Origin: Caldisericota bacterium
GTDB taxonomy: Bacteria > Caldisericota > JANLFM01
Reading direction: 5' to 3'
Assembly: GCA_024655865.1 (NCBI GenBank)
Contig: JANLFM010000006.1
Span: forward strand, 1 to 64,000
Length of the DNA: 64,000 nucleotides
Under the pieces are notes generated by a model that searched no databases, was not told the origin of the DNA, and saw only the letters and a list, made by a program, of their open reading frames with translations. Positions 1 to 64,000 of this stretch are shown in pieces. The position numbers were made by a program, and so were the translations under genes. Each line of letters starts with the position of its first letter. Positions within the stretch are counted from its first letter, which is position 1.

Positions 1-1676
1 ATGCCATGAAACCCCCGACACAGGGCGGCCAGATCGTTATCGGTATGGCTCAGGAGCCGGCCAAGATGTATCCCTACCACAACAACATGACCGCTAAGAG
101 CGAGATTTTGAACTGCGTTTTTGATGGCACTGTCACCTCAGCCTGGGTAGGAGTTGCCCCCGAAGGAAAAGGAACAGCCCAAAAGGGCATTTACTATCCC
201 ATTTTCGCTCAGGAGGTCCCCTCTTTAGAGAATGGTCTGGTGAAGCTCAACGAGGATGGTACCATGGAGGTTACCTGGCACCTGCGCAAGACCCCCGTCT
301 ATTGGTCTGATGGTGTTCAATTTACTCTAGATGACGCCATTTTCGGTCATGAGGTATTGATCAATGAGGCTATCCCGGCTGACATCCGCGACCCGGATGA
401 TTCTGTGATTAGCTACGAAAGGATCAATGATTACACGATGAAGATTCTCTATTCTCAAGAAAAGGCTTCAGCCGTTTTTGGGTTTCCCACACAATTAGCC
501 GCTCACAAGTATAAGGGCATGGTTGACACCAATCCCGAGGGCTTCTTCCGCTCCGACGTGAACACTTACCCTCTGGGCCATGGCGCCTACAAGATTGACT
601 CCTGGACCGTAGGCTCCTCTATGACCCTCTCTGCCCGCGATGACTACCACTTCGGCAAGCCCAACATCAAGAAGCTCGTCTGGCTCTTCATCCCCGATGC
701 TTCCACCATCTACGCCCGTATCGCCTCCGGGGACTTAGATCTCACCATCCCCGGAGTTGGTGTGGCTGCTTCCACCGCCATCGACAACCTGAACGCTATT
801 CCAGGTGTGGTTTACGATATTTACCCATCCACTGGCGTTGAGCACATTGAGTTCAACCTGTGGAACTACGATGGTGTGAAGCACCCCATCTTTAACCCAG
901 CCGATGATCCTGAGTCCGGCCGCAAAGTGCGCCAGGCAATCGCCTACGCCCTGAACAGAGAAGAGGCTTCCACCGTTCTCTACAAGGGGTACGCGCCGCC
1001 TGCCTTCTCTGTGTGTCCGCCCGCCGTGGCTCTTGTCTACGTAACCGCAGAGGAAATTGGTCTGGACCTTGTCCCCACTTACAACCCGGAAAAGGCCAAA
1101 CAGCTATTAGATGAAGCTGGTTGGAAGGACACCGATGGAGATGGCATCCGCGATAAAGCCGGAAAGAAGTTCGAGGTTCAGCTCTCCACAACCAATAGAA
1201 CCGACCGCCAGCAGATGGCTACGATCTGGCAAAAGAACCTGAAGGACGTAGGCATCAAGGTTAGCCTGGACTTTAAACCCGGCCCGGTCTTCTTCTCAGA
1301 CACCTGGGCTGGTTACAAGCGTGGCTACCCTGATATGGGAGAGTGGCAGTGGTCTTCTACTGATCCCCGCTACCCCGTGACTGAAGTTTTCCGTGGTGAC
1401 CGCTTAGCCTGGCCTGAGAACCCGCAGGGACAGAACTATTGTGGGTATTCTAACCCCGAGTTCGACAAGTGGGCCCAGGTAGTTGCGGACACCTTTGATG
1501 TGGCCAAGGCTAAGGAAGCCAACCTTATGGCCCAGCGTATTCTTCTCCAGGACATGGCTACAGTGCCCTTGCTCTTTGTTGCTGAAGCTACCCTCTATAA
1601 GAATCGTCTCCAGGGGATCGACTCTCCTAACTGGTCTTCTATCACCTGGAACGTGGCCTACTGGTACTGGGAGTGA
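1..1676 (+). CDS. ABC transporter substrate-binding protein, family 5 (5'-partial)
   Basis: Solute-binding protein of the peptide/nickel/oligosaccharide (DppA/OppA, SBP_bac_5) family, which captures substrate outside the membrane for an ABC importer. The open frame runs to the left edge of the window and the visible protein starts without a signal peptide, so the true start lies outside. The family's lobe architecture is visible: an N-terminal 'TWHLRKTPVYWSDG' segment, the central 'VRQAIAYALNREE' helix near residue 315, a 'DTDGDGIRDKAGKKFEV' segment near residue 380, and an aromatic end 'WNVAYWYWE'. A permease of the same importer follows after a hairpin. Substrate cannot be told from sequence; peptide or oligosaccharide are equally possible. 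Confidence 0.9.
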   Translation, partial: AMKPPTQGGQIVIGMAQEPAKMYPYHNNMTAKSEILNCVFDGTVTSAWVGVAPEGKGTAQKGIYYPIFAQEVPSLENGLVKLNEDGTMEVTWHLRKTPVYWSDGVQFTLDDAIFGHEVLINEAIPADIRDPDDSVISYERINDYTMKILYSQEKASAVFGFPTQLAAHKYKGMVDTNPEGFFRSDVNTYPLGHGAYKIDSWTVGSSMTLSARDDYHFGKPNIKKLVWLFIPDASTIYARIASGDLDLTIPGVGVAASTAIDNLNAIPGVVYDIYPSTGVEHIEFNLWNYDGVKHPIFNPADDPESGRKVRQAIAYALNREEASTVLYKGYAPPAFSVCPPAVALVYVTAEEIGLDLVPTYNPEKAKQLLDEAGWKDTDGDGIRDKAGKKFEVQLSTTNRTDRQQMATIWQKNLKDVGIKVSLDFKPGPVFFSDTWAGYKRGYPDMGEWQWSSTDPRYPVTEVFRGDRLAWPENPQGQNYCGYSNPEFDKWAQVVADTFDVAKAKEANLMAQRILLQDMATVPLLFVAEATLYKNRLQGIDSPNWSSITWNVAYWYWE

Positions 1677-1694
1677 GCTCCCAATAACCCAGGC

Positions 1695-1721
1695 GGGGCG
1701 GTACTTTTCAGGTACCGCCCC
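1695..1721 (+). promoter_or_regulatory. 10-bp perfect stem-loop between binding protein and permease
   Basis: GGGGCGGTAC at 1695-1704 pairs perfectly with GTACCGCCCC at 1712-1721 around a 7-nt loop. No uninterrupted T tract follows directly (the nearest is an ATTTTT about 8 nt on), and a strong SD for the next gene lies 16 nt downstream. This suggests an mRNA 3'-end stabiliser that keeps binding-protein message more abundant than permease message, as in other importer operons, rather than a full terminator. Confidence 0.6.
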
Positions 1722-1750
1722 CAACCGGATTTTTCCAAAAGGAGGTTAGA

Positions 1751-2650
1751 ATGGTACTGGATGAAGCAGAGGTCGCTCAAGCCCCTGCAATATCCTATTG
1801 GGAAATGGTTTGGGTGCGTTTCCGCAGGCACAAGATGGCTATGTTCGGGGCCGCAATAGTGATCTTTATAGCCCTCACATGCTTTTTGGGCTATCCCGTT
1901 TACTCTTTCTTTACCGGAAACGACTATGAGCTTCAAAACTTTTCATATCGCTATCAGTTACCCTCAGCTACCCATTGGTTTGGCACCGATGACCTGGGAA
2001 GGGATGTGCTGGCGCGCATCCTTTACGGGGGAAGGGTTTCTATTGCCGTAGGTTTTATTTCCGCGATCGCCTCCGTATTTTTAGGAGCCCTGATCGGCGT
2101 TTTTTCTGGATATCTCGGGGGCTGGGTTGATGAGGCCTTGATGCGCTTTACCGACGTGATGATGTCTTTACCATACATCCCCTTATATCTCGTCTTAGCT
2201 ATGGCCTTTGGCCCGGGATTCTGGACTCTGGTGGGCATTTTCGTGGCTTTTGGCTGGATGACTGATGCCAGACTTGTAAGGGGGGTCGTACTCTCCCTTA
2301 GAAATTTAGAGTTTGTGGAAGCAGCAAGGGCTGTAGGCGCCTCACGATGGAGGATTATGCTTCGCCACCTCCTTTTGAACTCCATGGCGCCAATAATCGT
2401 TTCCACGACATTGCTGATGGGAGGGAACATTGTGGGGGAAGCCGCTTTGAGTTATCTTGGGTTAGGCATTCAACCTCCTCTGCCTTCCTGGGGAAATATC
2501 CTCCAAACTGCGGCGGAGTACATTTTTGCCCCTGACAATGGTCCCTGGCTGATTATCTACCCCGGGCTTTTCCTTTTCCTTACCGTACTGGCGTTCAATT
2601 TTATGGGTGACGGCTTAAGGGACGCTCTGGATCCAAGGCTTAAAAATTAA
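1751..2650 (+). CDS. ABC transporter permease, DppC/OppC type
   Basis: Inner-membrane permease of a peptide/nickel-type ABC importer, 299 residues, the usual size for DppC. It has an N-terminal membrane segment near residues 30-55, the characteristic 'HWFGTDDLGRDVLARILYG' motif near 75-95, and the EAA loop 'EAARAVGASRWRIMLRHLL' near 190-210 that contacts the ATPase. The start is set by a strong SD (AAGGAGG, 1738-1744) seven bases before ATG. It follows the binding protein across a hairpin. The partner DppB permease and the ATPases are not in the window and presumably lie to the left. Confidence 0.92.
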   Translation: MVLDEAEVAQAPAISYWEMVWVRFRRHKMAMFGAAIVIFIALTCFLGYPVYSFFTGNDYELQNFSYRYQLPSATHWFGTDDLGRDVLARILYGGRVSIAVGFISAIASVFLGALIGVFSGYLGGWVDEALMRFTDVMMSLPYIPLYLVLAMAFGPGFWTLVGIFVAFGWMTDARLVRGVVLSLRNLEFVEAARAVGASRWRIMLRHLLLNSMAPIIVSTTLLMGGNIVGEAALSYLGLGIQPPLPSWGNILQTAAEYIFAPDNGPWLIIYPGLFLFLTVLAFNFMGDGLRDALDPRLKN

Positions 2651-2666
2651 TTTCTGAAAGGGCAAA

Positions 2667-3449
2667 ATGGGATACTTGAAAATAGAAGAATGCGAGCTTT
2701 ACTTTGAAATTGAGGGCTCAGGACATCCTCTGGTCTTTATTCACGGCGGCAACATGGACCGCAGGATGTGGGATGAGCAATTTTTTCTTTTTGCGGAATA
2801 CTTTCGAGTCATTCGGTACGATGTTCGGGGCTTTGGCAAATCCGCCCCCTCGAGAGAACCTTACTCGCCAGGGGAGGACCTTTACTTTCTCCTGAACCAC
2901 CTCAACATCCCCAAAACACACATCGTGGGGCTCTCCCTTGGTGGTACAATCGCTATCGAATTTGCCATTTCCCACGTGGAAATGGTGGATAAGCTTGTGC
3001 TTGTGGGGTCAGGGGTTGGAGGGTTTCAATTTGCCGAAGAAGGCATCAGGAGGCAAATGGAAATCATGAAAGTAGCTCAGGAGGAAGGCGCAAAAAGAGC
3101 TGTGGAGCTCTGGCTTCAGGACCCGATGATGGTCCCAGCCATGGAAAACCCCCATATTTCTGCCAAAATTAGGCGGATCTGCCTGGAGAATCTCTATGCT
3201 TATTCCCCGGATTTTGCTCCCCTCAAATCCATCAAACCCCCTGCCATTCACAGGCTTAAAGAAATTCAGTCCCCTACCCTCGTAATCGTAGGGGAGAGGG
3301 ACGATCCGGAAATCCTGACTATAGCGGATATCCTGGAAAGGGAAATTCCCGAAGTTAAAAAATTAATAACACCAGGAGCGGGCCACATCGTGAACATGGA
3401 AAAGCCAGGAGAATTCAACAAAATAGTGTTGGATTTCCTGAGGAATTGA
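2667..3449 (+). CDS. alpha/beta hydrolase
   Basis: Soluble alpha/beta-hydrolase-fold protein of 260 residues. The oxyanion-region 'HGGNMDRRMW' (about residues 26-35), the nucleophile elbow 'GLSLGG' (serine near residue 92), a candidate acid in 'GERDDPE' (near 210) and the catalytic histidine in 'GAGHIVNME' (near 238) make a complete triad. It starts 16 bp after the permease stop and probably shares its transcript. The fold covers esterases, peptidases of the proline iminopeptidase type, haloalkane and enol-lactone hydrolases; the sequence does not choose between them, though proximity to an oligopeptide-type importer makes a peptidase or esterase plausible. Confidence 0.85.
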   Translation: MGYLKIEECELYFEIEGSGHPLVFIHGGNMDRRMWDEQFFLFAEYFRVIRYDVRGFGKSAPSREPYSPGEDLYFLLNHLNIPKTHIVGLSLGGTIAIEFAISHVEMVDKLVLVGSGVGGFQFAEEGIRRQMEIMKVAQEEGAKRAVELWLQDPMMVPAMENPHISAKIRRICLENLYAYSPDFAPLKSIKPPAIHRLKEIQSPTLVIVGERDDPEILTIADILEREIPEVKKLITPGAGHIVNMEKPGEFNKIVLDFLRN

Positions 3450-3550
3450 ATGCGAAGCAAATAACTACTCTGCTCGGAATTAATTAAAAGGGTGATGGGT
3501 TAAGTAATTCGGGTCGCTTAAATTTTTAAAGGCTGTGTTAGAATAAGGAC

Positions 3551-6500
3551 GTGGCTTTTGTACATCTGCACGTTCATTCTGAATACAGTCTCTTAGATGG
3601 GCTTTCCCGGATTAAGGATCTCACCCGAACAGCCAGGGAAATGGGAATGAACGCTCTGGCTTTAACTGACCATGGGGTGATGCATGGCGTGATCTCTTTT
3701 TATCAGAAAGCGAGAGAACAAGGGATCAAGCCCATCATCGGTTGTGAAGTTTACGTGGCCCCCCGAACCCGCTTTGATCGGGAGGGAAAAATAGATCAGG
3801 CCTATCACCTGGTCCTTTTGGCCAAAGACCTTGAGGGCTACCGAAATCTGATCCAGTTAGTCTCCCTGGCCCACCTGGAGGGCTTCTACTATCGCCCCAG
3901 GGTGGACAAGGAGCTCTTGAGAAAACACTCCCGGGGTCTGATCGCCTTGACCAGCTGCCTGAAGGGAGAAATTCCCCAGCTTTTGCTTCAAGGAGAAAAG
4001 GAAAAGGCGCGCCAGGTTGCTCTGGAGTATGCCTCCATTTTTGGGGAGGGGAATTTCTACCTGGAACTCCAGAACCATGGGCTGGAAGAGGAAATGGTCT
4101 TTCAGAATGAGATGATTGCGCTTTCACGCGAGACCGGCCTCCCCATTGTGGCCACCAATGACTCCCACTACACCTTGAAATCGGATTACCGCACCCACGA
4201 CATCATCCTCTGTATCGGGACGGGCAAGACCATAGAGGACAAGGACAGGCTGAGCTTTGAGAATGATGAGTTTTACTTCAAGAGCGAGGAAGAGATGGCT
4301 GCTTTATTCCCTGATTTTCCCGAGGCCCTGGAAAATACGGTAAAAATTGCCCAGATGTGCAACCTGGAGCTGGAATTTGGTCAGCTCTACCTTCCTAAGT
4401 TTGAAGTTCCAGAAGGACACGACGTCAATTCTTTCCTCAGGGAAAAAGCAGAGGAGGGCTTGCGTCAGAAGTTCGAGACAATAACCCCTGAGGTCCAAGA
4501 AAGGTTCGAATACGAGTTAGAAACGATACAGAGGATGGGATTTTCCTCTTACTTCCTGGTGGTCTGGGATTTAGTGCGTTTTGCCAGAAGCCAGGGAATT
4601 ATGGTGGGGCCAGGCCGTGGCTCCGTTTGTGGTTCCCTTGTGGCTTATGCTCTGGGTATCACCGAGATCGATCCCTTAAGGTACGGGCTTTACTTCGAGC
4701 GCTTCCTCAACGTGGAGCGAGTTACTATGCCGGACTGCGATATAGATTTCTGCTCCAGAAGGAGGGATGAGGTTCTCAGTTATCTTAAAGAGAAATATGG
4801 CCAGGACAGCGTGGCCCAAATCGCCACATTCGGAACAATGGCAGCCCGTGCCGCAATCAGGGATTGCGGAAGGGTGCTCAGAGTCCCTTTGAGGGTTGTG
4901 GATCGCATTGCTAAGAAGATCCCCTTTAACTCCACAATCTCTCAGGCCCTGGATACTGTGGAAGATTTGCGCGAAGAATACGTAAGCGATCCTCAAATAA
5001 AGGAGCTAATCGATTCCGCTAAAGGCCTGGAAGGAATTGCGCGCCATGCTTCCACTCATGCTGCGGGGGTAGTGATCTCCTCGGAACCCCTGACCCTGCA
5101 TGTCCCTCTGATGCGCGACACTGAGGGAGAAATTACCACCCAGTTTGCCAAGGATGACATTGAGAAAATTGGCCTCCTGAAGATGGACGTTCTGGGGCTG
5201 ACCACATTGACTATGGTTCAGGATACCCTGCGCTTGATTAAGGAACGGCGAGGAATTGAGATAGACTGGGAGAATATCCCCCTGGAGGATGAGAAAACCT
5301 TCCGAATTCTCCAGCAGGCTGAGACCTCAGGGGTCTTCCAGCTGGAAAGTTTGGGAATGCGCAGGATCCTGAAGGACCTCAAACCCACAAGAATCGAAGA
5401 TATCATCGCTGTGGTGGCCCTCTTCCGTCCCGGTCCCATGGACATGATCCCCGATTTCATAAAATCCAAAGAGGGGAAAATCTCCCTTGAATATCTTCAT
5501 CCCAAGCTGGAACCAATTTTAAGGGAGACTTATGGCGCTATCGTTTATCAGGAGCAGGTTATGCAAATAGCCTCAGCTCTTGCCGGGTACTCCCTGCAAG
5601 AAGCGGACGTTCTAAGGAGGGCCATGGCCAAGAAGGATAAGGTGGCCATGGAGAAACAAAAGCCTCAGTTCATCGCGCGGGCCCAGGAAAATGAAATTTC
5701 TCCTGAGATCGCCAGTCAGGTCTTCGATTTCATGGCTAAGTTTGCCCAGTATGGCTTCAACAAATCTCACGCCACCGCCTACGGTGTGCTCGCTTACCGC
5801 ACAGCTTATCTCAAAGCCCATTACCCCCAGGAATTCATGGCTGCCCTTTTAACATCCGTAATCGGGGACGAGAATAAAATTCGAGCTTACATTGAGGAGT
5901 GCCAGCACTTCGGCATTAAGGTTCTTCCCCCGAACTTAAATCAGGGTAACGTGGGATTCAAGCCCGGAGAGGGCAACACCATCATCTTTGGCTTAGCTGC
6001 TATCAAGAATGTGGGAGAAGGGGCAGTGGAGGTGATCGTAAAAGAGCGTGAGGAGCGGGGTCCTTTCCAATCCCTGGGCGATTTCCTCCAGCGGGTGTCC
6101 TCCCATCTGGTCAACCGCAAGACCGTGGAGAGCTTGATCAAGGCAGGCGCCTTCGATTTCACAGGAAAGTCCAGGCCCGAGCTCCTTTTCAGCCTCGATC
6201 TCCTCCTGGGAGCGGCAAAAAGGACCTCGAAGAGAGAGCAAGCTACTCTGTTTGGTCATGAGGAGCCTAAAGAATATGAGGAACCGGACTATGAAGGGGG
6301 ATATTCCGAGGCCGAGGTTCTGGCCTGGGAGAAAGAGGCTCTGGGCTTTTATTTCTCTGAGCATCCGCTCGTAAGGTATGAGAAGCTGCTTGCTTCCTTT
6401 AATGCTACTCCCATTGCGCACCTTGTGGAATTGGAGGATGGACAGACGGTTACGGTTTACGGAAGCGTCTCCCGTAATCGGAAAGTGCAGGCTAAAAACG

Positions 6501-6964
6501 GGAGCCAGATTTTAATTTTGACCCTTGAGGATCTGTCTTCCTCCATTGAGGTGGTCGTTTATTCACGCCTGATCGAGGAATTTAAGCCCGCTTTAGAAAA
6601 AGAAGGGATAGTGGTGCTCTCTGGTAGGCTCTCCGTCGATGAGGAGCGGACGAAGATCACCGCTTCCAAGCTGATTAAATTCTTAGAGCGTGAGGTTCTG
6701 GAATCCCAGATTAAAGACCTGGAAAAGAAAGATTTCTTCCTTTACCTCACCATTCCTGCCGGCACCACATTCGATACCTTATTAAAGCTGAAGGAAATTC
6801 TGGAAACCTATCCCGGAAGATGCCCTGTGACCATCTTCATTTCCCTGAACGGGAAGCGGGTAGTCGTAGCTCCTTCCACTCGTTTCTGGGTTCAAAACAG
6901 CCCGAGGCTTTTGAAAAAGCTCAAGGAGCTTCTGGGCCCAGAAAACATTGCCACTTCCTCCTGA
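3551..6964 (+). CDS. dnaE: DNA polymerase III alpha subunit
   Basis: Replicative DNA polymerase of the DnaE type, 1137 residues. The N-terminal PHP domain opens with 'HLHVHSEYSLLDG', with its metal-binding histidines intact, so it may keep metal binding. The C-family polymerase core has 'GPGRGSVCGSLVAYALGI' near residue 357 and the catalytic 'PDCDIDF' aspartates near 394-400. Helix-hairpin-helix DNA-binding and a C-terminal OB fold ('VTVYGSVSRNRKV', near 970) follow. The start is GTG, placed because the PHP motif lies at residue 5 as in other DnaE proteins; its only SD-like element (AAGGA) ends one base before the codon, which is unusually tight. A 101-bp gap separates it from the hydrolase. 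Confidence 0.97.
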   Translation: MAFVHLHVHSEYSLLDGLSRIKDLTRTAREMGMNALALTDHGVMHGVISFYQKAREQGIKPIIGCEVYVAPRTRFDREGKIDQAYHLVLLAKDLEGYRNLIQLVSLAHLEGFYYRPRVDKELLRKHSRGLIALTSCLKGEIPQLLLQGEKEKARQVALEYASIFGEGNFYLELQNHGLEEEMVFQNEMIALSRETGLPIVATNDSHYTLKSDYRTHDIILCIGTGKTIEDKDRLSFENDEFYFKSEEEMAALFPDFPEALENTVKIAQMCNLELEFGQLYLPKFEVPEGHDVNSFLREKAEEGLRQKFETITPEVQERFEYELETIQRMGFSSYFLVVWDLVRFARSQGIMVGPGRGSVCGSLVAYALGITEIDPLRYGLYFERFLNVERVTMPDCDIDFCSRRRDEVLSYLKEKYGQDSVAQIATFGTMAARAAIRDCGRVLRVPLRVVDRIAKKIPFNSTISQALDTVEDLREEYVSDPQIKELIDSAKGLEGIARHASTHAAGVVISSEPLTLHVPLMRDTEGEITTQFAKDDIEKIGLLKMDVLGLTTLTMVQDTLRLIKERRGIEIDWENIPLEDEKTFRILQQAETSGVFQLESLGMRRILKDLKPTRIEDIIAVVALFRPGPMDMIPDFIKSKEGKISLEYLHPKLEPILRETYGAIVYQEQVMQIASALAGYSLQEADVLRRAMAKKDKVAMEKQKPQFIARAQENEISPEIASQVFDFMAKFAQYGFNKSHATAYGVLAYRTAYLKAHYPQEFMAALLTSVIGDENKIRAYIEECQHFGIKVLPPNLNQGNVGFKPGEGNTIIFGLAAIKNVGEGAVEVIVKEREERGPFQSLGDFLQRVSSHLVNRKTVESLIKAGAFDFTGKSRPELLFSLDLLLGAAKRTSKREQATLFGHEEPKEYEEPDYEGGYSEAEVLAWEKEALGFYFSEHPLVRYEKLLASFNATPIAHLVELEDGQTVTVYGSVSRNRKVQAKNGSQILILTLEDLSSSIEVVVYSRLIEEFKPALEKEGIVVLSGRLSVDEERTKITASKLIKFLEREVLESQIKDLEKKDFFLYLTIPAGTTFDTLLKLKEILETYPGRCPVTIFISLNGKRVVVAPSTRFWVQNSPRLLKKLKELLGPENIATSS

Positions 6965-6974
6965 CTCTTAAGGG

Positions 6975-9242
6975 ATGTCCCGGATTGCCCTGACCATTCA
7001 GGAGCTTCGAGAGGGCCTCGCTAAAGAAGGTCAGTTAGTTCATCTGGAAATTATCTCAAAGAAACCTCCTTCTTTTGGGACCCTTGATCCTCCACTTCCG
7101 GACACTCTCGAGCGCATCCTGAATTCAGCAGGGATCCGCCTCTATTCCCATCAAACAAGGGCCATCAACCTTCTAAGGGAAGGTAAGGATGTGATCATCG
7201 CTACTCCCACAGCTTCTGGAAAAAGCCTGGCCTTTAACCTTCCCGTTTTAGAGAAGCTCCTCGAGGATCCCTTCGCCTGCGCCCTTTACATTTACCCTTT
7301 AAAGGCACTGGCAAACGACCAGTTGAAAACTCTTGTTTTCTGGGATCAAAAGCTCAAATCCCACATCCGCCCCGCGATCTACGACGGAGATACACCTGCC
7401 TCAGCCAAGAGGAAAATATTGGAGAGATCGCGACTTTTAATCACGAATCCCTACGCGCTTCATGAATACCTGCCCTGGCACCACCTCTGGCGCAGGATTT
7501 TCATGAACCTTAAATATGTGGTAATTGACGAAGCCCACGTCTATCGCGGGGTTTTCGGTTCCCATTTCGCCTGCCTCCTCCGCAGGTTAGAGAGGATCGT
7601 TGAATACTACGGGGCGCATCCCCAATTCGTCCTTTCTTCCGCCACGCTGAACAACCCCGGGGAATTCGGTGAGAAGCTGACCGGAAGGAAGATGGAGGCT
7701 GTCACTGAAGACGGAGCCCCTCACGGCCAGAAGTTCTTTCTCCTCTGGAATCCTCCCCTCACGGAAAGTGGGGAAAGGCGTTCCCCTCACCTGGAAACCA
7801 GGGACCTTGTTTTGAAGTTAGCTTCTTCCGGTCTCCAGGTTCTCTGTTTCACAGGCTCCCGCTACCTGGCGGAACTCTTAACCCGATGGACCAGAGAGCT
7901 GGCAGAGAAGGAGCAGCTCATAGAGGCGGGAAAAATAGCCTCCTATCGTGCCGGATACCTCCCTGAGGAACGCCGAGAGCTGGAAAGGAGATTAAAGGAG
8001 AAGGAGTTGCGAGCTCTTTTTTCCACCAATGCTCTGGAGTTAGGGATTGATATTGGCTCGTTGGATGCCGTGGTGATCGCGGGATATCCAGGAACTATGA
8101 TTTCCGCCTGGCAGCAGGCAGGGAGAGCAGGACGGGGAGAAGAGGACGCCTTAGTAGCTTTGGTTACTTATCCCAATCCCCTGGATCAGTACTTTGCCCA
8201 GCACCCGGAGAGGTTTTTCGAAAGCCCCTTGGAAAGCGCTTTACTTAATCCTGAAAATCCATACGTTCTCAAAGGCCATCTGGTCCTGGCGGCTCTGGAA
8301 TTACCTCTGGAAAATGAGGAGGAAGTAAGGAAGTTCTTCGGGAAATCGGCCCCCGAGGTTCTTTCTTCCCTGGAGGAAGAGGGCGTTCTCTCCTGTGGAT
8401 CTTATCGAGGGGAAGCGAAGCGGGCTTCGGAGATTGTCTCTTTAAACAACATTGGGACAGGCACCTTCATGCTCCTCTCTGAGGGTGAAGTGCTTGAGAC
8501 CCTGGATGAGGCTCAGGTCTATCGAGAGGCTTATCCCGGTGCAATTTTCCTCCACCAGGGGGAGACCTACCTGGTGCAAAAAGTGGAGATGGATAAGGGG
8601 ATAGTGCATCTTTTGAAAGCGGAAGTGGATTATTATACCCAAGCTCGAAAGAATACCGATGTCCAGATCAAGAGGACTTTAAAGAGCAGGGTCACCGAGG
8701 AAGGGGTGGAGGTCTTCTTGGGTGAGGTCGAGGTATCGGAGCAACTTTTAGGATACTTCGTCAAGAAATTTGACCGCGTCCTGGATTTCCGCGAGCTCCT
8801 CCTCCCTCCTATTAGCTATTCCACTATGGCTACCTGGTTCAGGATTCCAGAGAATCTTAAGGAGGAGTTTTCGGAAAAGAATTTGGATTTCGATGGCAGT
8901 ATCCACGCCCTGGAGCATTCTATGATCGCTCTCACACCGATTTTCGCCCTCTGCGATCGCTGGGATTTAGGGGGAGTTTCTTACCCCCTGCATCCGGAGC
9001 TCAAAGTCCCCGCCGTTTTCATTTATGACGGAGCCCCGGGGGGAGTGGGAATTGCGGAGAAGGTTTTTGAGGTGCTCTCAGAGCTTATAAATGTCACCCT
9101 GGAGATGGTTCGTGACTGTCCCTGTGAGGATGGTTGCCCGGCCTGCGTCCTTTCCCCCAAATGCGGGAATAACAACCAGCCCATGAGCAAAAGTGGGGCC
9201 GTGATCTTGCTTCAGAAGCTCAAAGAAGGAGGGTTCAAGTGA
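6975..9242 (+). CDS. DEAD/DEAH-box helicase with C-terminal zinc module (MrfA/YprA-like)
   Basis: Superfamily 2 DNA helicase of 755 residues. Motif I 'ATPTASGKS' lies near residue 77, the DEAH box in 'VIDEAHVYRG' near 183, motif III 'SSATL' near 220 and motif VI 'QQAGRAGRG' near 380. The C-terminal MZB/DUF1998-type region ends with a four-cysteine cluster, 'CPCEDGCPACVLSPKC', near residue 715-731. This layout matches Bacillus MrfA (YprA), a 3'-5' helicase of mitomycin-lesion repair; that role is inferred by family. The gene follows dnaE after 10 bp and overlaps the next gene by 4 bp (GTGA), so dnaE, helicase and flavodoxin look co-transcribed. Confidence 0.9.
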   Translation: MSRIALTIQELREGLAKEGQLVHLEIISKKPPSFGTLDPPLPDTLERILNSAGIRLYSHQTRAINLLREGKDVIIATPTASGKSLAFNLPVLEKLLEDPFACALYIYPLKALANDQLKTLVFWDQKLKSHIRPAIYDGDTPASAKRKILERSRLLITNPYALHEYLPWHHLWRRIFMNLKYVVIDEAHVYRGVFGSHFACLLRRLERIVEYYGAHPQFVLSSATLNNPGEFGEKLTGRKMEAVTEDGAPHGQKFFLLWNPPLTESGERRSPHLETRDLVLKLASSGLQVLCFTGSRYLAELLTRWTRELAEKEQLIEAGKIASYRAGYLPEERRELERRLKEKELRALFSTNALELGIDIGSLDAVVIAGYPGTMISAWQQAGRAGRGEEDALVALVTYPNPLDQYFAQHPERFFESPLESALLNPENPYVLKGHLVLAALELPLENEEEVRKFFGKSAPEVLSSLEEEGVLSCGSYRGEAKRASEIVSLNNIGTGTFMLLSEGEVLETLDEAQVYREAYPGAIFLHQGETYLVQKVEMDKGIVHLLKAEVDYYTQARKNTDVQIKRTLKSRVTEEGVEVFLGEVEVSEQLLGYFVKKFDRVLDFRELLLPPISYSTMATWFRIPENLKEEFSEKNLDFDGSIHALEHSMIALTPIFALCDRWDLGGVSYPLHPELKVPAVFIYDGAPGGVGIAEKVFEVLSELINVTLEMVRDCPCEDGCPACVLSPKCGNNNQPMSKSGAVILLQKLKEGGFK

Positions 9243-9697
9243 AAAGCCTGATTCTTCTGAAATCCGAACACCACGGGAACACCAAGCGAGTGGCCCAAAT
9301 TATCTCTAAAGAGTTAGACGCTCAAATCTGTGACCCCAAAGAAATAAGCCCGGAATTCGCCCTGGGTTTTGATCATTTAATTTTCGCCTCCGGGATTTAT
9401 TTCTGGACGATGCATGAGGATCTCCTGAATTTCGCGGAGAAACTTCCCCAGGTGAAGGGAAAACTGGCCTCCATTTTTTCCACGGCTGGGATACCTTCCC
9501 CGAAGAGGCACGAAAAGTTGAGGAACATCCTTGAGAAGAAAGGCTTCCGAATCATTGGCGAGCTCTCCCTTCCGGGCTGGGATACCTTTGGCCTTCTTAA
9601 ACTTTTCGGGGGAATCAAAAAGGGAAGACCCAGTGAGAGGGATCTCGATAAAGCCAGGGAATTTGCCCGTGCCCTTAAGGAAAAACTTAGCGCTTAA
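9239..9697 (+). CDS. flavodoxin family protein
   Basis: Small FMN protein of 152 residues. The N-terminal strand and phosphate loop 'LLKSEHHGNTKRVAQ' fit the FMN-binding P-loop of flavodoxins, followed by the alternating alpha/beta pattern ('FASGIYFWTMHEDLL', 'STAGIPSPKRHEKL'). The length is that of short-chain flavodoxins. Start is GTG, overlapping the helicase stop by 4 bp. It probably carries electrons in the cytosol, perhaps as an alternative to ferredoxin, but no partner is adjacent. Its last 11 bases overlap the end of the convergent threonine-synthase-like gene. Confidence 0.8.
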   Translation: MKSLILLKSEHHGNTKRVAQIISKELDAQICDPKEISPEFALGFDHLIFASGIYFWTMHEDLLNFAEKLPQVKGKLASIFSTAGIPSPKRHEKLRNILEKKGFRIIGELSLPGWDTFGLLKLFGGIKKGRPSERDLDKAREFARALKEKLSA

Positions 9698-9701
9698 GGG
9701 C
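9671..9701. promoter_or_regulatory. hairpin spanning the overlapping ends of two convergent genes
   Basis: GCCCTTAAG at 9671-9679 pairs perfectly with CTTAAGGGC at 9693-9701 across a 13-nt loop. The loop and right arm contain the stop codons of both convergent genes (TAA at 9695-9697 on +, TAA at 9689-9687 on -). No T tract follows on either strand, so intrinsic termination is not shown; it could act as a weak two-way transcript end. Confidence 0.45.
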
Positions 9702-10919
9702 TTGCTCCACGCTCTCCAGGGTTGGATCAATCGCTTCAGGCATGCTCACGGCATGCAAGGCAGCGGAGACATCTTTTAATCCGTTTCCAGTGATAATCGC
9801 CACAACCTTATTCTTCTTTTCCACCATTCCCTCCCTTAATGCCTTAATCAACCCAGCCAGGCTGGCTACCCCAGCGGGCTCGCCAAAAACCCCGGATTCC
9901 TGGCCCAGAATCCTCATGGCCTCGAGGATCTCTTCATCAGTTACAGTGACCATTCTTCCCTCCCAGCGATAAAGGTCCCTCAGGGCCATGACTCCATTCC
10001 TGGGAATCCCCACCGAGATGGAGTCAGCAATAGTTTTGGGCTCTACTGGTTCTAAAGGCTTTCTGCTTTTCCAGGCGCGGTAAAGGGGAGCTGCGCCCTC
10101 GGCCTGAACACCGATAACCTGCGGCACACGCCCAATCCAACCAAGATGAAAGAGGTCAGCGAATCCCTTGAAAACTCCAGAGAGGATGCAGCCATCACCT
10201 ACAGAGACAAACACTTTATCCGGTACCTCCCAATTCAACTGTTCGGCAATCTCTAAGGCTACGGTCTTTTTTCCCTCCACTAAGTAAGGGTTATAGGCGG
10301 TGTTCCTGTTGTACCAACCAAACTTCCTGGAAGCCTCGATGCAGAGGTCAAAGGCCTGATCGTAAGAGCCCTTAACGGGGAAAATCCTTGCGCCAAAAAT
10401 TAGAAGTTGAGCGAGCTTAGCTTGAGGAGCAGTTTGGGGAACAAAAATATAGGATTTCAAGCCCAGTGAGGCTGCAACCCCTGCCCAGGAAGAGGCGGCG
10501 TTTCCCGTGGAAGCGCAGGTCACTTCGTGAGCTCCCCTTTCTAAAGCCTTGACGATTCCTACCGCCGAAGCCCGATCCTTAAGCGAAGCTGTGGGGTTGC
10601 GACCGTCGTCCTTGATATAGAGTCCTGGAAGCTCCAACTTCCTTCTCAGCCTAAAAGCGGGATAGAGGGGAGTCCATCCTACATGCAAAGGAGGAGTGGG
10701 GGAATCCTCCTTTATGGGAAGAAGGGGCCTGTACCTCCAGATGGAATAGTCACTATTCTTTGCCAGGCTCTCCTTCGAAATACGCTTTGAGACTTTATCG
10801 TAATCGTAAAGGACCTCAAGAATACCCGCATTTCCACAAAGCGGGCAGGTATATTCCACTTCTTGAGGCTCATATTCCCTCTGGCAGAGCACGCACTTCA
10901 GCGTTTTTACCTGATCCAT
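9687..10919 (-). CDS. thrC: threonine synthase-like PLP enzyme
   Basis: Fold-type II pyridoxal-phosphate enzyme, 410 residues from the chosen start. An N-terminal zinc ribbon (CxxC near residues 9-12 and 25-28) precedes the PLP-lysine motif 'NPTASLKDRAS' and the phosphate-binding 'STGNAAS' segment, as in the ThrC family that turns O-phosphohomoserine into threonine. The open frame runs further up to 10940, but that start would lie inside a terminator; the ATG at 10919 has a GGAGGTG SD six bases upstream. No other threonine-pathway gene is near. It sits after carbamate kinase and two carbamoyltransferases, so a degradative lyase role, like diaminopropionate ammonia-lyase, is possible. Confidence 0.85.
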   Translation of the reverse strand: MDQVKTLKCVLCQREYEPQEVEYTCPLCGNAGILEVLYDYDKVSKRISKESLAKNSDYSIWRYRPLLPIKEDSPTPPLHVGWTPLYPAFRLRRKLELPGLYIKDDGRNPTASLKDRASAVGIVKALERGAHEVTCASTGNAASSWAGVAASLGLKSYIFVPQTAPQAKLAQLLIFGARIFPVKGSYDQAFDLCIEASRKFGWYNRNTAYNPYLVEGKKTVALEIAEQLNWEVPDKVFVSVGDGCILSGVFKGFADLFHLGWIGRVPQVIGVQAEGAAPLYRAWKSRKPLEPVEPKTIADSISVGIPRNGVMALRDLYRWEGRMVTVTDEEILEAMRILGQESGVFGEPAGVASLAGLIKALREGMVEKKNKVVAIITGNGLKDVSAALHAVSMPEAIDPTLESVEQALKR

Positions 10920-10931
10920 CTTCACCTCCAG

Positions 10932-10970
10932 AAAAATCAAGAGGGCTGATCCCGGGGATCAGCCCTCTTG
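10932..10970 (-). terminator. rho-independent terminator after carbamate kinase
   Basis: A perfect 14-bp stem, CAAGAGGGCTGATC (10938-10951) with GATCAGCCCTCTTG (10957-10970), has a 5-nt loop and on the - strand runs into ATTTTTC. It lies just after the carbamate kinase stop and just before the SD of the threonine-synthase-like gene, so that gene would be expressed only by read-through unless it has its own promoter. Confidence 0.88.
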
Positions 10971-10978
10971 TTAAGACA

Positions 10979-11935
10979 CTATTTCGAGTCAGGCAAAATG
11001 TGGGTTCCGGTTTCTCCCCTTAGAGCGCGGGCGATATTTTCCGGGTTAGTAATAATCGCTTTCTTGCCGCCAGCCTCGAGGAACCAGATAATGGCCTGGA
11101 TCTTAGGAAGCATGCTCCCCTTAGCAAAGTGGCCTTCCTGCATATATTTTTTGGCTTCACTGACCGTCATTATGTCAATTGCCCGTTGATCCGGCTTATT
11201 GTAGTTGAGATAAACTTTTTCTACCGCGGTGGAAATGACAAAAAGTTCGGCTCCTACGGAGCGCGCTAAAAGGGAGGAGGCATAATCCTTGTCGATTACC
11301 GCGGCGACGCCCTTAAGGTTACCTTCTTCATCCTCAATTACAGGAATGCCGCCACCGCCAACTGTGATCGTGACCACACCGGCATCGATCAAGGTCTTAA
11401 CTGCCTCCAACTCCACGATCCGTTGCGGGATGGGGGAAGCAACTACCCTGCGCCAGCCTCTGCCTGCATCTTCCACAACTATCCACCCCTCTTTCTCAGC
11501 ACGCATCTTCGCTTCTTCCTCGGTCATAAATCCGCCGATGGGCTTGGTGGGATTTTTGAAGGAGGGGTCGTTGCGGTCTACTACGACTTGAGTTACCACG
11601 GTCGCAGCGTGCTTCTTTATTCCCCGGCGGAGGAATTCGTTCTGGAGGTTTTGCTGCAGGGCATAGCCGATAGCTCCCTGAGTATCGGCACCGCAAACAT
11701 CCAGAGGCACCTCGTGCATTCCCGCTACTTTATGGGCAATCTCCGAACGGCGTAAAACGAAGCCCACCTGTGGGCCATTCCCATGTCCAATGGCCACCGT
11801 CCAGCCTTCCTGAATCATGTCCGCAATGTAATAACAGGTTTCCTTCGCCGCCTGGTACTGGTCCTCTACGGTCTGGTGCTTTTCATCCTTGATCAGCGAA
11901 TTTCCTCCAATCGCTACCACAGCAACTTTGCTCAT
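10979..11935 (-). CDS. arcC: carbamate kinase
   Basis: Transfers phosphate from carbamoyl phosphate to ADP, giving ATP, CO2 and ammonia; the energy-yielding last step of arginine, agmatine, ureide and similar fermentations. The 318-residue length is standard. The amino-acid-kinase motifs are clear: 'VVAIGGNSL' at the N terminus, 'AIGHGNGPQVG' near residue 47-57, 'TVGGGGIPV' near 212 and 'VIDKDYASSLLA' near 235-246. SD GGAGAG lies before the ATG. It follows two carbamoyltransferase genes after 24 bp, which would supply carbamoyl phosphate by phosphorolysis of a carbamoylated substrate. Confidence 0.96.
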   Translation of the reverse strand: MSKVAVVAIGGNSLIKDEKHQTVEDQYQAAKETCYYIADMIQEGWTVAIGHGNGPQVGFVLRRSEIAHKVAGMHEVPLDVCGADTQGAIGYALQQNLQNEFLRRGIKKHAATVVTQVVVDRNDPSFKNPTKPIGGFMTEEEAKMRAEKEGWIVVEDAGRGWRRVVASPIPQRIVELEAVKTLIDAGVVTITVGGGGIPVIEDEEGNLKGVAAVIDKDYASSLLARSVGAELFVISTAVEKVYLNYNKPDQRAIDIMTVSEAKKYMQEGHFAKGSMLPKIQAIIWFLEAGGKKAIITNPENIARALRGETGTHILPDSK

Positions 11936-11959
11936 AGAAAGAATCTCTCCTTTAAAGAA

Positions 11960-13003
11960 TTATTTTTCGCGAACACCCATAGTGAGGGCCATAATCGCCT
12001 TTTGTACGTGTAACCTGTTCTCTGCTACCTCGTAAATAATGGAATTGGGACCGGAGGCCACTTCGTCCGTGACCTCATGTCCCCGATCCACGGGCATGGG
12101 ATGAATGAAGAGACCCTTTCCTTCCCGCGTGAGTTTCATTTTCTTGGCATCACAAATCCAGTCCGTATATTTCAGGGCTCTTTCGATCTCCCCCTGCTTA
12201 TCAAACTCCCCGTTGCGGTAGGCATTGGGACTCATCCAATTACGAGAGTAGACTACGTCAGCATCCTGGTACCCCTCCACGGGATCGTGAATGATCTCGA
12301 AGGCCGAATTATTCATGCGGCAGTTAGCTTTAACAGCTTCAATCACTTCCGGGTCGAGATCGTATCCTTCAGGATAGGCCAGAGTGACATCCATGCCGAA
12401 ACGGGAGGAGATCAGCAAGTTTTCTTGAACGGAACACCAGGAACGAGCGAGGGCTCCGTGTCCCCAGATCATGAGCAGCCTCTTTTTCTTCAGGTTTTTG
12501 CCCAGGTTGTTGCGCAAACCCATGATGTCCGCAAGACCCTGGCAGGGATGGAACTTGTCGTCCGCCATGTTGATGATCGGGATGCTGGACCAGTAAGCGT
12601 ATTCCTTGAGGAGAGCATCGCCTTCACCATAAGCGGAAATTTTATCCTCAAGAATCCTTATCCCCATACCCACCGCATATCGGCTCATCACCTTCGCGGC
12701 GTCTTCAACGGTCTCCCCTGCAGTGGTAGCGGTTTTCAGCCTCATGGCCTTGGGCTCCAGAAATTGAGCGTGTCCTCCCAATTCTGTGGCCGCACACTCG
12801 AAGGACTGGCGTGTGCGCACTGAAGGGTTATAAAAGAACATGAAGAAGGTGCGGTTGCGCAGACAGTTAGAATAAGGATGATCGAAGCGGTGAACTTTCA
12901 TTTCCTCCGCCAGATCGAGAACCTTCTCTAAATCCTCCAGCTTCCAGTCCTGAGTACAAATTAAATCCTTGTTGTAGAGTCCCTTATCGATGGGTTCCAC
13001 CAT
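11960..13003 (-). CDS. knotted carbamoyltransferase family protein (paralogue 2)
   Basis: Aspartate/ornithine carbamoyltransferase superfamily, 347 residues. The carbamoyl-phosphate loop reads 'NPSVRTRQSFE' near residue 54 (STRT variant) and 'HPCQG' lies near 152. The C terminus 'AENRLHVQKAIMALTM' resembles that of N-acetylornithine carbamoyltransferase, a knotted enzyme. The usual HCLP motif is changed to 'HPMP', losing its cysteine, and the domain linking the second-substrate site differs from its neighbour ('IWGHGALARSW'). Starts 2 bp after the paralogue's stop with SD TGAGGT. With carbamate kinase next, it probably works in the phosphorolytic, catabolic direction, alone or as part of a heteromer. 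Substrate unknown. Confidence 0.85.
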   Translation of the reverse strand: MVEPIDKGLYNKDLICTQDWKLEDLEKVLDLAEEMKVHRFDHPYSNCLRNRTFFMFFYNPSVRTRQSFECAATELGGHAQFLEPKAMRLKTATTAGETVEDAAKVMSRYAVGMGIRILEDKISAYGEGDALLKEYAYWSSIPIINMADDKFHPCQGLADIMGLRNNLGKNLKKKRLLMIWGHGALARSWCSVQENLLISSRFGMDVTLAYPEGYDLDPEVIEAVKANCRMNNSAFEIIHDPVEGYQDADVVYSRNWMSPNAYRNGEFDKQGEIERALKYTDWICDAKKMKLTREGKGLFIHPMPVDRGHEVTDEVASGPNSIIYEVAENRLHVQKAIMALTMGVREK

Positions 13004-13005
13004 AT

Positions 13006-14049
13006 TTACCTCATAGTCAGGGCCATGATGGCCTTCTGCACATGGAGCCTGTTCTCCGCCTGGTCAAAGACCACGGATTGAGGCCCGTCGATCACGTCGT
13101 CCGTAACCTCAAAACCTCGATCGCAGGGCAAGCAGTGCATATATATGGCATCCTGTTTAGCGTTCTTCATCATCCTGGAATCGCAAATCCAGTGCTTATT
13201 GGCGTCGAAAAGCTCCTGGGTTTTCTCCAGATCGGGCTTGGGGGAGAAGGGTGGGATGTTCCACTTTGAGGTCCAGGCCTTGGGGTAAACGACGTCCGCA
13301 TCCTTGAAGGCTTCCGCCATATCATTGGAGATCTCGAAGGAGCCGCCGTATTTGCGCACGTTTTCTCTGACAGCGTCCAGGATGTTATCATCCAGCTCCA
13401 GCCCTTTAGGGTGCGCCAGAACGATGTCCATCCCGAATTTGGAAGCTACGGAAATCGCAGAGTGAGGGACAGCCAGGGGCTTTTCCACTGATGGTGAGTA
13501 AGCCCAGGACATAACGAATTTCTTTCCTCTTAAATCTCCCAGCTTTTCCATCATGGTCATAATGTCCGCCATCCCCTGACAGGGGTGATAAATGTCATCC
13601 TCCATGTTGATCACGGGAACGGATGCCCAGTGTGCAAATTCCCGGATCATGTAATCCGCCTTTCCGTAGACCCAGCCTACAGGTTCTCCATAGCAGCGAA
13701 TAGCAATCCCGTGTCCCATGCGGGAGAGGGTTCGGGCGACATCGGAAACCCGTTCTGTGGAGTAGGCTTTCTCCATTCCCGCCAGAGCGGGGGAGTAGAT
13801 TTTGGAGGGGTCCAGGAAGTGAGCGTGCCCTCCCAACTGGGTCATGCCGGCTTCGAAGGAATTCCGCGTGCGCAGGGACTGGTTGTAGAAAATCATGAAT
13901 AAGGTCTTGCTCCTCAGAAGTTCGTGGGGTTCGCCAACTGCAAACTTACGCTTCAAGTCAAAAGCAACCTCAAGGATGGTCTCCAGCTCCTCTTTGGTGT
14001 ACTCTAAATCCGTGATCCAATCTCTTCCCCTGAAGGAATCGGTCTTCAT
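13006..14049 (-). CDS. knotted carbamoyltransferase family protein (paralogue 1; N-acetylornithine carbamoyltransferase/YgeW-like)
   Basis: Carbamoyltransferase of 347 residues. Motifs: 'NQSLRTRNSFE' (phosphate loop), 'HPCQGMADIM', 'SWAYSPSVEKPL' (matching the knotted-family loop seen in E. coli YgeW) and an intact 'HCLPCDRG'. The carbamylated-lysine position of N-acetylornithine carbamoyltransferase, as I align it, is Glu here, so the substrate is probably not N-acetylornithine. First gene of the run after a strong promoter and an inverted-repeat operator. A GTG lies one codon upstream (14052), but the GGAGAG SD is better spaced for the ATG at 14049. Confidence 0.87.
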   Translation of the reverse strand: MKTDSFRGRDWITDLEYTKEELETILEVAFDLKRKFAVGEPHELLRSKTLFMIFYNQSLRTRNSFEAGMTQLGGHAHFLDPSKIYSPALAGMEKAYSTERVSDVARTLSRMGHGIAIRCYGEPVGWVYGKADYMIREFAHWASVPVINMEDDIYHPCQGMADIMTMMEKLGDLRGKKFVMSWAYSPSVEKPLAVPHSAISVASKFGMDIVLAHPKGLELDDNILDAVRENVRKYGGSFEISNDMAEAFKDADVVYPKAWTSKWNIPPFSPKPDLEKTQELFDANKHWICDSRMMKNAKQDAIYMHCLPCDRGFEVTDDVIDGPQSVVFDQAENRLHVQKAIMALTMR

Positions 14050-14098
14050 CACTTTCTCTCCTTTCTGCTTCTGATTTTTCAGACCATTCCAGAGTTAC

Positions 14099-14164
14099 GA
14101 CAAATTTTAATTACAAATTTGTCATTTGTCAGACATCATACAAAGAGGGCTCCCAAACTGTCAA
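14099..14164 (-). promoter_or_regulatory. promoter and operator of the carbamoyltransferase operon
   Basis: On the - strand TTGACA (14164-14159), an 18-bp spacer and TATGAT (14140-14135) form a good sigma70-type promoter. Just downstream is a perfect 9-bp inverted repeat, GACAAATTT (14099-14107) and AAATTTGTC (14115-14123), 7 bp apart, and a direct repeat TTTGTCA-TTTGTCA (14118-14131). The repeat overlaps the expected transcription start, so a bound regulator, presumably the adjacent GntR protein, would block transcription. Confidence 0.8.
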
Positions 14165-14168
14165 CAAT

Positions 14169-14927
14169 TCAGCTTCCGGAGGGTGGACGGCGAATCACGT
14201 GAAATTTGAAGAACTCTCGCACAAAGTAGTTCAGGGAGTACCCTAACTTCTCCCCGTCCCTGGTAAAGAGCGTCTCCTCAAGAAGCAGGATGGGAGTCTG
14301 AGGGGGTATTCTCAACTTGCGCGCCAGATTTCGGGGGCAGTTCGTGGGAATGATGTTAGCGCGGGCGTATGAAACGGGAACTTTCTTCTCCAAAACATAA
14401 TCCAGCGCTGAACCGCGGAAGTTAGCTTTTAAATCCTCCCAATCTACATATTTTCCCAGAAGCACATCGAACATATAGGCTACAGGGCGATCAGCTGTAG
14501 TTTTAATCCTGGAGATGGTGATTACCATTTCGTTCTTGGAGACTCCTAACTTCTCCTGGATCGCCCTGTCGGCCTTGGAGAGGGAAAGCTTCAAATCCTT
14601 CGTCCCCGCCTCTAATCCGTACCTTTGCGCCAGACTGTCAAGACTTTCCAGGGTTTCCAGCCCGGTTTCTATAACGCGTGGACGGTTTTCCTTAATGAAG
14701 GTGCCCAAGCCTCTTTTTCGGGAAATTAACCCCTCTTCCTCAAAAACCCGGAGAGCCTCCCTTAAGGTAGAGCGCGATATCCCTAACTCCCTTGCCAGTA
14801 CGGGCTCGGAGGGGAGCTTTTCTCCTGGTTTAAAGTAACCCTGTTCGATGAGGTCGAGTAGTCTTTCCTCCACAAGCAGGTAAAGCGGACGGGTATCCAA
14901 TTTTAGTTTTTTCCTGTTCAACTCCAT
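14169..14927 (-). CDS. GntR-family transcriptional regulator (HutC/UTRA type)
   Basis: DNA-binding regulator of 252 residues. The N-terminal winged helix contains 'LARELGISRSTLREALR' near residues 45-61 and the wing 'GLGTFI' near 80. The C-terminal part, with 'ISRIKTTADRPVAYM' and 'LLLEETLFTRDGEKLGYS', is the UTRA ligand-binding domain that senses a small metabolite. It lies directly upstream of and in line with the carbamoyltransferase genes, each having its own promoter, so it probably represses them and is relieved by the pathway substrate. Inverted repeats lie in both promoters. Confidence 0.93.
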   Translation of the reverse strand: MELNRKKLKLDTRPLYLLVEERLLDLIEQGYFKPGEKLPSEPVLARELGISRSTLREALRVFEEEGLISRKRGLGTFIKENRPRVIETGLETLESLDSLAQRYGLEAGTKDLKLSLSKADRAIQEKLGVSKNEMVITISRIKTTADRPVAYMFDVLLGKYVDWEDLKANFRGSALDYVLEKKVPVSYARANIIPTNCPRNLARKLRIPPQTPILLLEETLFTRDGEKLGYSLNYFVREFFKFHVIRRPPSGS

Positions 14928-14931
14928 GACC

Positions 14932-14972
14932 TTGACTTTTTCAAGTTATAAAATAAAAGCAAGAAAAGTCAA
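14932..14972 (-). promoter_or_regulatory. promoter of the GntR gene with flanking inverted repeat
   Basis: On the - strand TTGACT (14972-14967), a 16-bp spacer and TATAAC (14950-14945) precede the ATG by 17 bases. TTGACTTTTTC (14932-14942) and GAAAAGTCAA (14963-14972) form an imperfect inverted repeat that brackets the -10 element, a plausible autoregulatory operator. Its sequence differs from the repeat in the next promoter. Confidence 0.65.
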
Positions 14973-15051
14973 CAGCTCTTTTTCTGGGCGCTATTCATCT
15001 TTCATTTATCTTTCCGGGGAGCAGGGGCCTGTTTTTGGGAACGCCGGGCTT

Positions 15052-16827
15052 CTATTCCCCGAGTTTCTTTAAAACCTTCGCTTTCAGCTTTTCGCCTTCC
15101 ACTAAGCCAGTGGCGAGTAGCTTGCCGTTTAAGTAGATCCCCCAAAAAGGAAAACCGGACAGTCCTTCTTTGCTTGAGACAATGTGCTCTCTGATTTCCA
15201 CCATTCCTTCGGGGAAGTCCAGCTTTTCTATGGCTTCACGGTAATTTTTAATCAGGTAGGAGCAGTATGGAGGAAGAATGGCCTCTAAGATATTTTTTTC
15301 CCTCCTTTCCCTGGTTTTGACAACTGTTGGTGAAAAGCTCACCTGGGCGCCTTTCGGGCTGTAAAGAGAGAGCTTCCATGAGCCCCTTTGGGCGACCACT
15401 TTAAATCCCAGGTGTTCTAAAAAGCCCGGAGGGATTAAGCTCTTGTGTGCTAAAGCACAAATTCCTGATTTGTCCTCAGAGACTTTGATGGCCAGTTCAA
15501 CCAGAGAACGTCCTAACCCTCGCTTCCTCTTTTCTTTCCTGAGCATGAGACAGGCAATGTGCACCAGATTCTCTCCTTCTATGGGAAAGGTGGCTTCCGC
15601 GGTGGGTCCCAGGATCATCCCGCCCTGGATCCCCTCCTCGTCAGCAGCCTGAAAGAATCGCCATCCCTTACTCATTGAAGTGCGCAAGAACTCCTTACAT
15701 TCAGGAAGCGTCTCCGTGCAGAAGGAGCAGAATCCTGCTGCATCTTCTTTGTATTCCTGAAAATTCATAGTTGATACCGGGGATGGAGTTCTCCCTTTTT
15801 CACCGCTCTCATCGGCCAGAATCTCTTTTTCCGGAGTGGGCTTCTTTTTGGATTTTGCCAGGCTGAGGAAAAGGAGAAGGTTCTTAAGGCTGGTTATTGC
15901 CTCTCCAATACCCACCCTAAAAACGGGCTTCATTGGCTGAAGGAGGTAGCTACGAGCTTTTGGGAGAAAAAGGTAGTTTAATAAAGGTACAGTGGCGTTG
16001 GCAAAAGGCAGGGAGAATATTATCCCCAGAACCGGACCTAAAAAGAGCCTCAAGGGAGCGGAAAGAAGTCCCCCCAGAAATCCGTAAACCAGCTTACCCC
16101 TGAGCGTGAGGGGCGTGGTCCCCGCCATAGGGACTAGGAAGACGGCAAAAAATATGCTGTCGTTGGCAAAAAGCTGTGCAGGCAGAGGAACCTTAGAGAA
16201 GAGGAGAAAAAAGGAAGAACCCAAAAGATATGAGAGCGTTACTGCCGAGTCAAGGCTATTCCTCAAGGCCAAAAAGATTGCCCCAAGCAAAATGGCAAGA
16301 AGGGAATAGCTTCCCAGCGCCTGGTTCCCGGAACTTAAAAGGAAGAGCTCATACCATGATTTTGCCCGGATAACCGTTTGACCGGTCTCCTCCAGTGAAG
16401 GCCAGCTATAGCTTAACGCTCCCGGAAAAATAAAAAAGATAAGGATTAAGGCCAGGATCAGGGGTGAAAAAATGCTTCTCCCCAACCCTCCAGGGATTGT
16501 TTTCCCTAAAAGGACAGTAAGTGCGGCCACAAGCACCGGGATGTAAAGGGGGGCTGAAGGAGGAAGAACAAGGGCCGAAAGCATGCCCATGGATATAGCC
16601 CAGCCGTCGTCCAGGGAGAAACTTTGAGAGAGGGCAAAAGAAAAAACTATCTCTGCACAAGCCGCCCCCAGGGCAGAGATCAAGAGGAAAAGGAGAGAGG
16701 GCCCGATGCCGTAAGAAAGGGCTCCGGCCACAAAAGCCGGGGCTAAGGCCACGATCAAATCCCAGTTGCTCTTATAGTAGTTCTTCCCAAAAATGTGAGG
16801 GGGGAAAGCAGTGGACCTTTTTCTCAT
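15052..16827 (-). CDS. RnfD/NqrB-like membrane protein fused to a GNAT acetyltransferase and YoaP-like module
   Basis: 591-residue protein in three parts. Residues about 20-325 form a multi-pass RnfD/NqrB-like membrane domain with 'GGLGRSIFSP' (112-121) and 'TLRGKLVYGF' (241-250). The FMN-threonine site, usually Dxx(S/T)GAT, reads 'EETGQT' with Thr151, so covalent flavin is possible but uncertain. A linker (326-353) leads to a GNAT domain with acetyl-CoA loop 'RKRGLGRS' (434-441) and CSFC (367-370), then a thioredoxin-like tail (500-591) with 'PPYCSYL'. The last two parts follow the layout of Bacillus YoaP. The open frame runs to 16917, but ATG at 16827 overlaps the RnfC-like stop as ATGA. 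The internal Met354 has no SD, so a true fusion is likely. Confidence 0.82.
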   Translation of the reverse strand: MRKRSTAFPPHIFGKNYYKSNWDLIVALAPAFVAGALSYGIGPSLLFLLISALGAACAEIVFSFALSQSFSLDDGWAISMGMLSALVLPPSAPLYIPVLVAALTVLLGKTIPGGLGRSIFSPLILALILIFFIFPGALSYSWPSLEETGQTVIRAKSWYELFLLSSGNQALGSYSLLAILLGAIFLALRNSLDSAVTLSYLLGSSFFLLFSKVPLPAQLFANDSIFFAVFLVPMAGTTPLTLRGKLVYGFLGGLLSAPLRLFLGPVLGIIFSLPFANATVPLLNYLFLPKARSYLLQPMKPVFRVGIGEAITSLKNLLLFLSLAKSKKKPTPEKEILADESGEKGRTPSPVSTMNFQEYKEDAAGFCSFCTETLPECKEFLRTSMSKGWRFFQAADEEGIQGGMILGPTAEATFPIEGENLVHIACLMLRKEKRKRGLGRSLVELAIKVSEDKSGICALAHKSLIPPGFLEHLGFKVVAQRGSWKLSLYSPKGAQVSFSPTVVKTRERREKNILEAILPPYCSYLIKNYREAIEKLDFPEGMVEIREHIVSSKEGLSGFPFWGIYLNGKLLATGLVEGEKLKAKVLKKLGE

Positions 16828-18086
16828 TTCACCAGCCTTTCCCGCGCCCTTTTCAGATACTTCTGATGAGGGATGTGAGCCGGGCAAATATACGAACAAG
16901 TGCCACAGAAGATGCAATTTTCCGCGCCCAGGTCGTCCAGCGCCTTCCAGTTCCGGGACTTGACCGCCTCACAGATAAAGACAGGATAAAGCCCCATGGG
17001 GCAAGAATCGATGCAGGAGCCACAGAGAATGCAACTTGTTTCCAGGAAAGGATTTCTTTCGGGGAGAAAAACAAAGCCCCTGCTGTAACGGGTGATGGGT
17101 ACTTCCAGAGAATTTATCACTTGCCCTCTTAAGGGACCGCCCATAATGATCATCCCTGGTTCCACGGTGAAGCCGTCACATTGAGCTACCAGTTCCTCAA
17201 GCATGGTCCCTATCCTTACCCTTATATTTTGGGGATTTCTAATAGCCGGACCGGTTATGGTCACCACTTTTTCCATAAAGGGTTGGCGTAAGACTACTGC
17301 TTCATGAGAATAAACTGCCAGGGGGAGGTCAATGATCAAGGAATTTTCTTCAGGAACCCCGAGTATCTTTCTTATGAGCACAGGGTGATCCAGGGGATAG
17401 CGGGGCGGAAAAACTTCTAAGGAGATTTGTTTCTTAGCAAAAATCAGGTCACCGAGGTCCTCCAGGATTCCCTTATTCTCGGTGGAGATCACCAGGATCG
17501 CCCTCTCTGCCTCAACAGCCTGGACGAGAAACTCGATTCCCAAAAGGAGCTCCTTGGGTTTCTCTTCCAGGAGGCGCTGGGTGGAGGTCAGGTAGGGCTC
17601 AAGCTCGCAACCATTTACGATCAGGGTGAGAGGGGCGCTTTTCCCAATTAACTCCAGATCCAGGTTTACAACGCCCATGCGGTAAAGGAGAGAGCGCAGT
17701 TCGTCAGGGGAAAACTCCGTCTTGGCCATAGTAATGGGCAAAAGGAGCTCATCCTTCCTGGGCATAATCACGATCGTTTCCACCGGTTCCGCGGACCATG
17801 GGACCACCGACTTCTCGACTGCCACGACCTCGCCCCATACCGGAGAAAAGAGCGGAAGCGATTCCTTCTCAGAGGGTGCGGCCACTTGCTGCCCCCTTTT
17901 TACGGAACTCCCGGGGCGAACCAGGGGCTTCAGAGGAATGGTATTTGCCCTTTCTTGCAGGGGCAGACAGACCTTTTGAGGAAGGGCTGAGGGGCGAATC
18001 AGTTTGTCAATAGTGGCATCCTGGCGTAAGGGGATCCATACGCCCTGAGGGAAAAATCTGGATTCTGACCTTCCTCTTTTCAGCAA
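16824..18086 (-). CDS. RnfC-like iron-sulfur protein lacking the glycine-rich NADH/FMN loop
   Basis: 420-residue RnfC relative. The N-terminal barrel-sandwich part (about 30-110) is followed by the complex I 51-kDa-like region. 'VNGCELEPYLTSTQRLL' near residue 163 matches the RnfC 'INGAECEPYLT' motif. The preceding GxGGxxFPT loop that holds FMN/NADH is absent, replaced by 'MGVVNLDLELIGKS'. The C terminus keeps two ferredoxin motifs, 'CILCGSCIDSC' and 'CIFCGTCSYIC'. Start is TTG, overlapping hypE by 7 bp; an exact start is uncertain. It would pass electrons through two [4Fe-4S] clusters to the RnfD-like partner but probably not take them from NADH. No RnfA, B, E or G is near. Confidence 0.85.
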   Translation of the reverse strand: MLKRGRSESRFFPQGVWIPLRQDATIDKLIRPSALPQKVCLPLQERANTIPLKPLVRPGSSVKRGQQVAAPSEKESLPLFSPVWGEVVAVEKSVVPWSAEPVETIVIMPRKDELLLPITMAKTEFSPDELRSLLYRMGVVNLDLELIGKSAPLTLIVNGCELEPYLTSTQRLLEEKPKELLLGIEFLVQAVEAERAILVISTENKGILEDLGDLIFAKKQISLEVFPPRYPLDHPVLIRKILGVPEENSLIIDLPLAVYSHEAVVLRQPFMEKVVTITGPAIRNPQNIRVRIGTMLEELVAQCDGFTVEPGMIIMGGPLRGQVINSLEVPITRYSRGFVFLPERNPFLETSCILCGSCIDSCPMGLYPVFICEAVKSRNWKALDDLGAENCIFCGTCSYICPAHIPHQKYLKRARERLVK

Positions 18087-19087
18087 ATCCTCGGTAGTTG
18101 CTCCCCTGAGAGAGGGGCAAGCACCCTTCGTCCTCCAATCCGAGTGGAGAGCAGTGCCACTCCTTCAGGTTTTTCCAAGCATTCACCGATGAGCGTTGCC
18201 TGGGTACCCAGGGGGTGTCCTTTTAGTACGGTGAGCGCCTTCTCCGCATTCTTTTTCGGAAGTATAATTACCATTCGGCCCTCACAGGCTAAATAAAGGG
18301 GATCAAGACCGAGCATGTCACAGGCAGCGCGAACGGTTTCCCCTATGGGAATTTTATCCTCTTCCGCCTGAAGGCACAATCCCGATTCCCGGGCCAGCTC
18401 AGCAAGGGTTGTTGCCAGACCACCCCTTGTAGGATCCCTCATAGCGTTTATTTTTAACCCCGCTTTAACCAAGGAATCAATCAAAGGCCAGACCGGAGCG
18501 CAGTCGCTTTGAAGCTCTAAGTTGCGAAAGAAGCTTTCTCTGGCCTGGAGTACAGCCATTCCGTGTTCTCCAATTGGCCCGGTCACTAAAATGGCATCTC
18601 CAGGCGAGATCAGTGCCGGTTGGGGATCAGGAATTTGCCTCCTTACGCCTATGGCGCTTGTGGAGATATAAAGTTTGTCCCCTGCCCCCTTTTCCACGAC
18701 CTTTGTATCCCCGGTTACTAAAGCCACTCCCGCTTCCTTGCAGGTTCTGCTCATCGATTCCAATACCCTATCCAGCTCCTCCACCTCAAGCCCTTCTTCC
18801 AAAATCAGCGAGGCGGAAAGGAAAAGCGGCTCAGCGGCCACGGCTGCCAGATCGTTGATTGAGCCGGAAACAGCCAATTTCCCGATATCTCCTCCAGGAA
18901 AGAAAATGGGGTGTACAACGAAAGCGTCTGTCGTAAAGGCGAGTCTACCTGAGCACTCTAAAAGAGCGCTGTCTAAGAGTTGCTTCAAGGGAGCGGAATC
19001 AAATCTGGGCAGGATGTGGCGTTCGATCAAATCCTGAGTTGGCCTTCCTCCGCTTCCGTGCGCCAGCGTGATAATTTCCTTTTTCAT
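18080..19087 (-). CDS. hypE: hydrogenase maturation protein HypE
   Basis: Dehydrates the thiocarbamate on its C-terminal cysteine to a thiocyanate, the source of the cyanide ligands of the [NiFe] centre. 335 residues from the chosen start. 'LAHGSGGRPTQDLI' at the N terminus is typical, 'DPTRGGLATTLAELA' lies in the ATP-binding PurM-like fold, and the protein ends with 'PRIC', the diagnostic reactive-cysteine tail. The open frame extends to 19192, but the ATG at 19087 overlaps the hypD stop as ATGA, so I place the start there. Fourth gene of the hypFCDE order, translationally coupled on both sides. Confidence 0.97.
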   Translation of the reverse strand: MKKEIITLAHGSGGRPTQDLIERHILPRFDSAPLKQLLDSALLECSGRLAFTTDAFVVHPIFFPGGDIGKLAVSGSINDLAAVAAEPLFLSASLILEEGLEVEELDRVLESMSRTCKEAGVALVTGDTKVVEKGAGDKLYISTSAIGVRRQIPDPQPALISPGDAILVTGPIGEHGMAVLQARESFFRNLELQSDCAPVWPLIDSLVKAGLKINAMRDPTRGGLATTLAELARESGLCLQAEEDKIPIGETVRAACDMLGLDPLYLACEGRMVIILPKKNAEKALTVLKGHPLGTQATLIGECLEKPEGVALLSTRIGGRRVLAPLSGEQLPRIC

Positions 19088-20148
19088 GGGTGCTCCTCGT
19101 AATGATAGGCTGCCGCGCAGGAACCCTCGGAAGAAACCATGCACGGTCCTACCGGAGAATCTGGAGTGCAGACCCTGCCAAAAAGAGGGCACTCCTGAGG
19201 GCTAATTACCCCTCTTAAGACCTCCCCGCAGCCGCACGCCGGGTATTCTCTGGAGCCCATGATCTTCAGGGGGAACCTGCGCCTGGCGTCAAAATCCCAA
19301 TAGGGATGACGAAGTGCCAGACCGCTTTCCGGGATAATCCCGAGCCCTCTCCAATTGGCCTCCTGGGGCTCAAAAACCTCTTCCATCACCTTCAGGGCCT
19401 GGGGATTTCCCTCAGGCCTCACCGCTCTTCGATACTGAATTTCAATATCCGCCCTATCCTCCTTTTTTTGCTTTACAAGCATGAAAAGGGCAAGGAGGAT
19501 ATCGTCTGGTTCAAAACCAGTAATTACACCGGGCAAATGGAATTCCTCCTTTAAGAAGAGGAAAGGTTTAGAACCGAGAATGGCACAGACGTGTCCAGGA
19601 AGGATAAAACCGTCGAGTTGAATCTCCTTCAAGGCTAAAAGCGCGCGCATTGCCGGGGGAATAAGCTTATGAAGGACAAGAAAGGAGAGGTTGGGTATAT
19701 TTTCCGCCTTTGCTGTCTGTACTGTGCGCGCTATTAAAGGGGCGGTGGTCTCAAAGCCCACGGCCAGAAAGACCACCTCTTCTTTTGGGTGAGCGCGGGC
19801 CAGGTTCAGGGAATCCATTGGAGAATAGACTACCTCCACCTTTCCCCCAGAGGCTCGCGCTTCTAAGAGGCTTGTTTCGGTTCCCGGAACCCTGACCATG
19901 TCACCGAAGGTAGCAACGATTACCCCTGGTTGATGGGCGAGAGCTATGGCGTAATCGATATCCACTTGGGCGGTGACGCATACGGGACATCCCGGTCCGG
20001 AAATAAGCTTCACGGAATCAGGAAGAAGCTTCTTTAATCCGGAGCGAGCGATGCTCACAGTGTGAGTACCGCAAACCTCCATGAAACTGGCGCTCACACC
20101 CATTTTTGAAATTTTGCTCAAAACCTCTCTTGGTTCAAGGGATAACAT
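19084..20148 (-). CDS. hypD: hydrogenase maturation protein HypD
   Basis: Iron-sulfur scaffold on which, with HypC, the Fe(CN)2CO unit of [NiFe] hydrogenases is built. 354 residues, normal length. Conserved motifs: 'FMEVCGTHT' near residue 23, 'SGPGCPVC' near 51, 'GFETTAP' near 130, and a cysteine-rich C terminus ('ACGCGEVLRG', 'CPLFGRVC') that holds the [4Fe-4S] cluster. It overlaps hypC by 14 bp and hypE by 4 bp. Confidence 0.97.
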   Translation of the reverse strand: MLSLEPREVLSKISKMGVSASFMEVCGTHTVSIARSGLKKLLPDSVKLISGPGCPVCVTAQVDIDYAIALAHQPGVIVATFGDMVRVPGTETSLLEARASGGKVEVVYSPMDSLNLARAHPKEEVVFLAVGFETTAPLIARTVQTAKAENIPNLSFLVLHKLIPPAMRALLALKEIQLDGFILPGHVCAILGSKPFLFLKEEFHLPGVITGFEPDDILLALFMLVKQKKEDRADIEIQYRRAVRPEGNPQALKVMEEVFEPQEANWRGLGIIPESGLALRHPYWDFDARRRFPLKIMGSREYPACGCGEVLRGVISPQECPLFGRVCTPDSPVGPCMVSSEGSCAAAYHYEEHP

Positions 20149-20353
20149 CCGCGTCCTTTAAAAGCTCAAGGGTTTCCCGAGCCTCTTCTTCCTCAAGCAC
20201 GGAGATGGCAAAACCCGCGTGCACGATTACGTAATCGCCTACTTGAGCCTCAGGAACGAAATCCGTGCGAATTGTCTGCTTCAAACCCCCGACCTCTACC
20301 AGGGCCTCCTGGTCTTTAATTTCCACAATCTTTACTGGTATTCCTAAGCACAT
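20135..20353 (-). CDS. hypC: hydrogenase assembly chaperone HypC
   Basis: Small OB-fold chaperone of 72 residues that binds the iron unit with HypD and delivers it to the hydrogenase large subunit. It begins 'MCLGIPVKI', with the essential Cys2 exposed after methionine removal. Overlaps hypF by 10 bp and hypD by 14 bp. One copy has to serve both hydrogenases of the window unless another lies elsewhere. Confidence 0.96.
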   Translation of the reverse strand: MCLGIPVKIVEIKDQEALVEVGGLKQTIRTDFVPEAQVGDYVIVHAGFAISVLEEEEARETLELLKDADVIP

Positions 20354-22608
20354 TTTTCCTCCAATTTAGCACATGCAATTGCCCCCTGCCCTACGGAAAT
20401 TGCTCCATCGTTTACGGGCAAGTTCCGAGGCAGCAGGACTTTAAAGCCTTCTTGCTCAAGCATCTCTAAAAGACGGGCAAGAAGCAAGAGATTCTGAAAG
20501 ACTCCTCCCGAAAGGACGACCTGGGAAATGGCGTATCTTTCCCTTCCCCATTTACACCCCTCCAGTATTCCTCGGGCAAACGCCTCGTGAAATGAGAGGG
20601 CTAAATCCCGAGGGTTTTCCCCTCTCAGCTTGCGATAAGCGAGCTCCCTAACCATGGGGGCGGGATCGAGCAGAAAACGGTCTTCCTCCTTGTTGGGAAA
20701 ATTCAGGGGAATAACGCTCCTTCCTTTTTCCGCTTCTCGCTCCAAAATAATGGCCGCCTGTCCCTCATAGGAGATCTCCCTGGAGAACCCCAAGATTGCG
20801 GAGATGGTGTCGAAGAGGCGACCAGCTGAGGAGGTCTGTGGGGAACCAAATCCCTTTCTCCACTGGGCCTCCAGAACTTTCATTCTCTCTTCTCCAATTT
20901 CCGGGAAAATTTTTAAAGAAAGCACTGGAGAGCCTCCCTCGGCGTTCAAAAGGTGGCTCACAGCCATCCTCCATGGTTGCCTGATGGCTTCCTCTCCTCC
21001 CAGAAGAGGGAGATAATCAAGGTGACCGAACCTCTTGTAGGACCAGAGGTCGGCGATAAGAAACTCCATTCCCCAGATCGCTCCGTCATCCCCATATCCT
21101 GTCCCATCGCAGGAAACTCCGATCACGGGATGAAAAATGCGGTGCTCGAAGAGCACGGAGGCGATGTGCGCGTGGTGATGTTGCACGGGAATCTTCATCC
21201 CTACATTAAGGGAGAGGGCATACTGGGTCACGATGTACTGAGGATGCAAATCGTAAGCTACAACTTCTGGTTCTATCTGATAGAGCGCCTTTAAATGCTC
21301 AAGCGACGAAAGGAAGTGCTCGTAGCTTTCCCAGTTCTCCAGATCGCCTATGTGGTGGGAGAGAAAAAGGTAGTTTCTTTTGGTCAACGAGAAGGTGTTC
21401 TTCATCTCGGCCCCGGTGGCCAGAATGGAAGGGAAATTTCCCCAAAGCTTAAAGGGGAAGGGCGCGTACCCTCTGGCCCTTCTTACCATCTGAATTCCCC
21501 TGGAGTATGAGCCTAAAACGGAGTCGTCGAGTTTCTGAACGATTTCCCGGTCGTGCCACAGGAAAGCATCCGCAACCGCAGAAAGTTTACTCAATGCCTC
21601 CTCATTTGAAGCTACCAGGGGTTCGCCGCTCTCGTTGGCTGAGGTCATTACCAGGGCCTGAAACTCCTCCAAAAGCAGGTGATGCAGCGGAGTGTAAGGG
21701 AGCATAATCCCGATTCGGTTATTGTCCGCGGAAAGGGAGGGTGCCAGGGGGGTACCCTCTCTCTTCGGAAGGATCACGATTGGCCTCCTCCAGCCAGTTA
21801 GCTCCCTTTGCGCTTCCTCAGAAACCCAGGCCAGGCTTTGAGCTACTTCCAGCGAGGGAACCATTATGGCCAATGCTTTGCTGGGCCTACCCTTTCTTTC
21901 CCTTAACCTGATCACGGCTTCCTCGTTTGTGGCATCGCAGGCTAAATGAAAACCGCCGAGCCCTTTGATCGCCAGTGTTTTTCCCTCCCTGAGCAATACT
22001 TTGGCGCGCTTTAGGGCTTCTTCCTCGAAAAGAACGCGCTCTCCTTCCTTCAAAGAGAGCTTTGGCCCGCACTTCGGGCAGGCCACGGGCTGAGCGTGAT
22101 AGCGGCGATCCCTGATATCGTGATATTCCCGCTCACAGTCCGGGCACATAGGGAACTTCTTCATGGAGGTCCGGGCCCGATCGTAAGGCAAGGATTCGAT
22201 AATCGTGAAGCGGGGACCGCAATTTGTACAGTTCAAAAAGGGGTAACGGTATCTCCGATCCGAGGGATCGCGCATTTCCCGCAAACAGTCCTCGCATGTA
22301 GCTACATCAGGGGGTATTAAGGTGATAGGCTCTTCCTCTGTCCGGGAGGAGCGAATTTGAAATTCCGCATAGCCCACGGGCTCCAGCTCCTCCACCTCCA
22401 GAGTCTCAAGGACAGCGAGCGGAGGGGGGTTATCTCTAAGTTCTCTGAGAAAAAATGGGGCCTTCTCCCCTTCCACTTCTATCAAGACGCCTGAGGGTGA
22501 GTTCAACACCCACCCTTTAAGATTATATTTCAGAGCCAGGTTATGGACATAAGGTCGAAAGCCGACTCCCTGGACCACTCCCTCGGCCCTGATACGCAGT
22601 CTGACCAT
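20344..22608 (-). CDS. hypF: carbamoyltransferase HypF
   Basis: Turns carbamoyl phosphate into the carbamoyl group passed to HypE. 754 residues in the usual order: acylphosphatase-like domain with 'GVVQGVGFRPYV' (residues 10-21), two zinc-finger units with four CxxC pairs (about 105-185), a YrdC-like domain, and the Kae1-like carbamoyltransferase with 'VQHHHAHIASV' near 470. First gene of the hypFCDE-rnfCD run. There is no SD; a TATAAT lies 7 bases before the ATG, so the message may be leaderless. Confidence 0.97.
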   Translation of the reverse strand: MVRLRIRAEGVVQGVGFRPYVHNLALKYNLKGWVLNSPSGVLIEVEGEKAPFFLRELRDNPPPLAVLETLEVEELEPVGYAEFQIRSSRTEEEPITLIPPDVATCEDCLREMRDPSDRRYRYPFLNCTNCGPRFTIIESLPYDRARTSMKKFPMCPDCEREYHDIRDRRYHAQPVACPKCGPKLSLKEGERVLFEEEALKRAKVLLREGKTLAIKGLGGFHLACDATNEEAVIRLRERKGRPSKALAIMVPSLEVAQSLAWVSEEAQRELTGWRRPIVILPKREGTPLAPSLSADNNRIGIMLPYTPLHHLLLEEFQALVMTSANESGEPLVASNEEALSKLSAVADAFLWHDREIVQKLDDSVLGSYSRGIQMVRRARGYAPFPFKLWGNFPSILATGAEMKNTFSLTKRNYLFLSHHIGDLENWESYEHFLSSLEHLKALYQIEPEVVAYDLHPQYIVTQYALSLNVGMKIPVQHHHAHIASVLFEHRIFHPVIGVSCDGTGYGDDGAIWGMEFLIADLWSYKRFGHLDYLPLLGGEEAIRQPWRMAVSHLLNAEGGSPVLSLKIFPEIGEERMKVLEAQWRKGFGSPQTSSAGRLFDTISAILGFSREISYEGQAAIILEREAEKGRSVIPLNFPNKEEDRFLLDPAPMVRELAYRKLRGENPRDLALSFHEAFARGILEGCKWGRERYAISQVVLSGGVFQNLLLLARLLEMLEQEGFKVLLPRNLPVNDGAISVGQGAIACAKLEEKCA

Positions 22609-22621
22609 TTTTAAAATTATA
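22609..22621 (-). promoter_or_regulatory. TATAAT 7 nt before hypF ATG (candidate leaderless start)
   Basis: ATTATA at 22616-22621 reads TATAAT on the - strand, followed by 7 AT-rich bases and then ATG. No purine-rich SD is present in the 34-bp gap after the upstream kinase gene. A recognisable -35 is missing (AGCAAG at 17-bp spacing). The same TATAAT-N7-ATG spacing precedes the lipoprotein gene. Confidence 0.5.
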
Positions 22622-22642
22622 TCATATAAAAAGTTGTCCTTG

Positions 22643-25600
22643 CTATTTCAGGGGGAGGGTAAGAGAAACCGTGGTCCCCTTCCCTACCTGGCTCTCGATC
22701 CTGACTTCCCCTTGGTGGGCATCAAGGATTAGCTTGGTAATGTGCAGGCCGAGTCCGGTACCGGAAATGATGGCTTTAGAGCCGTGGGTTGAACGGAAAA
22801 ACTTCTCAAAAATATGAGGCAGGTCCTCAGAGGGAATTCCCATTCCCTGGTCCTGAACTTTCAATATAGCCTTATCATTCTCCTTGGTTAGCTGAACCTT
22901 GATCGTGCCAGCCCCGAGGGAAAACTTTATAGCATTAGATAGGATGTTAGTCACGGCGAGGCGCATCAGGAACTGGTCCATTTTTACGAAAACGGGTTCC
23001 TCAGGAAGATCAAGCTCCACATTTATATTCTTTTCCCGGGCATATAGCTCAATAAAGTCCACTTCCTCCCTGACAATCCTGCTTAAGTCCTCCTTGCGAA
23101 GTTCCAGCGTGGTCAGGGATTCCTTTTTGGAGGCAATAAGCAAATTATCCACAAGGATGGCTAACCTCCTGAGGTTACGCTCCAAGACCTTAGCATATTC
23201 CCACATTTTCTCCCCAGTTTGCTTCCCGGAGCTCATAAACTCCAAAGCGGACATGGAGATCATCAATGGGGTTTTAAACTCGTGGGAGATGGTGTAGAGG
23301 AAATCCTCTTTGACCTGGGCCAGCTCTCTGATAGTCTCCACATCCCGCTCCAGTTGCCGCACTATTTCCTCTTTTTCCTTAAAAAGCAGGGCGTTTTCCA
23401 CGGCGATTGAGGCTTGTTGAGCGAAAAGCCAGAGAGCTTCCTGGGCATCGGTTCCAAAAGCATCCTCCCTCTCATGATTTTCTAAACTGAAATATCCGAA
23501 AAGCTGCCCGTGGGCATAAATGGGAGCAGAAAGAAGCACTTTTATTTTTTGTAGTCCGCCTATCTCTTCCAACTGCTTTTTGATAGTCTCTGGCAGATCT
23601 TGGCGCATGAGCTCCTCGCCCTTTGTTAAAACCGCCCTGTTTGCCGTCAACTTACGGGAAACAACGTTCTGAGGTAGCTTGATTCCCCTTAGCTTCTGGA
23701 AATCGTAGCCCACCGCCTCCTTATAGAGGAAGTGATCGTTCTCTTTGACTAAGATGGAGCCTGTCTGGGCTCCGGGAACGACCTGAACTGCCATCCTCAG
23801 GAGCTCCTTCAATAACTCGTCGATCTCGATTTTCTGGGAAATGTTTCTCAGCGCGGTGTTCAGGATTTCCATCAGTTTCCTTCTCTTCTCTACTTCCAGG
23901 TAGAGTCTGTTGTTTTCCAGGGCTACGGCTACGCTGGAGGCGAACGTGGAAAGCATTTCCAGATCCTTTTCCCCGAACTGATTTAAGCCCATCTTCACCA
24001 CTGAGATCACGCCGGTTGCCCTGTCTTTAACCTTCAAGGGGACCGCCATAAAGGATTCATCAATGATGGGGGTTCCTTGAATGTGATGGCTCCTGGGATC
24101 GCGATCGGCATCGTTTAAAATCAGGGGTTCTCCAGTTTGGGCTACTAACCCTGCTAACCCCTGCCCCACCTTTTTGGGAAGCCTCTGAGGGAACTCTTCC
24201 TCGGGAAAGTTCAAATAATCGGGCCGATAGCGCCAGTAAAGAGGAGTCATTTCCCCGTCCCGCACCTCATAGATGATCACTCCCTGAGCATCCAAAAGCT
24301 GGCGCAGAGTGCTTACTGCTTGCTCCAGCGCAGCATTAATGTCCAAACCCGACACCAGGTCCAGAGAGGAGCGGTGGATGAACTCCAGATCACGCAGGCG
24401 CTGCCTTAAAATCTCCTCCAGGCGCAGGCGAGCAAGGCCCATGCTCAGATATTGGGCCACAGTGCCCAGGAAGACCTTATCCTCCTCTTTGAACATACCT
24501 TCATGGGCAGAAAAGAGGCAGAGCATCCCTACCAGGTCTCCGGCCTGGATCAAGGGAAAGCCCAAGTAGGAGCCAATTTTAATTCCTTCCTTCTCCAATT
24601 TGGAAAAATGAGACTCTTCTCCCTCAAGAAGGACGCTTGCTTGCGCTTCGTGGATGGGTTGAAATAGCCAGTACTCCTTTTTGGAAGCAGGCATTTTCTC
24701 CCAGGCGGAAGGAAGGATGGTCTTAAAGGAGAACTTCTCCCCTTTTTCTCCATAAAAAACCAGGGCTCCACCCTCGGCCCGGAAATATGAAACCACCTTT
24801 TCCAGGAGGTTCTGAAGGACTGAGTCTGCTCCCTGAAGGTCAAGCATGCGGCTCATATCCCGAGAGACATCGAATAAGAGGGCGATCTGCGCTGACCTTC
24901 TTTCTCTCTCCTGAGCAATAATCTTTTCCTCGGTAATATCAGCATAGAGGCCGATAACGAATTCTGGCTTCGGTCTTTGGCCCTTCACAGGAAAAATGGT
25001 AATCCGCAACCATTTTTTAGGCCTTCCGGGAAGGAGCACATGGCGCAGAGAGGAGAAGTCATACTCTACTTCCGTCTGAAGTTGTGTTCCTTCCTCAAAT
25101 ACCTTCATGATTTCCTTCGTTAGGCCTTGTGCGCTCAGAACCTCGTCCCGGAAGATATTGTATTTTCCCAGAAGCACGGTGTCCCTTTCCAGGGCGAAAA
25201 GCTGCATCGCCGCCTGGTTTAAACGGATAGCGGTTCCCAATCGATCAAAGACCAGAATCCCCTCAGGAGACTGATCGATGATGGCTGAGAGAAACTGATA
25301 AGAGGATTCCAGAGCTTGTCTCTGCCGGGCAAGCTGGGTGATATCAAGAAGAATCACCGCAATCTGACCTTCAGCTCGTGAAGGTTGCCTCCAGAAAAAG
25401 GCCCGGACCCACTTCATAGTTTTGTCGTGTTCCAGAGGGAATTCCGTCTCGAAATCCTGCTTCTGGGAGCTAAGGAAGTTCTCCAGTTTTCGCTTGACCT
25501 CTTCTCGATATTCTCGTGGAAGGAGCTTGAGCCAGTCTTTGCTATTGAGGTAGTTCTCCCATTCAATTCCCTGGGAGGAGGCGCCTGGAGAGTAGTAAAT

Positions 25601-26179
25601 CAGGTTCAGGGAGGAATCTAACTTCAGGAAGATGATTTCCGCTTTGGCCATCTGGTAGTCTAAAAGCTCGGCCACCTGGCGTAGCTGGACCTCAGCCTTC
25701 CTTCTTTCCAGTTCCGTGATCAAGGCCTGGGCTAAAAGGGCATAATAGTAGGTATCAGGACCATAAGGAACTCGGGGAGGCGTACGCTGTTCGCCCAAAA
25801 GGAGAATCCCGTAGGTCTTATCCCGGGAGATCAGAGGAAAAATAGCTACCGCCCCTAACTCCACTCCAAAATCGGCGACCAGCCTCTGAAACTCCTCCGG
25901 GTCGGATTCCCCTTTGATCAAAATGCGCGGTTTCCCCTCTCCTAATATGGACCAGAAAAGAGCCGGTTCGCCAGCGTAGACGTGGTTCAGCGCGGGGTTC
26001 CAGGTAGTTTCTCTTATAGGTTCAGCTGCTCTGACCTTGAGGCTATCGTCCTCCCTCAGGAGGATGCGGCAGAAGGTAGTGGGCAGTTTTTTGACGATGA
26101 ACGAAGCGAGTCGCGATAGAGCCTTGTTTTCCTCGAGATCCTCCCCCAAAATTTCCAGAAATTCTGTAAATTCCTTCAT
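22643..26179 (-). CDS. multi-domain soluble sensor histidine kinase (GAF-PAS-PAS-GAF-GAF-GAF-HisKA-HATPase)
   Basis: 1178-residue cytosolic histidine kinase with no membrane segment. An N-terminal GAF-like domain (about 20-150) is followed by two PAS domains (about 180-300 and 300-420; 'IIDQSPEGILVFDR'), three GAF domains (about 440-600, 620-770, 790-940), the HisKA dimerisation helix with 'ISHEFKTPL' near 975, and the ATPase with N box 'NILSNAIKFS', 'DQGMGIP' and 'GTGLGLHI'. GAF/PAS arrays bind small ligands, haem, flavins or chromophores; which here is unknown. Start has a good SD (GGAGG). No response regulator gene lies in the window. Three 11-bp repeats sit just upstream of its start, and hypF follows 34 bp later. 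Confidence 0.93.
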   Translation of the reverse strand: MKEFTEFLEILGEDLEENKALSRLASFIVKKLPTTFCRILLREDDSLKVRAAEPIRETTWNPALNHVYAGEPALFWSILGEGKPRILIKGESDPEEFQRLVADFGVELGAVAIFPLISRDKTYGILLLGEQRTPPRVPYGPDTYYYALLAQALITELERRKAEVQLRQVAELLDYQMAKAEIIFLKLDSSLNLIYYSPGASSQGIEWENYLNSKDWLKLLPREYREEVKRKLENFLSSQKQDFETEFPLEHDKTMKWVRAFFWRQPSRAEGQIAVILLDITQLARQRQALESSYQFLSAIIDQSPEGILVFDRLGTAIRLNQAAMQLFALERDTVLLGKYNIFRDEVLSAQGLTKEIMKVFEEGTQLQTEVEYDFSSLRHVLLPGRPKKWLRITIFPVKGQRPKPEFVIGLYADITEEKIIAQERERRSAQIALLFDVSRDMSRMLDLQGADSVLQNLLEKVVSYFRAEGGALVFYGEKGEKFSFKTILPSAWEKMPASKKEYWLFQPIHEAQASVLLEGEESHFSKLEKEGIKIGSYLGFPLIQAGDLVGMLCLFSAHEGMFKEEDKVFLGTVAQYLSMGLARLRLEEILRQRLRDLEFIHRSSLDLVSGLDINAALEQAVSTLRQLLDAQGVIIYEVRDGEMTPLYWRYRPDYLNFPEEEFPQRLPKKVGQGLAGLVAQTGEPLILNDADRDPRSHHIQGTPIIDESFMAVPLKVKDRATGVISVVKMGLNQFGEKDLEMLSTFASSVAVALENNRLYLEVEKRRKLMEILNTALRNISQKIEIDELLKELLRMAVQVVPGAQTGSILVKENDHFLYKEAVGYDFQKLRGIKLPQNVVSRKLTANRAVLTKGEELMRQDLPETIKKQLEEIGGLQKIKVLLSAPIYAHGQLFGYFSLENHEREDAFGTDAQEALWLFAQQASIAVENALLFKEKEEIVRQLERDVETIRELAQVKEDFLYTISHEFKTPLMISMSALEFMSSGKQTGEKMWEYAKVLERNLRRLAILVDNLLIASKKESLTTLELRKEDLSRIVREEVDFIELYAREKNINVELDLPEEPVFVKMDQFLMRLAVTNILSNAIKFSLGAGTIKVQLTKENDKAILKVQDQGMGIPSEDLPHIFEKFFRSTHGSKAIISGTGLGLHITKLILDAHQGEVRIESQVGKGTTVSLTLPLK

Positions 26180-26198
26180 TAAACCTCCAATCCACCCC

Positions 26199-26231
26199 GT
26201 TGACGATTTGTTGACAATAAGTTGACGATTC
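26199..26231. repeat. three tandem 11-bp repeats GTTGAC(G/A)AT upstream of the kinase gene
   Basis: GTTGACGATTT (26199-26209), GTTGACAATAA (26210-26220) and GTTGACGATTC (26221-26231) follow each other at exact 11-bp steps between the lipoprotein stop and the kinase SD. One repeat per helical turn is the arrangement of OmpR/PhoB-family response-regulator sites. No spacer units, so not CRISPR. Confidence 0.75.
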
Positions 26232-26683
26232 TACTTGCTTTTCTTGAGCCCCGTCACAAGCCATGGGCCTTTCTCCCAAAGCCTGCTTAGCTCAATTACC
26301 CATACCCCCTTGTTCTGGACTATGAGCTTAACGGAAGTCGTCTGGGAACCCGGGCTCGTTTCCTCTCCCTCGTAATAAGCGAGGAGCTGGTGGTCTTCCC
26401 CTAAAACCGTTATCCCCTTTCCGGAGGCTAAAAGGTCGATTTTTTCATCGGGCTTGAGCCCTATAAGGTCGGATGTGAAATATAAAGCAGAATTCAGGGA
26501 ATCATAGGCCCAATTTTTACCGAGGACTGGAAAGCCCTGGGGCTCAGTGCTTATAAGCTTTTCAATATCACCCCGCTCTAAATTCTCCCAGCGACCCTGA
26601 TTATAAATTTGATAACCTGAGGCCGAAGAGCAACTAGACAGCAGAATCAAAAGCGCAAGAAGGATGATGGTTATTCTTTTCAT
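26231..26683 (-). CDS. small lipoprotein of unknown function
   Basis: 150-residue protein. From the chosen start it has a charged N end 'MKRI', a hydrophobic stretch and a lipobox 'LLSSC', so it is probably processed by signal peptidase II and anchored by lipid outside the membrane. The rest, with 'YNQGRWENLERGDIEKLI' and 'GITVLGEDHQLLAYYEGEE', shows no family I recognise. The open frame runs up to 26731 inside the previous gene, but a consensus-like promoter puts its -10 only 7 bases before the ATG at 26683, and the lipobox distance supports that start. Its stop abuts the 11-bp repeats. Confidence 0.75.
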   Translation of the reverse strand: MKRITIILLALLILLSSCSSASGYQIYNQGRWENLERGDIEKLISTEPQGFPVLGKNWAYDSLNSALYFTSDLIGLKPDEKIDLLASGKGITVLGEDHQLLAYYEGEETSPGSQTTSVKLIVQNKGVWVIELSRLWEKGPWLVTGLKKSK

Positions 26684-26690
26684 ATGATCT

Positions 26691-26719
26691 TTTATACAAA
26701 AACCAACTCCATAGGTCAA
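26691..26719 (-). promoter_or_regulatory. promoter of the lipoprotein gene, probably leaderless
   Basis: On the - strand TTGACC (26719-26714), a 17-bp spacer and TATAAA (26696-26691) are followed after 7 bases by the ATG at 26683. Transcription would start at or next to the A of ATG. No SD is present. Confidence 0.7.
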
Positions 26720-26727
26720 GGACTGTC

Positions 26728-28479
26728 TCATTGCGGGATTTCCATGGATGTCGCCTGGGTAGTGTAGAGGAGGTAGTAAAGGCCTCTTTTTTCCATAAGG
26801 GACTCGTGGGTTCCTTCTTCGACTACCTGTCCCCCCTCCAGGACCAGAATTTTTGTTGCGCTTCTGATTGTTGAGAGGCGGTGAGCAATGACGATTGAGG
26901 TTCGCCCTTCCATGATTTTGGCTACGGCTTCTTGAATGAGTTTTTCGGTATCAGAATCGATATTTGAGGTAGCTTCATCCAGAAGCAGGATGGATGGATG
27001 ACGATAAATGGCCCTGGCGAAAGATAGAAGCTGTCTCTGACCTGCAGAAAGGTTTGCTCCGTTGGGCGCAAGCATGGTCTGGTACCTTTCGGGCAATTCC
27101 TCCACGAACCGAGCATTAACATAAAGGGAGGCTTCCCTGGCTCTTTCCTCGTCTCTCTCCCAGAGGGTGATGTTGTTGAGGATGGTATCGCGGAACAAAG
27201 TCACATCCTGAAGCACCAGGGACATTTTTTCCCGCAGGTTTTGGAGATCGTGTGAGCGAAGCTCGACCCCGTCAACCAGAATTTCCCCCTGGTAATCCCA
27301 CCAGAAACCCAAGAGCAAGTTCAAAATGGTGGTTTTCCCGGCCCCGGTGGGGCCGACAATTGCTAAGGACTCCCCCGGGGAAACGTGGAAGGAAACATTT
27401 CTCAATACTGGAGTCCCATTGTAGGAAAAGCTCACGTTTCTGAACTCCACTTCCCCCTTGATGGGGATTCGGAGTCTTCCTTCCCTGTATTCCCTGTCGT
27501 CCTCCTCGAAAAAATCCATGATCTTCTCTAAAGAGGCAAAGGCAGTCTGGAAGATGGAGTATTTGTCCGAAAAATCAGCAATGGGCTCAAAGAACATGTC
27601 CAGGTAGAGGAAGAACGCCACAAGCACCCCCATCGTGCTATATCCCTGGTAGAGCGCCCACCCTCCGTAAAGCAGGATTACCGCACGGCTGAATTGCTTG
27701 AGGAAGTTTATCGAGGGGTAAAACAGGGTTCTCAGGCGAAAAGCCCTGAGGTTCTCTTGAAGAAAGCGTTGATTGATCTCCCTGAACTCCTCCCGGTTCC
27801 TCTCCTCCCTGTTAAAGGCCTTTATAATCTGAAATCCAGAGAGGTTCTCCTGGAGGTAAATGTTCATCTCCGCTACTATTTTCCGCACCCTGCGGAAAAT
27901 GATCCTCATTCTGATCCCCACGTACTGGAGCATAAAAGCAATGGGCATGGCGACAAGCATGGTGATCAAGGTCAGGCGCCAATCCATAATGAACATCACG
28001 GCTAAGATGCCCAGGAGCATAGCGGCATCGGCAATCAGAGCTGAAATTCCAGCAGTAAGGAGCTCGTTCAAGTTTTGAATGTCATTGGTCAGACGGGTTA
28101 TTATTTTCCCCACGGGGTTCTGATTGTAAAAGCGGATGGAGAGGGAAAGCAGGTGTTCCATGAGATCCGAACGCATCCTCCACATCAACTTCTGTCCCAG
28201 GGAATTGGAAATCAGAGCTCTACCCCACCCTAACAGGAAAGAGAGGACGGCGAACCCCAAAATCAGGGACGCTACGAGCGGCACTCCCTGAAAATTCCCT
28301 GGAACGATGTACTGGTCAATTCCCAGTTTGAAAAGGTAAGGAAGGGCAACGTTGGTCAGGGAGGCAAACAGGATTGTGAGGATACAAACTGTGAGATGGA
28401 GCGGGTAGCGTTTCAAATACCTCCAGAAGAAGAGCAGCAACTGGGAATCTTTTCTTTTACGCTCTAATTCCTGCTCCAT
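26728..28479 (-). CDS. ABC exporter half-transporter, catalytic-site subunit
   Basis: Type IV ABC exporter of about 583 residues: a six-helix membrane domain (about 30-310) and a nucleotide-binding domain with Walker A 'GPTGAGKTT', signature 'LSAGQRQ', Walker B 'LLLDEATSNID' with the catalytic Glu, and switch 'IAHRLSTI'. The open frame extends to 28530, but Met at 28479 follows an AAGGAAAGG SD and reduces overlap with the previous gene to 23 bp. It pairs with the upstream gene as a heterodimer of the TM287/288, LmrCD or BmrCD kind. Exported substrate (drug, lipid or peptide) unknown. Confidence 0.93.
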   Translation of the reverse strand: MEQELERKRKDSQLLLFFWRYLKRYPLHLTVCILTILFASLTNVALPYLFKLGIDQYIVPGNFQGVPLVASLILGFAVLSFLLGWGRALISNSLGQKLMWRMRSDLMEHLLSLSIRFYNQNPVGKIITRLTNDIQNLNELLTAGISALIADAAMLLGILAVMFIMDWRLTLITMLVAMPIAFMLQYVGIRMRIIFRRVRKIVAEMNIYLQENLSGFQIIKAFNREERNREEFREINQRFLQENLRAFRLRTLFYPSINFLKQFSRAVILLYGGWALYQGYSTMGVLVAFFLYLDMFFEPIADFSDKYSIFQTAFASLEKIMDFFEEDDREYREGRLRIPIKGEVEFRNVSFSYNGTPVLRNVSFHVSPGESLAIVGPTGAGKTTILNLLLGFWWDYQGEILVDGVELRSHDLQNLREKMSLVLQDVTLFRDTILNNITLWERDEERAREASLYVNARFVEELPERYQTMLAPNGANLSAGQRQLLSFARAIYRHPSILLLDEATSNIDSDTEKLIQEAVAKIMEGRTSIVIAHRLSTIRSATKILVLEGGQVVEEGTHESLMEKRGLYYLLYTTQATSMEIPQ

Positions 28480-30196
28480 AAGCCTTTCCTTCAAGAACCT
28501 GAGTGCGGTAAAGGTGGGAAAAATAACCACCTTTTTCTAACAGTTCATGGGGGGAACCAAACTCTCTTACCTTTCCCTCAAAAAGCACAAGAACCAGATC
28601 CGCCCAGAGCAAGGTAGAAACTCTATGGGAAATCGTAATTACGCTCTTTCCGTGCTCTCGCGAGTGTTCCTTGAGGTTGGTGACGAGCCTCTCTTCGGTT
28701 ACCGTATCCACAGCGGAAAGGGCGTCGTCCAGAAGAAAGACTGGTCTTCCGGAAATCAGGGCTCGGGCAATGGCCACCCTCTGCCTCTGTCCCCCTGAAA
28801 GGGTCACTCCCCTTTCTCCCACCACCGTGTTCAATCCTTCAGGAAACTGCTCAATATCCTCATCCAGACAGGAGATCCGGGCCGCTTCCTCTACCTCCTT
28901 GAGCTCTGCCTGGGGGCGAGAATAGCGAATATTCTCGAGGAGCGTTGCTGAGAACAGGTAGTTGTCCTGAGGGACGAGGGCAAAAAACTGACGCAGAGTC
29001 GAAAGGGGGATGTACCTCACATCTATATCGTTGAGGAAAATTCTATTCTCTTCAGGCTCCACCAATCTCAGGATCAGGCGAAAAAGGGTGCTTTTCCCGG
29101 CCCCCACCGGACCTACAATCCCTAAAACCTGACCCCTTTCCAGGCGGAAGGAAACCCGATCCAAAACATTCCGGCCCTCAAGAGAAAAGGAGAGGCTCCT
29201 GACTTCCAGGCTCTGGAATTCCTTTCCGGGATCGCAAAGAGGCTCCTCGTGACTCTTTTCTTTTTCCGCGTAAATGATTTCCTCCACTCTCTTAAGCGAG
29301 GCTCGCGAGCGCTGAAAAGTAGTGGTGGTAAACCCCAAGGCCATCATGGGCCAGGAAAGGGTGTTAATGTAGTTCACGAAAGCTACAAGCAACCCCAGGG
29401 AGAGCTCTCCTGCCATGACCAGGTTGCTACCGTAGAAGAAGGCCAAAACTACCGAAATCATCACCAGGAAACCCATGGACGGCTCAAATACCCCTTCCAG
29501 TTTCACCAGGCGCATGTTCGTCCTGTAGTACTCCTGGTTGACCTGCTGGAAGATCTCCATCACTCTGGACTCCTTAGCAAAGGCTCTCAACACTCTGACC
29601 CCGGAGATGAACTCCTGCGCTTTTTCCGTGAGCTTACCGAAAACATCCTGCACTACCTTGAAGAGCCCGAAAACGTAGCGGCTGAAAAATAGGGCCACAA
29701 TGGCAATCACGGTAATTGGTCCTACAGTGGTCAAGAAGAGCTTCCAGTTTAGGGAAACCATCAAAATTACTGTGGAAACCCCCAATACTATCACATCGGT
29801 AAATCCGATCAGGCCGAAGACCAGAAATTGCCTCACGGCCTGCATGTCGTTGGTGGCGCGAGCCATGATGTCCCCAATGTCCTCTTTCTGGAGAAAGTTA
29901 AGGGGAAGATTCAAAACCTCCCGAAAGAACTCCTCTCTTAGGTTGCGATCAAAGAATAAAGCTAACTTGCCCATCTGCCACCGGTAAGCGTAACGTAAAA
30001 GGGTGATCAAAATAGCCAGAGCCAAAAAATAGAGGCCGTAAAGGTAAGTGCCCGAAGCGTGTCTCCCCACTGCATCGATAAAGAACCCGAAGACAAGAGG
30101 GAGCAAAAGTTGAAGGCCATCCACAGCGATCAGAGCGAGGATGGCCCAGAGGTATTTCTTCCAATTTTTGAAAATATATTTCCAGACTCTCTCCAT
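28457..30196 (-). CDS. ABC exporter half-transporter, degenerate-site subunit
   Basis: 579-residue partner of the preceding exporter. Membrane domain at about 15-300; nucleotide-binding domain with Walker A 'GPVGAGKST', canonical signature 'LSGGQRQRVAIARAL' and Walker B 'FLLDDALSAVD', where Asp replaces the catalytic Glu. This is the mark of the degenerate site in heterodimeric exporters, and its good signature motif completes the active site of the partner. The ATG has no SD; an AT-rich TTATATAAAG stretch lies directly upstream, so initiation may be SD-independent. The 71-bp gap to the flavodiiron gene holds no other gene. Confidence 0.92.
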   Translation of the reverse strand: MERVWKYIFKNWKKYLWAILALIAVDGLQLLLPLVFGFFIDAVGRHASGTYLYGLYFLALAILITLLRYAYRWQMGKLALFFDRNLREEFFREVLNLPLNFLQKEDIGDIMARATNDMQAVRQFLVFGLIGFTDVIVLGVSTVILMVSLNWKLFLTTVGPITVIAIVALFFSRYVFGLFKVVQDVFGKLTEKAQEFISGVRVLRAFAKESRVMEIFQQVNQEYYRTNMRLVKLEGVFEPSMGFLVMISVVLAFFYGSNLVMAGELSLGLLVAFVNYINTLSWPMMALGFTTTTFQRSRASLKRVEEIIYAEKEKSHEEPLCDPGKEFQSLEVRSLSFSLEGRNVLDRVSFRLERGQVLGIVGPVGAGKSTLFRLILRLVEPEENRIFLNDIDVRYIPLSTLRQFFALVPQDNYLFSATLLENIRYSRPQAELKEVEEAARISCLDEDIEQFPEGLNTVVGERGVTLSGGQRQRVAIARALISGRPVFLLDDALSAVDTVTEERLVTNLKEHSREHGKSVITISHRVSTLLWADLVLVLFEGKVREFGSPHELLEKGGYFSHLYRTQVLEGKAYGAGIRA

Positions 30197-30267
30197 GGGC
30201 TTTATATAATTTAAGCCAAATTGAGGGTTATAGCAATGAGAATAGAGGAGGAGTCACAGGCGAGGTT

Positions 30268-31443
30268 TTAGATTAGGCCCTCGTTACGGTGCTTTTCCAG
30301 GACTGCCTCTGCCAGACGATCCAGGGCTTGGAAATCCTCCTCCTTAGGCAAGCCCCTTGCCAGGACGGGCTCCAGGATCTCAACTTTTAAATTGGAAAGC
30401 ATGCCCGAAATCTGTTCCACGGTCTTGCCACCCCAGCCAAAGGAGCCGATAAGCGAGACGAAGCGCAGTCTTGGACGGAGAGCGTTCGCCAGGAAAGCGG
30501 CAAAGGCAGCGTAAGGGTGAGCACCCCCGAGAACAGTAGGCGTTCCTAAAATCAGAGTGGCTGCATCTACCAGGGCCATGGCGATTTTTCCCAGATCTGT
30601 TTGGGGCAGCTCGAACCTTTCCACCTGAATTCCTCTTTTAATCAGGGCATCAGTGAGGTAATCAACCATAATCCTCGTGGAATTGTGCATGGAAACGAAA
30701 GGAAGTACCATGATATTCTTGGGTGCGCCGCTCGTCCACTCACGGTATTTGTCCATGATCAATTGGGGATTATCCCAGAGGGGTCCATGGCTGGGAGCGA
30801 TGATGGAAACATCCAGGGTTTTGACCTTCTCGAGATTCTTTTCAATCGTGGAGCGGAAGGGCATCATAATCTCGGCAAAATAGCGTTTGGCTGCTTCTAA
30901 GGAATAATCTCCTCGGGCATAGGTTTTCGAGGTAGCGAGATGTAAGCCAAAAAAGTCACAAGTGAAAAGGATTTTGTCCTCCCTCAAATAGGTAACCATG
31001 GTTTCAGGCCAGTGCACCCAGGGAGTGTACAGGAACTCAAGGGTCTTATTTCCCAGACTGAGGGCCTCACCGTCCCCAACTACCTGCACTCTCTCCTCAG
31101 GGATCCTGAGATGAGCCATTAGGATTTCTTTCCCCTTAGAAGAGACAACCAGTTTACTTTCCGGGAAGAGTTCCAGGACTTCCGGGATCAGGCCTGAGTG
31201 ATCCTGCTCTCCATGGTGGGCGATGAGATAATCAATCCTCTTTATCCTCTTTAACTCTCTCAGGAAAACTTCCCTCATTGTGGGATCAGAGGTATCCAGA
31301 AGAGCGGTCTTTTCTGAACCTTCTATTAAGTAAGCATTGTAACTCGTTCCATCGGGCAAAGGGATTAAAGAATCAAAAAGCCGCCTGTCCCAATCAACTG
31401 ATGGAAGTAGAAAAACACCCTCGCTAATTTTCCTTTTCAGCAT
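30268..31443 (-). CDS. flavodiiron protein (FprA/FDP)
   Basis: Cytosolic enzyme that reduces O2 to water or NO to N2O, protecting anaerobic enzymes such as the hydrogenases here. 391 residues: a metallo-beta-lactamase-like diiron domain with 'HHGEQDHSG' near residue 78-86, 'PWVHWPET' near 145, 'CDFFG' near 165 and 'APSHGP' near 220, then a flavodoxin domain beginning 'MHNSTRIMVD' near 250 for FMN. The full ligand set is visible. SD GGGAGG lies 8 bases before ATG. An inverted repeat CTGTC-N9-GACAG (31469-31487) lies upstream and may be an operator. The electron donor (rubredoxin or flavodoxin) is not adjacent. Confidence 0.93.
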   Translation of the reverse strand: MLKRKISEGVFLLPSVDWDRRLFDSLIPLPDGTSYNAYLIEGSEKTALLDTSDPTMREVFLRELKRIKRIDYLIAHHGEQDHSGLIPEVLELFPESKLVVSSKGKEILMAHLRIPEERVQVVGDGEALSLGNKTLEFLYTPWVHWPETMVTYLREDKILFTCDFFGLHLATSKTYARGDYSLEAAKRYFAEIMMPFRSTIEKNLEKVKTLDVSIIAPSHGPLWDNPQLIMDKYREWTSGAPKNIMVLPFVSMHNSTRIMVDYLTDALIKRGIQVERFELPQTDLGKIAMALVDAATLILGTPTVLGGAHPYAAFAAFLANALRPRLRFVSLIGSFGWGGKTVEQISGMLSNLKVEILEPVLARGLPKEEDFQALDRLAEAVLEKHRNEGLI

Positions 31444-31516
31444 TTTTTATCCTCCCTTAATTTAAGACCTGTCATCAAATTAGACAGAGAACGGCTTGAG
31501 GATATTCCTCAAATGC

Positions 31517-32548
31517 TCAGGAGAGCTCGTAATATGTTGCCCTTCCCAATCCCCGGCGCACGATCAGGCCATTTTCTAAAAGAGGATCCAGGATCCGGTT
31601 GGCCATCTCCCTGGAAACCTGAAACATCCTCTGAACATCGGAGATGCGCAGGCGACCTTCCCGCTTCAAGACCCTGATAACTTCCCTTTGTCTCTCGTCC
31701 AGGTATATCTGGCCTTTTTTCTCCTTAAGCCTGGATTCCAGGGAAAGCTCATTTATCGCTTCTTTCACTTTCTTCAGGGAGACCGCTACCCCCTCAGCGA
31801 AGTATTCCAACCATCCCGTGAGCTCTCCCGTGCGATCAGCTAAGGCAAGAGCGGAGTAATACCCCTTGAGGTCGGTGTTGTAGTACTCGTCGAGGACGAA
31901 GAAACGCTTGGTATCGAAACCACGCAAATACAGGATCAGGGTTGCCAGAAGCCTTGCTGTCCGTCCGTTTCCATCGGTGAAGGGGTGAATACGCACAAGT
32001 TCGTAGTGAGAAACCCCCGAGACGATCACCGGGTGGAAGTCCCGGGAAGGCCCGTTAATCCATTGAAGAAGATTTTCCAAAAGCGAGGGGACTTGTTCTG
32101 CAGGTGGTGCTTGAAAGACAATCCTCCCTAAGTGATCCAATACCGCAACCCGCCCGCTGCGGATAGTCCCTAACTCCTCCTGGGGGAGCAATCCCTTCAT
32201 CAGGGTAGAGTGGAGCGCCATAATCGTTTCTCTTTCAATAAGCGGCAACCCCTTGTTTCCTAACTCGTCCACGAGCCTTAAGGCGCTCAGGTAATTCAGG
32301 ATCTCCTGCTTGTCCTTTTCCCTGGCCGCCACATCCTCGCCCCGAAAAAGAGAAGATACCTGTTCGCTGTTCAAGGGATTCCCCTCAATGGCCGTGGAGT
32401 GGTGAGCCATCTGGAGCATAGCCTGTCTCCTGAGTTTGAAATCCCACTGGGGAAGGATGTAAGCGGAATTGATCAATTCCCGGACGCTGGAGATTTCCGC
32501 AACCAGGTTCAGTAGTCTAGGTGTAATTTCAAAATGAGGCCGATACAC
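31517..32548 (-). CDS. Fic-domain protein, class II, with C-terminal winged helix
   Basis: Enzyme that moves AMP or another nucleotide group to hydroxyl side chains of target proteins. 343 residues. The N-terminal inhibitory helix has 'STAIEGN' near residue 51, the (S/T)xxxE(G/N) motif that blocks ATP in class II Fic proteins. The catalytic 'HPFTDGNGRTAR' near 193-204 is intact. The C-terminal part ('LRISDVQRMFQVSREMANRIL') is a winged helix, so DNA binding or target recognition is likely. Start is GTG without an SD; TATAAA 8 bases upstream suggests a leaderless message. No antitoxin gene is adjacent, as expected for self-inhibited class II. Confidence 0.92.
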   Translation of the reverse strand: MYRPHFEITPRLLNLVAEISSVRELINSAYILPQWDFKLRRQAMLQMAHHSTAIEGNPLNSEQVSSLFRGEDVAAREKDKQEILNYLSALRLVDELGNKGLPLIERETIMALHSTLMKGLLPQEELGTIRSGRVAVLDHLGRIVFQAPPAEQVPSLLENLLQWINGPSRDFHPVIVSGVSHYELVRIHPFTDGNGRTARLLATLILYLRGFDTKRFFVLDEYYNTDLKGYYSALALADRTGELTGWLEYFAEGVAVSLKKVKEAINELSLESRLKEKKGQIYLDERQREVIRVLKREGRLRISDVQRMFQVSREMANRILDPLLENGLIVRRGLGRATYYELS

Positions 32549-32556
32549 GACAATAG

Positions 32557-32562
32557 TTTATA
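32557..32562 (-). promoter_or_regulatory. candidate -10 element close to the Fic start codon
   Basis: TTTATA here reads TATAAA on the - strand, 8 bases before the GTG start. A TTGAGG lies 19 bp upstream of it, long for a -35. No SD is present. Confidence 0.35.
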
Positions 32563-32583
32563 ACAAAATGCTAACTTTTGGCC

Positions 32584-33690
32584 TCAAGAAAGGGGTCTTA
32601 AAGTTATGTCTCCAGAAATGGTCTTAATCTCCAGGACAGCGTCCCGCTCGTTCAGCACCCCGGTGAATTTGTGCCCGATTCTTATCCAATCCTTTTCCAG
32701 CCAGACCGGCCCTGCCTTTTTACCCTCATTGAGGGTCTCCTCGAAAACCCGCTCGGAGGTCAAGGGCAGGTTACTGAAAAAGCTCCCGGAAAGGGTAGCA
32801 ACTTTAACTTCCAGGCGTGCGCTAGGCGGAATCCTGAGATTGATGTCCCCTGAGGTCGTAGCCAGCTCGTATTTCCCCCCCGATTTGGGAATTATAGCCA
32901 GAGAGAGGTCCCCCGAAACAGTGCTTACTTTAACGAAGGGAGCGTTTAAAACCCGGGCTTGAAGGTCTCCAGAAGTGGTCGAAGCCTGAAGCTGCCCTTC
33001 GATTTCCTCTATCCGCAAATCGCCAGAGATCAAGGAGAAGCTCCCATTTCCTTTAGTCTTTCCTAATTCCACATCCCCCGAGACGGTCTCGCACTTCAAG
33101 TCTCCATTCGCACCTTCTAAATTGATGTCCCCGGAGGTGGTATTTATGTTCAAGGGTCCCTCAAAGCCTTCCACCCTGATGTCTCCGGAACTGGTACGCA
33201 GTCGGCCCTGGCCCTTAATTTCCCTGAGCTTGCAATCCCCGGAAGTGCTGCGAAAGTACAGTTCCCCCTCCCACTCCTGGACCGTGAGGTCACCGGAGAT
33301 GGTGTAAAAATCCAGAATTAGCCCTTTAGGCAGGGTAATCTCCAGATCGACCTCGTCCCTAATTTTTTGATCGAACTCCACGCTCAAGCTGATGCCAACT
33401 TCTTTCAAACTGGAGGAGACAGCACCCCAGATGGTCTCCCAGAGCTCGCGCCCCGGACTCCTATCGGGTTCCTTCTTGGATTCTTCCGTTATTTTTTTCG
33501 TTCCGCTCCTGATGATCAGCTCCTCTTGGGAAGCTTCGATCACCGGGACCACCGACTCCGGTCTGCGCTTGATAATCACCACCCTGGCCTGCTCCTCATC
33601 CGTGCCCTTGATGAAGACATCAGCTGAGGATAGGCGGATGGTAACCCTCCCTCCTTTTTTCAGGCTATAAGCGCTCTCTATTTTGTCCAT
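32584..33690 (-). CDS. DUF4097-type repeat protein
   Basis: 368-residue protein of the DUF4097 (putative adhesin) kind. From about residue 130 onward a unit with the core 'SGD(L/I/V)' repeats ten times at steps of roughly 20 residues ('TSGDINL', 'VSGDVEL', 'ISGDLRI'), the pattern of a beta-solenoid in which each unit is one turn. There is no signal peptide or membrane segment, so despite the family name it looks cytosolic. It overlaps the MerR gene by 26 bp and starts with SD GGAG. Such proteins often follow regulators or anti-sigma genes; function unknown. Confidence 0.8.
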   Translation of the reverse strand: MDKIESAYSLKKGGRVTIRLSSADVFIKGTDEEQARVVIIKRRPESVVPVIEASQEELIIRSGTKKITEESKKEPDRSPGRELWETIWGAVSSSLKEVGISLSVEFDQKIRDEVDLEITLPKGLILDFYTISGDLTVQEWEGELYFRSTSGDCKLREIKGQGRLRTSSGDIRVEGFEGPLNINTTSGDINLEGANGDLKCETVSGDVELGKTKGNGSFSLISGDLRIEEIEGQLQASTTSGDLQARVLNAPFVKVSTVSGDLSLAIIPKSGGKYELATTSGDINLRIPPSARLEVKVATLSGSFFSNLPLTSERVFEETLNEGKKAGPVWLEKDWIRIGHKFTGVLNERDAVLEIKTISGDITLRPLS

Positions 33691-34081
33691 TTTTGGCTCC
33701 TTTTTTTACCGTCCACTCCAAAAGCTCCAAGGTTCTATCGCCTACGAGCTTAGCGTAAAGGCTCTCCAGAAGGATCATCAACCACACCGGGTCGTCCTCC
33801 TCCTGAACCTGCCCGCTTTTTAACTTGGTCAGCGCCAATTCCTTGCACCCTAATTTCTGGATCACCCTGATCTCTGCGGTAGAGAGTTCGTACTCCTTGA
33901 CCAGCCTGTTAATCAGGGAGAGAATACGAATCTCTTCTTCCGAGAACCTTCTCTGATTTCCAGGCGTGCGTTTGGGGAAAATGAGACCCAGATCCTCCCA
34001 GTATCTCAGCATCCTGGGAGAGACTCCCACTTTAGAGGCTGCTTCCTCGATGGTGTAATATTTCTCGTTCATTTTCCCCAT
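33665..34081 (-). CDS. MerR-family transcriptional regulator
   Basis: 138-residue regulator. The N-terminal MerR winged helix is clear: 'YYTIEEAASKVGVSPRMLRY' then 'WEDLGLIFPKRTPGNQRRFS'. The remaining part has the dimerisation helix but no cysteine cluster of the metal sensors, so it probably senses an organic ligand or a protein. A second Met three codons in (34072) could also start the protein. It leads a two-gene unit with the DUF4097 protein and may control it and itself from the promoter just upstream. Confidence 0.92.
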   Translation of the reverse strand: MGKMNEKYYTIEEAASKVGVSPRMLRYWEDLGLIFPKRTPGNQRRFSEEEIRILSLINRLVKEYELSTAEIRVIQKLGCKELALTKLKSGQVQEEDDPVWLMILLESLYAKLVGDRTLELLEWTVKKGAKNGQNRERL

Positions 34082-34113
34082 TCTGTCTCATCGCTCAGGG
34101 TTAGCACAAGTTA

Positions 34114-34141
34114 ATGATAATTAAGGGGGAAATTATGTCAA
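34114..34141 (-). promoter_or_regulatory. promoter of the MerR-DUF4097 unit
   Basis: On the - strand TTGACA (34141-34136), 16-bp spacer and TATCAT (34119-34114), about 32 bases before the MerR ATG. A second TTGACA lies 11 bp further upstream (34152-34147), a direct repeat that could be part of an operator. The rest of the 171-bp gap (34082-34252) is AT-rich with no gene seen. Confidence 0.65.
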
Positions 34142-34252
34142 AAGTCTGTCAAGTTTTTTGAGGAAATTTTTTCTAATTTGAATAAAAATAAAGAAAATAT
34201 GCGCCACTTGAAGAGCGAAAGGCGTCTCCTATTTAAACGGGCCCTGATAAGT

Positions 34253-34447
34253 TTAAGCGGCTTTCCTTTCCCCTGCCCTTTGTTCTTCCTTAATGTTCCG
34301 TAGGAACTTCCCGCAGTTCTGACAGGCCCACACTCCCAAAACGTTCTCGTAACCACAGTAGGGACAGGGAGCGCTGAGCTTGGCGCCACATTTCACGCAA
34401 TTTAGGGCTCCAAATACATTTTCTTCCCCGCAGTTAGGACATTTCAT
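34253..34447 (-). CDS. small double zinc-ribbon protein
   Basis: 64-residue protein with four CxxC knuckles: 'CPNCGEEN', 'CVKCGAK', 'CPYCGYEN' and 'CQNCGKF', that is, two zinc ribbons in tandem, with a basic tail. SD AAGGAGG is well placed. It is the last gene of the group 4 hydrogenase run, 56 bp after the protease, so a role in assembly or regulation of that complex is possible, but zinc-ribbon proteins of this kind are not specific. Confidence 0.75.
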   Translation of the reverse strand: MKCPNCGEENVFGALNCVKCGAKLSAPCPYCGYENVLGVWACQNCGKFLRNIKEEQRAGERKAA

Positions 34448-34503
34448 CCCTTTACCTCCTTAAATTAATTTTACCAGAGGAGGAACCCGGAAAGGAACTT
34501 CAA

Positions 34504-35025
34504 TTATTTTTGAAGGAGAATTTCTCTTAAGAAGGAGACTATTTTGGGGATAGCTCTTCTTACCTGGGGCGAGAGCTCCAGGGAAAACTCGATGCCTGCA
34601 GGCTTTAAGAGCAAGAATTTCACTTGAGCAGAGGAGCCCTTTTTGACCTCCTCCGCAAGTAACTTCAGGGGGAACCGGTGCGAAAAAAGGGGTTCATCCG
34701 GAAGTTCCTCCGGGTCAAAAAATTCCCAATTTCCGGAGGAACCAGGGATATCCCCCGCATCGCAGATGAGCACTGCTTCGGGATTCAAGCGCAGAATCGG
34801 GGAAAGGAAGCTTTCTGGGGCGCTTTCTCCCCAAAATAGGTGGACGCCCTCGGGAATTGATTTCTTGAGCGCAGAAAGCAAATAGAAAGCCCAGCCATCG
34901 TCCCCGCGCAGAGTTGAACCAGCCCCTAAGATCACCAGGGGGCGCTTTTTGAAGAAATCCTCAATACTGGAAGGCGAAAACTTACTCTTTTTGATTTTCC
35001 TTTCCGGTTTCTTCTGAAGAGGCAT
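34504..35025 (-). CDS. hydrogenase maturation endopeptidase, HycI-like
   Basis: Removes the C-terminal tail of a [NiFe] hydrogenase large subunit after nickel insertion. 173 residues. 'LVILGAGSTLRGDDGWAFYL' is the family's N-terminal nickel-sensing motif (Asp in RGDDG) and 'DAGDIPGSSG' the second. It lies at the end of the group 4 operon, whose large subunit has a 30-residue tail after 'DPCLSCTDR', the site type cut by HycI. Overlaps the ferredoxin gene by 44 bp; the SD (GGAGG) touches the ATG, an odd spacing, and no better start is available. Confidence 0.85.
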   Translation of the reverse strand: MPLQKKPERKIKKSKFSPSSIEDFFKKRPLVILGAGSTLRGDDGWAFYLLSALKKSIPEGVHLFWGESAPESFLSPILRLNPEAVLICDAGDIPGSSGNWEFFDPEELPDEPLFSHRFPLKLLAEEVKKGSSAQVKFLLLKPAGIEFSLELSPQVRRAIPKIVSFLREILLQK

Positions 35026-35398
35026 CCTCCTTGGGTTTCGGAGGTACTCCCTCTTTGCGGTCGATAAGTTGTGCTCTCTGGAAGGTGGCTAATTCAAAGA
35101 TCTGACTCATGGTGATCGCCTTCCGGGGACAACTGTCCGCACACTGACCGCAATAAATGCACCGGTCCAGGGAGAAGGTGCAGGCGAAGGTCTTTTCCGC
35201 AATCTTTTCAATGGTAATTACTCCAGAGGGACAATCCCTCTCGCAGATCTTGCAGCCTACACACTTTTCCGGATCAAACACCGGACGACCACGGAAGTTT
35301 GGGGGGACAGGAAGGCGCTCTTTAGGATAGAGAACGGTAGCTGGTTTGCGGCCTAAATTTTTTGTGATTTCACGCCAGATAGCACCGGGACGAGTCAC
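34982..35398 (-). CDS. group 4 hydrogenase ferredoxin-like subunit (NuoI/EchF type)
   Basis: 138-residue polyferredoxin carrying two [4Fe-4S] clusters: 'CVGCKICERDC' near residue 47 and 'CIYCGQCADSC' near 77. Corresponds to NuoI/EchF/HycF, feeding electrons from ferredoxin to the small subunit. A charged, probably disordered C-terminal tail (about 115-138) lies in the overlap with the protease gene. GTG start overlapping the NuoH-like stop by 4 bp. Confidence 0.92.
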   Translation of the reverse strand: MTRPGAIWREITKNLGRKPATVLYPKERLPVPPNFRGRPVFDPEKCVGCKICERDCPSGVITIEKIAEKTFACTFSLDRCIYCGQCADSCPRKAITMSQIFELATFQRAQLIDRKEGVPPKPKEDASSEETGKENQKE

Positions 35399-36354
35399 AG
35401 GATACCTCCTTTCTGGAAGAGAACCACAAGCAACATCCCCAGGAGGCTCAAAGGCGCCAGGATCTTCCAGCCAAAACTGATCATCTGGTCAATGCGGATT
35501 CTGGCCACTGCAGCTTTGATGTAGGCCAAAATAAAGATCACGATTAAGGTCTTGATCAGGTAAGCGATAAAACCAGGGATTCCTAAAAATGACTGCGCAC
35601 CGCCCAGGAAAACGGCGGAAAGCAGGGAAGCACCCACAACCATTTCCATGTCCAAAGAGAGCCTGAAGATAGCCAGGAGTCTTCCGGAATATTCCGTGAA
35701 TGGCCCGGCGACCAGCTCAGTTTCCGCATCAGGGATATCGAACGGCTTGCGCTCCAATTTCCCCTGGAGGGCTATGATTCCCACGATGAAAGCTAAAATT
35801 ACCGGAATGAAGTAGAAGGGGTGAGCGAACAAAAAGGATGGCAGGTTCTGGGAGATCTCCGAGATGTTCCAGGTTCCCAAAAGCAAAGCAGGGGTGAGGA
35901 GAGCCAGGAAAAAAGGAACCTCATAAGCGAATAGCTGAGTGAGGCACCTGATTCCCCCCAGGATACTGTAGGCCGTCGCAGAATTCCATCCTGAAAGGGA
36001 AAGCACCAAGGTGGGGATAGTCAAAAGGTAAGCCACGATTACCAAGTCCCCCTGATAAGAGTATAGGGCCTGGGGAGACCAGACCGGAATAAAGAAAAAG
36101 GCCGTCACCACGCTGGCGAAGGCGAAATAGGGAAGGAGGGTGTAGAGGTAGTACCCAGCGGAACGGGGAACGATCACCTCCTTGGAAAAGAGCTTGATCA
36201 AGTCGGCCAGGGGTTGCCAGTAAGGAGGCCCCACTCTGTTCTGCATACGGGCATATAATTTGCGATCCAGCCATTCCGCGAAAATGGCATAAATTACCAG
36301 GAACAGGAACCCCGGAAATATTAAAAGTTGAAGGACAAAAAGCAGTTCGTTCAT
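35395..36354 (-). CDS. group 4 hydrogenase membrane anchor (NuoH/EchB type)
   Basis: 319-residue membrane protein with about eight hydrophobic segments. 'RKLYARMQNRVGPPYWQPLA' near residue 30-49 and 'PFDIPDAETELVAGPFTEYS' near 210-229 are the conserved NuoH loops that line the quinone or proton-coupling region next to the catalytic subunit. Couples electron transfer in the peripheral arm to ion movement through the antiporter-like subunits. Overlaps both neighbours by 4 bp. Confidence 0.94.
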   Translation of the reverse strand: MNELLFVLQLLIFPGFLFLVIYAIFAEWLDRKLYARMQNRVGPPYWQPLADLIKLFSKEVIVPRSAGYYLYTLLPYFAFASVVTAFFFIPVWSPQALYSYQGDLVIVAYLLTIPTLVLSLSGWNSATAYSILGGIRCLTQLFAYEVPFFLALLTPALLLGTWNISEISQNLPSFLFAHPFYFIPVILAFIVGIIALQGKLERKPFDIPDAETELVAGPFTEYSGRLLAIFRLSLDMEMVVGASLLSAVFLGGAQSFLGIPGFIAYLIKTLIVIFILAYIKAAVARIRIDQMISFGWKILAPLSLLGMLLVVLFQKGGIL

Positions 36355-37526
36355 AGCGGTTTCTTTGCGATACTCCTCCTTCTCAGTTCTTCCCAGGTGA
36401 GAATCTCTCCCTCTTTTTCCCCCGCCTGTTTCAAAAGAATCAGGCGATCAGTGCAGGAAAGGCAGGGGTCGATTGCCGCAATAATGATGGGGATGTCAGC
36501 TACTTGCTGATTCAAAAGGCAGTGCCTGATGGACATTAAATTTGCCATTGTAGGAGCGCGCACTTTCACCCTGTCCGGCTTCTCGCTTCCGTTCGCCCGC
36601 ACGTAGTGGATGCATTCCCCGCGAGGGGCTTCGTAGCGAGATGTGGCTTCTCCTTGAGGAACCTTTCTGGGAACACGCGCGGTGATGGGACCTTCCGGGA
36701 GATTTTTCAGAGCGTATTTAATGATTTTCACGGATTCAAAAATCTCCCCCACCCTGACCAGTGTTCGACCCAGGACGTCACCTCTCTCAGAAGTAATTAC
36801 CTGGAAGGGAATCTGGTCATAGGCGGCGTAGGGAAAATCTCTCCTGACATCGTAGTTCACGCCTGAACCTCTGGCAGTGGGACCCACGGCGCAATAAGCA
36901 ATGGCAATGTCCTTAGGGAGATACCCCACTCCGGAGACCCGGGCGATGAACGTGCTTTCCTCCCTGGCCACCTTCTCATAATACAGGGTGCGCTCCTCCA
37001 GAATCTTTATTCCCTTGAGGGTCTCGTCGATTTCCTCCTGATTCATATCCTTGCGCACACCGCCGAAGGTGTTCATGCCGTAGTTGACTCTATTCCCGGT
37101 GATGATCTCCAAAAGGTCCATGACGATTTCCCGATCCCTCCAGGAGACCATAAAGAGAGTATCAAATCCAATTTCGTGGCCAGCGACACCCAGCCAGAGG
37201 AGGTGACTGTGGATTCTCTCCAGCTCTCCCACTACGGTGCGCAAAAATTTTGCCCGGGGTGGGACTTCCACGTTCAGGATTTTTTCCACGGCCTGCACGA
37301 AATTAGTGGCATGTGTGTGGGAGCAAATGCCACAAATTCTCTCTATCATGTATAGATCCTGGATGTAGGTTCTTTCCTCAGCAGCTTTTTCAATTCCCCG
37401 GTGGTTATAGCCCATCCGGATGTCGGCGTCCACAATTGTTTCTCCATCCAGGGTAAAGCGGAAATGAATGGGCTCTTTTAAAAGCGGGTGCTGTGGTCCA
37501 ATCGGTAAAGTCAATCTTTCACTCAT
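36351..37526 (-). CDS. group 4 [NiFe] hydrogenase large subunit (NuoD-like, catalytic)
   Basis: 391-residue catalytic subunit. Both nickel-binding CxxC motifs are present: 'RICGICSHTH' with Cys65/Cys68 and 'DPCLSCTDR' with Cys355/Cys358. This separates it from NuoD of complex I, which has lost them. After Arg361 there are 30 residues to the stop, a tail expected to be removed by the HycI-like protease of the same operon. H2 production from, or H2 oxidation to, ferredoxin coupled to ion transport is expected. Confidence 0.95.
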   Translation of the reverse strand: MSERLTLPIGPQHPLLKEPIHFRFTLDGETIVDADIRMGYNHRGIEKAAEERTYIQDLYMIERICGICSHTHATNFVQAVEKILNVEVPPRAKFLRTVVGELERIHSHLLWLGVAGHEIGFDTLFMVSWRDREIVMDLLEIITGNRVNYGMNTFGGVRKDMNQEEIDETLKGIKILEERTLYYEKVAREESTFIARVSGVGYLPKDIAIAYCAVGPTARGSGVNYDVRRDFPYAAYDQIPFQVITSERGDVLGRTLVRVGEIFESVKIIKYALKNLPEGPITARVPRKVPQGEATSRYEAPRGECIHYVRANGSEKPDRVKVRAPTMANLMSIRHCLLNQQVADIPIIIAAIDPCLSCTDRLILLKQAGEKEGEILTWEELRRRSIAKKPL

Positions 37527-37899
37527 TGCTTTTCACCTCCCCTGGTTTGAAATCCTTGCGCAAAGGGTAAACGCCTTCCGGCCAATGCTCTGGCAAGATC
37601 AATCTCCGGCCGTCGATTATGCCCTCGAATTTCACCCCCAAAAGATCCTGGATCTCCCTTTCGTAAAGGATTCCCCCAGGTAAAACAGGGGTTATAGAGG
37701 GGAGAACGGGGTTTTCTTTAGGAACTGAAGTGCGCACGTTCAAATCGCCCTCACTGCCCACAAAGTGGTAGAGGATGTAGTAATTATCGCCCTCTTCGTA
37801 TCCGGAAATCGTGGAAAGAAGACGAAATGCTCCGCTCTTTAAAAACTCCTCCACCCAGTTTCGGATTTCGGAGGAATTGACATCAACCCACATGCCCAC
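37519..37899 (-). CDS. group 4 hydrogenase NuoC-like subunit
   Basis: 126-residue soluble subunit of the NuoC (30-kDa)/EchD type. The conserved C-terminal signature is visible: 'YEREIQDLLGVKFEG' near residue 79 and 'LPEHWPEGVYPLRKDF' near 101. It is shorter than complex I NuoC but normal for hydrogenases. It overlaps the large-subunit gene by 8 bp. Structural role beside the large subunit. Confidence 0.9.
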   Translation of the reverse strand: MGMWVDVNSSEIRNWVEEFLKSGAFRLLSTISGYEEGDNYYILYHFVGSEGDLNVRTSVPKENPVLPSITPVLPGGILYEREIQDLLGVKFEGIIDGRRLILPEHWPEGVYPLRKDFKPGEVKSNE

Positions 37900-37902
37900 T
37901 CG

Positions 37903-38331
37903 CTATCCTCCTTTCTTTAGCTTCTCCAATAGCGCGTAAACTCCCTGGATAATGGCATCGGGGCGGGGAGGGCAACCGGGGACATAGGCAGTCACGGGAA
38001 TAACGTCGTCCATCCCTCCCAGGGTGTTGTAACAGCCGCGGAAAACTCCACCCGAGATTGCGCAGGCCCCTACGGCCACAACGAATTTAGGATGAGGTAT
38101 CTGATCGTAAATGCGTTTCAGCCTGCTCTTGATCTGCTCATTTACGGGACCAGTGCAGACAAGGATATCTGCGTGTCTGGGAGTTCCCTTGAGGAGGATA
38201 CCGAAGCGCTCTACATCGAAGCGCGGGGTAAGTGCTGCCAGAACCTCTATGTCGCACCCGTTGCACCCACCAGCATTGAAGTGGATGATCCACGGGGATG
38301 CTCTTCTTGACCATTCTACAATCTTGGACAT
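37903..38331 (-). CDS. group 4 hydrogenase small subunit (NuoB/EchC type)
   Basis: 142-residue subunit holding the proximal [4Fe-4S] cluster next to the nickel site. Ligand motifs: 'GGCNGCDIE' near residues 21-29, 'GACAISGG' near 88 and 'GCPPRPD' near 119. The CNGC form is that of hydrogenases, not the adjacent CC of complex I NuoB. SD GAGG before the ATG; 3 bp from the NuoC-like gene. Confidence 0.94.
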   Translation of the reverse strand: MSKIVEWSRRASPWIIHFNAGGCNGCDIEVLAALTPRFDVERFGILLKGTPRHADILVCTGPVNEQIKSRLKRIYDQIPHPKFVVAVGACAISGGVFRGCYNTLGGMDDVIPVTAYVPGCPPRPDAIIQGVYALLEKLKKGG

Positions 38332-38335
38332 TTCT

Positions 38336-38647
38336 TCACCTCAATATTAGAGACAGAAGGGCCAGGACAATTATTCCTGCGTAAACGAGCCCCACCCAGG
38401 CCAGACCGTAGGGGAGAAGCCCCAAAAGTAAAGCCAGGACGTGAAGCACGGTGAAAAAAAGAGCAATGGGAAAGAATACCCGGTACCCGATGAATTTTTT
38501 TTCGCCAGGTATGTCCTCGCCTCCGGCATAGGAAGTAGTAGCTTCCTCGTCGGGAGGAGCCTGGGGGGATATCCTCTTTCCTCCAAACCCCAAAAGGAGC
38601 GCCACGAGGAGGAAGAAAACAAAAGCTAAGGGAGGAACGAAGCTCAT
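38336..38647 (-). CDS. NuoA-like membrane subunit
   Basis: 103-residue protein with three predicted membrane segments (about 5-24, 55-77, 81-102). The loop before segment two, 'YAGGEDIPGEKKFIGYR', and 'FFPIALFFTVLHV' resemble the YECG...FDxE region of complex I subunit NuoA, though the Cys and acidic residues are lost. It sits between the NuoN-like and NuoB-like genes, the place NuoA has in complex I operons. NuoA is not a usual part of Ech, Mbh or Hyc hydrogenases, so this identification deserves a profile check. Confidence 0.65.
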   Translation of the reverse strand: MSFVPPLAFVFFLLVALLLGFGGKRISPQAPPDEEATTSYAGGEDIPGEKKFIGYRVFFPIALFFTVLHVLALLLGLLPYGLAWVGLVYAGIIVLALLSLILR

Positions 38648-40105
38648 CTAAAACCCTCCTTTAAGCAAGGAGAAAGCCTGAGCAACCCAGCTTCTTACGG
38701 GATCAGGCTGAACTCCAAGATAGATTGTTAGAAGGCAAAGGATAACCAGAGCGACAGTCATGGCCCAGGGGACTTCCTTTATTGCGGGGACCTTTTCCGC
38801 CTTTTCCTTGCTGTATAAAACGCCGATTGCCGGGAGATAGTAGCCCAGGGAAAGGACAGAGTTGAAAATAGCCACGAGCGACCCAGCCCAGCCCAAAGCG
38901 GTGCCGCTCTGAATACCGCTCTGATAGATCAAAAGTTTGCTCATGAATCCCGAGAAGGGGGGCACTCCAGCCAGAGAGAGAGCGGCGACCGAGAAAGTCA
39001 AAGCAGTGACGGGCATTCTCCATCCTGCACCCCTCATATCCTCTAAATAGCCGGAGCTTAGCCGGAAAATCAGGGCTCCGGCGCAGAGGAAGGCCAGCCC
39101 TTTCATGAAGGCGTGAGTGATGATGTGAAACACGCCTCCGGTAAACCCGCTGGCTACGCCGTAGGTGGCTCCCATCCCAATTCCTAAAAGGATGTAGCCC
39201 ATCTGCGCGATGGAGGAGTAAGCGAGCATCCGTTTGAGCTGCTTCTGGGTCAGGGCCATGATATTTCCCGCGGTCATTGTCAGGAGGGCAAACCAGATCA
39301 GAATTTCTCCCCAGGGGAGGCTGGCGCCCAGGGAGAGCATTATCCTGAGCATGGTAAAAAGCCCGGTCTGAATAATGATTCCCGAAAGCATGGCAGAAAT
39401 TCCCGAGGGAGCTTCAGGGTGAGCGTCGGGAAGCCAGGTATGCAGAGGGAACATAGCCGCTTTGATTCCGAAGCCAATGAGGAACAGGGTTATGGGCAAC
39501 CAGATTGAGGCACCGCCAGAAGCGGTGAAGAGATAATTCAGGTCTAAATTGCCGAATTGGGCATAAACCAGGGAGATACCTAAGAGGATAAAGGCTGATC
39601 CGGTAACGGACATAACCATGAACTTGATGCCCGCCTCCACCGGTTCCCATTTGTCCTTACGAAAAGCCACCAGGGCAAAGGAAGTAATTGAGAGAAGCTC
39701 AAAGAACAGGTAAAGGTTGAAGAGGTCATAGGCAAAGGCCAGTCCGATCACCGAAAGGACCATGAGGAGCAAAAGCGGGAAGAATTTGCTCGTTCCGGTA
39801 TCCTCCTCCATGTAAACGATGGAGTAAAGGGCCACGACGGTACCCAGGACAAGGCTGACTTCGGCCACAATCCACCCCAGGAGGTCGATCTGCCAAGAAA
39901 GGACGCCAAAAAGTAAAACCTTTTCGCTCGCTCCTGTCATGCGGAAAAGAAGGGAGAAACTAATCAGGCTCCCCAGAAGAGCAAGAAAAGCGATTACGCC
40001 TGAGATCAGCCTCTCCCTGTGACGGAAGAGAACCCCTCCTAAATAGCTGGCGACAGCTCCCAGGACAAGCAAAGAAATTGTGGTTTCCAGGAAGGATGCA
40101 CTCAC
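38648..40105 (-). CDS. antiporter-like membrane subunit (NuoN/MrpD family)
   Basis: 485-residue protein with about 14 membrane segments. The core motif 'IKAAMFPLHTWLPDAHPEAP' near residue 215-235 marks the proton-translocating antiporter family. One of three such subunits in the operon, so several ions may be moved per electron pair. GTG start with AGGAGG SD at good distance; 1 bp from the NuoA-like gene. N versus M naming rests on gene order. Confidence 0.92.
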   Translation of the reverse strand: MSASFLETTISLLVLGAVASYLGGVLFRHRERLISGVIAFLALLGSLISFSLLFRMTGASEKVLLFGVLSWQIDLLGWIVAEVSLVLGTVVALYSIVYMEEDTGTSKFFPLLLLMVLSVIGLAFAYDLFNLYLFFELLSITSFALVAFRKDKWEPVEAGIKFMVMSVTGSAFILLGISLVYAQFGNLDLNYLFTASGGASIWLPITLFLIGFGIKAAMFPLHTWLPDAHPEAPSGISAMLSGIIIQTGLFTMLRIMLSLGASLPWGEILIWFALLTMTAGNIMALTQKQLKRMLAYSSIAQMGYILLGIGMGATYGVASGFTGGVFHIITHAFMKGLAFLCAGALIFRLSSGYLEDMRGAGWRMPVTALTFSVAALSLAGVPPFSGFMSKLLIYQSGIQSGTALGWAGSLVAIFNSVLSLGYYLPAIGVLYSKEKAEKVPAIKEVPWAMTVALVILCLLTIYLGVQPDPVRSWVAQAFSLLKGGF

Positions 40106-40107
40106 CT

Positions 40108-41556
40108 TTAGCCTCCTACTTGAATGCCCAGAAGATTAAGAGCGCCCCTCACCAGTTGAAACGCTGGACCGGGGTATATTCCAAAGATGATCATAATTAA
40201 GAGACCGGCTGCCAGGGCCAAAGAGGTATTCCAGGGAGGCCTGATCACCGATCCCTCGTGCTCCTTTTGAAGTGGTCCGAAGAAGACGAACCTCACCAGG
40301 CGCAAGCCGTAAGCTGCCGTGAGCACGGAAGCCACTAATGCCAGGGAGGCGACCAGGTAATTTGATGAAGCAAATCCTCCCGAGAATGTGAGAAACTCGG
40401 GCCAGAATCCCAGAACTGGCGGCGCTCCAAGAAGAGAAAGCATGGCCGCTGAGGCACAGACTGCAGCAAAGGGGTGTCTTTTGGCCCAGCCCCCCAGCTC
40501 GTCCAGGCGCCAGGTAGAGGCACTCTCAGCCACCAATGCCACGGAGGTAAAGAGCACGAGCTTGGTAACCGCCTGGTTCATGATGTTGAAAACCGAACCG
40601 GAGATTCCTAAAGGGACTAAAGTGGCGAACCCGAAAAGAACATATCCCATCTGGCTCATTGAGGAGTAAGCGATCATCCTCTTGGCGTTCTTCTCCGCAA
40701 GGGCCATCGCTCCTCCGTAGAACATATTCACCAGGCTAGCAATCAAAAAGGGAAGGGATAGTTTTAAGAGGGCTTCCCGGGGGAAGAAGGGAAGGAACCT
40801 GGCGAATCCGTAAATTCCCACCGAGGTCATCATGCCCACGAGGACCAGGGTAACTGGCATGCTGGAAGTAGTGTAAGCATCCGGAAGCCAGGTGTGGAAC
40901 GGGAAGATCGCCAGTTTCACGATAAATGCCATGAAGAATAAAGCTGCCATCCAAACGAGGGTGGATACAGGCAACTTGGGTAGGAGATCCTGAAGCACGA
41001 ACATGTTCGTAGTACCTAAAGTGGAATAAATCCAAAGAATGGAGGCCAGAGTGAGTACGGCGCCGATATGGGTGATGATGAAGAACTTCAATCCCGTATA
41101 GCGCACCTTTTTGGGGTCCTCGTTCCAGTTTACAACGAGCGCCCAGGCCGGGATAAGCATCGCCTCCCAGAACACGTAAAACTGGATCAAATCCCGCGCT
41201 AAAGCCACACCCACCGTGCCGAAAAGGACAAGCAGGATCAGGGAGTAGAAGGAAGGGGACCTCTCGTGTTCCAGGGGTTTTCTCAAAGAGTAGAGAAGGG
41301 AGTAAGCGCAGGCAAAAGAAAGCACGATCAGGACAATAGCAGTTAAATAGTCAAAGGAAAGCACCATGGTCACCCCCAGGCCCAACCCCAGATAAACGGT
41401 GAGTTTCTGGGGCAGGAGAAGGAACACGAACAAAAGCTCCAGGAGGGCGGTGACCAAAGCGAGAATCGCTGCAGTTTCCTTTTTATCTTTTGGGAACAAA
41501 AGGACAATCAGCGCCCCCAGAAGGGGAAGAAATTGTAAAACTAAGAGCTCTACCAT
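40108..41556 (-). CDS. antiporter-like membrane subunit (NuoM/MrpD family)
   Basis: 482-residue multi-pass protein. 'VKLAIFPFHTWLPDAYTTSS' near residue 215-232 and 'KRMIAYSSMSQMGYVLFG' near 290 are the conserved NuoM helices around the channel lysines. Middle of the three antiporter-like subunits. It overlaps the NuoL-like gene by 7 bp and lies 2 bp before the NuoN-like gene. Confidence 0.93.
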   Translation of the reverse strand: MVELLVLQFLPLLGALIVLLFPKDKKETAAILALVTALLELLFVFLLLPQKLTVYLGLGLGVTMVLSFDYLTAIVLIVLSFACAYSLLYSLRKPLEHERSPSFYSLILLVLFGTVGVALARDLIQFYVFWEAMLIPAWALVVNWNEDPKKVRYTGLKFFIITHIGAVLTLASILWIYSTLGTTNMFVLQDLLPKLPVSTLVWMAALFFMAFIVKLAIFPFHTWLPDAYTTSSMPVTLVLVGMMTSVGIYGFARFLPFFPREALLKLSLPFLIASLVNMFYGGAMALAEKNAKRMIAYSSMSQMGYVLFGFATLVPLGISGSVFNIMNQAVTKLVLFTSVALVAESASTWRLDELGGWAKRHPFAAVCASAAMLSLLGAPPVLGFWPEFLTFSGGFASSNYLVASLALVASVLTAAYGLRLVRFVFFGPLQKEHEGSVIRPPWNTSLALAAGLLIMIIFGIYPGPAFQLVRGALNLLGIQVGG

Positions 41557-43370
41557 AGGATCAACCCCAGAATGATTAGTAAGGCAACTACAATGTAGAG
41601 CAGGTTCCAGTGCAGATCACCGGTTTGCATTTTCCTGCTTGAGATACTCAAGGCCACGCTGCCTTCTCCTGTGGCCCGGTTTATCCCCTCCATCACCTTT
41701 TCCTCAAAGAAAGTGGAAAGGAGGTTGGAGGTAGCATAAATCTGCTGAGAGAGCCAGCCGTATAAAATATCAAATCCTAAACCTACGGAAACTGCTTTGA
41801 AGAAGGCGGGAATTTTACCCTTCAGCCAGCCCAGGTTCCTGCGATAGTAAAAGATCAAAAAGCCCAATACGATTACACAGACCGTGATCAGGAAAGCTGT
41901 GGAGGAAAAGGTCTCCCTCAAAAGCTCCAGCCAGTCAATGTGCGGAGCTTCCAGGCCTGTCCTTATCCAGGAAGTGGTCAAGGGCCCTACAAGCACCCAT
42001 GAGACCAGGGAGCCCAGAGCGAGAAGCGTGAGCGGGCCGGTCATCACGACAGGCGCTTCCTTGACGTGAGCGCTGGTTCTTCTCTTTCCCCAGAACACAA
42101 CGGCCGTGGTGCGCAGGGAGTAATAAGCAGTAAGGAGAGCGGCCAGCGCAGCGACGATCAAAGGCCCCCAGGAACCAGCGATCAGGCCTTCCTCTAAAAT
42201 CATGTCCTTGGAAAAGAAACCGTTGAGCACGGGGAGCCCCATCAATGCCAGGGCTCCGATCAAGAAGGTGGTTCCGGTTACGGGCATGAACTTCTGGAGT
42301 CCGCCCATCTCCCTGATGTCCCTCGTTTTAAGCTCATGGATCACGGCCCCCGCACAGAGGAAAAGCAGGGCTTTGAAGATAGCGTGGGAGAAAAGGTGGA
42401 ACTGGGAGGCGAAAACTCCTCCTACCCCCACAGCGAAAACCATGTAGCCTAATTGGGAGATGGTGGAATAGGCCAGAATGCGCTTCAGGTCATTATGGAA
42501 AGCAGCCAGCAGGGAACCTAAAAGCGCGGTCAGAGCGCCAATCCACTGGATGACTACAAGCCAGGATGGAACGAGGGAAAGAAGCGGATAAACGCGAGCT
42601 AAAAGGTAGACGCCGGCGTTCACCATAGTGGCGGCGTGAATCAAAGCGGAGATCGTGGTGGGAGCTTCCATGGCGTCCGGCAGCCAGACGTGTAGCGGAA
42701 GTTGAGCCGACTTTCCCACTGCTCCCAGGATGAAGCCAAAAGCGATGAAGTTCAGGAGGGGAAGAGCGATCTTGCTGCCTTCGGCCAGTCCCTGGCTGAT
42801 GGAGAAAGTCCCTGTGAAGGCATAAATTGTAAGGATGGCAGCTAAAAGCCCGATATCTCCGATCCTGGTCGTGAGGAAAGCTTTCACTCCTGCTGAGGCT
42901 GCTTTGGGATCCTTGTAGAAAAAGCCAATCAGGGCATAGGAGCACACTCCCATTACTTCCCAGAAGAAAAAGAGCGACAGAAAATTATCGGCCAGGGACA
43001 TCCCGATCATAGAGGCGATGAAGAGCAAGGTGAGGGAGTAATACCGGGAGAGGTTCTCCTCGTGTTTCATGTAACCCAAGGAATAGATCAGAACCAGGAA
43101 CCCGATCCAGGTGGCGATCAATGCGGGAACAACGGAGAGAGTGTCTAACTGAAATCCAGTCTTTAACACTCCGGGTAGCCATTCAAAGGATGCCGCCTGA
43201 GCACCGATCTGCCCCAGAAGGAAGAACCCGATCACCGCTGTCACGAGACCCACAAAAACGGAAAATAAAGGCACCGCCCTGGAAGCGAAGAAGTTAAGCA
43301 AAGGAACAAGGGCAGCTCCCGCAAGCGGCACGATCAAAAGCAGGAGGGGGATCATCTCTTTATTCATCAC
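41550..43370 (-). CDS. antiporter-like membrane subunit (NuoL type)
   Basis: 606-residue protein, the longest antiporter-like subunit. 'GKSAQLPLHVWLPDAMEAPT' near residue 216-235 and 'LKRILAYSTISQLGYMVFAV' near 295 are the NuoL/MrpA signatures. A C-terminal extension (about 480-606) includes a further membrane segment and a region that may form the lateral helix of NuoL. Overlaps the NuoK-like gene by 4 bp. Confidence 0.94.
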   Translation of the reverse strand: MMNKEMIPLLLLIVPLAGAALVPLLNFFASRAVPLFSVFVGLVTAVIGFFLLGQIGAQAASFEWLPGVLKTGFQLDTLSVVPALIATWIGFLVLIYSLGYMKHEENLSRYYSLTLLFIASMIGMSLADNFLSLFFFWEVMGVCSYALIGFFYKDPKAASAGVKAFLTTRIGDIGLLAAILTIYAFTGTFSISQGLAEGSKIALPLLNFIAFGFILGAVGKSAQLPLHVWLPDAMEAPTTISALIHAATMVNAGVYLLARVYPLLSLVPSWLVVIQWIGALTALLGSLLAAFHNDLKRILAYSTISQLGYMVFAVGVGGVFASQFHLFSHAIFKALLFLCAGAVIHELKTRDIREMGGLQKFMPVTGTTFLIGALALMGLPVLNGFFSKDMILEEGLIAGSWGPLIVAALAALLTAYYSLRTTAVVFWGKRRTSAHVKEAPVVMTGPLTLLALGSLVSWVLVGPLTTSWIRTGLEAPHIDWLELLRETFSSTAFLITVCVIVLGFLIFYYRRNLGWLKGKIPAFFKAVSVGLGFDILYGWLSQQIYATSNLLSTFFEEKVMEGINRATGEGSVALSISSRKMQTGDLHWNLLYIVVALLIILGLILW

Positions 43371-43660
43371 CCTTTCAACCTTCTCATATCGTCAGTATCA
43401 AGCGAGCTCGATTTCTCGTGGAAAGCGTAAACCAGGGCCAGAAATACTGCTACCACCATAACTTCGATAGCAATGGCAATTACTGCCAGACTCTGGGTGT
43501 AAGATAAGGAGTTGCGCAGGATGCCACTCCAGATCAAGGCAAGCGTAGCGCCTTTGCTCAGGAGTTCCAAACCAATCAGAATCTTGATCAGATTGCGCCT
43601 GGTAAGCAGGCAGAAGATGCCCAAAGCAAAAAGGGCGAAAACAAAGGGCCAGAGGTTCAT
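43367..43660 (-). CDS. NuoK/MrpC-like membrane subunit
   Basis: 97-residue protein with three membrane segments. The two conserved channel glutamates of NuoK are present, in 'IGLELLSKGATL' (near residue 32) and 'IAIEVMVVAVFLAL' (near 66). Overlaps both neighbours by 4 bp, showing tight translational coupling. Confidence 0.93.
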   Translation of the reverse strand: MNLWPFVFALFALGIFCLLTRRNLIKILIGLELLSKGATLALIWSGILRNSLSYTQSLAVIAIAIEVMVVAVFLALVYAFHEKSSSLDTDDMRRLKG

Positions 43661-44139
43661 CTCTCTTTACTTTCCCCCTCCTTTCTCAATAACGCCAGAA
43701 TGCCTAAGACTGCTGCCAGAATTACCAGAATCTGGGGCAATAAATCAAACAGCCTTACCTTCCAAAGAATTTCGCCCACCTCTCCCCAGCTGGTTTCAGG
43801 GATGATGTCCGCCAGGACTTGAGGCCAGAGCGCCTGGAAAAGAAAAAAGACCAGCGCCGCTAAAGCCAGGGAAAGGGCAAGCCATAGGGCAGCGCCCGGT
43901 TGCTTTTTTTCCTTCCTCTTCTGGAGGAAGGAAATCGTGAGCACCGCGAGCACGGTAATCAATCCTGCACCCACTGAGAGTTCAAAAGCTCCCGCCACCG
44001 GGGAATTAAGCTGGTAGAAAGCTATAGAGAGCAGGGCGGAAACCGTCGCCAGGGAGAGGACGGAAAGCAAGGTATCCCTCAAAAAGACAGCGAGAAGAGC
44101 AAAAAACAGAAGAAAACCTAAAGTGAGATAGATCATCAT
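43657..44139 (-). CDS. MbhD-MbhE/MrpB-like membrane subunit (NuoJ position)
   Basis: 160-residue membrane protein, first gene of the operon. 'DTLLSVLSLATVSALLSIAF' (about 22-41) and 'AFELSVGAGLITVLAVLTI' (about 51-69) fit the DUF4040/MbhD domain, and the C-terminal 'LFDLLPQILVILAAVLGILA' the MbhE-like end; in complex I the same place is held by NuoJ. This ties the membrane arm to Mrp/Mbh-type ion-pumping hydrogenases. Confidence 0.82.
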   Translation of the reverse strand: MMIYLTLGFLLFFALLAVFLRDTLLSVLSLATVSALLSIAFYQLNSPVAGAFELSVGAGLITVLAVLTISFLQKRKEKKQPGAALWLALSLALAALVFFLFQALWPQVLADIIPETSWGEVGEILWKVRLFDLLPQILVILAAVLGILALLRKEGESKER

Positions 44140-44234
44140 TCAGGAACCTCTAAAAGATTTTTGTTTCCTTCTTTAATCTTAAAACGAGATTTCCAGAAAG
44201 TGCCGCATATCGTGTTCATCTTCGAGACCTTTTT

Positions 44235-44262
44235 ATTATAAATTGCTTTCAAAACCTGTCAA
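44235..44262 (-). promoter_or_regulatory. consensus promoter of the group 4 hydrogenase operon
   Basis: On the - strand a perfect TTGACA (44262-44257), 16-bp spacer and perfect TATAAT (44240-44235), leaving a leader of about 90 bases before the first gene. The strongest promoter-like match seen in the window, suggesting high basal expression. Confidence 0.85.
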
Positions 44263-44313
44263 CGTATAGGTTAAGGGGAGCTTAAAATTTAAATCCCCTT
44301 TTTCAATATTTAG

Positions 44314-44322
44314 TGGTATAAT
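44314..44322 (+). promoter_or_regulatory. extended -10 promoter of the CHASE4 kinase gene
   Basis: TGGTATAAT is an extended -10 element (TGn-TATAAT) without an obvious -35. It is followed by an AT-rich leader of about 84 bases that contains no SD before the ATG at 44413. It is divergent from the hydrogenase promoter about 50 bp away. Confidence 0.6.
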
Positions 44323-44412
44323 GGCAGAATAGATCTGGGGAGGGTCCGGTTCTTAATGAATAATTTTAATTTTTTACTGAAGAATAATTCTAATTAATTT
44401 TTTATTTGCCAA

Positions 44413-46518
44413 ATGAAAATCGGCCAAAAGGTCCTTTTGAGCTTCTTCTTGATTGGGGGCATTCCCCTTATCGCCCTGGCCCTCACGGTTTATTTTTTAA
44501 ACTCCCGTGTTTTCCTTGGGGCTGAAGCCCAACATCTGACAAGCTCCCTTTCCACGATGGAATCCTTCCTGAAGCAGGAGAAATCCAGGCTGGAAACCAC
44601 ACTTGAGGACTATGCCCTCTGGAGCGATCACTATCAAGCTCTCCTTGAGCAGAAGGATGCTTGGATCGAGGAGAACGTTACCTCCTGGGTGCCCCAGCAC
44701 TTCGGTATGGAGCTGGTGATCCTCTGGGATCGTTTTGGCAAGACAATTGGCTATGCGGGAGACCCGGCCTCTCTGGATTCTCACATCAGGGAGCTGGCGC
44801 TGACCAAAGCTTTGGGCCAGTCTCAGTTTTTCTCAGGATTCGAGCGCTTGGGTCCTTCTTTAGCCATTTTTGCTTCCGGTCCCGTCCTTACTAACGAAGG
44901 TAAGGGGCCTCCAGCCGGGGCTCTCCTTTTTGTTCGGTGCCTGAAACCAGAGGATTTATCCTTGTTCGAAAGCGAGGGCTCTTTCCCTCTTCTTCTTGTG
45001 GGAAACGACCTTCAGGTGAGCGAAAAATATTCTCAGACCCCACAGCTTACCGAGATCAAAAGCAAGGTTGGGGAAATAACTGCTAACTCTGGTTATTTGT
45101 TCCTTTCTCAAGGAGCTATTTTAACTTCCAAAGCTCTCTTAAATCCCGAGGGAAAGGTTATCGGTTATCTGGGCTTCTTCAGCTTTGCCAGAGAAGTAGC
45201 GCAGGCCAGGGAAAACACCATAATTTTCTCCCTAATAGTGGGGTGCGGGTTCTTAGGCCTGGTCATCCTGGCCTCGGGATTTTTGTATAGGTGGCTCCTT
45301 GCCCCTCTGAACACCTTGAGTCAGGACCTCCGTAGCCTGTTTTCCGGAAAAAGGATCGAGGAGAGGAAGTGGCCTCGGGATCAGGTGGGAGCCCTGGCTA
45401 GCTCCTTGATGGAACTGTACAGAGAATCCCAGGAAGCGCGCCAGAAAGCTGAGGCAGAAAATGCCTGGTTCCGCGGGATTTTGGATTCCTCTCAGGACAT
45501 TCTTTTGATTTTTGATTCTCAGGGAAGGCTCGCAGATGCCAATAAGGCGGCAGAAGTGTTTTTCTCGACTTCCAAAAAACAATTTCTGGGCTTAGAGCCC
45601 GAAGAGGCTTTAAAGAGGTTGAACATAGAACCTGAAACTCTCAGCTCCCGGTTTTGGGATGGTTTGAAAGAGGCCTACTCCTCGGGGAAGGAGACGATAT
45701 ACGAAGGGTACTTTGCCGCCATGGACAAACAATTGCTGGTGAGCTTCCTGCCCCTGTTTTTGAAGAAAGAGCTCAAGGGGGTAATCCTTACCATCAAGGA
45801 TATTACACCGCTCAGGAATTTAGAGTTAGAAAGGCGCACTGTGCTTGAGGGTGTGGTTCATGATCTGGGTTCTCCCATTACATCTCTTCTTGCTGCAGTG
45901 GAGCTTATGAAAAAGGGTTGTGATTCCCCCCAAGCGATGAGTTATCTCAATGGGATGGAGAACAACCTGCTTCTTCTGAGAAACCTGGTGCAAAATTTAA
46001 TAAATTTGAACCGCCTGGAAGCTGGCATGGTTAAGCTGGAGCAAGTTCCCATTAACCTTTCTCAGTTCTTGGAAAGGATTCGCTCCATGTTCCAGCCCCT
46101 CATTCAATCCCGCAGGCTGAATCTGGCAGTTGATTGCCCTGAGGACCTTCCTCCCATTAAAGCGGACCCCACGCGCTTGGAGGAAATTTTTTCCAACCTG
46201 ATCTCCAACTCCGTAAAGCATACTCCTCCTGATGGTTTAATTTTGATCAGCGCAAGGAAAATTGACGATGCAATCAAGATACGCTTTCAGGATACAGGCT
46301 ATGGAATCCCCGAAGAGGAAAGGGATTTCATTTTCCAGCGTTTCGCTCAAGGAAGAAGGGGGAAAAGGGTCGGGGGTAGCGGCCTGGGCCTCTACATCAC
46401 CAAATCCTTAATGGAACTGATGGGGGGAGCGATCAAGCTCGAAAGCGAGAAAGGCAAGGGCACCGTCGTGGAGCTCACGTTCCCCCTCAGCCAGGAAAAC
46501 TTTAATTCAGGCTCTTGA
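44413..46518 (+). CDS. membrane sensor histidine kinase with CHASE4 domain
   Basis: 701-residue kinase. An N-terminal membrane helix (about 8-30), an outside CHASE4 domain with the hallmark 'DYALWSDHYQALL' near residue 66, a second helix (about 275-300), HAMP-like linker, PAS domain (about 350-460), HisKA with 'VVHDLGSPITSL' near 485 and ATPase motifs 'LISNSVKHT', 'DTGYGIPEEE' and 'GSGLGLYI'. CHASE4 ligands are mostly unknown. The gene is divergent from the group 4 hydrogenase operon, so it may control it, but no response regulator lies nearby. The ATG has no SD. It ends 12 bp from the convergent S-layer gene with no terminator seen. Confidence 0.94.
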   Translation: MKIGQKVLLSFFLIGGIPLIALALTVYFLNSRVFLGAEAQHLTSSLSTMESFLKQEKSRLETTLEDYALWSDHYQALLEQKDAWIEENVTSWVPQHFGMELVILWDRFGKTIGYAGDPASLDSHIRELALTKALGQSQFFSGFERLGPSLAIFASGPVLTNEGKGPPAGALLFVRCLKPEDLSLFESEGSFPLLLVGNDLQVSEKYSQTPQLTEIKSKVGEITANSGYLFLSQGAILTSKALLNPEGKVIGYLGFFSFAREVAQARENTIIFSLIVGCGFLGLVILASGFLYRWLLAPLNTLSQDLRSLFSGKRIEERKWPRDQVGALASSLMELYRESQEARQKAEAENAWFRGILDSSQDILLIFDSQGRLADANKAAEVFFSTSKKQFLGLEPEEALKRLNIEPETLSSRFWDGLKEAYSSGKETIYEGYFAAMDKQLLVSFLPLFLKKELKGVILTIKDITPLRNLELERRTVLEGVVHDLGSPITSLLAAVELMKKGCDSPQAMSYLNGMENNLLLLRNLVQNLINLNRLEAGMVKLEQVPINLSQFLERIRSMFQPLIQSRRLNLAVDCPEDLPPIKADPTRLEEIFSNLISNSVKHTPPDGLILISARKIDDAIKIRFQDTGYGIPEEERDFIFQRFAQGRRGKRVGGSGLGLYITKSLMELMGGAIKLESEKGKGTVVELTFPLSQENFNSGS

Positions 46519-46530
46519 ATATAACCTGCC

Positions 46531-48828
46531 TTACCAGACAGGCCCCGTATCCACGTACTCGATCAGCTTCTCGTTACCCGTGGGCATGTGCACACCTTTG
46601 TGGGAGGCGAAGGACTCCTCCCCCCATCCGTAGAACCAGTCCGTGGGATGGCAGTCAGGGAAGTGCTGGACAACTGGCCCTTCAAGGAGTGGTCCTCTTC
46701 CCAGGGCGCGGTCGATCAGGGTTACAGTCTCAGCGCGGATGATGGGATCATCGGGGTGGAAAGTGCCGTCCGGCAGTCCCTCCACAATTCCCAAAACGTA
46801 GGCGGTCTCGATTTCCTTGATCGCCCAGTGCCCGGAGATATCCGGGAAAGGAGGAGCAGGAAGGAAGACTACTGGGTCTATGTCCCGAGCCCGAATCATG
46901 GCTACGGCTACGTTGGCACGGGTGGCGGGCTCATCGGGGCGGAAGGTGCCGTCCGGGAAGCCCGTCATAATCCCAGCCCTGTGCACCGCTTCCACATACT
47001 TGAAGCTCCAGTGACTCGGTGGGACATCCGCGTAAAATTGCTCGCCGGTTACCGTGCTCTCCAGGTGGAGCAGTCGAGCAATAATCGCTGCGATCTCGGC
47101 CCGGGTGACGTTCCGCATGGGTCCAAAAATGTTCCCTAAATCGCCAGTGTAGCCTTTAATGTAGGCTTCGTGGATTTTACCGCCCACAATGACCACTTCG
47201 TCCTCAGACTCCACGGTCAAGGGGGGTCTTGTGGAGGTGGCTACGGCTTTATTGCGGATCAGCGTGCCGTCGGGAGTGTCCGGGTCGACCTTCACGATCA
47301 ACTTTAAAAGCCGCCATTCTCCAGGGGCGAGGTTCCCCAGGTCCCAGGTGGTGATCTTCGTTGCCGAATCAAAGGTGCCTGCAGGGCCCCAGAGAGTAGC
47401 TGGGGCGTCCACAAAGGTGGTGTGGTCAGGAAGGGAATCCGTGACCTTTACGTAATAGAGGGTCTGATCCCCCTTATTTGCCACCAGGATGAAGAAGGTA
47501 ATGTTCTCCCCGGCCATCACGGTATCCGCCGTGGCCTTCTTCTGAATGGTGAGAACTGGCTTTCCGGAAGGCCCGGGAACCGTTTTCAGGGCGGAAAAAA
47601 GGATGTAGCGCCAGAGAACCGCCACCGTGGCCGGGAGCTGTTCCCGATAACCCAAAACGGGAACCGGCGAACCCGATACCGCTCCGGTAGCGTTGATCCC
47701 CGAAACAAAGAACTGATAAGTAGCCCCAACCGGTGGGGAGGGGTTCATCAGGTAGACCACGAGCAGGTATTTTGGTTCTCCCAATTTGATCAAAAGCCCA
47801 GGTGCAGGGAAGGTAAAGGTAATTGAGCCGTTGTCCGAGGGGTAGGTCCCAGAAGCCAGAACGGGCTCTGTGCCGTCGTAAAGAGCGTCCTGATTGGTAT
47901 CCTCAATTAAAAGCACATTGGCAATGTCGGTCTGGTCATTGCCGGTGCCGGTGGCGGTGATGGTCAGGTCGTTCAAATAAACATTTTCAGGAATAACGTC
48001 CTGGGATTGTTCCTCGTCAGCAGTGAGCACAAGCTCCATCATCTCGTTAAACTTGTCTCCCGGATCATAGTTATGATCGGGCGGGGAATTCTCGCTCTCG
48101 AAGATGAGCAGCCGGCCGCGGGGGGCGCCCCAGCAGTCCGAGGGAACCATATTTCCCCAGGTATTGGGAATCATCCAGTCAGCTTTTGTCGCGCTCGCAG
48201 GGGGCCAGTAATAGTAAATGGGTTTGCCGTCGGGATCCATTGCTACAGCATCAAAGAGGCAGCCCTTGGGGGAGGGATCGCAGATTTCAATCCCTAAAAA
48301 GTCATAGGGAATAGCCATCTCCACAAGCCAGTATTCCGTGCCTGAGGTGCTGATTGCCCCTGAGAACCCGGGGGGTTCGGAGATCGTTTGCCAGCCAGTT
48401 CCTGTTCCTGTGGCGAAGATAAAGGGTGTTTCTCCCGCTGGATATTGTTGCCTGATGATGATTTGTCGGTCGTCAGTCTGGGGTTTGGAACCTAAATTGT
48501 GCAGGGAGCACCATTCAAAACTTAACGGGTGGTATATACTTGGAACGGCGTAGTACAGATAAAGTCGCCCCCCGCCGGGATAATCCCCGGGGATGGCCTT
48601 CATGTAGACCGCTATTTGCGGCCCACCATCTATACCGAAGGAAATGTGATTGGCATCAGACCACTCATCTCTGGGAGCAAGCTGGCCGTCGATTTTGGGC
48701 GTGGTGCCAAAATCTGCGGAACAGGTCCATTCCTCGTTGTGCCCGGATGTGGAAGAGGGCAGATAGGCGAAGGAAATCAGAGAGAAAACGAGCAACCAGC
48801 TCAGGACCACCTTCAATTTTCCCAACAT
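46531..48828 (-). CDS. S-layer homology domain surface protein
   Basis: 765-residue secreted protein. A signal peptide (hydrophobic core 'VVLSWLLVFSLISFAYL') precedes a CBM9/DOMON-like beta domain (about 35-220, starting near 'KIDGQLAPRDEW'), a middle beta region (about 260-400), a DUF11 repeat (about 425-550, 'VMAGENITFFILVANKGD') and three C-terminal SLH motifs (about 570-740; 'GFPDGTFRPDEPATRA', 'GLPDGTFHPDDP') that hold it to the cell wall, the first one degenerate. The open frame reaches 48855, but the GAGGAGG SD fits the ATG at 48828. Probably a structural or sugar-binding envelope protein. Confidence 0.92.
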   Translation of the reverse strand: MLGKLKVVLSWLLVFSLISFAYLPSSTSGHNEEWTCSADFGTTPKIDGQLAPRDEWSDANHISFGIDGGPQIAVYMKAIPGDYPGGGRLYLYYAVPSIYHPLSFEWCSLHNLGSKPQTDDRQIIIRQQYPAGETPFIFATGTGTGWQTISEPPGFSGAISTSGTEYWLVEMAIPYDFLGIEICDPSPKGCLFDAVAMDPDGKPIYYYWPPASATKADWMIPNTWGNMVPSDCWGAPRGRLLIFESENSPPDHNYDPGDKFNEMMELVLTADEEQSQDVIPENVYLNDLTITATGTGNDQTDIANVLLIEDTNQDALYDGTEPVLASGTYPSDNGSITFTFPAPGLLIKLGEPKYLLVVYLMNPSPPVGATYQFFVSGINATGAVSGSPVPVLGYREQLPATVAVLWRYILFSALKTVPGPSGKPVLTIQKKATADTVMAGENITFFILVANKGDQTLYYVKVTDSLPDHTTFVDAPATLWGPAGTFDSATKITTWDLGNLAPGEWRLLKLIVKVDPDTPDGTLIRNKAVATSTRPPLTVESEDEVVIVGGKIHEAYIKGYTGDLGNIFGPMRNVTRAEIAAIIARLLHLESTVTGEQFYADVPPSHWSFKYVEAVHRAGIMTGFPDGTFRPDEPATRANVAVAMIRARDIDPVVFLPAPPFPDISGHWAIKEIETAYVLGIVEGLPDGTFHPDDPIIRAETVTLIDRALGRGPLLEGPVVQHFPDCHPTDWFYGWGEESFASHKGVHMPTGNEKLIEYVDTGPVW

Positions 48829-48898
48829 AAATTTACACCTCCTCATTTCTTGCAATTTGATTTCTTAGCAGGATGTAATTGGTTAATCTTTCCCCCAG

Positions 48899-48904
48899 AT
48901 TATA
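48899..48904 (-). promoter_or_regulatory. candidate -10 for the S-layer gene
   Basis: ATTATA reads TATAAT on the - strand, about 70 bases before the ATG at 48828, in the AT-rich gap after the aminopeptidase gene. The matching -35 is weak (TTTCTT-like), so the call rests on the -10 and the need for a separate high-level promoter. Confidence 0.4.
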
Positions 48905-48932
48905 AGCTATTTAAACTCACAAAGAAATTATT

Positions 48933-50039
48933 TTAAAAATTTAAAAATTTTCCGTTCTCGTAGATCACCTTTCCGTCCGCTTTCACCCTTGAGCCGTTCT
49001 TCATCTCCCGCACTATATCCCAGTGGATGGCTGACTCGTTCACTCCTCCAGATTCCGAATAGGAGTTCCCCAAAGCGAGATGCACGGTGCCCCCGATCTT
49101 TTCGTCGAAAAGGACGTTTTTGGTGCAGATCTGGATGCCGAAGTTCGTGCCGAAGGAGATTTCGCCGATCCTCCTGGCCCCGGGATCAATTTCCAAAGCG
49201 GCTTTTAGGCTCTCCTCTCCCTTTTCTGCAGAAAATTTCACCACTTCCCCGCGCTCGAACTCCAGGCGTATTCCCTCCACGGGCTTCCCGTAGAACTCGC
49301 TGGGGTATTCAAAGTAAATAAATCCCTCGGCGGAATCCTCAATTGGTCCCGTGAAGATCTCCCCGTCCGGCATATTGATTTTGCCGTCGCAGTTGATCCA
49401 CTTTCTTCCTTTGACCTTCATCCTCAAGTCGAGATTGGGGCCCTCAAAGTGCAGCTCCTCCACCTGACCTAAGAACTCGGCCAAACGCTCCTGCTCCTCG
49501 TGCACTTTCTTCCAGTAGCCCACGGGATCATTTTCGTCGGGCATGCAGGCCTGGAACACGAACTCCTGATAATCGGAGAGGGACATCCCGGCCTCCTGGG
49601 CCAGAGCATTCGTGGGGTAATCAAAGCCCACCCATTTGATGCCCCCTTCCTCCCTGGACTTCATGAACCTCTTCATAAGTGGTTCCAGAACCTTGCGCCT
49701 TCTTGCAATCCTTTTGGGATCAATGCCTGCAAGCTCCCTCAAATTTGCCGGGGCTCCGATCCCGATTTGGACGTCGAGGTGCTCTATTTCGAATTTTCTG
49801 ATCTCCGAAACGAAATCCAGTTGCTCCAAAGTTGCGTAGCGGAAGAAGATCTCGTCCAGCCCGTCCAGTCCCAGGCGCAACAGGGGATGGCCTCCGTGGA
49901 GGAGAACCTCCCTGTAGATTGCGCGCACCAGGTCCGCGGCTTCAAGGGTAGAGTTAATGACCACAACCTCTCCTGGTTTTACTTCTACGGAATAATCCAC
50001 AAGTAATTGAGCCAACTTATCAATTCTGGGGTCGCTCAT
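48933..50039 (-). CDS. M29-family aminopeptidase
   Basis: Metal-dependent aminopeptidase of the AmpS/AmpT (thermophilic M29) family, 368 residues, standard length. Visible family features: 'NMPDGEIFTGP' near residue 223 with a metal-binding Glu, 'HLALGNSYSESGGVNESAIH' near 322-341 with the metal His and catalytic Tyr, and 'WDIV' following. Cytosolic peptide breakdown; it overlaps the hydrogenase protease gene by 20 bp, so it is in the hydrogenase transcript, though no functional link is evident. Confidence 0.92.
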   Translation of the reverse strand: MSDPRIDKLAQLLVDYSVEVKPGEVVVINSTLEAADLVRAIYREVLLHGGHPLLRLGLDGLDEIFFRYATLEQLDFVSEIRKFEIEHLDVQIGIGAPANLRELAGIDPKRIARRRKVLEPLMKRFMKSREEGGIKWVGFDYPTNALAQEAGMSLSDYQEFVFQACMPDENDPVGYWKKVHEEQERLAEFLGQVEELHFEGPNLDLRMKVKGRKWINCDGKINMPDGEIFTGPIEDSAEGFIYFEYPSEFYGKPVEGIRLEFERGEVVKFSAEKGEESLKAALEIDPGARRIGEISFGTNFGIQICTKNVLFDEKIGGTVHLALGNSYSESGGVNESAIHWDIVREMKNGSRVKADGKVIYENGKFLNF

Positions 50040-50475
50040 TCTCTTCCTCTCTTTCTTGCACTTCTTTTATCAGGTTTTCCAGTATTTTAATTCCCTTTTC
50101 GGCAGAAGCCAGGGCTTCGGGTGAGAGACCCTCGCCAAAATCAAAATTGTACCCTCTTAGAGAAAGAAGAAAGGCTCGAGGTCGGCGATGATAGAGTTCC
50201 TCGAGCCAGAACAGGAATTGCTCCGGAAGGAGGTGGTGGGAAAGGAAGGAGGGCTTATTTTCCGGGAAAATTTCCCTCACCCGCACTTCCTCCCCTTCCA
50301 AAGCCGCATCTACGAATACGGCATAATCACAAAGCGCCAATTCCTCAAGGAGGTCTAAAGAAAGCTCCTGGAGGAACAACTTCTGGGCGGAAATTTCCGC
50401 TTTCTGGACGACATAATGGCCGATCCCGTCGTCCTGGCGATAAGGATTGCCGTAGGCGATTAAAAGGAGCCTAAT
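50020..50475 (-). CDS. hydrogenase maturation endopeptidase (HoxW/HyaD type) with apparent AUU start
   Basis: 151-residue protease expected to cut the HoxH tail. The diagnostic N-terminal motif 'AYGNPYRQDDGIGHYVV' with the nickel-sensing Asp is encoded, followed by 'AVFVDAALEGEEV'. No ATG, GTG or TTG occurs before this motif back to an in-frame TAG; the first usual codon is a TTG at 50379, which would cut the active site off. The codon at the normal family start is ATT (50475-50473), overlapping the HoxH stop as ATTAG. I therefore call an AUU start; a sequencing error or frameshift from HoxH are the alternatives. Standard gene finders would truncate it. Confidence 0.78.
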   Translation of the reverse strand: MRLLLIAYGNPYRQDDGIGHYVVQKAEISAQKLFLQELSLDLLEELALCDYAVFVDAALEGEEVRVREIFPENKPSFLSHHLLPEQFLFWLEELYHRRPRAFLLSLRGYNFDFGEGLSPEALASAEKGIKILENLIKEVQEREEENERPQN

Positions 50476-51895
50476 CTCTTTGAATCCTTTTTTCCAGTTT
50501 CCCCTCCTGGTTGTAGATTTCTACGATCAGGGGCATCTTCCCCACAGCATGAGTGGAGCAGGAGAGGCAGGGATCGTAACAGCGGATAGCTCCTTCCACG
50601 CGGTTGAGCATCCCTTCCTTGAGGTTTTTGCCGTCCACGAATCCCCTGGCCACGAGGTCCACAGCTTTGCTCATAGCCCAGTTGTTGTGCCCGGTAGCCA
50701 CGATCAGGTTGGATTTCTTCATGGTCCCAGTTCCGTCCACCCAGTAATGGTGAATCAGGGTCCCCCGGGGTGCCTCGATCACGCCGATCCCTTCCTCGTT
50801 TTTGGGGGTGCCGAAAGTGAAGACGTCCTGAGAAAGAATGTCGGGGTCTTTCAGGATCTCTATAGCACGCTCGGCGGCATAGAGGGTCTCAATCAAGCGC
50901 GCATAGTGGTAGTAAAGCGAGCTCTCCACGGGTTTTCCCCCGTTCACCTTTTTGAACTCCAGGAACTCCTTATGAGCCAGAGGAGTGGAGATGGAGTCCG
51001 CCACATTCAGGCGCCCCAGCGGTCCCACGCGGTAGAAACCCTCTTCCGGACCGAGCTCTTTGAAGAATGGGAACTTGAGGTAGGTCCAGTCTTCAACTTT
51101 CTCCCCGATGTATTTCAGGTAATCTTTGCCCTCGAACTCCCTGACGATCTTTCCCTCCTTATCCATGAAGCGCACAATGCCGTCATAGAGCTCTAAGGAA
51201 CCGTCCTTTTTCACAAGCCCCATATACCCGGAGGGGAAGGAAGCAAATTGATTGCACTCCTCCTTGTGCTCGGAAATCCACTTTTTGGCGATCTCGATTC
51301 CCTCCTGAATGTACGGGATTCCCTCCTCCAGGAAAGAGAGCATCTCATCCCTGCGAGCTTCATCGAGGGCGGCGTTCACCCCTCCGGGAACGGCGAAGGT
51401 GGGGTGGATCCTTCTTCCCGCCGTAAGCTCAATGATTCTCTGCCCAAATTTGCGCAGCTTCACGGCCTTTAAGGCTATATCCGGGTTAGCCTGAATCAGC
51501 CCCACCACATTGCGCACGGCGGGGTCCGCATCCCACCCCAAAAGGAGGTCCGGGCCAGCCAGCTCAAAGAAGTGCATGGCGTGGGACTGGACAATCTGTC
51601 CCATGTGGACAAGCTCTCGCAGAAGTTTGGCCGGCCTGGGAATGTCCACGCCGATGACGGCGTCGCAGGCTTTGGCCGAGGCTAAATGGTGAGAGATGGG
51701 GCAGATGCCGCAGATGCGCTCGGTGATCATGGGCATCTCCGAGAAGGGCCTGCCCTCGGTGAATTTTTCATAACCGCGGTACTGATCCACGTGGAAGTAG
51801 GTCTTTTCCACCTTTCCCTGATCGTCCAGGAAGATGGAAACCCTGGCGTGACCTTCAATTCTGGTAACTGGATTTATCGTAATTTTTTCTCCCAT
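50471..51895 (-). CDS. hoxH: soluble [NiFe] hydrogenase large subunit (group 3, HoxH-like)
   Basis: 474-residue catalytic subunit. The nickel ligands are Cys62/Cys65 in 'ERICGICPISHH' and Cys443/Cys446 in 'DPCLSCSTH'. After His449 a 25-residue tail is expected to be removed by the endopeptidase encoded next. The 'INPVTRIEGHARVSIFLDD' opening is typical of group 3 cytosolic hydrogenases (3c/3d). It pairs with the HoxY-like subunit 8 bp upstream and with the diaphorase genes before that. Reversible H2 oxidation in the cytosol. Confidence 0.96.
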   Translation of the reverse strand: MGEKITINPVTRIEGHARVSIFLDDQGKVEKTYFHVDQYRGYEKFTEGRPFSEMPMITERICGICPISHHLASAKACDAVIGVDIPRPAKLLRELVHMGQIVQSHAMHFFELAGPDLLLGWDADPAVRNVVGLIQANPDIALKAVKLRKFGQRIIELTAGRRIHPTFAVPGGVNAALDEARRDEMLSFLEEGIPYIQEGIEIAKKWISEHKEECNQFASFPSGYMGLVKKDGSLELYDGIVRFMDKEGKIVREFEGKDYLKYIGEKVEDWTYLKFPFFKELGPEEGFYRVGPLGRLNVADSISTPLAHKEFLEFKKVNGGKPVESSLYYHYARLIETLYAAERAIEILKDPDILSQDVFTFGTPKNEEGIGVIEAPRGTLIHHYWVDGTGTMKKSNLIVATGHNNWAMSKAVDLVARGFVDGKNLKEGMLNRVEGAIRCYDPCLSCSTHAVGKMPLIVEIYNQEGKLEKRIQRD

Positions 51896-51903
51896 AGTTC
51901 CTC

Positions 51904-52446
51904 CTAATCGTACTTCAGAAGCTCTTCTTTGAGCTCTGGGGTTTTCCCCTCCAGGATATCCTTGAGCACTTTATAGATAGCGTCCGCCGAGGGAGGGCAA
52001 CCGGGAATGTAGAAGTCCACCTTTACCACTTCGTTCAGGGCCATGCACTTCTTGAGGTGTTTGCCAATTCCCGGACCCTGGGGGATCTTTCCCTCCACCG
52101 TGCTCTCAGTGTTTACATATCCTCTTTTTAAAAGCTCCTCGATGGGAATGTAGTTTCTCATGGTGTTGATCCCGCCGAAGACCGCACAGTCCCCTAAAGC
52201 AACCAGGATCTTGCAGCGCTCGCGGAAGAGTTTCGCTACCTCCTCGTGGTGGTCGGTGGCCACTGCTCCCTCGAGCACCCCGATATCCGTTCCGAAAGCG
52301 GGGACCTTAAGGTCGGTTATAGGTGTGGCGGTGATCACCAACCCCTCATTGATCAGCTCCACTAATCGCTCATCCATATCTAAGAGGGACATGTGGCAAC
52401 CCGCACACCCCTCTAACCAGTCGCTCGCTAAGGTTATCTTCTTCAT
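51904..52446 (-). CDS. hoxY: soluble [NiFe] hydrogenase small subunit (HoxY-like)
   Basis: 180-residue subunit with the proximal [4Fe-4S] cluster. Ligand motifs 'GCAGCHMSLLD' near residue 13, 'GDCAVFGG' near 86 and 'GCPPSAD' near 150. Short, one-cluster form as in group 3d enzymes, without signal peptide. Links the nickel site in HoxH to the NuoG-like subunit encoded just upstream. Confidence 0.95.
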   Translation of the reverse strand: MKKITLASDWLEGCAGCHMSLLDMDERLVELINEGLVITATPITDLKVPAFGTDIGVLEGAVATDHHEEVAKLFRERCKILVALGDCAVFGGINTMRNYIPIEELLKRGYVNTESTVEGKIPQGPGIGKHLKKCMALNEVVKVDFYIPGCPPSADAIYKVLKDILEGKTPELKEELLKYD

Positions 52447-52468
52447 GGCGTTCCTCCTGACCTTTGCC

Positions 52469-54121
52469 TTAAATTTTTAGAAGCCGAGAGGAGATCTCTT
52501 CCACGGTCAAGACACCCTCGGCAGGGGTAACTACTCTCTGGCGCACAACTTTTTTACCCTCTAAGGTGATAAAGGTTCCCTCATCCTCCAGATACCAGGT
52601 AATGGGGATTAACAGGTCGGCTACGGATTTGAGTTCCGGGGTTTCAAAGGGAGTAAAGGCAACGATAAAATCCCCTGGGGAACGGGCGGAGGAAATGTTT
52701 TCCCCGACATAAATTTTCACTTTTTCCTGGGGTACTTTATGTTCGATCCCCAACTCCTTAAGGGCCATAGTGTTAGCCTCGTAGGGTAAAAAGAGATATT
52801 TGAAGCCGGATTCGGTCTCTAATCTCTCACTGATCCCCTCGGGGAGGGAAGAGTAAACGGCAACAACCTTTTCCCCTTTTCTGGCCTCTCCCAGAGCGGT
52901 ATCAATGTCTTTATATTCGTAAGAGAAATCCGTAATTCCAGAGAGGCTACCCGCTTCCACAGCAATCAGCCTGGCGTTCTGGGGGACGACCCTGCGCTTG
53001 ATCATGGAGCCCACGACCCCGTAGCGCTCGTTCAAATCCACGCCCACTACGAGGTAGGTATCTGCATCCTCCAGGTCCTTTAAAGTGGCCGTTGATGGGA
53101 TGGGAGGATTAACCTCGTTCAGAGCGAAAACCCTGTCTCCCAAAGCCGACTTAAAGGCTTGAAGGAGCTCCAGTGGCAGGCTCCCCTCCAAAAATACCGT
53201 TGCCGCTCCCTTTTTCTCGCTGATCACTTTGAAAGCCATCTCGGGGGAAATCTGGGTCCAGATTCCTCCTTCCTTTAACTTAGGAGCGTTGAGGCGGGGC
53301 CGGTCTTCATAAAGGGGAAGGTAGCGTCCGTTCTTGCACAACACTCCCTGGTTAATCGGTGAATCCCAATCCCCGTAAACCTTCAAAATGAAGTTCGCCC
53401 GCCTGTAAACCTCGATGCCGCAACCCACGGGGCAGCGATCGCAATTCGTCTTGATGACCTCCGCTTGCTCTTTCCTTCCCAGGTAGGAAGCCCTTTTATC
53501 CACCAGCGCTCCGGTGGGACAGACCTGGACACACAGTCCACAGGAAACGCAGGAAGACTGAGCAAACTGGTTATTCAGATCAATGTTGATCAGGCTCTGG
53601 TAACCCCGGTTCTTTACTTCCAGCACGAAATGTCCCCCAAGTTCAGCGCAAGCCCGAGCGCAACGGCGGCAGAGCACGCAGCGGTTCTGATCTAGAAGGA
53701 TGTACGGGTGAGAGACATCTACAGGATACTTATCCTCATAGGGAGGGAATTCAAAATGATCCAGACCGAATTTATATCCCAGGTCCTGGAGCTCGCAGTT
53801 TCCGCTGGACTCGCAGTACATGCAGTAGTGGTTGCGCTCCCCGAAAAGGAGCTGGAGTACCGTCATCCTCACTTCCTGGATTTCCGGAGTGGAGGTCTTT
53901 ACTTCCATCCCGTCCGTAACATAGGTGGCGCAAGCCGGCTTCAAGGCTCCAGGTCCAGCTTCCACCACACACATGCGGCAGGCTCCATAGGGAAGTAACT
54001 TTTCGTGGTAACAAAGGGTGGGAATTTCAATACCCGCTTCCTTCGCCGCTTCCAGTATGGTCTTACCTTCTTCTACTTCAATTTCTTTTCCGTCTATTTT
54101 CAGTCTCACTTTTCCCATCAT
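52469..54121 (-). CDS. NuoG/HoxU-like iron-sulfur subunit with truncated molybdopterin-type region
   Basis: 550-residue electron-wire subunit. N-terminal [2Fe-2S] domain ('CYHEKLLPYGACRMC' near residue 37), His-Cys3 [4Fe-4S] region ('GERNHYCMYCESSGNC' near 93), two [4Fe-4S] clusters ('CVLCRRCARAC', 'CVSCGLCVQVC' near 147 and 190), and a further cluster at the start of a molybdopterin-like domain ('CDRCPVGCGIEV' near 231). The remaining 300 residues match that domain poorly and show no cofactor motif. Longer than HoxU (about 240) and shorter than NuoG. Two ATGs in a row at 54121 and 54118; the second is better spaced from AGGAGG. Confidence 0.92.
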   Translation of the reverse strand: MMGKVRLKIDGKEIEVEEGKTILEAAKEAGIEIPTLCYHEKLLPYGACRMCVVEAGPGALKPACATYVTDGMEVKTSTPEIQEVRMTVLQLLFGERNHYCMYCESSGNCELQDLGYKFGLDHFEFPPYEDKYPVDVSHPYILLDQNRCVLCRRCARACAELGGHFVLEVKNRGYQSLINIDLNNQFAQSSCVSCGLCVQVCPTGALVDKRASYLGRKEQAEVIKTNCDRCPVGCGIEVYRRANFILKVYGDWDSPINQGVLCKNGRYLPLYEDRPRLNAPKLKEGGIWTQISPEMAFKVISEKKGAATVFLEGSLPLELLQAFKSALGDRVFALNEVNPPIPSTATLKDLEDADTYLVVGVDLNERYGVVGSMIKRRVVPQNARLIAVEAGSLSGITDFSYEYKDIDTALGEARKGEKVVAVYSSLPEGISERLETESGFKYLFLPYEANTMALKELGIEHKVPQEKVKIYVGENISSARSPGDFIVAFTPFETPELKSVADLLIPITWYLEDEGTFITLEGKKVVRQRVVTPAEGVLTVEEISSRLLKI

Positions 54122-54133
54122 TTACCTCCTGAA

Positions 54134-55708
54134 TTATTGAACAAGGGGAAGGAATTCTTCCCGGAAGTTTTCCAAAGCAGATTTCACAGGCATGATCAGA
54201 GATTGCCCCAGAGGACATAGTGAGGAGTACCACAAGGCTTCTGACAGCTTGACCATTGTATTCAGATCCTCCGCTTTCCCTTTTCTCTCCAGAAGGTGTC
54301 CGGAAATGCGGTATAACTCTCGCGTCCCGGAGCGACAAGGAGAGCACTGTCCACAGGACTCGTGACGGAAGAAATAGAGTACTGAGTGCAACATTTTTGG
54401 GATGGAGGCTTCTTGACTCATCACCAAAATAGCGCCCGACCCGAGGACGGCTTTGTACTGCTTCAAGTTATCGAAATCCATGCGCACATTGAGGAGGGAT
54501 TCCGGGAGGAAAACCCCTGCTGCCCCACCCACTAAGGCTGCTTTGAACTTTTTCCCTCCTTTAATGCCCCCTCCGTAGCCAAAAATAATTTCATAAAGCG
54601 TAGTTCCCATCTCAACTTCTATCAGGCCAGGAAAGTTCACGTCGCCTAAAATGGTGTACACCTTCGTTCCGGGACAGGACTCCGTACCCATAGTGCGGAA
54701 CCAATCCGCTCCTTTTCTGATAATTGCGGGAATATTCGCTAAGGTCTCCACGTTGTTGATCACGGTGGGACTGCCAAAAAGGCCTACTACTGTGGGATAA
54801 GGGGGTTTAATGCGGGGGTTGCCCCTTTTGCCCTCCAGGGATTCCATGAGCGCGGTTTCCTCTCCGCAGACATAGGCGCCGGCCCCTTCTTTGATTTCCA
54901 GATTAAAGGAGAATCCGCTGCCCAAAATGTCTTCTCCTAAGAGCCCATATTTTCGGGCATCCTCGATGGCCTTGTGCATCCTGTGCAGGGAAAGAGCATA
55001 CTCCCCTCTGATGTAGATATATCCTTTCCTGGCACCCACGGCGTAGCCCGCGATGATCAATCCTTCAATCAGTTTATGGGGGTCACCCTCCAGAATCAGC
55101 CTGTCCTTGAAGGTCCCGGGCTCCCCTTCGTCAGCGTTGCAGATGATGAATTTTTCCATAGCCGAGGCCTTGCGCGCTCCCTCCCATTTAATTCCTGTGG
55201 GGAATCCGGCTCCTCCTCTTCCTCTCAGGCCGGATTTCTTGACCTCGGCAATGACCTCATCCGGGGTCAGGGAGAGGGCTTTTTCCAGAGCAGTGTAACC
55301 ATCTCGCGCCAGGTACTCCTCGATTTTCTCAGGATCGATTATACCTGAGTTCTCAAGGACCACCCTCTTTTGCTCCCTCATGGGGCCTATCAGGTCCCTT
55401 CTTACTGCCCTAACAACCTCTTCTTTTATGATCAGGTCCTGAACCGGACGGCCCTTGAGGAAATGCTCCTCCACGATCCGAGGACAGTCCTCAGGTTTCA
55501 CCTTCCCGTAATATATGCGCTCTGGATAGACTGCCAGAACCACGCCCAGCCCGGTAACTCCCAGGGTTCCAGTTTCCAGAACTTTAATTTCCTCCAAGAG
55601 GCCTCTCCGGGAAATCTCCTCTTTCAGTCTTTTTAAAACCTCCCAGGCTCCTGAGGCCACGCTTTCGATATCAATCGATACCAGGACATGACTGCGAGCT
55701 AATCTCAT
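54134..55708 (-). CDS. NuoF/HoxF-like NADH-binding subunit, cysteine-free N-terminal domain
   Basis: 524-residue diaphorase subunit. FMN loop 'GRGGAGFPTGIKWEG' near residue 169, NADH-site 'GAGAYVCGEETALMESLEG' near 275 and the C-terminal [4Fe-4S] 'SCGQCSPCRSG' near 456 with the fourth ligand in 'SLCPLG' are intact. The N-terminal thioredoxin-like domain (about 5-95), which in HydB/HoxF binds [2Fe-2S], has lost all its cysteines ('TGTLGVTGLGVVL' where TGCxGxC is usual). It also lacks the extra C-terminal ferredoxin domain of HydB. Overlaps the NuoE gene by 4 bp. Reacts with NAD(H). Confidence 0.93.
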   Translation of the reverse strand: MRLARSHVLVSIDIESVASGAWEVLKRLKEEISRRGLLEEIKVLETGTLGVTGLGVVLAVYPERIYYGKVKPEDCPRIVEEHFLKGRPVQDLIIKEEVVRAVRRDLIGPMREQKRVVLENSGIIDPEKIEEYLARDGYTALEKALSLTPDEVIAEVKKSGLRGRGGAGFPTGIKWEGARKASAMEKFIICNADEGEPGTFKDRLILEGDPHKLIEGLIIAGYAVGARKGYIYIRGEYALSLHRMHKAIEDARKYGLLGEDILGSGFSFNLEIKEGAGAYVCGEETALMESLEGKRGNPRIKPPYPTVVGLFGSPTVINNVETLANIPAIIRKGADWFRTMGTESCPGTKVYTILGDVNFPGLIEVEMGTTLYEIIFGYGGGIKGGKKFKAALVGGAAGVFLPESLLNVRMDFDNLKQYKAVLGSGAILVMSQEASIPKMLHSVLYFFRHESCGQCSPCRSGTRELYRISGHLLERKGKAEDLNTMVKLSEALWYSSLCPLGQSLIMPVKSALENFREEFLPLVQ

Positions 55709-56163
55709 TTTCCCCTCCGCAAATCATTAAGGACAGAACGAACTTTCTCCGGTGTCAGGTTTCCGTAGACCTCCTCGTTGACCATCATCGCCGGAGCTAC
55801 ACCGCAGACCCCGAGGCAGGAGGATAATTCCAGGGTGAAAAGGCCATCCGGGGTGGTCTCTCCCACTTTTATGCCCAAAAAGTTGCTCACCGTATCAATA
55901 ATTGACTCGGCGCCCACCAGATGGCAGGGAGGGGATTCACAGATGCGGATGATGTATTTCCCCCGGGGCTTCAGGCTGAACATGGAATAGAAAGTGGCCA
56001 CACTGCTCACAAAGCTCAAGGGAAGGGAAAGGTAATTTGCCGCCAGTTTCAAATCCTCTTCCTCGAGATAGTTCTGAGGGTTGCTCCTCTGAAGAGCATG
56101 GAGCAGGGATAAGAGGTTTTCCTTTCTGGGCTCAAACCTTTTCAGGATTCTCACCTTTTCCAT
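55705..56163 (-). CDS. NuoE-like [2Fe-2S] subunit (copy 2)
   Basis: 152-residue thioredoxin-fold subunit. The four [2Fe-2S] ligands are visible: 'CESPPCHLVGAESI' near residue 74 and 'SSCLGVCGVAPAMMVNEEVY' near 113. Pairs with the NuoF directly downstream, with which it overlaps by 4 bp. Normal length for NuoE/HoxE. The 57-bp gap upstream holds ATTAAC-C-GTTAAT, a short inverted repeat. Confidence 0.93.
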   Translation of the reverse strand: MEKVRILKRFEPRKENLLSLLHALQRSNPQNYLEEEDLKLAANYLSLPLSFVSSVATFYSMFSLKPRGKYIIRICESPPCHLVGAESIIDTVSNFLGIKVGETTPDGLFTLELSSCLGVCGVAPAMMVNEEVYGNLTPEKVRSVLNDLRRGK

Positions 56164-56220
56164 AAAGGTCCCTCTTTCCCGGATGATCTATTAACCGTTA
56201 ATTGCTTTTTTCCGGTCATC

Positions 56221-59200
56221 TCAACCTCCTAAAGGAATTCTCACTTTTTCCTTTTCCAATTTTTCGCTCACGACCTCCTTGCCCCTATCGCACTTCAGGC
56301 ACCTCTTCGATTCCTCAAGGGCCTCCTGAAGAAGAATCCCCTTATTCACTTCGATGAATGATTTAATTCTCTCCTCAACCATTTCCAGAGCTGGAGTTTT
56401 CCTGGGGATCACCTTCAGGTATTCCTCCTCGTTGAAAGAGGTCTCTACCACTTCCCTCCTGGGGAAGGGGAATTTTCCTTCATACCCGAAGTGTCTGTCA
56501 ATGGAGAGGGCGGCCTTCCTTCCCTGGCCCACAGCTTCCACAACGGTCGCGGGGCCCAGCACAGCGTCACCGCCTGCGAAGACTCCGGTTAAACTCGTCT
56601 CCAGGGTATCCTTGTCAACCTTTATCGTTCCGTCCCTATTGGTCTCCAATTCCTCAGCAAATCCTGAAAGCTCTGGCCTCTGCCCGAGGCACAGGAGCAC
56701 GAAATCCGCCTCTATTTCGAATTCCGTTCCCTCTTTGGGCACCGGTCTCCTTCTTCCGCTCTTATCGAACCCCTGGAATTCCATCTGCACGCACCTTATC
56801 TTTTCCACTCTTGTTGATCCGGTGAATTCTATGGGGTTCGTCAGGAAGTAGAATTTGATGCCTTCTTCGATGGCTTCCTCCACTTCCGTAGCCTGCGCGG
56901 GCATTTCCTCCCTGGACCTTCTGTAGATTACGGAAACTTCGCTGGCCTTAAGCCTTAAGGCAGTTCGGGCCGCATCCATGGCGGTTGAGCCACCACCGAC
57001 CACTGCCACCCTCTTCCCCTTGAGGTCCATTTTCTTCCCCAGGTTCACTTCGCGCAGGAAATCAATGCCGCCTGTAATCCCTTCCAGCTCCTCGCCTTTG
57101 ACGTTTAACTTTTCTGAGCGGTGGGCCCCTATGCTGATAAAGACAGCGTCAAAGCCCATCTCCTTCAGCTCCTGAAGGCTCGAAACCGGAGAATTAAGTC
57201 TCAGCTCCACCCCTGATTCCACAATCCTGGCGATCTCCTCATTCAGGACATCCTTGGGGAGTCGGTAGTCCGGGATGCCCACGCGCATCATTCCCCCGGG
57301 CACAGGAAGGGACTCGAACACTACGGGCCTGTAGCCCAGCCTGGTAAGGAAGTAAGCGCAGGAAAGTCCCGCAGGGCCAGCACCGACAATGGCCACTTTT
57401 TCCTTCCTAAGTTCTAAGGGAGGGTTGAATTGCACGTCGTTTTCTCTGGCCCAATCCGCAAAGAGCCTCTTTACCTCCCTGATAGCGATGGGTTCATCGA
57501 ATTTGCCCCTCTCGCACGGTCTTTCACAGAATGCGGGACAGACCCTGGCGCACACGCTGGGGAAAGGATTGTTCTCCATGTGCACCAGGAAAGCCTCTTT
57601 GAGTCTTCCCTCCGTCATATGGGCGAGGTAGCGAGGGACATCCACACCCGCGGGACAGGCATTGGTGCAGGGGGCATAGAAAAGCGAAGCGCACACTCCG
57701 GCGCGACACTTCTTGTAAAGAACGTGTTCCAGAAACTCTTCAGGGAAATATTTTAAACCGGTAAGGACCGGGTTGGGGGCTGTCTGCCCCAGAGCGCACA
57801 TAGAGGAGCTCTTTATCTGTTTTCCCAGTTTTTCCAAAAGAGTTAGGTCCTCCAGCGTGCCCTGCCCGTTCGTGATTCTGTCGAGAATGCTGTACATTTG
57901 CTTCAGGCCCACCCTGCAGGGGGTGCACTGGCCACAGGATTCCGACATCGTGAACTCCACGAAGAACTTGGCCATGTTCACCATACAGTTGTCCTCGTCG
58001 AGGACGATCATTCCTGCAGAGCCGATTATGGAACCCGTCTTCTCTATTTCCTTATAATCCACAGGCAGGTTCAAAAATTCGCTCGTGATGTAACCGCCTG
58101 AAGGGCCACCCATCTGGATGGCCTTGAATCTTTTCCCTTTGGGGATCCCGCCGCCAATATCGAAGATTACCTCCCCCAGAGTCAATCCGAAGGGAACCTC
58201 AATCAAACCGGTATTGTTCACCTTTCCTGAGAGCGCGAAGAGTTTAGTGCCCTTGCTGTTCTCCGTGCCCATGGAGGCGAACCACTCTCCCCCGTTTAAA
58301 ATGATGTGCCTGATGTTGGCCAGAGTTTCCACGTTGTTGACCAGCGTGGGTTTTCCCCAAACACCCTTCTGGGCAGGATATGGAGGCTTGAAGCGCGGCG
58401 TGCCTCTTTTCCCCTCAAGGGAATTTAAAAGAGCGGTTTCCTCTCCAGCGACGAATGCTCCGGCTCCCATTCTCAGCTCTATATCAAAATCAAACCCTGT
58501 CTCTAAGATGTTTTTCCCCAGTAAACCGTATTTCCTTGCCTGTTCCAGGGCAATTTCCAGCCTCTTGATGGCCAGAGGATACTCGGCGCGGATGTAGATA
58601 TATCCGTGGTGGGCGCCTATGGTGTAGCCGGCAATAATCATCCCTTCGATTACCGCATGAGGATCGCCTTCGAGGATTGCCCTGTCTTTGAAAGCCCCAG
58701 GGTCTCCTTCATCGGCATTGCAGACGACGTATTTTTCATCGCCCTTCGCTTCCCGTGTGAATTTCCATTTCAGGCCCGTGGGAAAACCGGCGCCTCCTCT
58801 TCCTACTAATTTCGACTTGATCAGTTCCTCGATCACCTTTTCAGGCGTCATCTCTGACATGACTTTGGCTAAGGCCTCGTACCCTCCGTAGGCGATATAC
58901 TCCTCGATGTTTTCCGGGTCGATTCTGCCGCAGTTTTTAAGGACAACCTTCTCTTGCTTTTCGAAGAAGGGGATCTTCTTTTTTTCCTCGACGATCTTCG
59001 CGGCCTCAGGGGCAGTCCATAAAAGCCTTTTTACGGGTCTTCCCTTGAGGAAGTGCTCTTCAACTATTTGGGGAATGTCCTCGTCCTTGAGCTTTACGTA
59101 AAAGGAACCCTCGGGGTAGACAATCATCACTGGGCCCAGCTGACAGGGACCCATGCACCCGGTTCCCACTATGTTGACTTCCTCTTGAAGTTGCCTCCTC

Positions 59201-59295
59201 TCTAATTCCTCCTCCAGCTTCTTCTTGAACTCCAGGCTGTGCGAGGAGAGGCAGTTTGCTCCCGTACAGATGAGAACGTCCAGTCTTTTCCTCAT
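56221..59295 (-). CDS. NuoF-like diaphorase fused to a GltD/NfnB-type FAD-NAD(P)H oxidoreductase
   Basis: 1024-residue fusion. A thioredoxin-like [2Fe-2S] domain ('CTGANC', 'TGCMGPC') occupies about 1-95, and the NuoF core carries FMN loop 'GRGGAGFPTGLKW', NADH site 'GAGAFVAGEETALLNSLEG' and [4Fe-4S] 'SCGQCTPCRVG'. Near 540-610 a cysteine-rich domain as in GltD/NfnB/DPYD ('CTNACPAGVDVPRYL', 'CARVCPAFCERPC') is followed by a FAD domain 'VAIVGAGPAGLSCAY' near 635 and an NAD(P)H domain 'VAVVGGGSTAMDAA' near 765, and a C-terminal 'CLKCDRG'. It has two pyridine-nucleotide sites and two flavins, the makings of an electron-bifurcating or transhydrogenating subunit. Confidence 0.93.
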   Translation of the reverse strand: MRKRLDVLICTGANCLSSHSLEFKKKLEEELERRQLQEEVNIVGTGCMGPCQLGPVMIVYPEGSFYVKLKDEDIPQIVEEHFLKGRPVKRLLWTAPEAAKIVEEKKKIPFFEKQEKVVLKNCGRIDPENIEEYIAYGGYEALAKVMSEMTPEKVIEELIKSKLVGRGGAGFPTGLKWKFTREAKGDEKYVVCNADEGDPGAFKDRAILEGDPHAVIEGMIIAGYTIGAHHGYIYIRAEYPLAIKRLEIALEQARKYGLLGKNILETGFDFDIELRMGAGAFVAGEETALLNSLEGKRGTPRFKPPYPAQKGVWGKPTLVNNVETLANIRHIILNGGEWFASMGTENSKGTKLFALSGKVNNTGLIEVPFGLTLGEVIFDIGGGIPKGKRFKAIQMGGPSGGYITSEFLNLPVDYKEIEKTGSIIGSAGMIVLDEDNCMVNMAKFFVEFTMSESCGQCTPCRVGLKQMYSILDRITNGQGTLEDLTLLEKLGKQIKSSSMCALGQTAPNPVLTGLKYFPEEFLEHVLYKKCRAGVCASLFYAPCTNACPAGVDVPRYLAHMTEGRLKEAFLVHMENNPFPSVCARVCPAFCERPCERGKFDEPIAIREVKRLFADWARENDVQFNPPLELRKEKVAIVGAGPAGLSCAYFLTRLGYRPVVFESLPVPGGMMRVGIPDYRLPKDVLNEEIARIVESGVELRLNSPVSSLQELKEMGFDAVFISIGAHRSEKLNVKGEELEGITGGIDFLREVNLGKKMDLKGKRVAVVGGGSTAMDAARTALRLKASEVSVIYRRSREEMPAQATEVEEAIEEGIKFYFLTNPIEFTGSTRVEKIRCVQMEFQGFDKSGRRRPVPKEGTEFEIEADFVLLCLGQRPELSGFAEELETNRDGTIKVDKDTLETSLTGVFAGGDAVLGPATVVEAVGQGRKAALSIDRHFGYEGKFPFPRREVVETSFNEEEYLKVIPRKTPALEMVEERIKSFIEVNKGILLQEALEESKRCLKCDRGKEVVSEKLEKEKVRIPLGG

Positions 59296-59306
59296 TATTG
59301 GGCTCC

Positions 59307-59669
59307 TTATTCTTCAACCTGAATTACGTACTCGGAGACCACCACCCCATTCACTATGTGTTCTGCCACTATCCTTTTCGCCACTTCCGGCGTAACCATT
59401 CCATAGACTATCCCGGGTTTTCCAGACTCCTCCACGATCACCACCGGTTCCTGGGAAGCCAGCCCTTTTTCTCCGGTCTGCGTCACGAGGACGTCTGTGA
59501 GATTTCTATTTTCAATTTCCGACAAAAAGGCCCTTAAGGTCTCCCTTGCTCCGGCCGCAATGCCGCTGGTTCCCATTCCAATGATGATTTTTATTCTTGC
59601 TTTTCCCTCTCTCAGGCTCAGTTCCTGTTGAACCCTTTCTCTTATTTTTCTCAGCTCTTCCAGCTTCAT
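59307..59669 (-). CDS. thioredoxin-like ferredoxin homologue without cysteines
   Basis: 120-residue protein of the (2Fe-2S) thioredoxin-like ferredoxin family seen beside HydB/HydC. 'IIGMGTSGIAAGARETL' near residue 28 and 'VVIVEESGKPGIVYGMVTPE' near 76 fit the family, but the positions normally held by cysteines read Ser, Glu and Ala ('GTSG', 'TGEKGLAS'); the whole protein has no cysteine. It can therefore not hold an iron-sulfur cluster and is probably a structural or docking subunit. It lies between NuoE copy 1 and the NuoF-GltD fusion, 11 bp before the latter. Confidence 0.85.
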   Translation of the reverse strand: MKLEELRKIRERVQQELSLREGKARIKIIIGMGTSGIAAGARETLRAFLSEIENRNLTDVLVTQTGEKGLASQEPVVIVEESGKPGIVYGMVTPEVAKRIVAEHIVNGVVVSEYVIQVEE

Positions 59670-59734
59670 TCTCCATCCTCCGTATTTTTATTTTTTATCT
59701 TGTAAGTTTTGAGGGATCAGATCAAAGGTAAGGC

Positions 59735-60235
59735 TCAGCGATCGAGCTCCCTTTCCCGGATCCCCTTTATGACATTGACCACCTTGAGGGGAGTCAACCT
59801 GCCGTAAATCTCCTCGTTAACCATCATGGTTGGGGCTAAACCACAGGCACCAAAACAGCGAGCAGTAGACAGGGTGAAGAGCCTGTCCTCCGTGGTCTCC
59901 CCTACATCGATCTTGAGCTCCTTACAGACGGCCTTCAAAACGTCAGCCGCTCCCTTTACGTGACAGGCAGTCCCCAGGCAGAGGTTTATGACGTACTTCC
60001 CTACGGGCTGTGTGCGGAAAAAATGGTAAAACGTGATCACTCCCAGGATCTGGGATGGGGGAACATGCAGCTCTCTGGAAATGAAATATTGCACTTCCCT
60101 GGGAAGGTATCCAAAAAGTGACTGGGCTTTATAGAGAACGTTGAGCAAGGCGCCTTTAGAGTTTTTGTGTTCCGCTATGAATTCCCTCAGTTCCTGGTAC
60201 TGCTCGTTCTCAGGAATAACAATCTGCTCGTTCAT
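59735..60235 (-). CDS. NuoE-like [2Fe-2S] subunit (copy 1)
   Basis: 166-residue thioredoxin-fold subunit with ligands in 'CLGTACHVKGAADVL' near residue 86 and 'ARCFGACGLAPTMMVNEEIY' near 125. Probably partners the NuoF-GltD fusion, giving two NuoE-NuoF pairs in one operon. The open frame extends to 60268, but an AGGAGGT SD five bases before the ATG at 60235 decides the start. It seems to be the first structural gene after the AT-rich gap. Confidence 0.93.
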   Translation of the reverse strand: MNEQIVIPENEQYQELREFIAEHKNSKGALLNVLYKAQSLFGYLPREVQYFISRELHVPPSQILGVITFYHFFRTQPVGKYVINLCLGTACHVKGAADVLKAVCKELKIDVGETTEDRLFTLSTARCFGACGLAPTMMVNEEIYGRLTPLKVVNVIKGIRERELDR

Positions 60236-60347
60236 TGAAACCTCCTGTTCAGTTGAGGGCTTTTTCAATTAGCCAATATTTTATCAAATATTTTACTCAG
60301 GATTACTTTATTTAAAATGCTTCCTGAATTCAAGGCAAATATTTTTC
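60236..60347 (-). promoter_or_regulatory. AT-rich gap, probable promoter region of the hydrogenase structural genes
   Basis: 112 bp between the ATPase gene and NuoE copy 1. It contains a direct repeat AATATTTT (60275-60282 and 60287-60294, 12-bp period) and several TAAAAT/TAAATA possible -10 elements on the - strand, but no convincing -35. I see no gene here. Confidence 0.4.
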
Positions 60348-60908
60348 TTAATCTTGTTCAGGAAAGATCCTCTCCAGCTCCTTTACTTTCTCATTTATGA
60401 ATTCTCTCAAAAACTTAATCACCGAGGGATGAGAAAGGGGCACATCATTTAAAATCGCTTTTATTTCTCGAGTGTCCAGAACCAGTTCCCTTCCGTTTTT
60501 TAAATAGCGGAAAAGGATGTCCGCTCTTTCTGAAGCGTAAACCAGGGCCAGTATGGTCCCGCGCAAATCCCCCAGCGGGGGAAGGTCAATATGGCTGCGC
60601 GGAAATTGTGCTTTTATCCTCGTGCCTTTCCCGGCCTGGGATTTGACCTTTAAATCACCTCCGGTGGAGAGGGCCGTCTGCTTCAAAAGGGGAATTCCCA
60701 GGCCCACTTTCTTTCCGGACTTGGTGGTGAAAAAGGGATCTTCCACCATTTTCAGAGTCTCTTCATCCATACCCCGGCCGTTATCTTCCACCGTGATCTC
60801 CAGAAGATCCTCCTTGATTCGTTCTCTGATCTCTACGGAGATCAAGCTGGCTCCTGCGCTAATCGAGTTCTGCACAATATCCAGAACGTGGAGAAGGAGT
60901 TCATCCAT
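60348..60908 (-). CDS. histidine-kinase-like ATPase (HATPase_c) regulatory protein
   Basis: 186-residue protein with the GHKL ATPase fold alone: N box 'HVLDIVQNSISAGAS' near residue 7, 'VEDNGRGMDEETL' near 40, 'GLGIPLLKQTALSTGG' near 69. No phosphorylated histidine domain, so it resembles anti-sigma/kinase ATPases. Proteins of this type sit in HydABC loci (for example the Thermotoga maritima TM1420s) where a sensory role is proposed. Overlaps the PHP gene by 8 bp. Confidence 0.85.
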   Translation of the reverse strand: MDELLLHVLDIVQNSISAGASLISVEIRERIKEDLLEITVEDNGRGMDEETLKMVEDPFFTTKSGKKVGLGIPLLKQTALSTGGDLKVKSQAGKGTRIKAQFPRSHIDLPPLGDLRGTILALVYASERADILFRYLKNGRELVLDTREIKAILNDVPLSHPSVIKFLREFINEKVKELERIFPEQD

Positions 60909-61692
60909 TTCCTAAGGGTTCCCTCCCGATTTCTAAGCGGATTATCCCTCTTCCCCCTTTCCCCTCCAGAGCGTACCTCAATTCTTCAAGGGTGGGGCTT
61001 TCCATCTGGAGTACCGTTACCGCCCTGCCGATTTCCTCGGGATAGTGGGCATCGGAAAAGGATACCAGAGGATACCCCAAGAGGTCGCGCGCTGAGGGAT
61101 TCTTTTTCAAAAAGGCGTGGGAGACCTCAAGGGCAGGAAAGTGCAGTTCAGGAGGGATAAATCCCAACTGCCCGGCAAGGCTGAAGTGAAAGGAGTCCAC
61201 ATGTGCGGGAATAACCAGTCCTCCCATTTTTGTAACAAGGCGCGAGAGGCCCTCCAAAGAAATCGCCACGGAGTTCAGAAGAAGCTTCTCCTCAAAATAG
61301 ATCACGTTTTCCTCCTCGTCCACGGCCACCTGGTCTCCAAAGTGCTGAGGGTCGTTCTTCACCTGCGGGAGACGGTCGTAAATTTCCTTTCCAAAAAGTT
61401 CAAAGGAGGAGGGGTCATCAAAATAAACGAGGAGGTGCGCCTCCTCCTGAGTTTGCACTTCTATTCCATAAAAGAAGGGCAGGCTCCTCTTCCGCGCCAT
61501 TTTTCCCAGCGTTACGCTGTTTAAAGTTGCGTTGTGGTCTGTGATGGCCACTAAATTTATCCCCATTCCCACTACACTTTCCAGGATGCGCGAGGGGGAC
61601 ATTTTCAGGCTTCCGCAGGGGGAAAGCGTGGAGTGGATATGAAGGTCAGCGCGGAATTTTTCCACCTTGAAGCAACTGGAAAATTTTTCCAC
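60901..61692 (-). CDS. PHP-domain protein
   Basis: Metal-dependent phosphoesterase-like protein, about 263 residues. 'RADLHIHSTLSPCGSLKMSP' near residue 14 and 'VAITDHNATLNSV' near 51 carry the PHP metal-binding histidines and aspartates; 'PAHVDSFHFS' and 'SFSDAHYPEEIG' complete the set. Homologues occur in [FeFe]-hydrogenase regulatory clusters; substrate unknown. Two possible GTG starts, 61692 and 61665, each begin a GTGGAAAAATT copy; neither has a good SD. Confidence 0.87.
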   Translation of the reverse strand: MEKFSSCFKVEKFRADLHIHSTLSPCGSLKMSPSRILESVVGMGINLVAITDHNATLNSVTLGKMARKRSLPFFYGIEVQTQEEAHLLVYFDDPSSFELFGKEIYDRLPQVKNDPQHFGDQVAVDEEENVIYFEEKLLLNSVAISLEGLSRLVTKMGGLVIPAHVDSFHFSLAGQLGFIPPELHFPALEVSHAFLKKNPSARDLLGYPLVSFSDAHYPEEIGRAVTVLQMESPTLEELRYALEGKGGRGIIRLEIGREPLGNG

Positions 61693-61993
61693 TCAGGGTA
61701 AAGGCATCATCCGGACTTCCTAAAAGCCAGATCCCCTCTTCCTCAGCTTTCTTCATCACATCCTCTTCCGGAAGTAGCTCCTGAGCGATGATTATTGCGG
61801 GAATTTCCTTAAGCGCTGCTACGGCCACGATGTTCACGTGCCTTTGCACGGTAATCCACAGGGCCCCAGAAGGAGCGGAACCAATCACCAGGGAAAGGAG
61901 GTCCCCAGTATATCCCTTATCTATGGAAGCTTCTTTCCCGGTGGCATACACCTTTAAATTTAAATGGTCGATTATTTCTTTAATACTCACCAT
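61646..61993 (-). CDS. DRTGG-domain protein (copy 2)
   Basis: 115-residue protein of the DRTGG-like type, the ligand-binding domain also found in phosphotransacetylases and CBS proteins: 'VYATGKEASIDKGYTGDLLS' near residue 15 and 'AVAALKEIPAIIIAQELLP' near 57. Probably a small-molecule or protein sensor of the hydrogenase locus. Overlaps the PHP gene by 47 bp (or 20 bp with its later start). Confidence 0.8.
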   Translation of the reverse strand: MVSIKEIIDHLNLKVYATGKEASIDKGYTGDLLSLVIGSAPSGALWITVQRHVNIVAVAALKEIPAIIIAQELLPEEDVMKKAEEEGIWLLGSPDDAFTLSGKIFQLLQGGKIPR

Positions 61994-62045
61994 TTTCAGC
62001 TACACCTCGCTTCTAATTTAGCCCGGGGGCAAACTAACCCTTCTT

Positions 62046-63257
62046 TTAGAGGAAGATGCAGTCCTCAAGAGAAGCTTCGCCCTTGGCAACGTCCTCTGCC
62101 AGTGCCCTGCAAGTGGGAGCACCACATGACCCGCAGTCTATTTTGGGAAGTTTCTCGTAGAACTTATCAATCATCTTCAGGAGCTTGGCGGCGGCTTCCA
62201 TATTTTCGGAGAGAAAGTACTGCGGTCTTGGTTGGATGGGCATAGTTAAATAGAGAAAATCCGCCATATCCTCCCTGGAAAGAGGGGAAATCGCATTTTC
62301 CCTCTTTCGCTCTTCCTGCTCCAGACGGTAAAGGTTCAAAAAGGAGTCCCTCTCAGGGAGGAGGATGCCCCCCACGCACCCATTGGGACAGGAGCGGCCT
62401 TCAATCAGGTCAAGGGCGGGCACCTTTTCCATCTCGAGCTCTTTTAAAAATCTGACCACGTTGGTGATCCCGTCAATCGCCAGCACCCTTAAGGGAGAGA
62501 GGAATTCCTTTTCCCCGCCAATTCTGCCAATGGCTACCCCGCTCGGACCCGAAAGGTGTACTTTCCCCGAGGTAGTCTCATTGACCCTGAGGATTTCCCG
62601 ATAGAGGATATTCGCTGCGATCACACCATCGTAAGGGGATTTCTCGATCCCCTGGGGGTTCCTGATGGCAGTAATTTTGGCGGGGCAGGGTGCAAGATAG
62701 AAAAGCCCCGAATTTTTTCCTAACTTACGCCTGACTGTGGCCCCCAAAATGTCCCTGGGAGTATTCAAGGGGGAAAGATGTGAGAGCAGATCAGGAAACC
62801 TGACCTGCATCAGCCTGATCACGGCCGGGCAGGCGACGGAAATCAAAGGTTTCTTCACATTCCCCTTTGTCAGGATGCGGCGCGTTTCCTCTAAATAGGC
62901 TTCCTCGCCTATCCCCTCCTCGTAGACCTCCTGGAACCCCAGGGCAAAGATTCGGCCCATTACTTCGGATGTGCTTAATCCCAGGAAATCCAGGGAGAGA
63001 AAGGCGGGAGGAATCACCAGCACTCTGTATTCGTAGTGAGAGAGAACCGAAAGGTCATCGGTTAAAACCTCGTTCGCTCCCCAGGGGCAGAAGCGCACGC
63101 AATCGCCGCAATCAATGCACTTTAAATCCTTGATTTGAGCTAAACGGTTTCTCACCCTGATGGCCTCTGTGGGACAATTGCGCAGGCAATGGGTACAGCC
63201 CTTGCACACGTCCTCCTTTATGCGCAGTGAATGGAAATAAAGGTTAAACGCTGGCAT
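62046..63257 (-). CDS. [FeFe]-hydrogenase-like sensory iron-sulfur protein
   Basis: 403-residue protein. N-terminal two [4Fe-4S] clusters (Cys18/21/24/28 and Cys47/50/53/57), then an H-cluster-type domain with all four cluster cysteines: Cys143 in 'SVACPAV', Cys191 in 'APCPAK' and Cys290/Cys294 in 'GRSCPNGC'. The proton-transfer cysteine next to Cys143 in catalytic enzymes is Ala142, so catalysis is unlikely and a sensory role is favoured. A C-terminal [4Fe-4S]-like domain (Cys375, 378, 383, 400; 'CGSCGAPTC') follows. HydEFG genes needed for an H-cluster are not in the window. Confidence 0.85.
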   Translation of the reverse strand: MPAFNLYFHSLRIKEDVCKGCTHCLRNCPTEAIRVRNRLAQIKDLKCIDCGDCVRFCPWGANEVLTDDLSVLSHYEYRVLVIPPAFLSLDFLGLSTSEVMGRIFALGFQEVYEEGIGEEAYLEETRRILTKGNVKKPLISVACPAVIRLMQVRFPDLLSHLSPLNTPRDILGATVRRKLGKNSGLFYLAPCPAKITAIRNPQGIEKSPYDGVIAANILYREILRVNETTSGKVHLSGPSGVAIGRIGGEKEFLSPLRVLAIDGITNVVRFLKELEMEKVPALDLIEGRSCPNGCVGGILLPERDSFLNLYRLEQEERKRENAISPLSREDMADFLYLTMPIQPRPQYFLSENMEAAAKLLKMIDKFYEKLPKIDCGSCGAPTCRALAEDVAKGEASLEDCIFL

Positions 63258-63684
63258 TGGGAATATCTATTTCAAAAATCACTTTCGTGCCCTTTCCGGG
63301 GTGGCTCTCAATAAGCAATCGGTCGGCATTTTTCTTGATATTGGGTAAGCCCATCCCTGATCCAAAACCCATTTCCCGAATCTCCGGAGGAGCAGTGGAG
63401 TATCCCTCCTTCATGGCTAACTCCACGTCCTCGATCCCTGGTCCGCGGTCCGTGGCGGTAACCCTGATCATTTTCGGATAGACTTCAAGTAAGAGCTCTC
63501 CTTTTTCCGTATACACGATGATGTTCATTTCCGCTTCGTATGAGGCGATGGCTGTCCTTTTTATAACCTGGGGATTGATCCCCATGCGCTTTAAAGCCTC
63601 CTTTATGTCTGAAGAAGCCTCACCCCCGTGCTCAAAGTCTCGCCCCTGAATCTGGTATGTGTGGCTGTAAAGCAGGTCGTTCAA
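63244..63684 (-). CDS. anti-sigma-factor-like serine kinase ATPase (RsbW type)
   Basis: 146-residue GHKL ATPase of the RsbW/SpoIIAB type: 'TAIASYEAEMNIIVY' near residue 43, 'VTATDRGPGIEDVELAMK' near 75 and 'GSGMGLPNIKKNADRL' near 107. Overlaps the sensor gene by 14 bp, pointing to a stoichiometric partnership. No sigma factor or anti-anti-sigma (STAS) gene is seen in the window. Confidence 0.87.
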   Translation of the reverse strand: MNDLLYSHTYQIQGRDFEHGGEASSDIKEALKRMGINPQVIKRTAIASYEAEMNIIVYTEKGELLLEVYPKMIRVTATDRGPGIEDVELAMKEGYSTAPPEIREMGFGSGMGLPNIKKNADRLLIESHPGKGTKVIFEIDIPNASV

Positions 63685-64000
63685 GGTCCCCTGGTTATTC
63701 GGGCCCCTTCGATTCCAGCTTTATAGAGCAGCCCGCAGGTAACGAAAACGATGAGCTCCGTGGATACTACGATTACTCCTTTTTCCTCACCCAGGGTTAT
63801 CGTTTCCCAGGGGACGCGTTTCCCTCGGGCCACGATTACCATGGGAATGTCCATGAGCACTGCTGTGCGCACAATTTGAGGGTTAGTTATTCCTGTTATC
63901 AGGACCACGTCCCTGTTCTCTACTTCCACCAGGGCCAGTACGTCGCTTAATAAGTCAGCGGCGAATCCCCTTTTAATTTCCACTTCATCCAGCAGGGATT
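63681..64000 (-). CDS. DRTGG-domain protein (copy 1, 5'-partial)
   Basis: The frame runs off the right edge: before 'VEIKRGFAADLLSDVLAL' the sequence continues with 'SLLDE', as in full-length DRTGG proteins, so the start is outside the window. 'GITNPQIVRTAVLMDIPMVI' and a C-terminal 'STELIVFVTCGLLYKAGI' fit the family. Overlaps the RsbW-like gene by 4 bp and leads the visible sensory cluster. Confidence 0.82.
   Translation of the reverse strand, partial: SLLDEVEIKRGFAADLLSDVLALVEVENRDVVLITGITNPQIVRTAVLMDIPMVIVARGKRVPWETITLGEEKGVIVVSTELIVFVTCGLLYKAGIEGARITRGP

Follow-up and report, generated by a model that had tools for sequence, protein, structure and literature searches.

All genes named in a preliminary description of this locus were found in place within the window (the whole stretch of DNA analysed, 64,000 nucleotides from a Caldisericota bacterium); they lie on a single strand and are separated by gaps of 8-65 bases or overlap by 4 bases (the last entry of the list is a neighbouring regulator block):

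50020..50466, minus strand: hydrogenase maturation protease (TIGR00072)
50471..51895, minus strand: HydL, [NiFe] large subunit (587 bits to 7t2r_D; tree)
51904..52446, minus strand: HydS, [NiFe] hydrogenase small subunit (PF01058)
52469..54121, minus strand: HydA/BfuA (NuoG-like), clusters A1-A5 including A3 (Pfam domains; Cys kept in alignment to 7t2r_A)
54134..55708, minus strand: NuoF2, 524 aa, FMN/NADH domain and B1 only
55705..56163, minus strand: NuoE2, [2Fe-2S], partner of NuoF2 (PF01257, 4.1e-47)
56221..59295, minus strand: NuoF1-GltD fusion, 1024 aa, one protein in two parts
56221..57693, minus strand: Stn/GltD-type domain of NuoF1, two [4Fe-4S] (7 Cys and Lys609), FAD, NADP(H) (AlphaFold/Foldseek support)
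57694..59295, minus strand: NuoF1 portion of the fusion with N-terminal [2Fe-2S] (B5), FMN/NADH domain, B1, B2 (768 bits to 7t2r_B)
59307..59669, minus strand: thioredoxin-like HndB/HydD-type protein (weak NF041612 match)
59735..60235, minus strand: NuoE1, HydC-like, [2Fe-2S], partner of NuoF1 (PF01257, 1.7e-50; four cluster Cys)
60348..63983, minus strand: co-directional regulator block of HATPase, PHP, HPr-kinase-N-like (DRTGG), Fe-hydrogenase-like 4Fe-4S protein, HATPase and DRTGG-like genes (Pfam)

The identity of each hydrogenase-locus gene was confirmed by Pfam, NCBIfam and PDB searches, and the gene set first described (NuoG-like subunit, small subunit, two NuoE, two NuoF and a thioredoxin-like protein) is thus present; the start of the protease gene is uncertain, since the frame begins within the end of hydL and shows no ATG, GTG or TTG at its opening. 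The gene order is unchanged in a congener (proteins 80-92% identical, synonymous sites near saturation), and the arrangement recurs in other phyla; doubling by chance, contamination or misassembly is ruled out by this recurrence. A scan for promoters and terminators gave sites no more numerous than in shuffled sequence. Regulator blocks like that at 60348..63983 adjoin the NuoF pairs of other Caldisericota as well (L104-L106, L113, L118).

In HydL, the two CxxC motifs are present and the C-terminus is cleavable. Its best PDB match is 7t2r_D, the HydL of Acetomicrobium mobile, with which it clusters at 0.99 in the HydL tree, whereas HoxH (5xf9_D) clusters with L043: the original designation as HoxH is correct as to a [NiFe] large subunit but not as to the HoxH type. 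The best PDB matches of HydA and of both NuoFs likewise belong to the bifurcating A. mobile HydABCSL, so that the kinship with this enzyme, as originally claimed, is upheld by structure matches and tree alike. The Pfam search revealed neither an Fe_hyd_lg_C match nor an H-cluster in HydA; a GltD-type domain is also absent from this subunit (Pfam) and sits in NuoF1. Compared with the A. mobile NiFe-HydABCSL (type 3 Bfu, PDB 7T2R, PMC8880783), HydL, HydS, HydA (A1-A5), HydC and the HydB core with B1, B2 and B5 are the same, whereas the B3/B4 ferredoxin domain of HydB is exchanged for an NADP(H) domain and a second, non-bifurcating NuoE-NuoF is added. The Group 3d hydrogenase HoxEFUYH (PDB 5XF9) has in common the [NiFe] H2/NAD architecture and the NuoEFG-like diaphorase but differs in that HydL falls outside the HoxH clade and a full-length HydA stands in place of the short HoxU.

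Among the features of type 3 Bfu enzymes, SL subunits of the HydABCSL kind and an A1-A5 BfuA without H-cluster are present; a BfuB with pentacoordinate B2 and with B5 is represented by NuoF1 only, NuoF2 having neither, and instead of the ferredoxin-like C-terminal domain (B3/B4) NuoF1 carries a GltD-type domain and NuoF2 none. According to the ligand table, the pentacoordinate B2 site of NuoF1 consists of Cys437, Thr475, His524, Cys530 and Cys535; the ligands of B1, B2 and B5 are kept together with Phe180, GAGAF and GGPSG. Of the bifurcating FMN-loop residues, Ala, Phe and GGPSG are retained and Met is replaced by Lys (AFK in the NuoF1 of this genus versus AFM in bifurcating subunits). As this position serves as a marker for bifurcation (PMC7311640), bifurcation by NuoF1 is uncertain. 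It is conceivable, if rather doubtful, that NuoF1-GltD is non-bifurcating and the enzyme a conventional oxidoreductase of H2, NAD(H) and NADP(H), with the GltD domain just adding NADP(H) and NuoF2 providing a second NAD site. The AFK loop and the loss of B3/B4 would fit such an enzyme, as would the S. wolfei HydB, which lacks B3/B4 and does not bifurcate (PMC11406978, PMC7311640), and the NfnAB already present in the genome for NADPH balancing; yet NuoF1, unlike NuoF2, keeps all B2 ligands, the B5 cysteines and GAGAF/GGPSG, and the remaining GltD fusions all have Ala-(Phe/Tyr)-Met at the loop.

NuoF2 exhibits non-bifurcating FMN loops and lacks B2-B5 and any C-terminal domain. Its 232/234 positions are occupied by Thr and Lys, as in non-bifurcating beta subunits (Thr/Ser and Lys/Ser/Ala, with fewer clusters), and the pattern has the appearance of a loss of the B2/B5 ligands and of the GAGAF/GGPSG loops; judged by these residues, NuoF2 looks like a plain NADH dehydrogenase. 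S. wolfei and S. aciditrophicus have NADH-dependent, non-bifurcating hydrogenases with the same loop residues and the same absence of extra clusters (PMC7311640); there, however, the NuoF stands alone and not beside a bifurcating-type paralogue. The NuoE-NuoF module is indeed doubled, as had been noted, but ligand table and NuoF tree rule out two equal diaphorase copies: the paralogues are non-equivalent.

The extra FAD-NAD(P)H domain formerly ascribed to one NuoF was recovered as a GltD/StnC-type domain at the C-terminus of NuoF1 (residues about 540-1003); it begins 8 residues past the final B2 ligand and occupies the place of the ferredoxin-like B3/B4 domain. Across 17 fusions, its 7 Cys, Lys609 (= StnC K170) and Arg678 (= StnC R239) do not vary. 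The position of StnC K170 is Lys in 17/17 fusions but Glu in NfnB; this invariant Lys disfavours a bifurcating FAD of the NfnB type and points to a relay function of the FAD. In the AlphaFold model the linker between the two halves of the fusion is of low confidence, which counts against the two-head model proposed below. The StnABC transhydrogenase of Sporomusa ovata (PDB 8OH5, PMC10482914) likewise combines a Bfu-type core with a GltD-type NADPH domain, including the K170 and R239 equivalents; there, in contrast, it is the A subunit (StnC) that carries the domain, the ferredoxin domain is retained in StnB and a hydrogenase is missing. Among group A3 [FeFe]-hydrogenases, BfuB of sub-type I has, like NuoF1, DPD_II and an FAD/NAD(P) domain in place of B3/B4 (Zheng and Huang 2024, PMC11406978); BfuA is of the [FeFe] type there, with H-cluster motifs that are absent here, where [NiFe] HydSL and a second NuoF are found instead. 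It was suggested that the FAD of sub-type I BfuB may bifurcate (PMC11406978).

The thioredoxin-like protein does not contain a single cysteine; in relatives it usually adjoins the class-1 NuoF. Known Bfu enzymes reduce ferredoxin via the ferredoxin-like B3/B4 domain. Since neither NuoF keeps this domain, the link of H2, NADH, NADPH and ferredoxin at once, as put forward in the preliminary description, is a guess and is not supported as stated. A true four-carrier enzyme, in which the GltD clusters would also exchange with ferredoxin, appears improbable. The two [4Fe-4S] sites of the GltD domain are homologous to those of NfnB, whose distal cluster exchanges electrons with ferredoxin, and four loci (L029, L030, L034, L046) retain the ferredoxin domain of NuoF1 beside NuoF2; on the other hand, the Lys assigns the GltD domain to the Stn kind, and StnABC reduces ferredoxin at StnB, not at StnC (PMC10482914).

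In the NuoF tree, the NuoF2-type proteins form a single clade (support 98) with members from at least four phyla (Caldisericota, Chloroflexota, Bipolaricaulota, Lithacetigenota), and the NuoF pair is found alongside [NiFe], formate dehydrogenase and [FeFe]-hydrogenase modules. The GltD fusions are scattered among ferredoxin-type class 1, although most GltD domains group together, and in sister Chloroflexota GltD and ferredoxin domains interchange at the same operon position; a single ancestral fusion with vertical descent is not supported by this scatter. Other Caldisericota contain a class-1 NuoF without any C-terminal domain, which likewise counts against the two-head model, as it puts the exit path of the B2 electrons in doubt.

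In eight loci, the only NuoF immediately preceding HydA-S-L is NuoF1-GltD, and at L107 this fusion directly precedes an [FeFe] HydA; it thus evidently pairs with A subunits. This placement opposes a division into two units merely located nearby, namely a simple NAD-linked hydrogenase (NuoE2-NuoF2-HydA-S-L) and a HydA-independent transhydrogenase (NuoE1, thioredoxin-like protein, NuoF1-GltD), which seems quite unlikely even though NuoF2 occurs with HydA and without NuoF1 at L024 and, on a short contig, at L069, and although Bfu cores without a BfuA homologue (type 4) were proposed (PMC9304861). Five well-assembled genomes (G005, G009, G018, G012, G013) each encode two NuoFs and one A subunit; a separate A subunit for each NuoF was not found in them. 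In consequence, both NuoFs probably share one A subunit, and separate complexes, held out initially as the refutation of a single complex, have become less likely. For HydA-type subunits, however, just one NuoF docking site is known, which counts against the two-head model.

We tentatively propose, with somewhat less than even confidence, a Bfu variant coupling H2, NAD(H) and NADP(H) with an additional non-bifurcating NADH port. In this soluble HydABCSL-type [NiFe] hydrogenase, a single HydA-S-L core would serve two unlike NAD modules: Electrons from H2 would pass from the NiFe site via S1 and the HydA clusters to B1 of the docked NuoF. On the NuoE1/NuoF1 route, the FMN-C1-B2 centre would deliver electrons to NAD+, whereas low-potential electrons would leave B2 through the covalently linked [4Fe-4S]2-FAD domain of the Stn type to NADP+, bypassing a ferredoxin domain; in the reverse direction, NADH and NADPH would together yield H2. 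The NuoE2/NuoF2 route on the same core would perform simple non-bifurcating H2/NAD exchange. The observations behind this proposal comprise the genes present, their kinship, the pattern of ligands and motifs, its conservation across phyla and, in relatives, a single A subunit for two NuoFs; we infer complex formation, the path from B2 to GltD, bifurcation, substrates and direction. A more far-reaching version, for which the chances are rather slim, would place both NAD heads on one particle, the bifurcating head with its low-potential branch to NADP+ and the non-bifurcating NADH head, so that the H2, NADH and NADPH pools would be opposed, and would make the two-head diaphorase a general module that also serves formate dehydrogenases and [FeFe]-hydrogenases.

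The exchange of the NuoF ferredoxin domain for GltD is already published for [FeFe] enzymes (2024, PMC11406978); the [NiFe] context, the conserved NuoF pairing and the shared A subunit appear to be new, and no publication on the doubled arrangement was found in literature searches. The definition of the Bfu family rested on a BfuBC core supposed to be invariant, in which B3/B4 (IPR017896) reduces ferredoxin; this domain was a requirement of the founding survey, from which metagenomes were excluded (PMC9304861). In the present locus, a naturally occurring swap of domains places an NADP(H) domain straight behind B2, and the fusion has as its neighbour a degenerate non-bifurcating paralogue that apparently shares its A subunit. 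As the pairing recurs in several bacterial phyla, the arrangement looks like a real, if so far only predicted, means of coupling hydrogen to two cellular electron carriers. If NuoF1-GltD bifurcates, the bifurcation centre would be separable from ferredoxin chemistry, and the role of B2 would become testable with the C1-B2 branch leading to NADP+; the paired paralogues would offer a natural comparison of a bifurcating-type and a non-bifurcating NuoF on a common partner.

The eight operon genes span positions 60235 to 50471 of the minus strand and are followed by the maturation protease gene; the intergenic gaps comprise 8 to 65 bases, and NuoE2 and NuoF2 overlap by 4 bases. These coordinates and the Pfam assignments (NuoE twice; NuoF FMN and 4Fe-4S domains twice; NuoG N-terminal domains; Oxidored_q6; NiFeSe_Hases) bear out the single operon of the preliminary description, and the extra FAD-NAD(P)H domain claimed for one NuoF was recovered as a GltD-type domain (Fer4_20 and Pyr_redox_2) behind the first NuoF. 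The protease frame (50379-50481, minus strand) is open into the hydL end, with ATG, GTG and TTG all absent before 50379; an ATT overlapping the hydL stop is a possible start. The source genome comprises 1.82 Mb in 63 contigs; the comparisons drew on metagenome assemblies. Its closest named relative found, a Caldisericota MAG (HydL identity 90%), has the same gene order. All eight operon proteins are 80-92% identical to their counterparts in this relative, with synonymous sites close to saturation; purifying selection therefore acts on the complete set.

For HydL, HydA, NuoF1 and NuoF2 alike, the best relative of known structure belongs to the bifurcating HydABCSL of Acetomicrobium mobile. The large subunit, previously named HoxH, joined A. 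mobile HydL in the HydL tree (0.99) and not HoxH, which was separate, as was MvhA. HydA possesses the ligands for clusters A1-A5 and lacks the H-cluster (Pfam, alignment).

For comparison of the diaphorase subunits, 47 and then 25 more NuoFs were aligned with A. mobile HydB and scored for cluster ligands (PMC8880783, PMC9304861) and FMN-loop motifs (PMC7311640). The proposed duplication holds in that two NuoE and two NuoF are encoded, but the two NuoFs differ. NuoF1 (class 1) retains the four N-terminal Cys (B5), every B2 ligand (Cys, Thr, His, Cys, Cys), B1, Phe180, GAGAF and GGPSG; its one deviating marker is AFK instead of AFM, a Met-to-Lys exchange (within window 56221-59295; congener locus L004, 2605-5679) confined to this genus among 17 GltD fusions. 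In NuoF2 (class 2), the N-terminal Cys and every B2 ligand are gone, the chain stops after B1, and the loops read TFK, GAGAY and GGAAG. Since the Chloroflexota equivalents of NuoF2 still contain the B2 residues without a C-terminal domain, class 2 appears to have arisen by stepwise loss from a bifurcating-type ancestor. Class-2 sequences from Caldisericota, Chloroflexota, Bipolaricaulota (L042) and Lithacetigenota (L015) form a single clade (UFBoot 98).

The last B2 ligand of A. mobile HydB is followed by a ferredoxin-like domain (B3/B4); in NuoF1, the first GltD cluster Cys lies 8 residues past this ligand. All 17 fusions share His524, Cys530, Cys535, Cys437, Lys609, Arg678 and seven GltD Cys without exception. 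Judged by sequence, the GltD domain is of the Stn kind, because Lys609 aligns with StnC K170, which ligates the cluster next to FAD and is replaced by Glu in NfnB (PMC10482914); the FAD of such domains relays electrons and does not bifurcate them. In the NuoF tree, the Chloroflexota GltD operons L035, L039 and L048 were nested among ferredoxin-domain operons (L029, L031, L033, L034), both domains occupying the same position. AlphaFold gave a confident two-part model of NuoF1-GltD (pLDDT 82.7) with low-confidence linkers; in Foldseek, HydB/StnB matched one half and StnC/NfnA/NfnB the second, with no PDB chain covering both halves among the matches listed. Full B2 and B5 ligands without any C-terminal domain were seen in the class-1 NuoFs of six loci (L104, L105, L106, L110, L111, L113). 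Elsewhere in the source genome (L114, contig C33; 1180-5586 and 12151-15885), two GltD-containing proteins of great length (1468 and 1244 aa) bear the StnC-type Lys, with further Fe-S proteins in the region.

The exchange of B3/B4 for a GltD domain seen in NuoF1 has been published, without biochemistry, as sub-type I BfuB of [FeFe]-hydrogenases (PMC11406978), whereas here it occurs in a [NiFe] enzyme. The literature covered, largely open-access, yielded no description of a [NiFe] enzyme with this swap, of a class-1/class-2 pairing or of a two-to-one ratio of NuoF to A subunit. As the original Bfu definition demands a ferredoxin domain (PMC9304861), the hydrogenase would, on its domain content, fall outside that family, yet it is homologous and probably works similarly.

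Among 31 HydL loci for which 8 kb or more of upstream sequence was available, both NuoF classes were near HydL in nine, class 1 carrying GltD in five (L004, L035, L039, L042, L048) and a ferredoxin domain in four (L029, L030, L034, L046). Class 1 occurred alone in 10 (GltD in 8 of them) and class 2 alone in three; eight had neither class nearby and one a HoxF-like protein. In other Caldisericota, the NuoF pair adjoins formate dehydrogenase (L104, L110, L111) or [FeFe]-hydrogenase (L112, L113, L118), and L107 combines a lone NuoF-GltD with [FeFe] HydA. Two NuoFs accompany one HydA-type subunit in G005 (100% complete, 10 contigs) and one FdhA in the single-contig G009, with the same pattern of two NuoFs per A subunit in G018, G012 and G013; because of this ratio, both classes would have to share one A subunit, unless class 1 functions without any. 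In G002 and G003 (L057, L054; rated 100% complete), HydA-S-L are present and NuoF was not detected, either because of an assembly gap or because the hydrogenase is NuoF-free. On a 3.2 kb contig of the source assembly (L069, C49, 856-3190), a second NuoE2-NuoF2-HydA start (58, 67 and 82% identical) occurs without NuoF1; it may represent a further operon or contamination.

In known Bfu enzymes, electrons pass from H2 via HydA and B1 to FMN, where NAD+ is reduced, and the low-potential branch runs C1, B2, B3, B4, ferredoxin (PMC8880783, PMC9304861). For the NuoF1/NuoF2 hydrogenase, we infer complex formation, electron path, bifurcation and direction. In the simplest reading, the Stn-type domain in place of B3/B4 would redirect the final step to NADP+, and NuoF2 would be an added plain NADH port.

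Two further redox features lie in the window:
34504-44139, minus strand: group-4-like membrane [NiFe] hydrogenase (complex-I 49 kDa, 30 kDa and NADHdh, three Proton_antipo_M subunits, Oxidored_q3, HycI-type protease)
62046-63257, minus strand: 403-aa protein with Fe_hyd_lg_C-like and FeS domains (Pfam), in the regulator block adjoining the operon

The 403-aa protein is possibly a H2 or redox sensor; L105 and L106 have similar genes next to their NuoF pairs. As NfnAB (L115) and the membrane hydrogenase with its antiporter subunits are also encoded in the source genome, ferredoxin, NADPH and H2 are linked by other routes as well. With potentials of −280 mV for NAD, about −380 mV for NADP and −414 mV for H2 under standard conditions (PMC9304861), the NADH/NADPH mean of about −330 mV balances H2 near 10^2 Pa (our own arithmetic, 25 °C, pH 7), so that an enzyme coupled to both nucleotides could operate in either direction at moderate H2.
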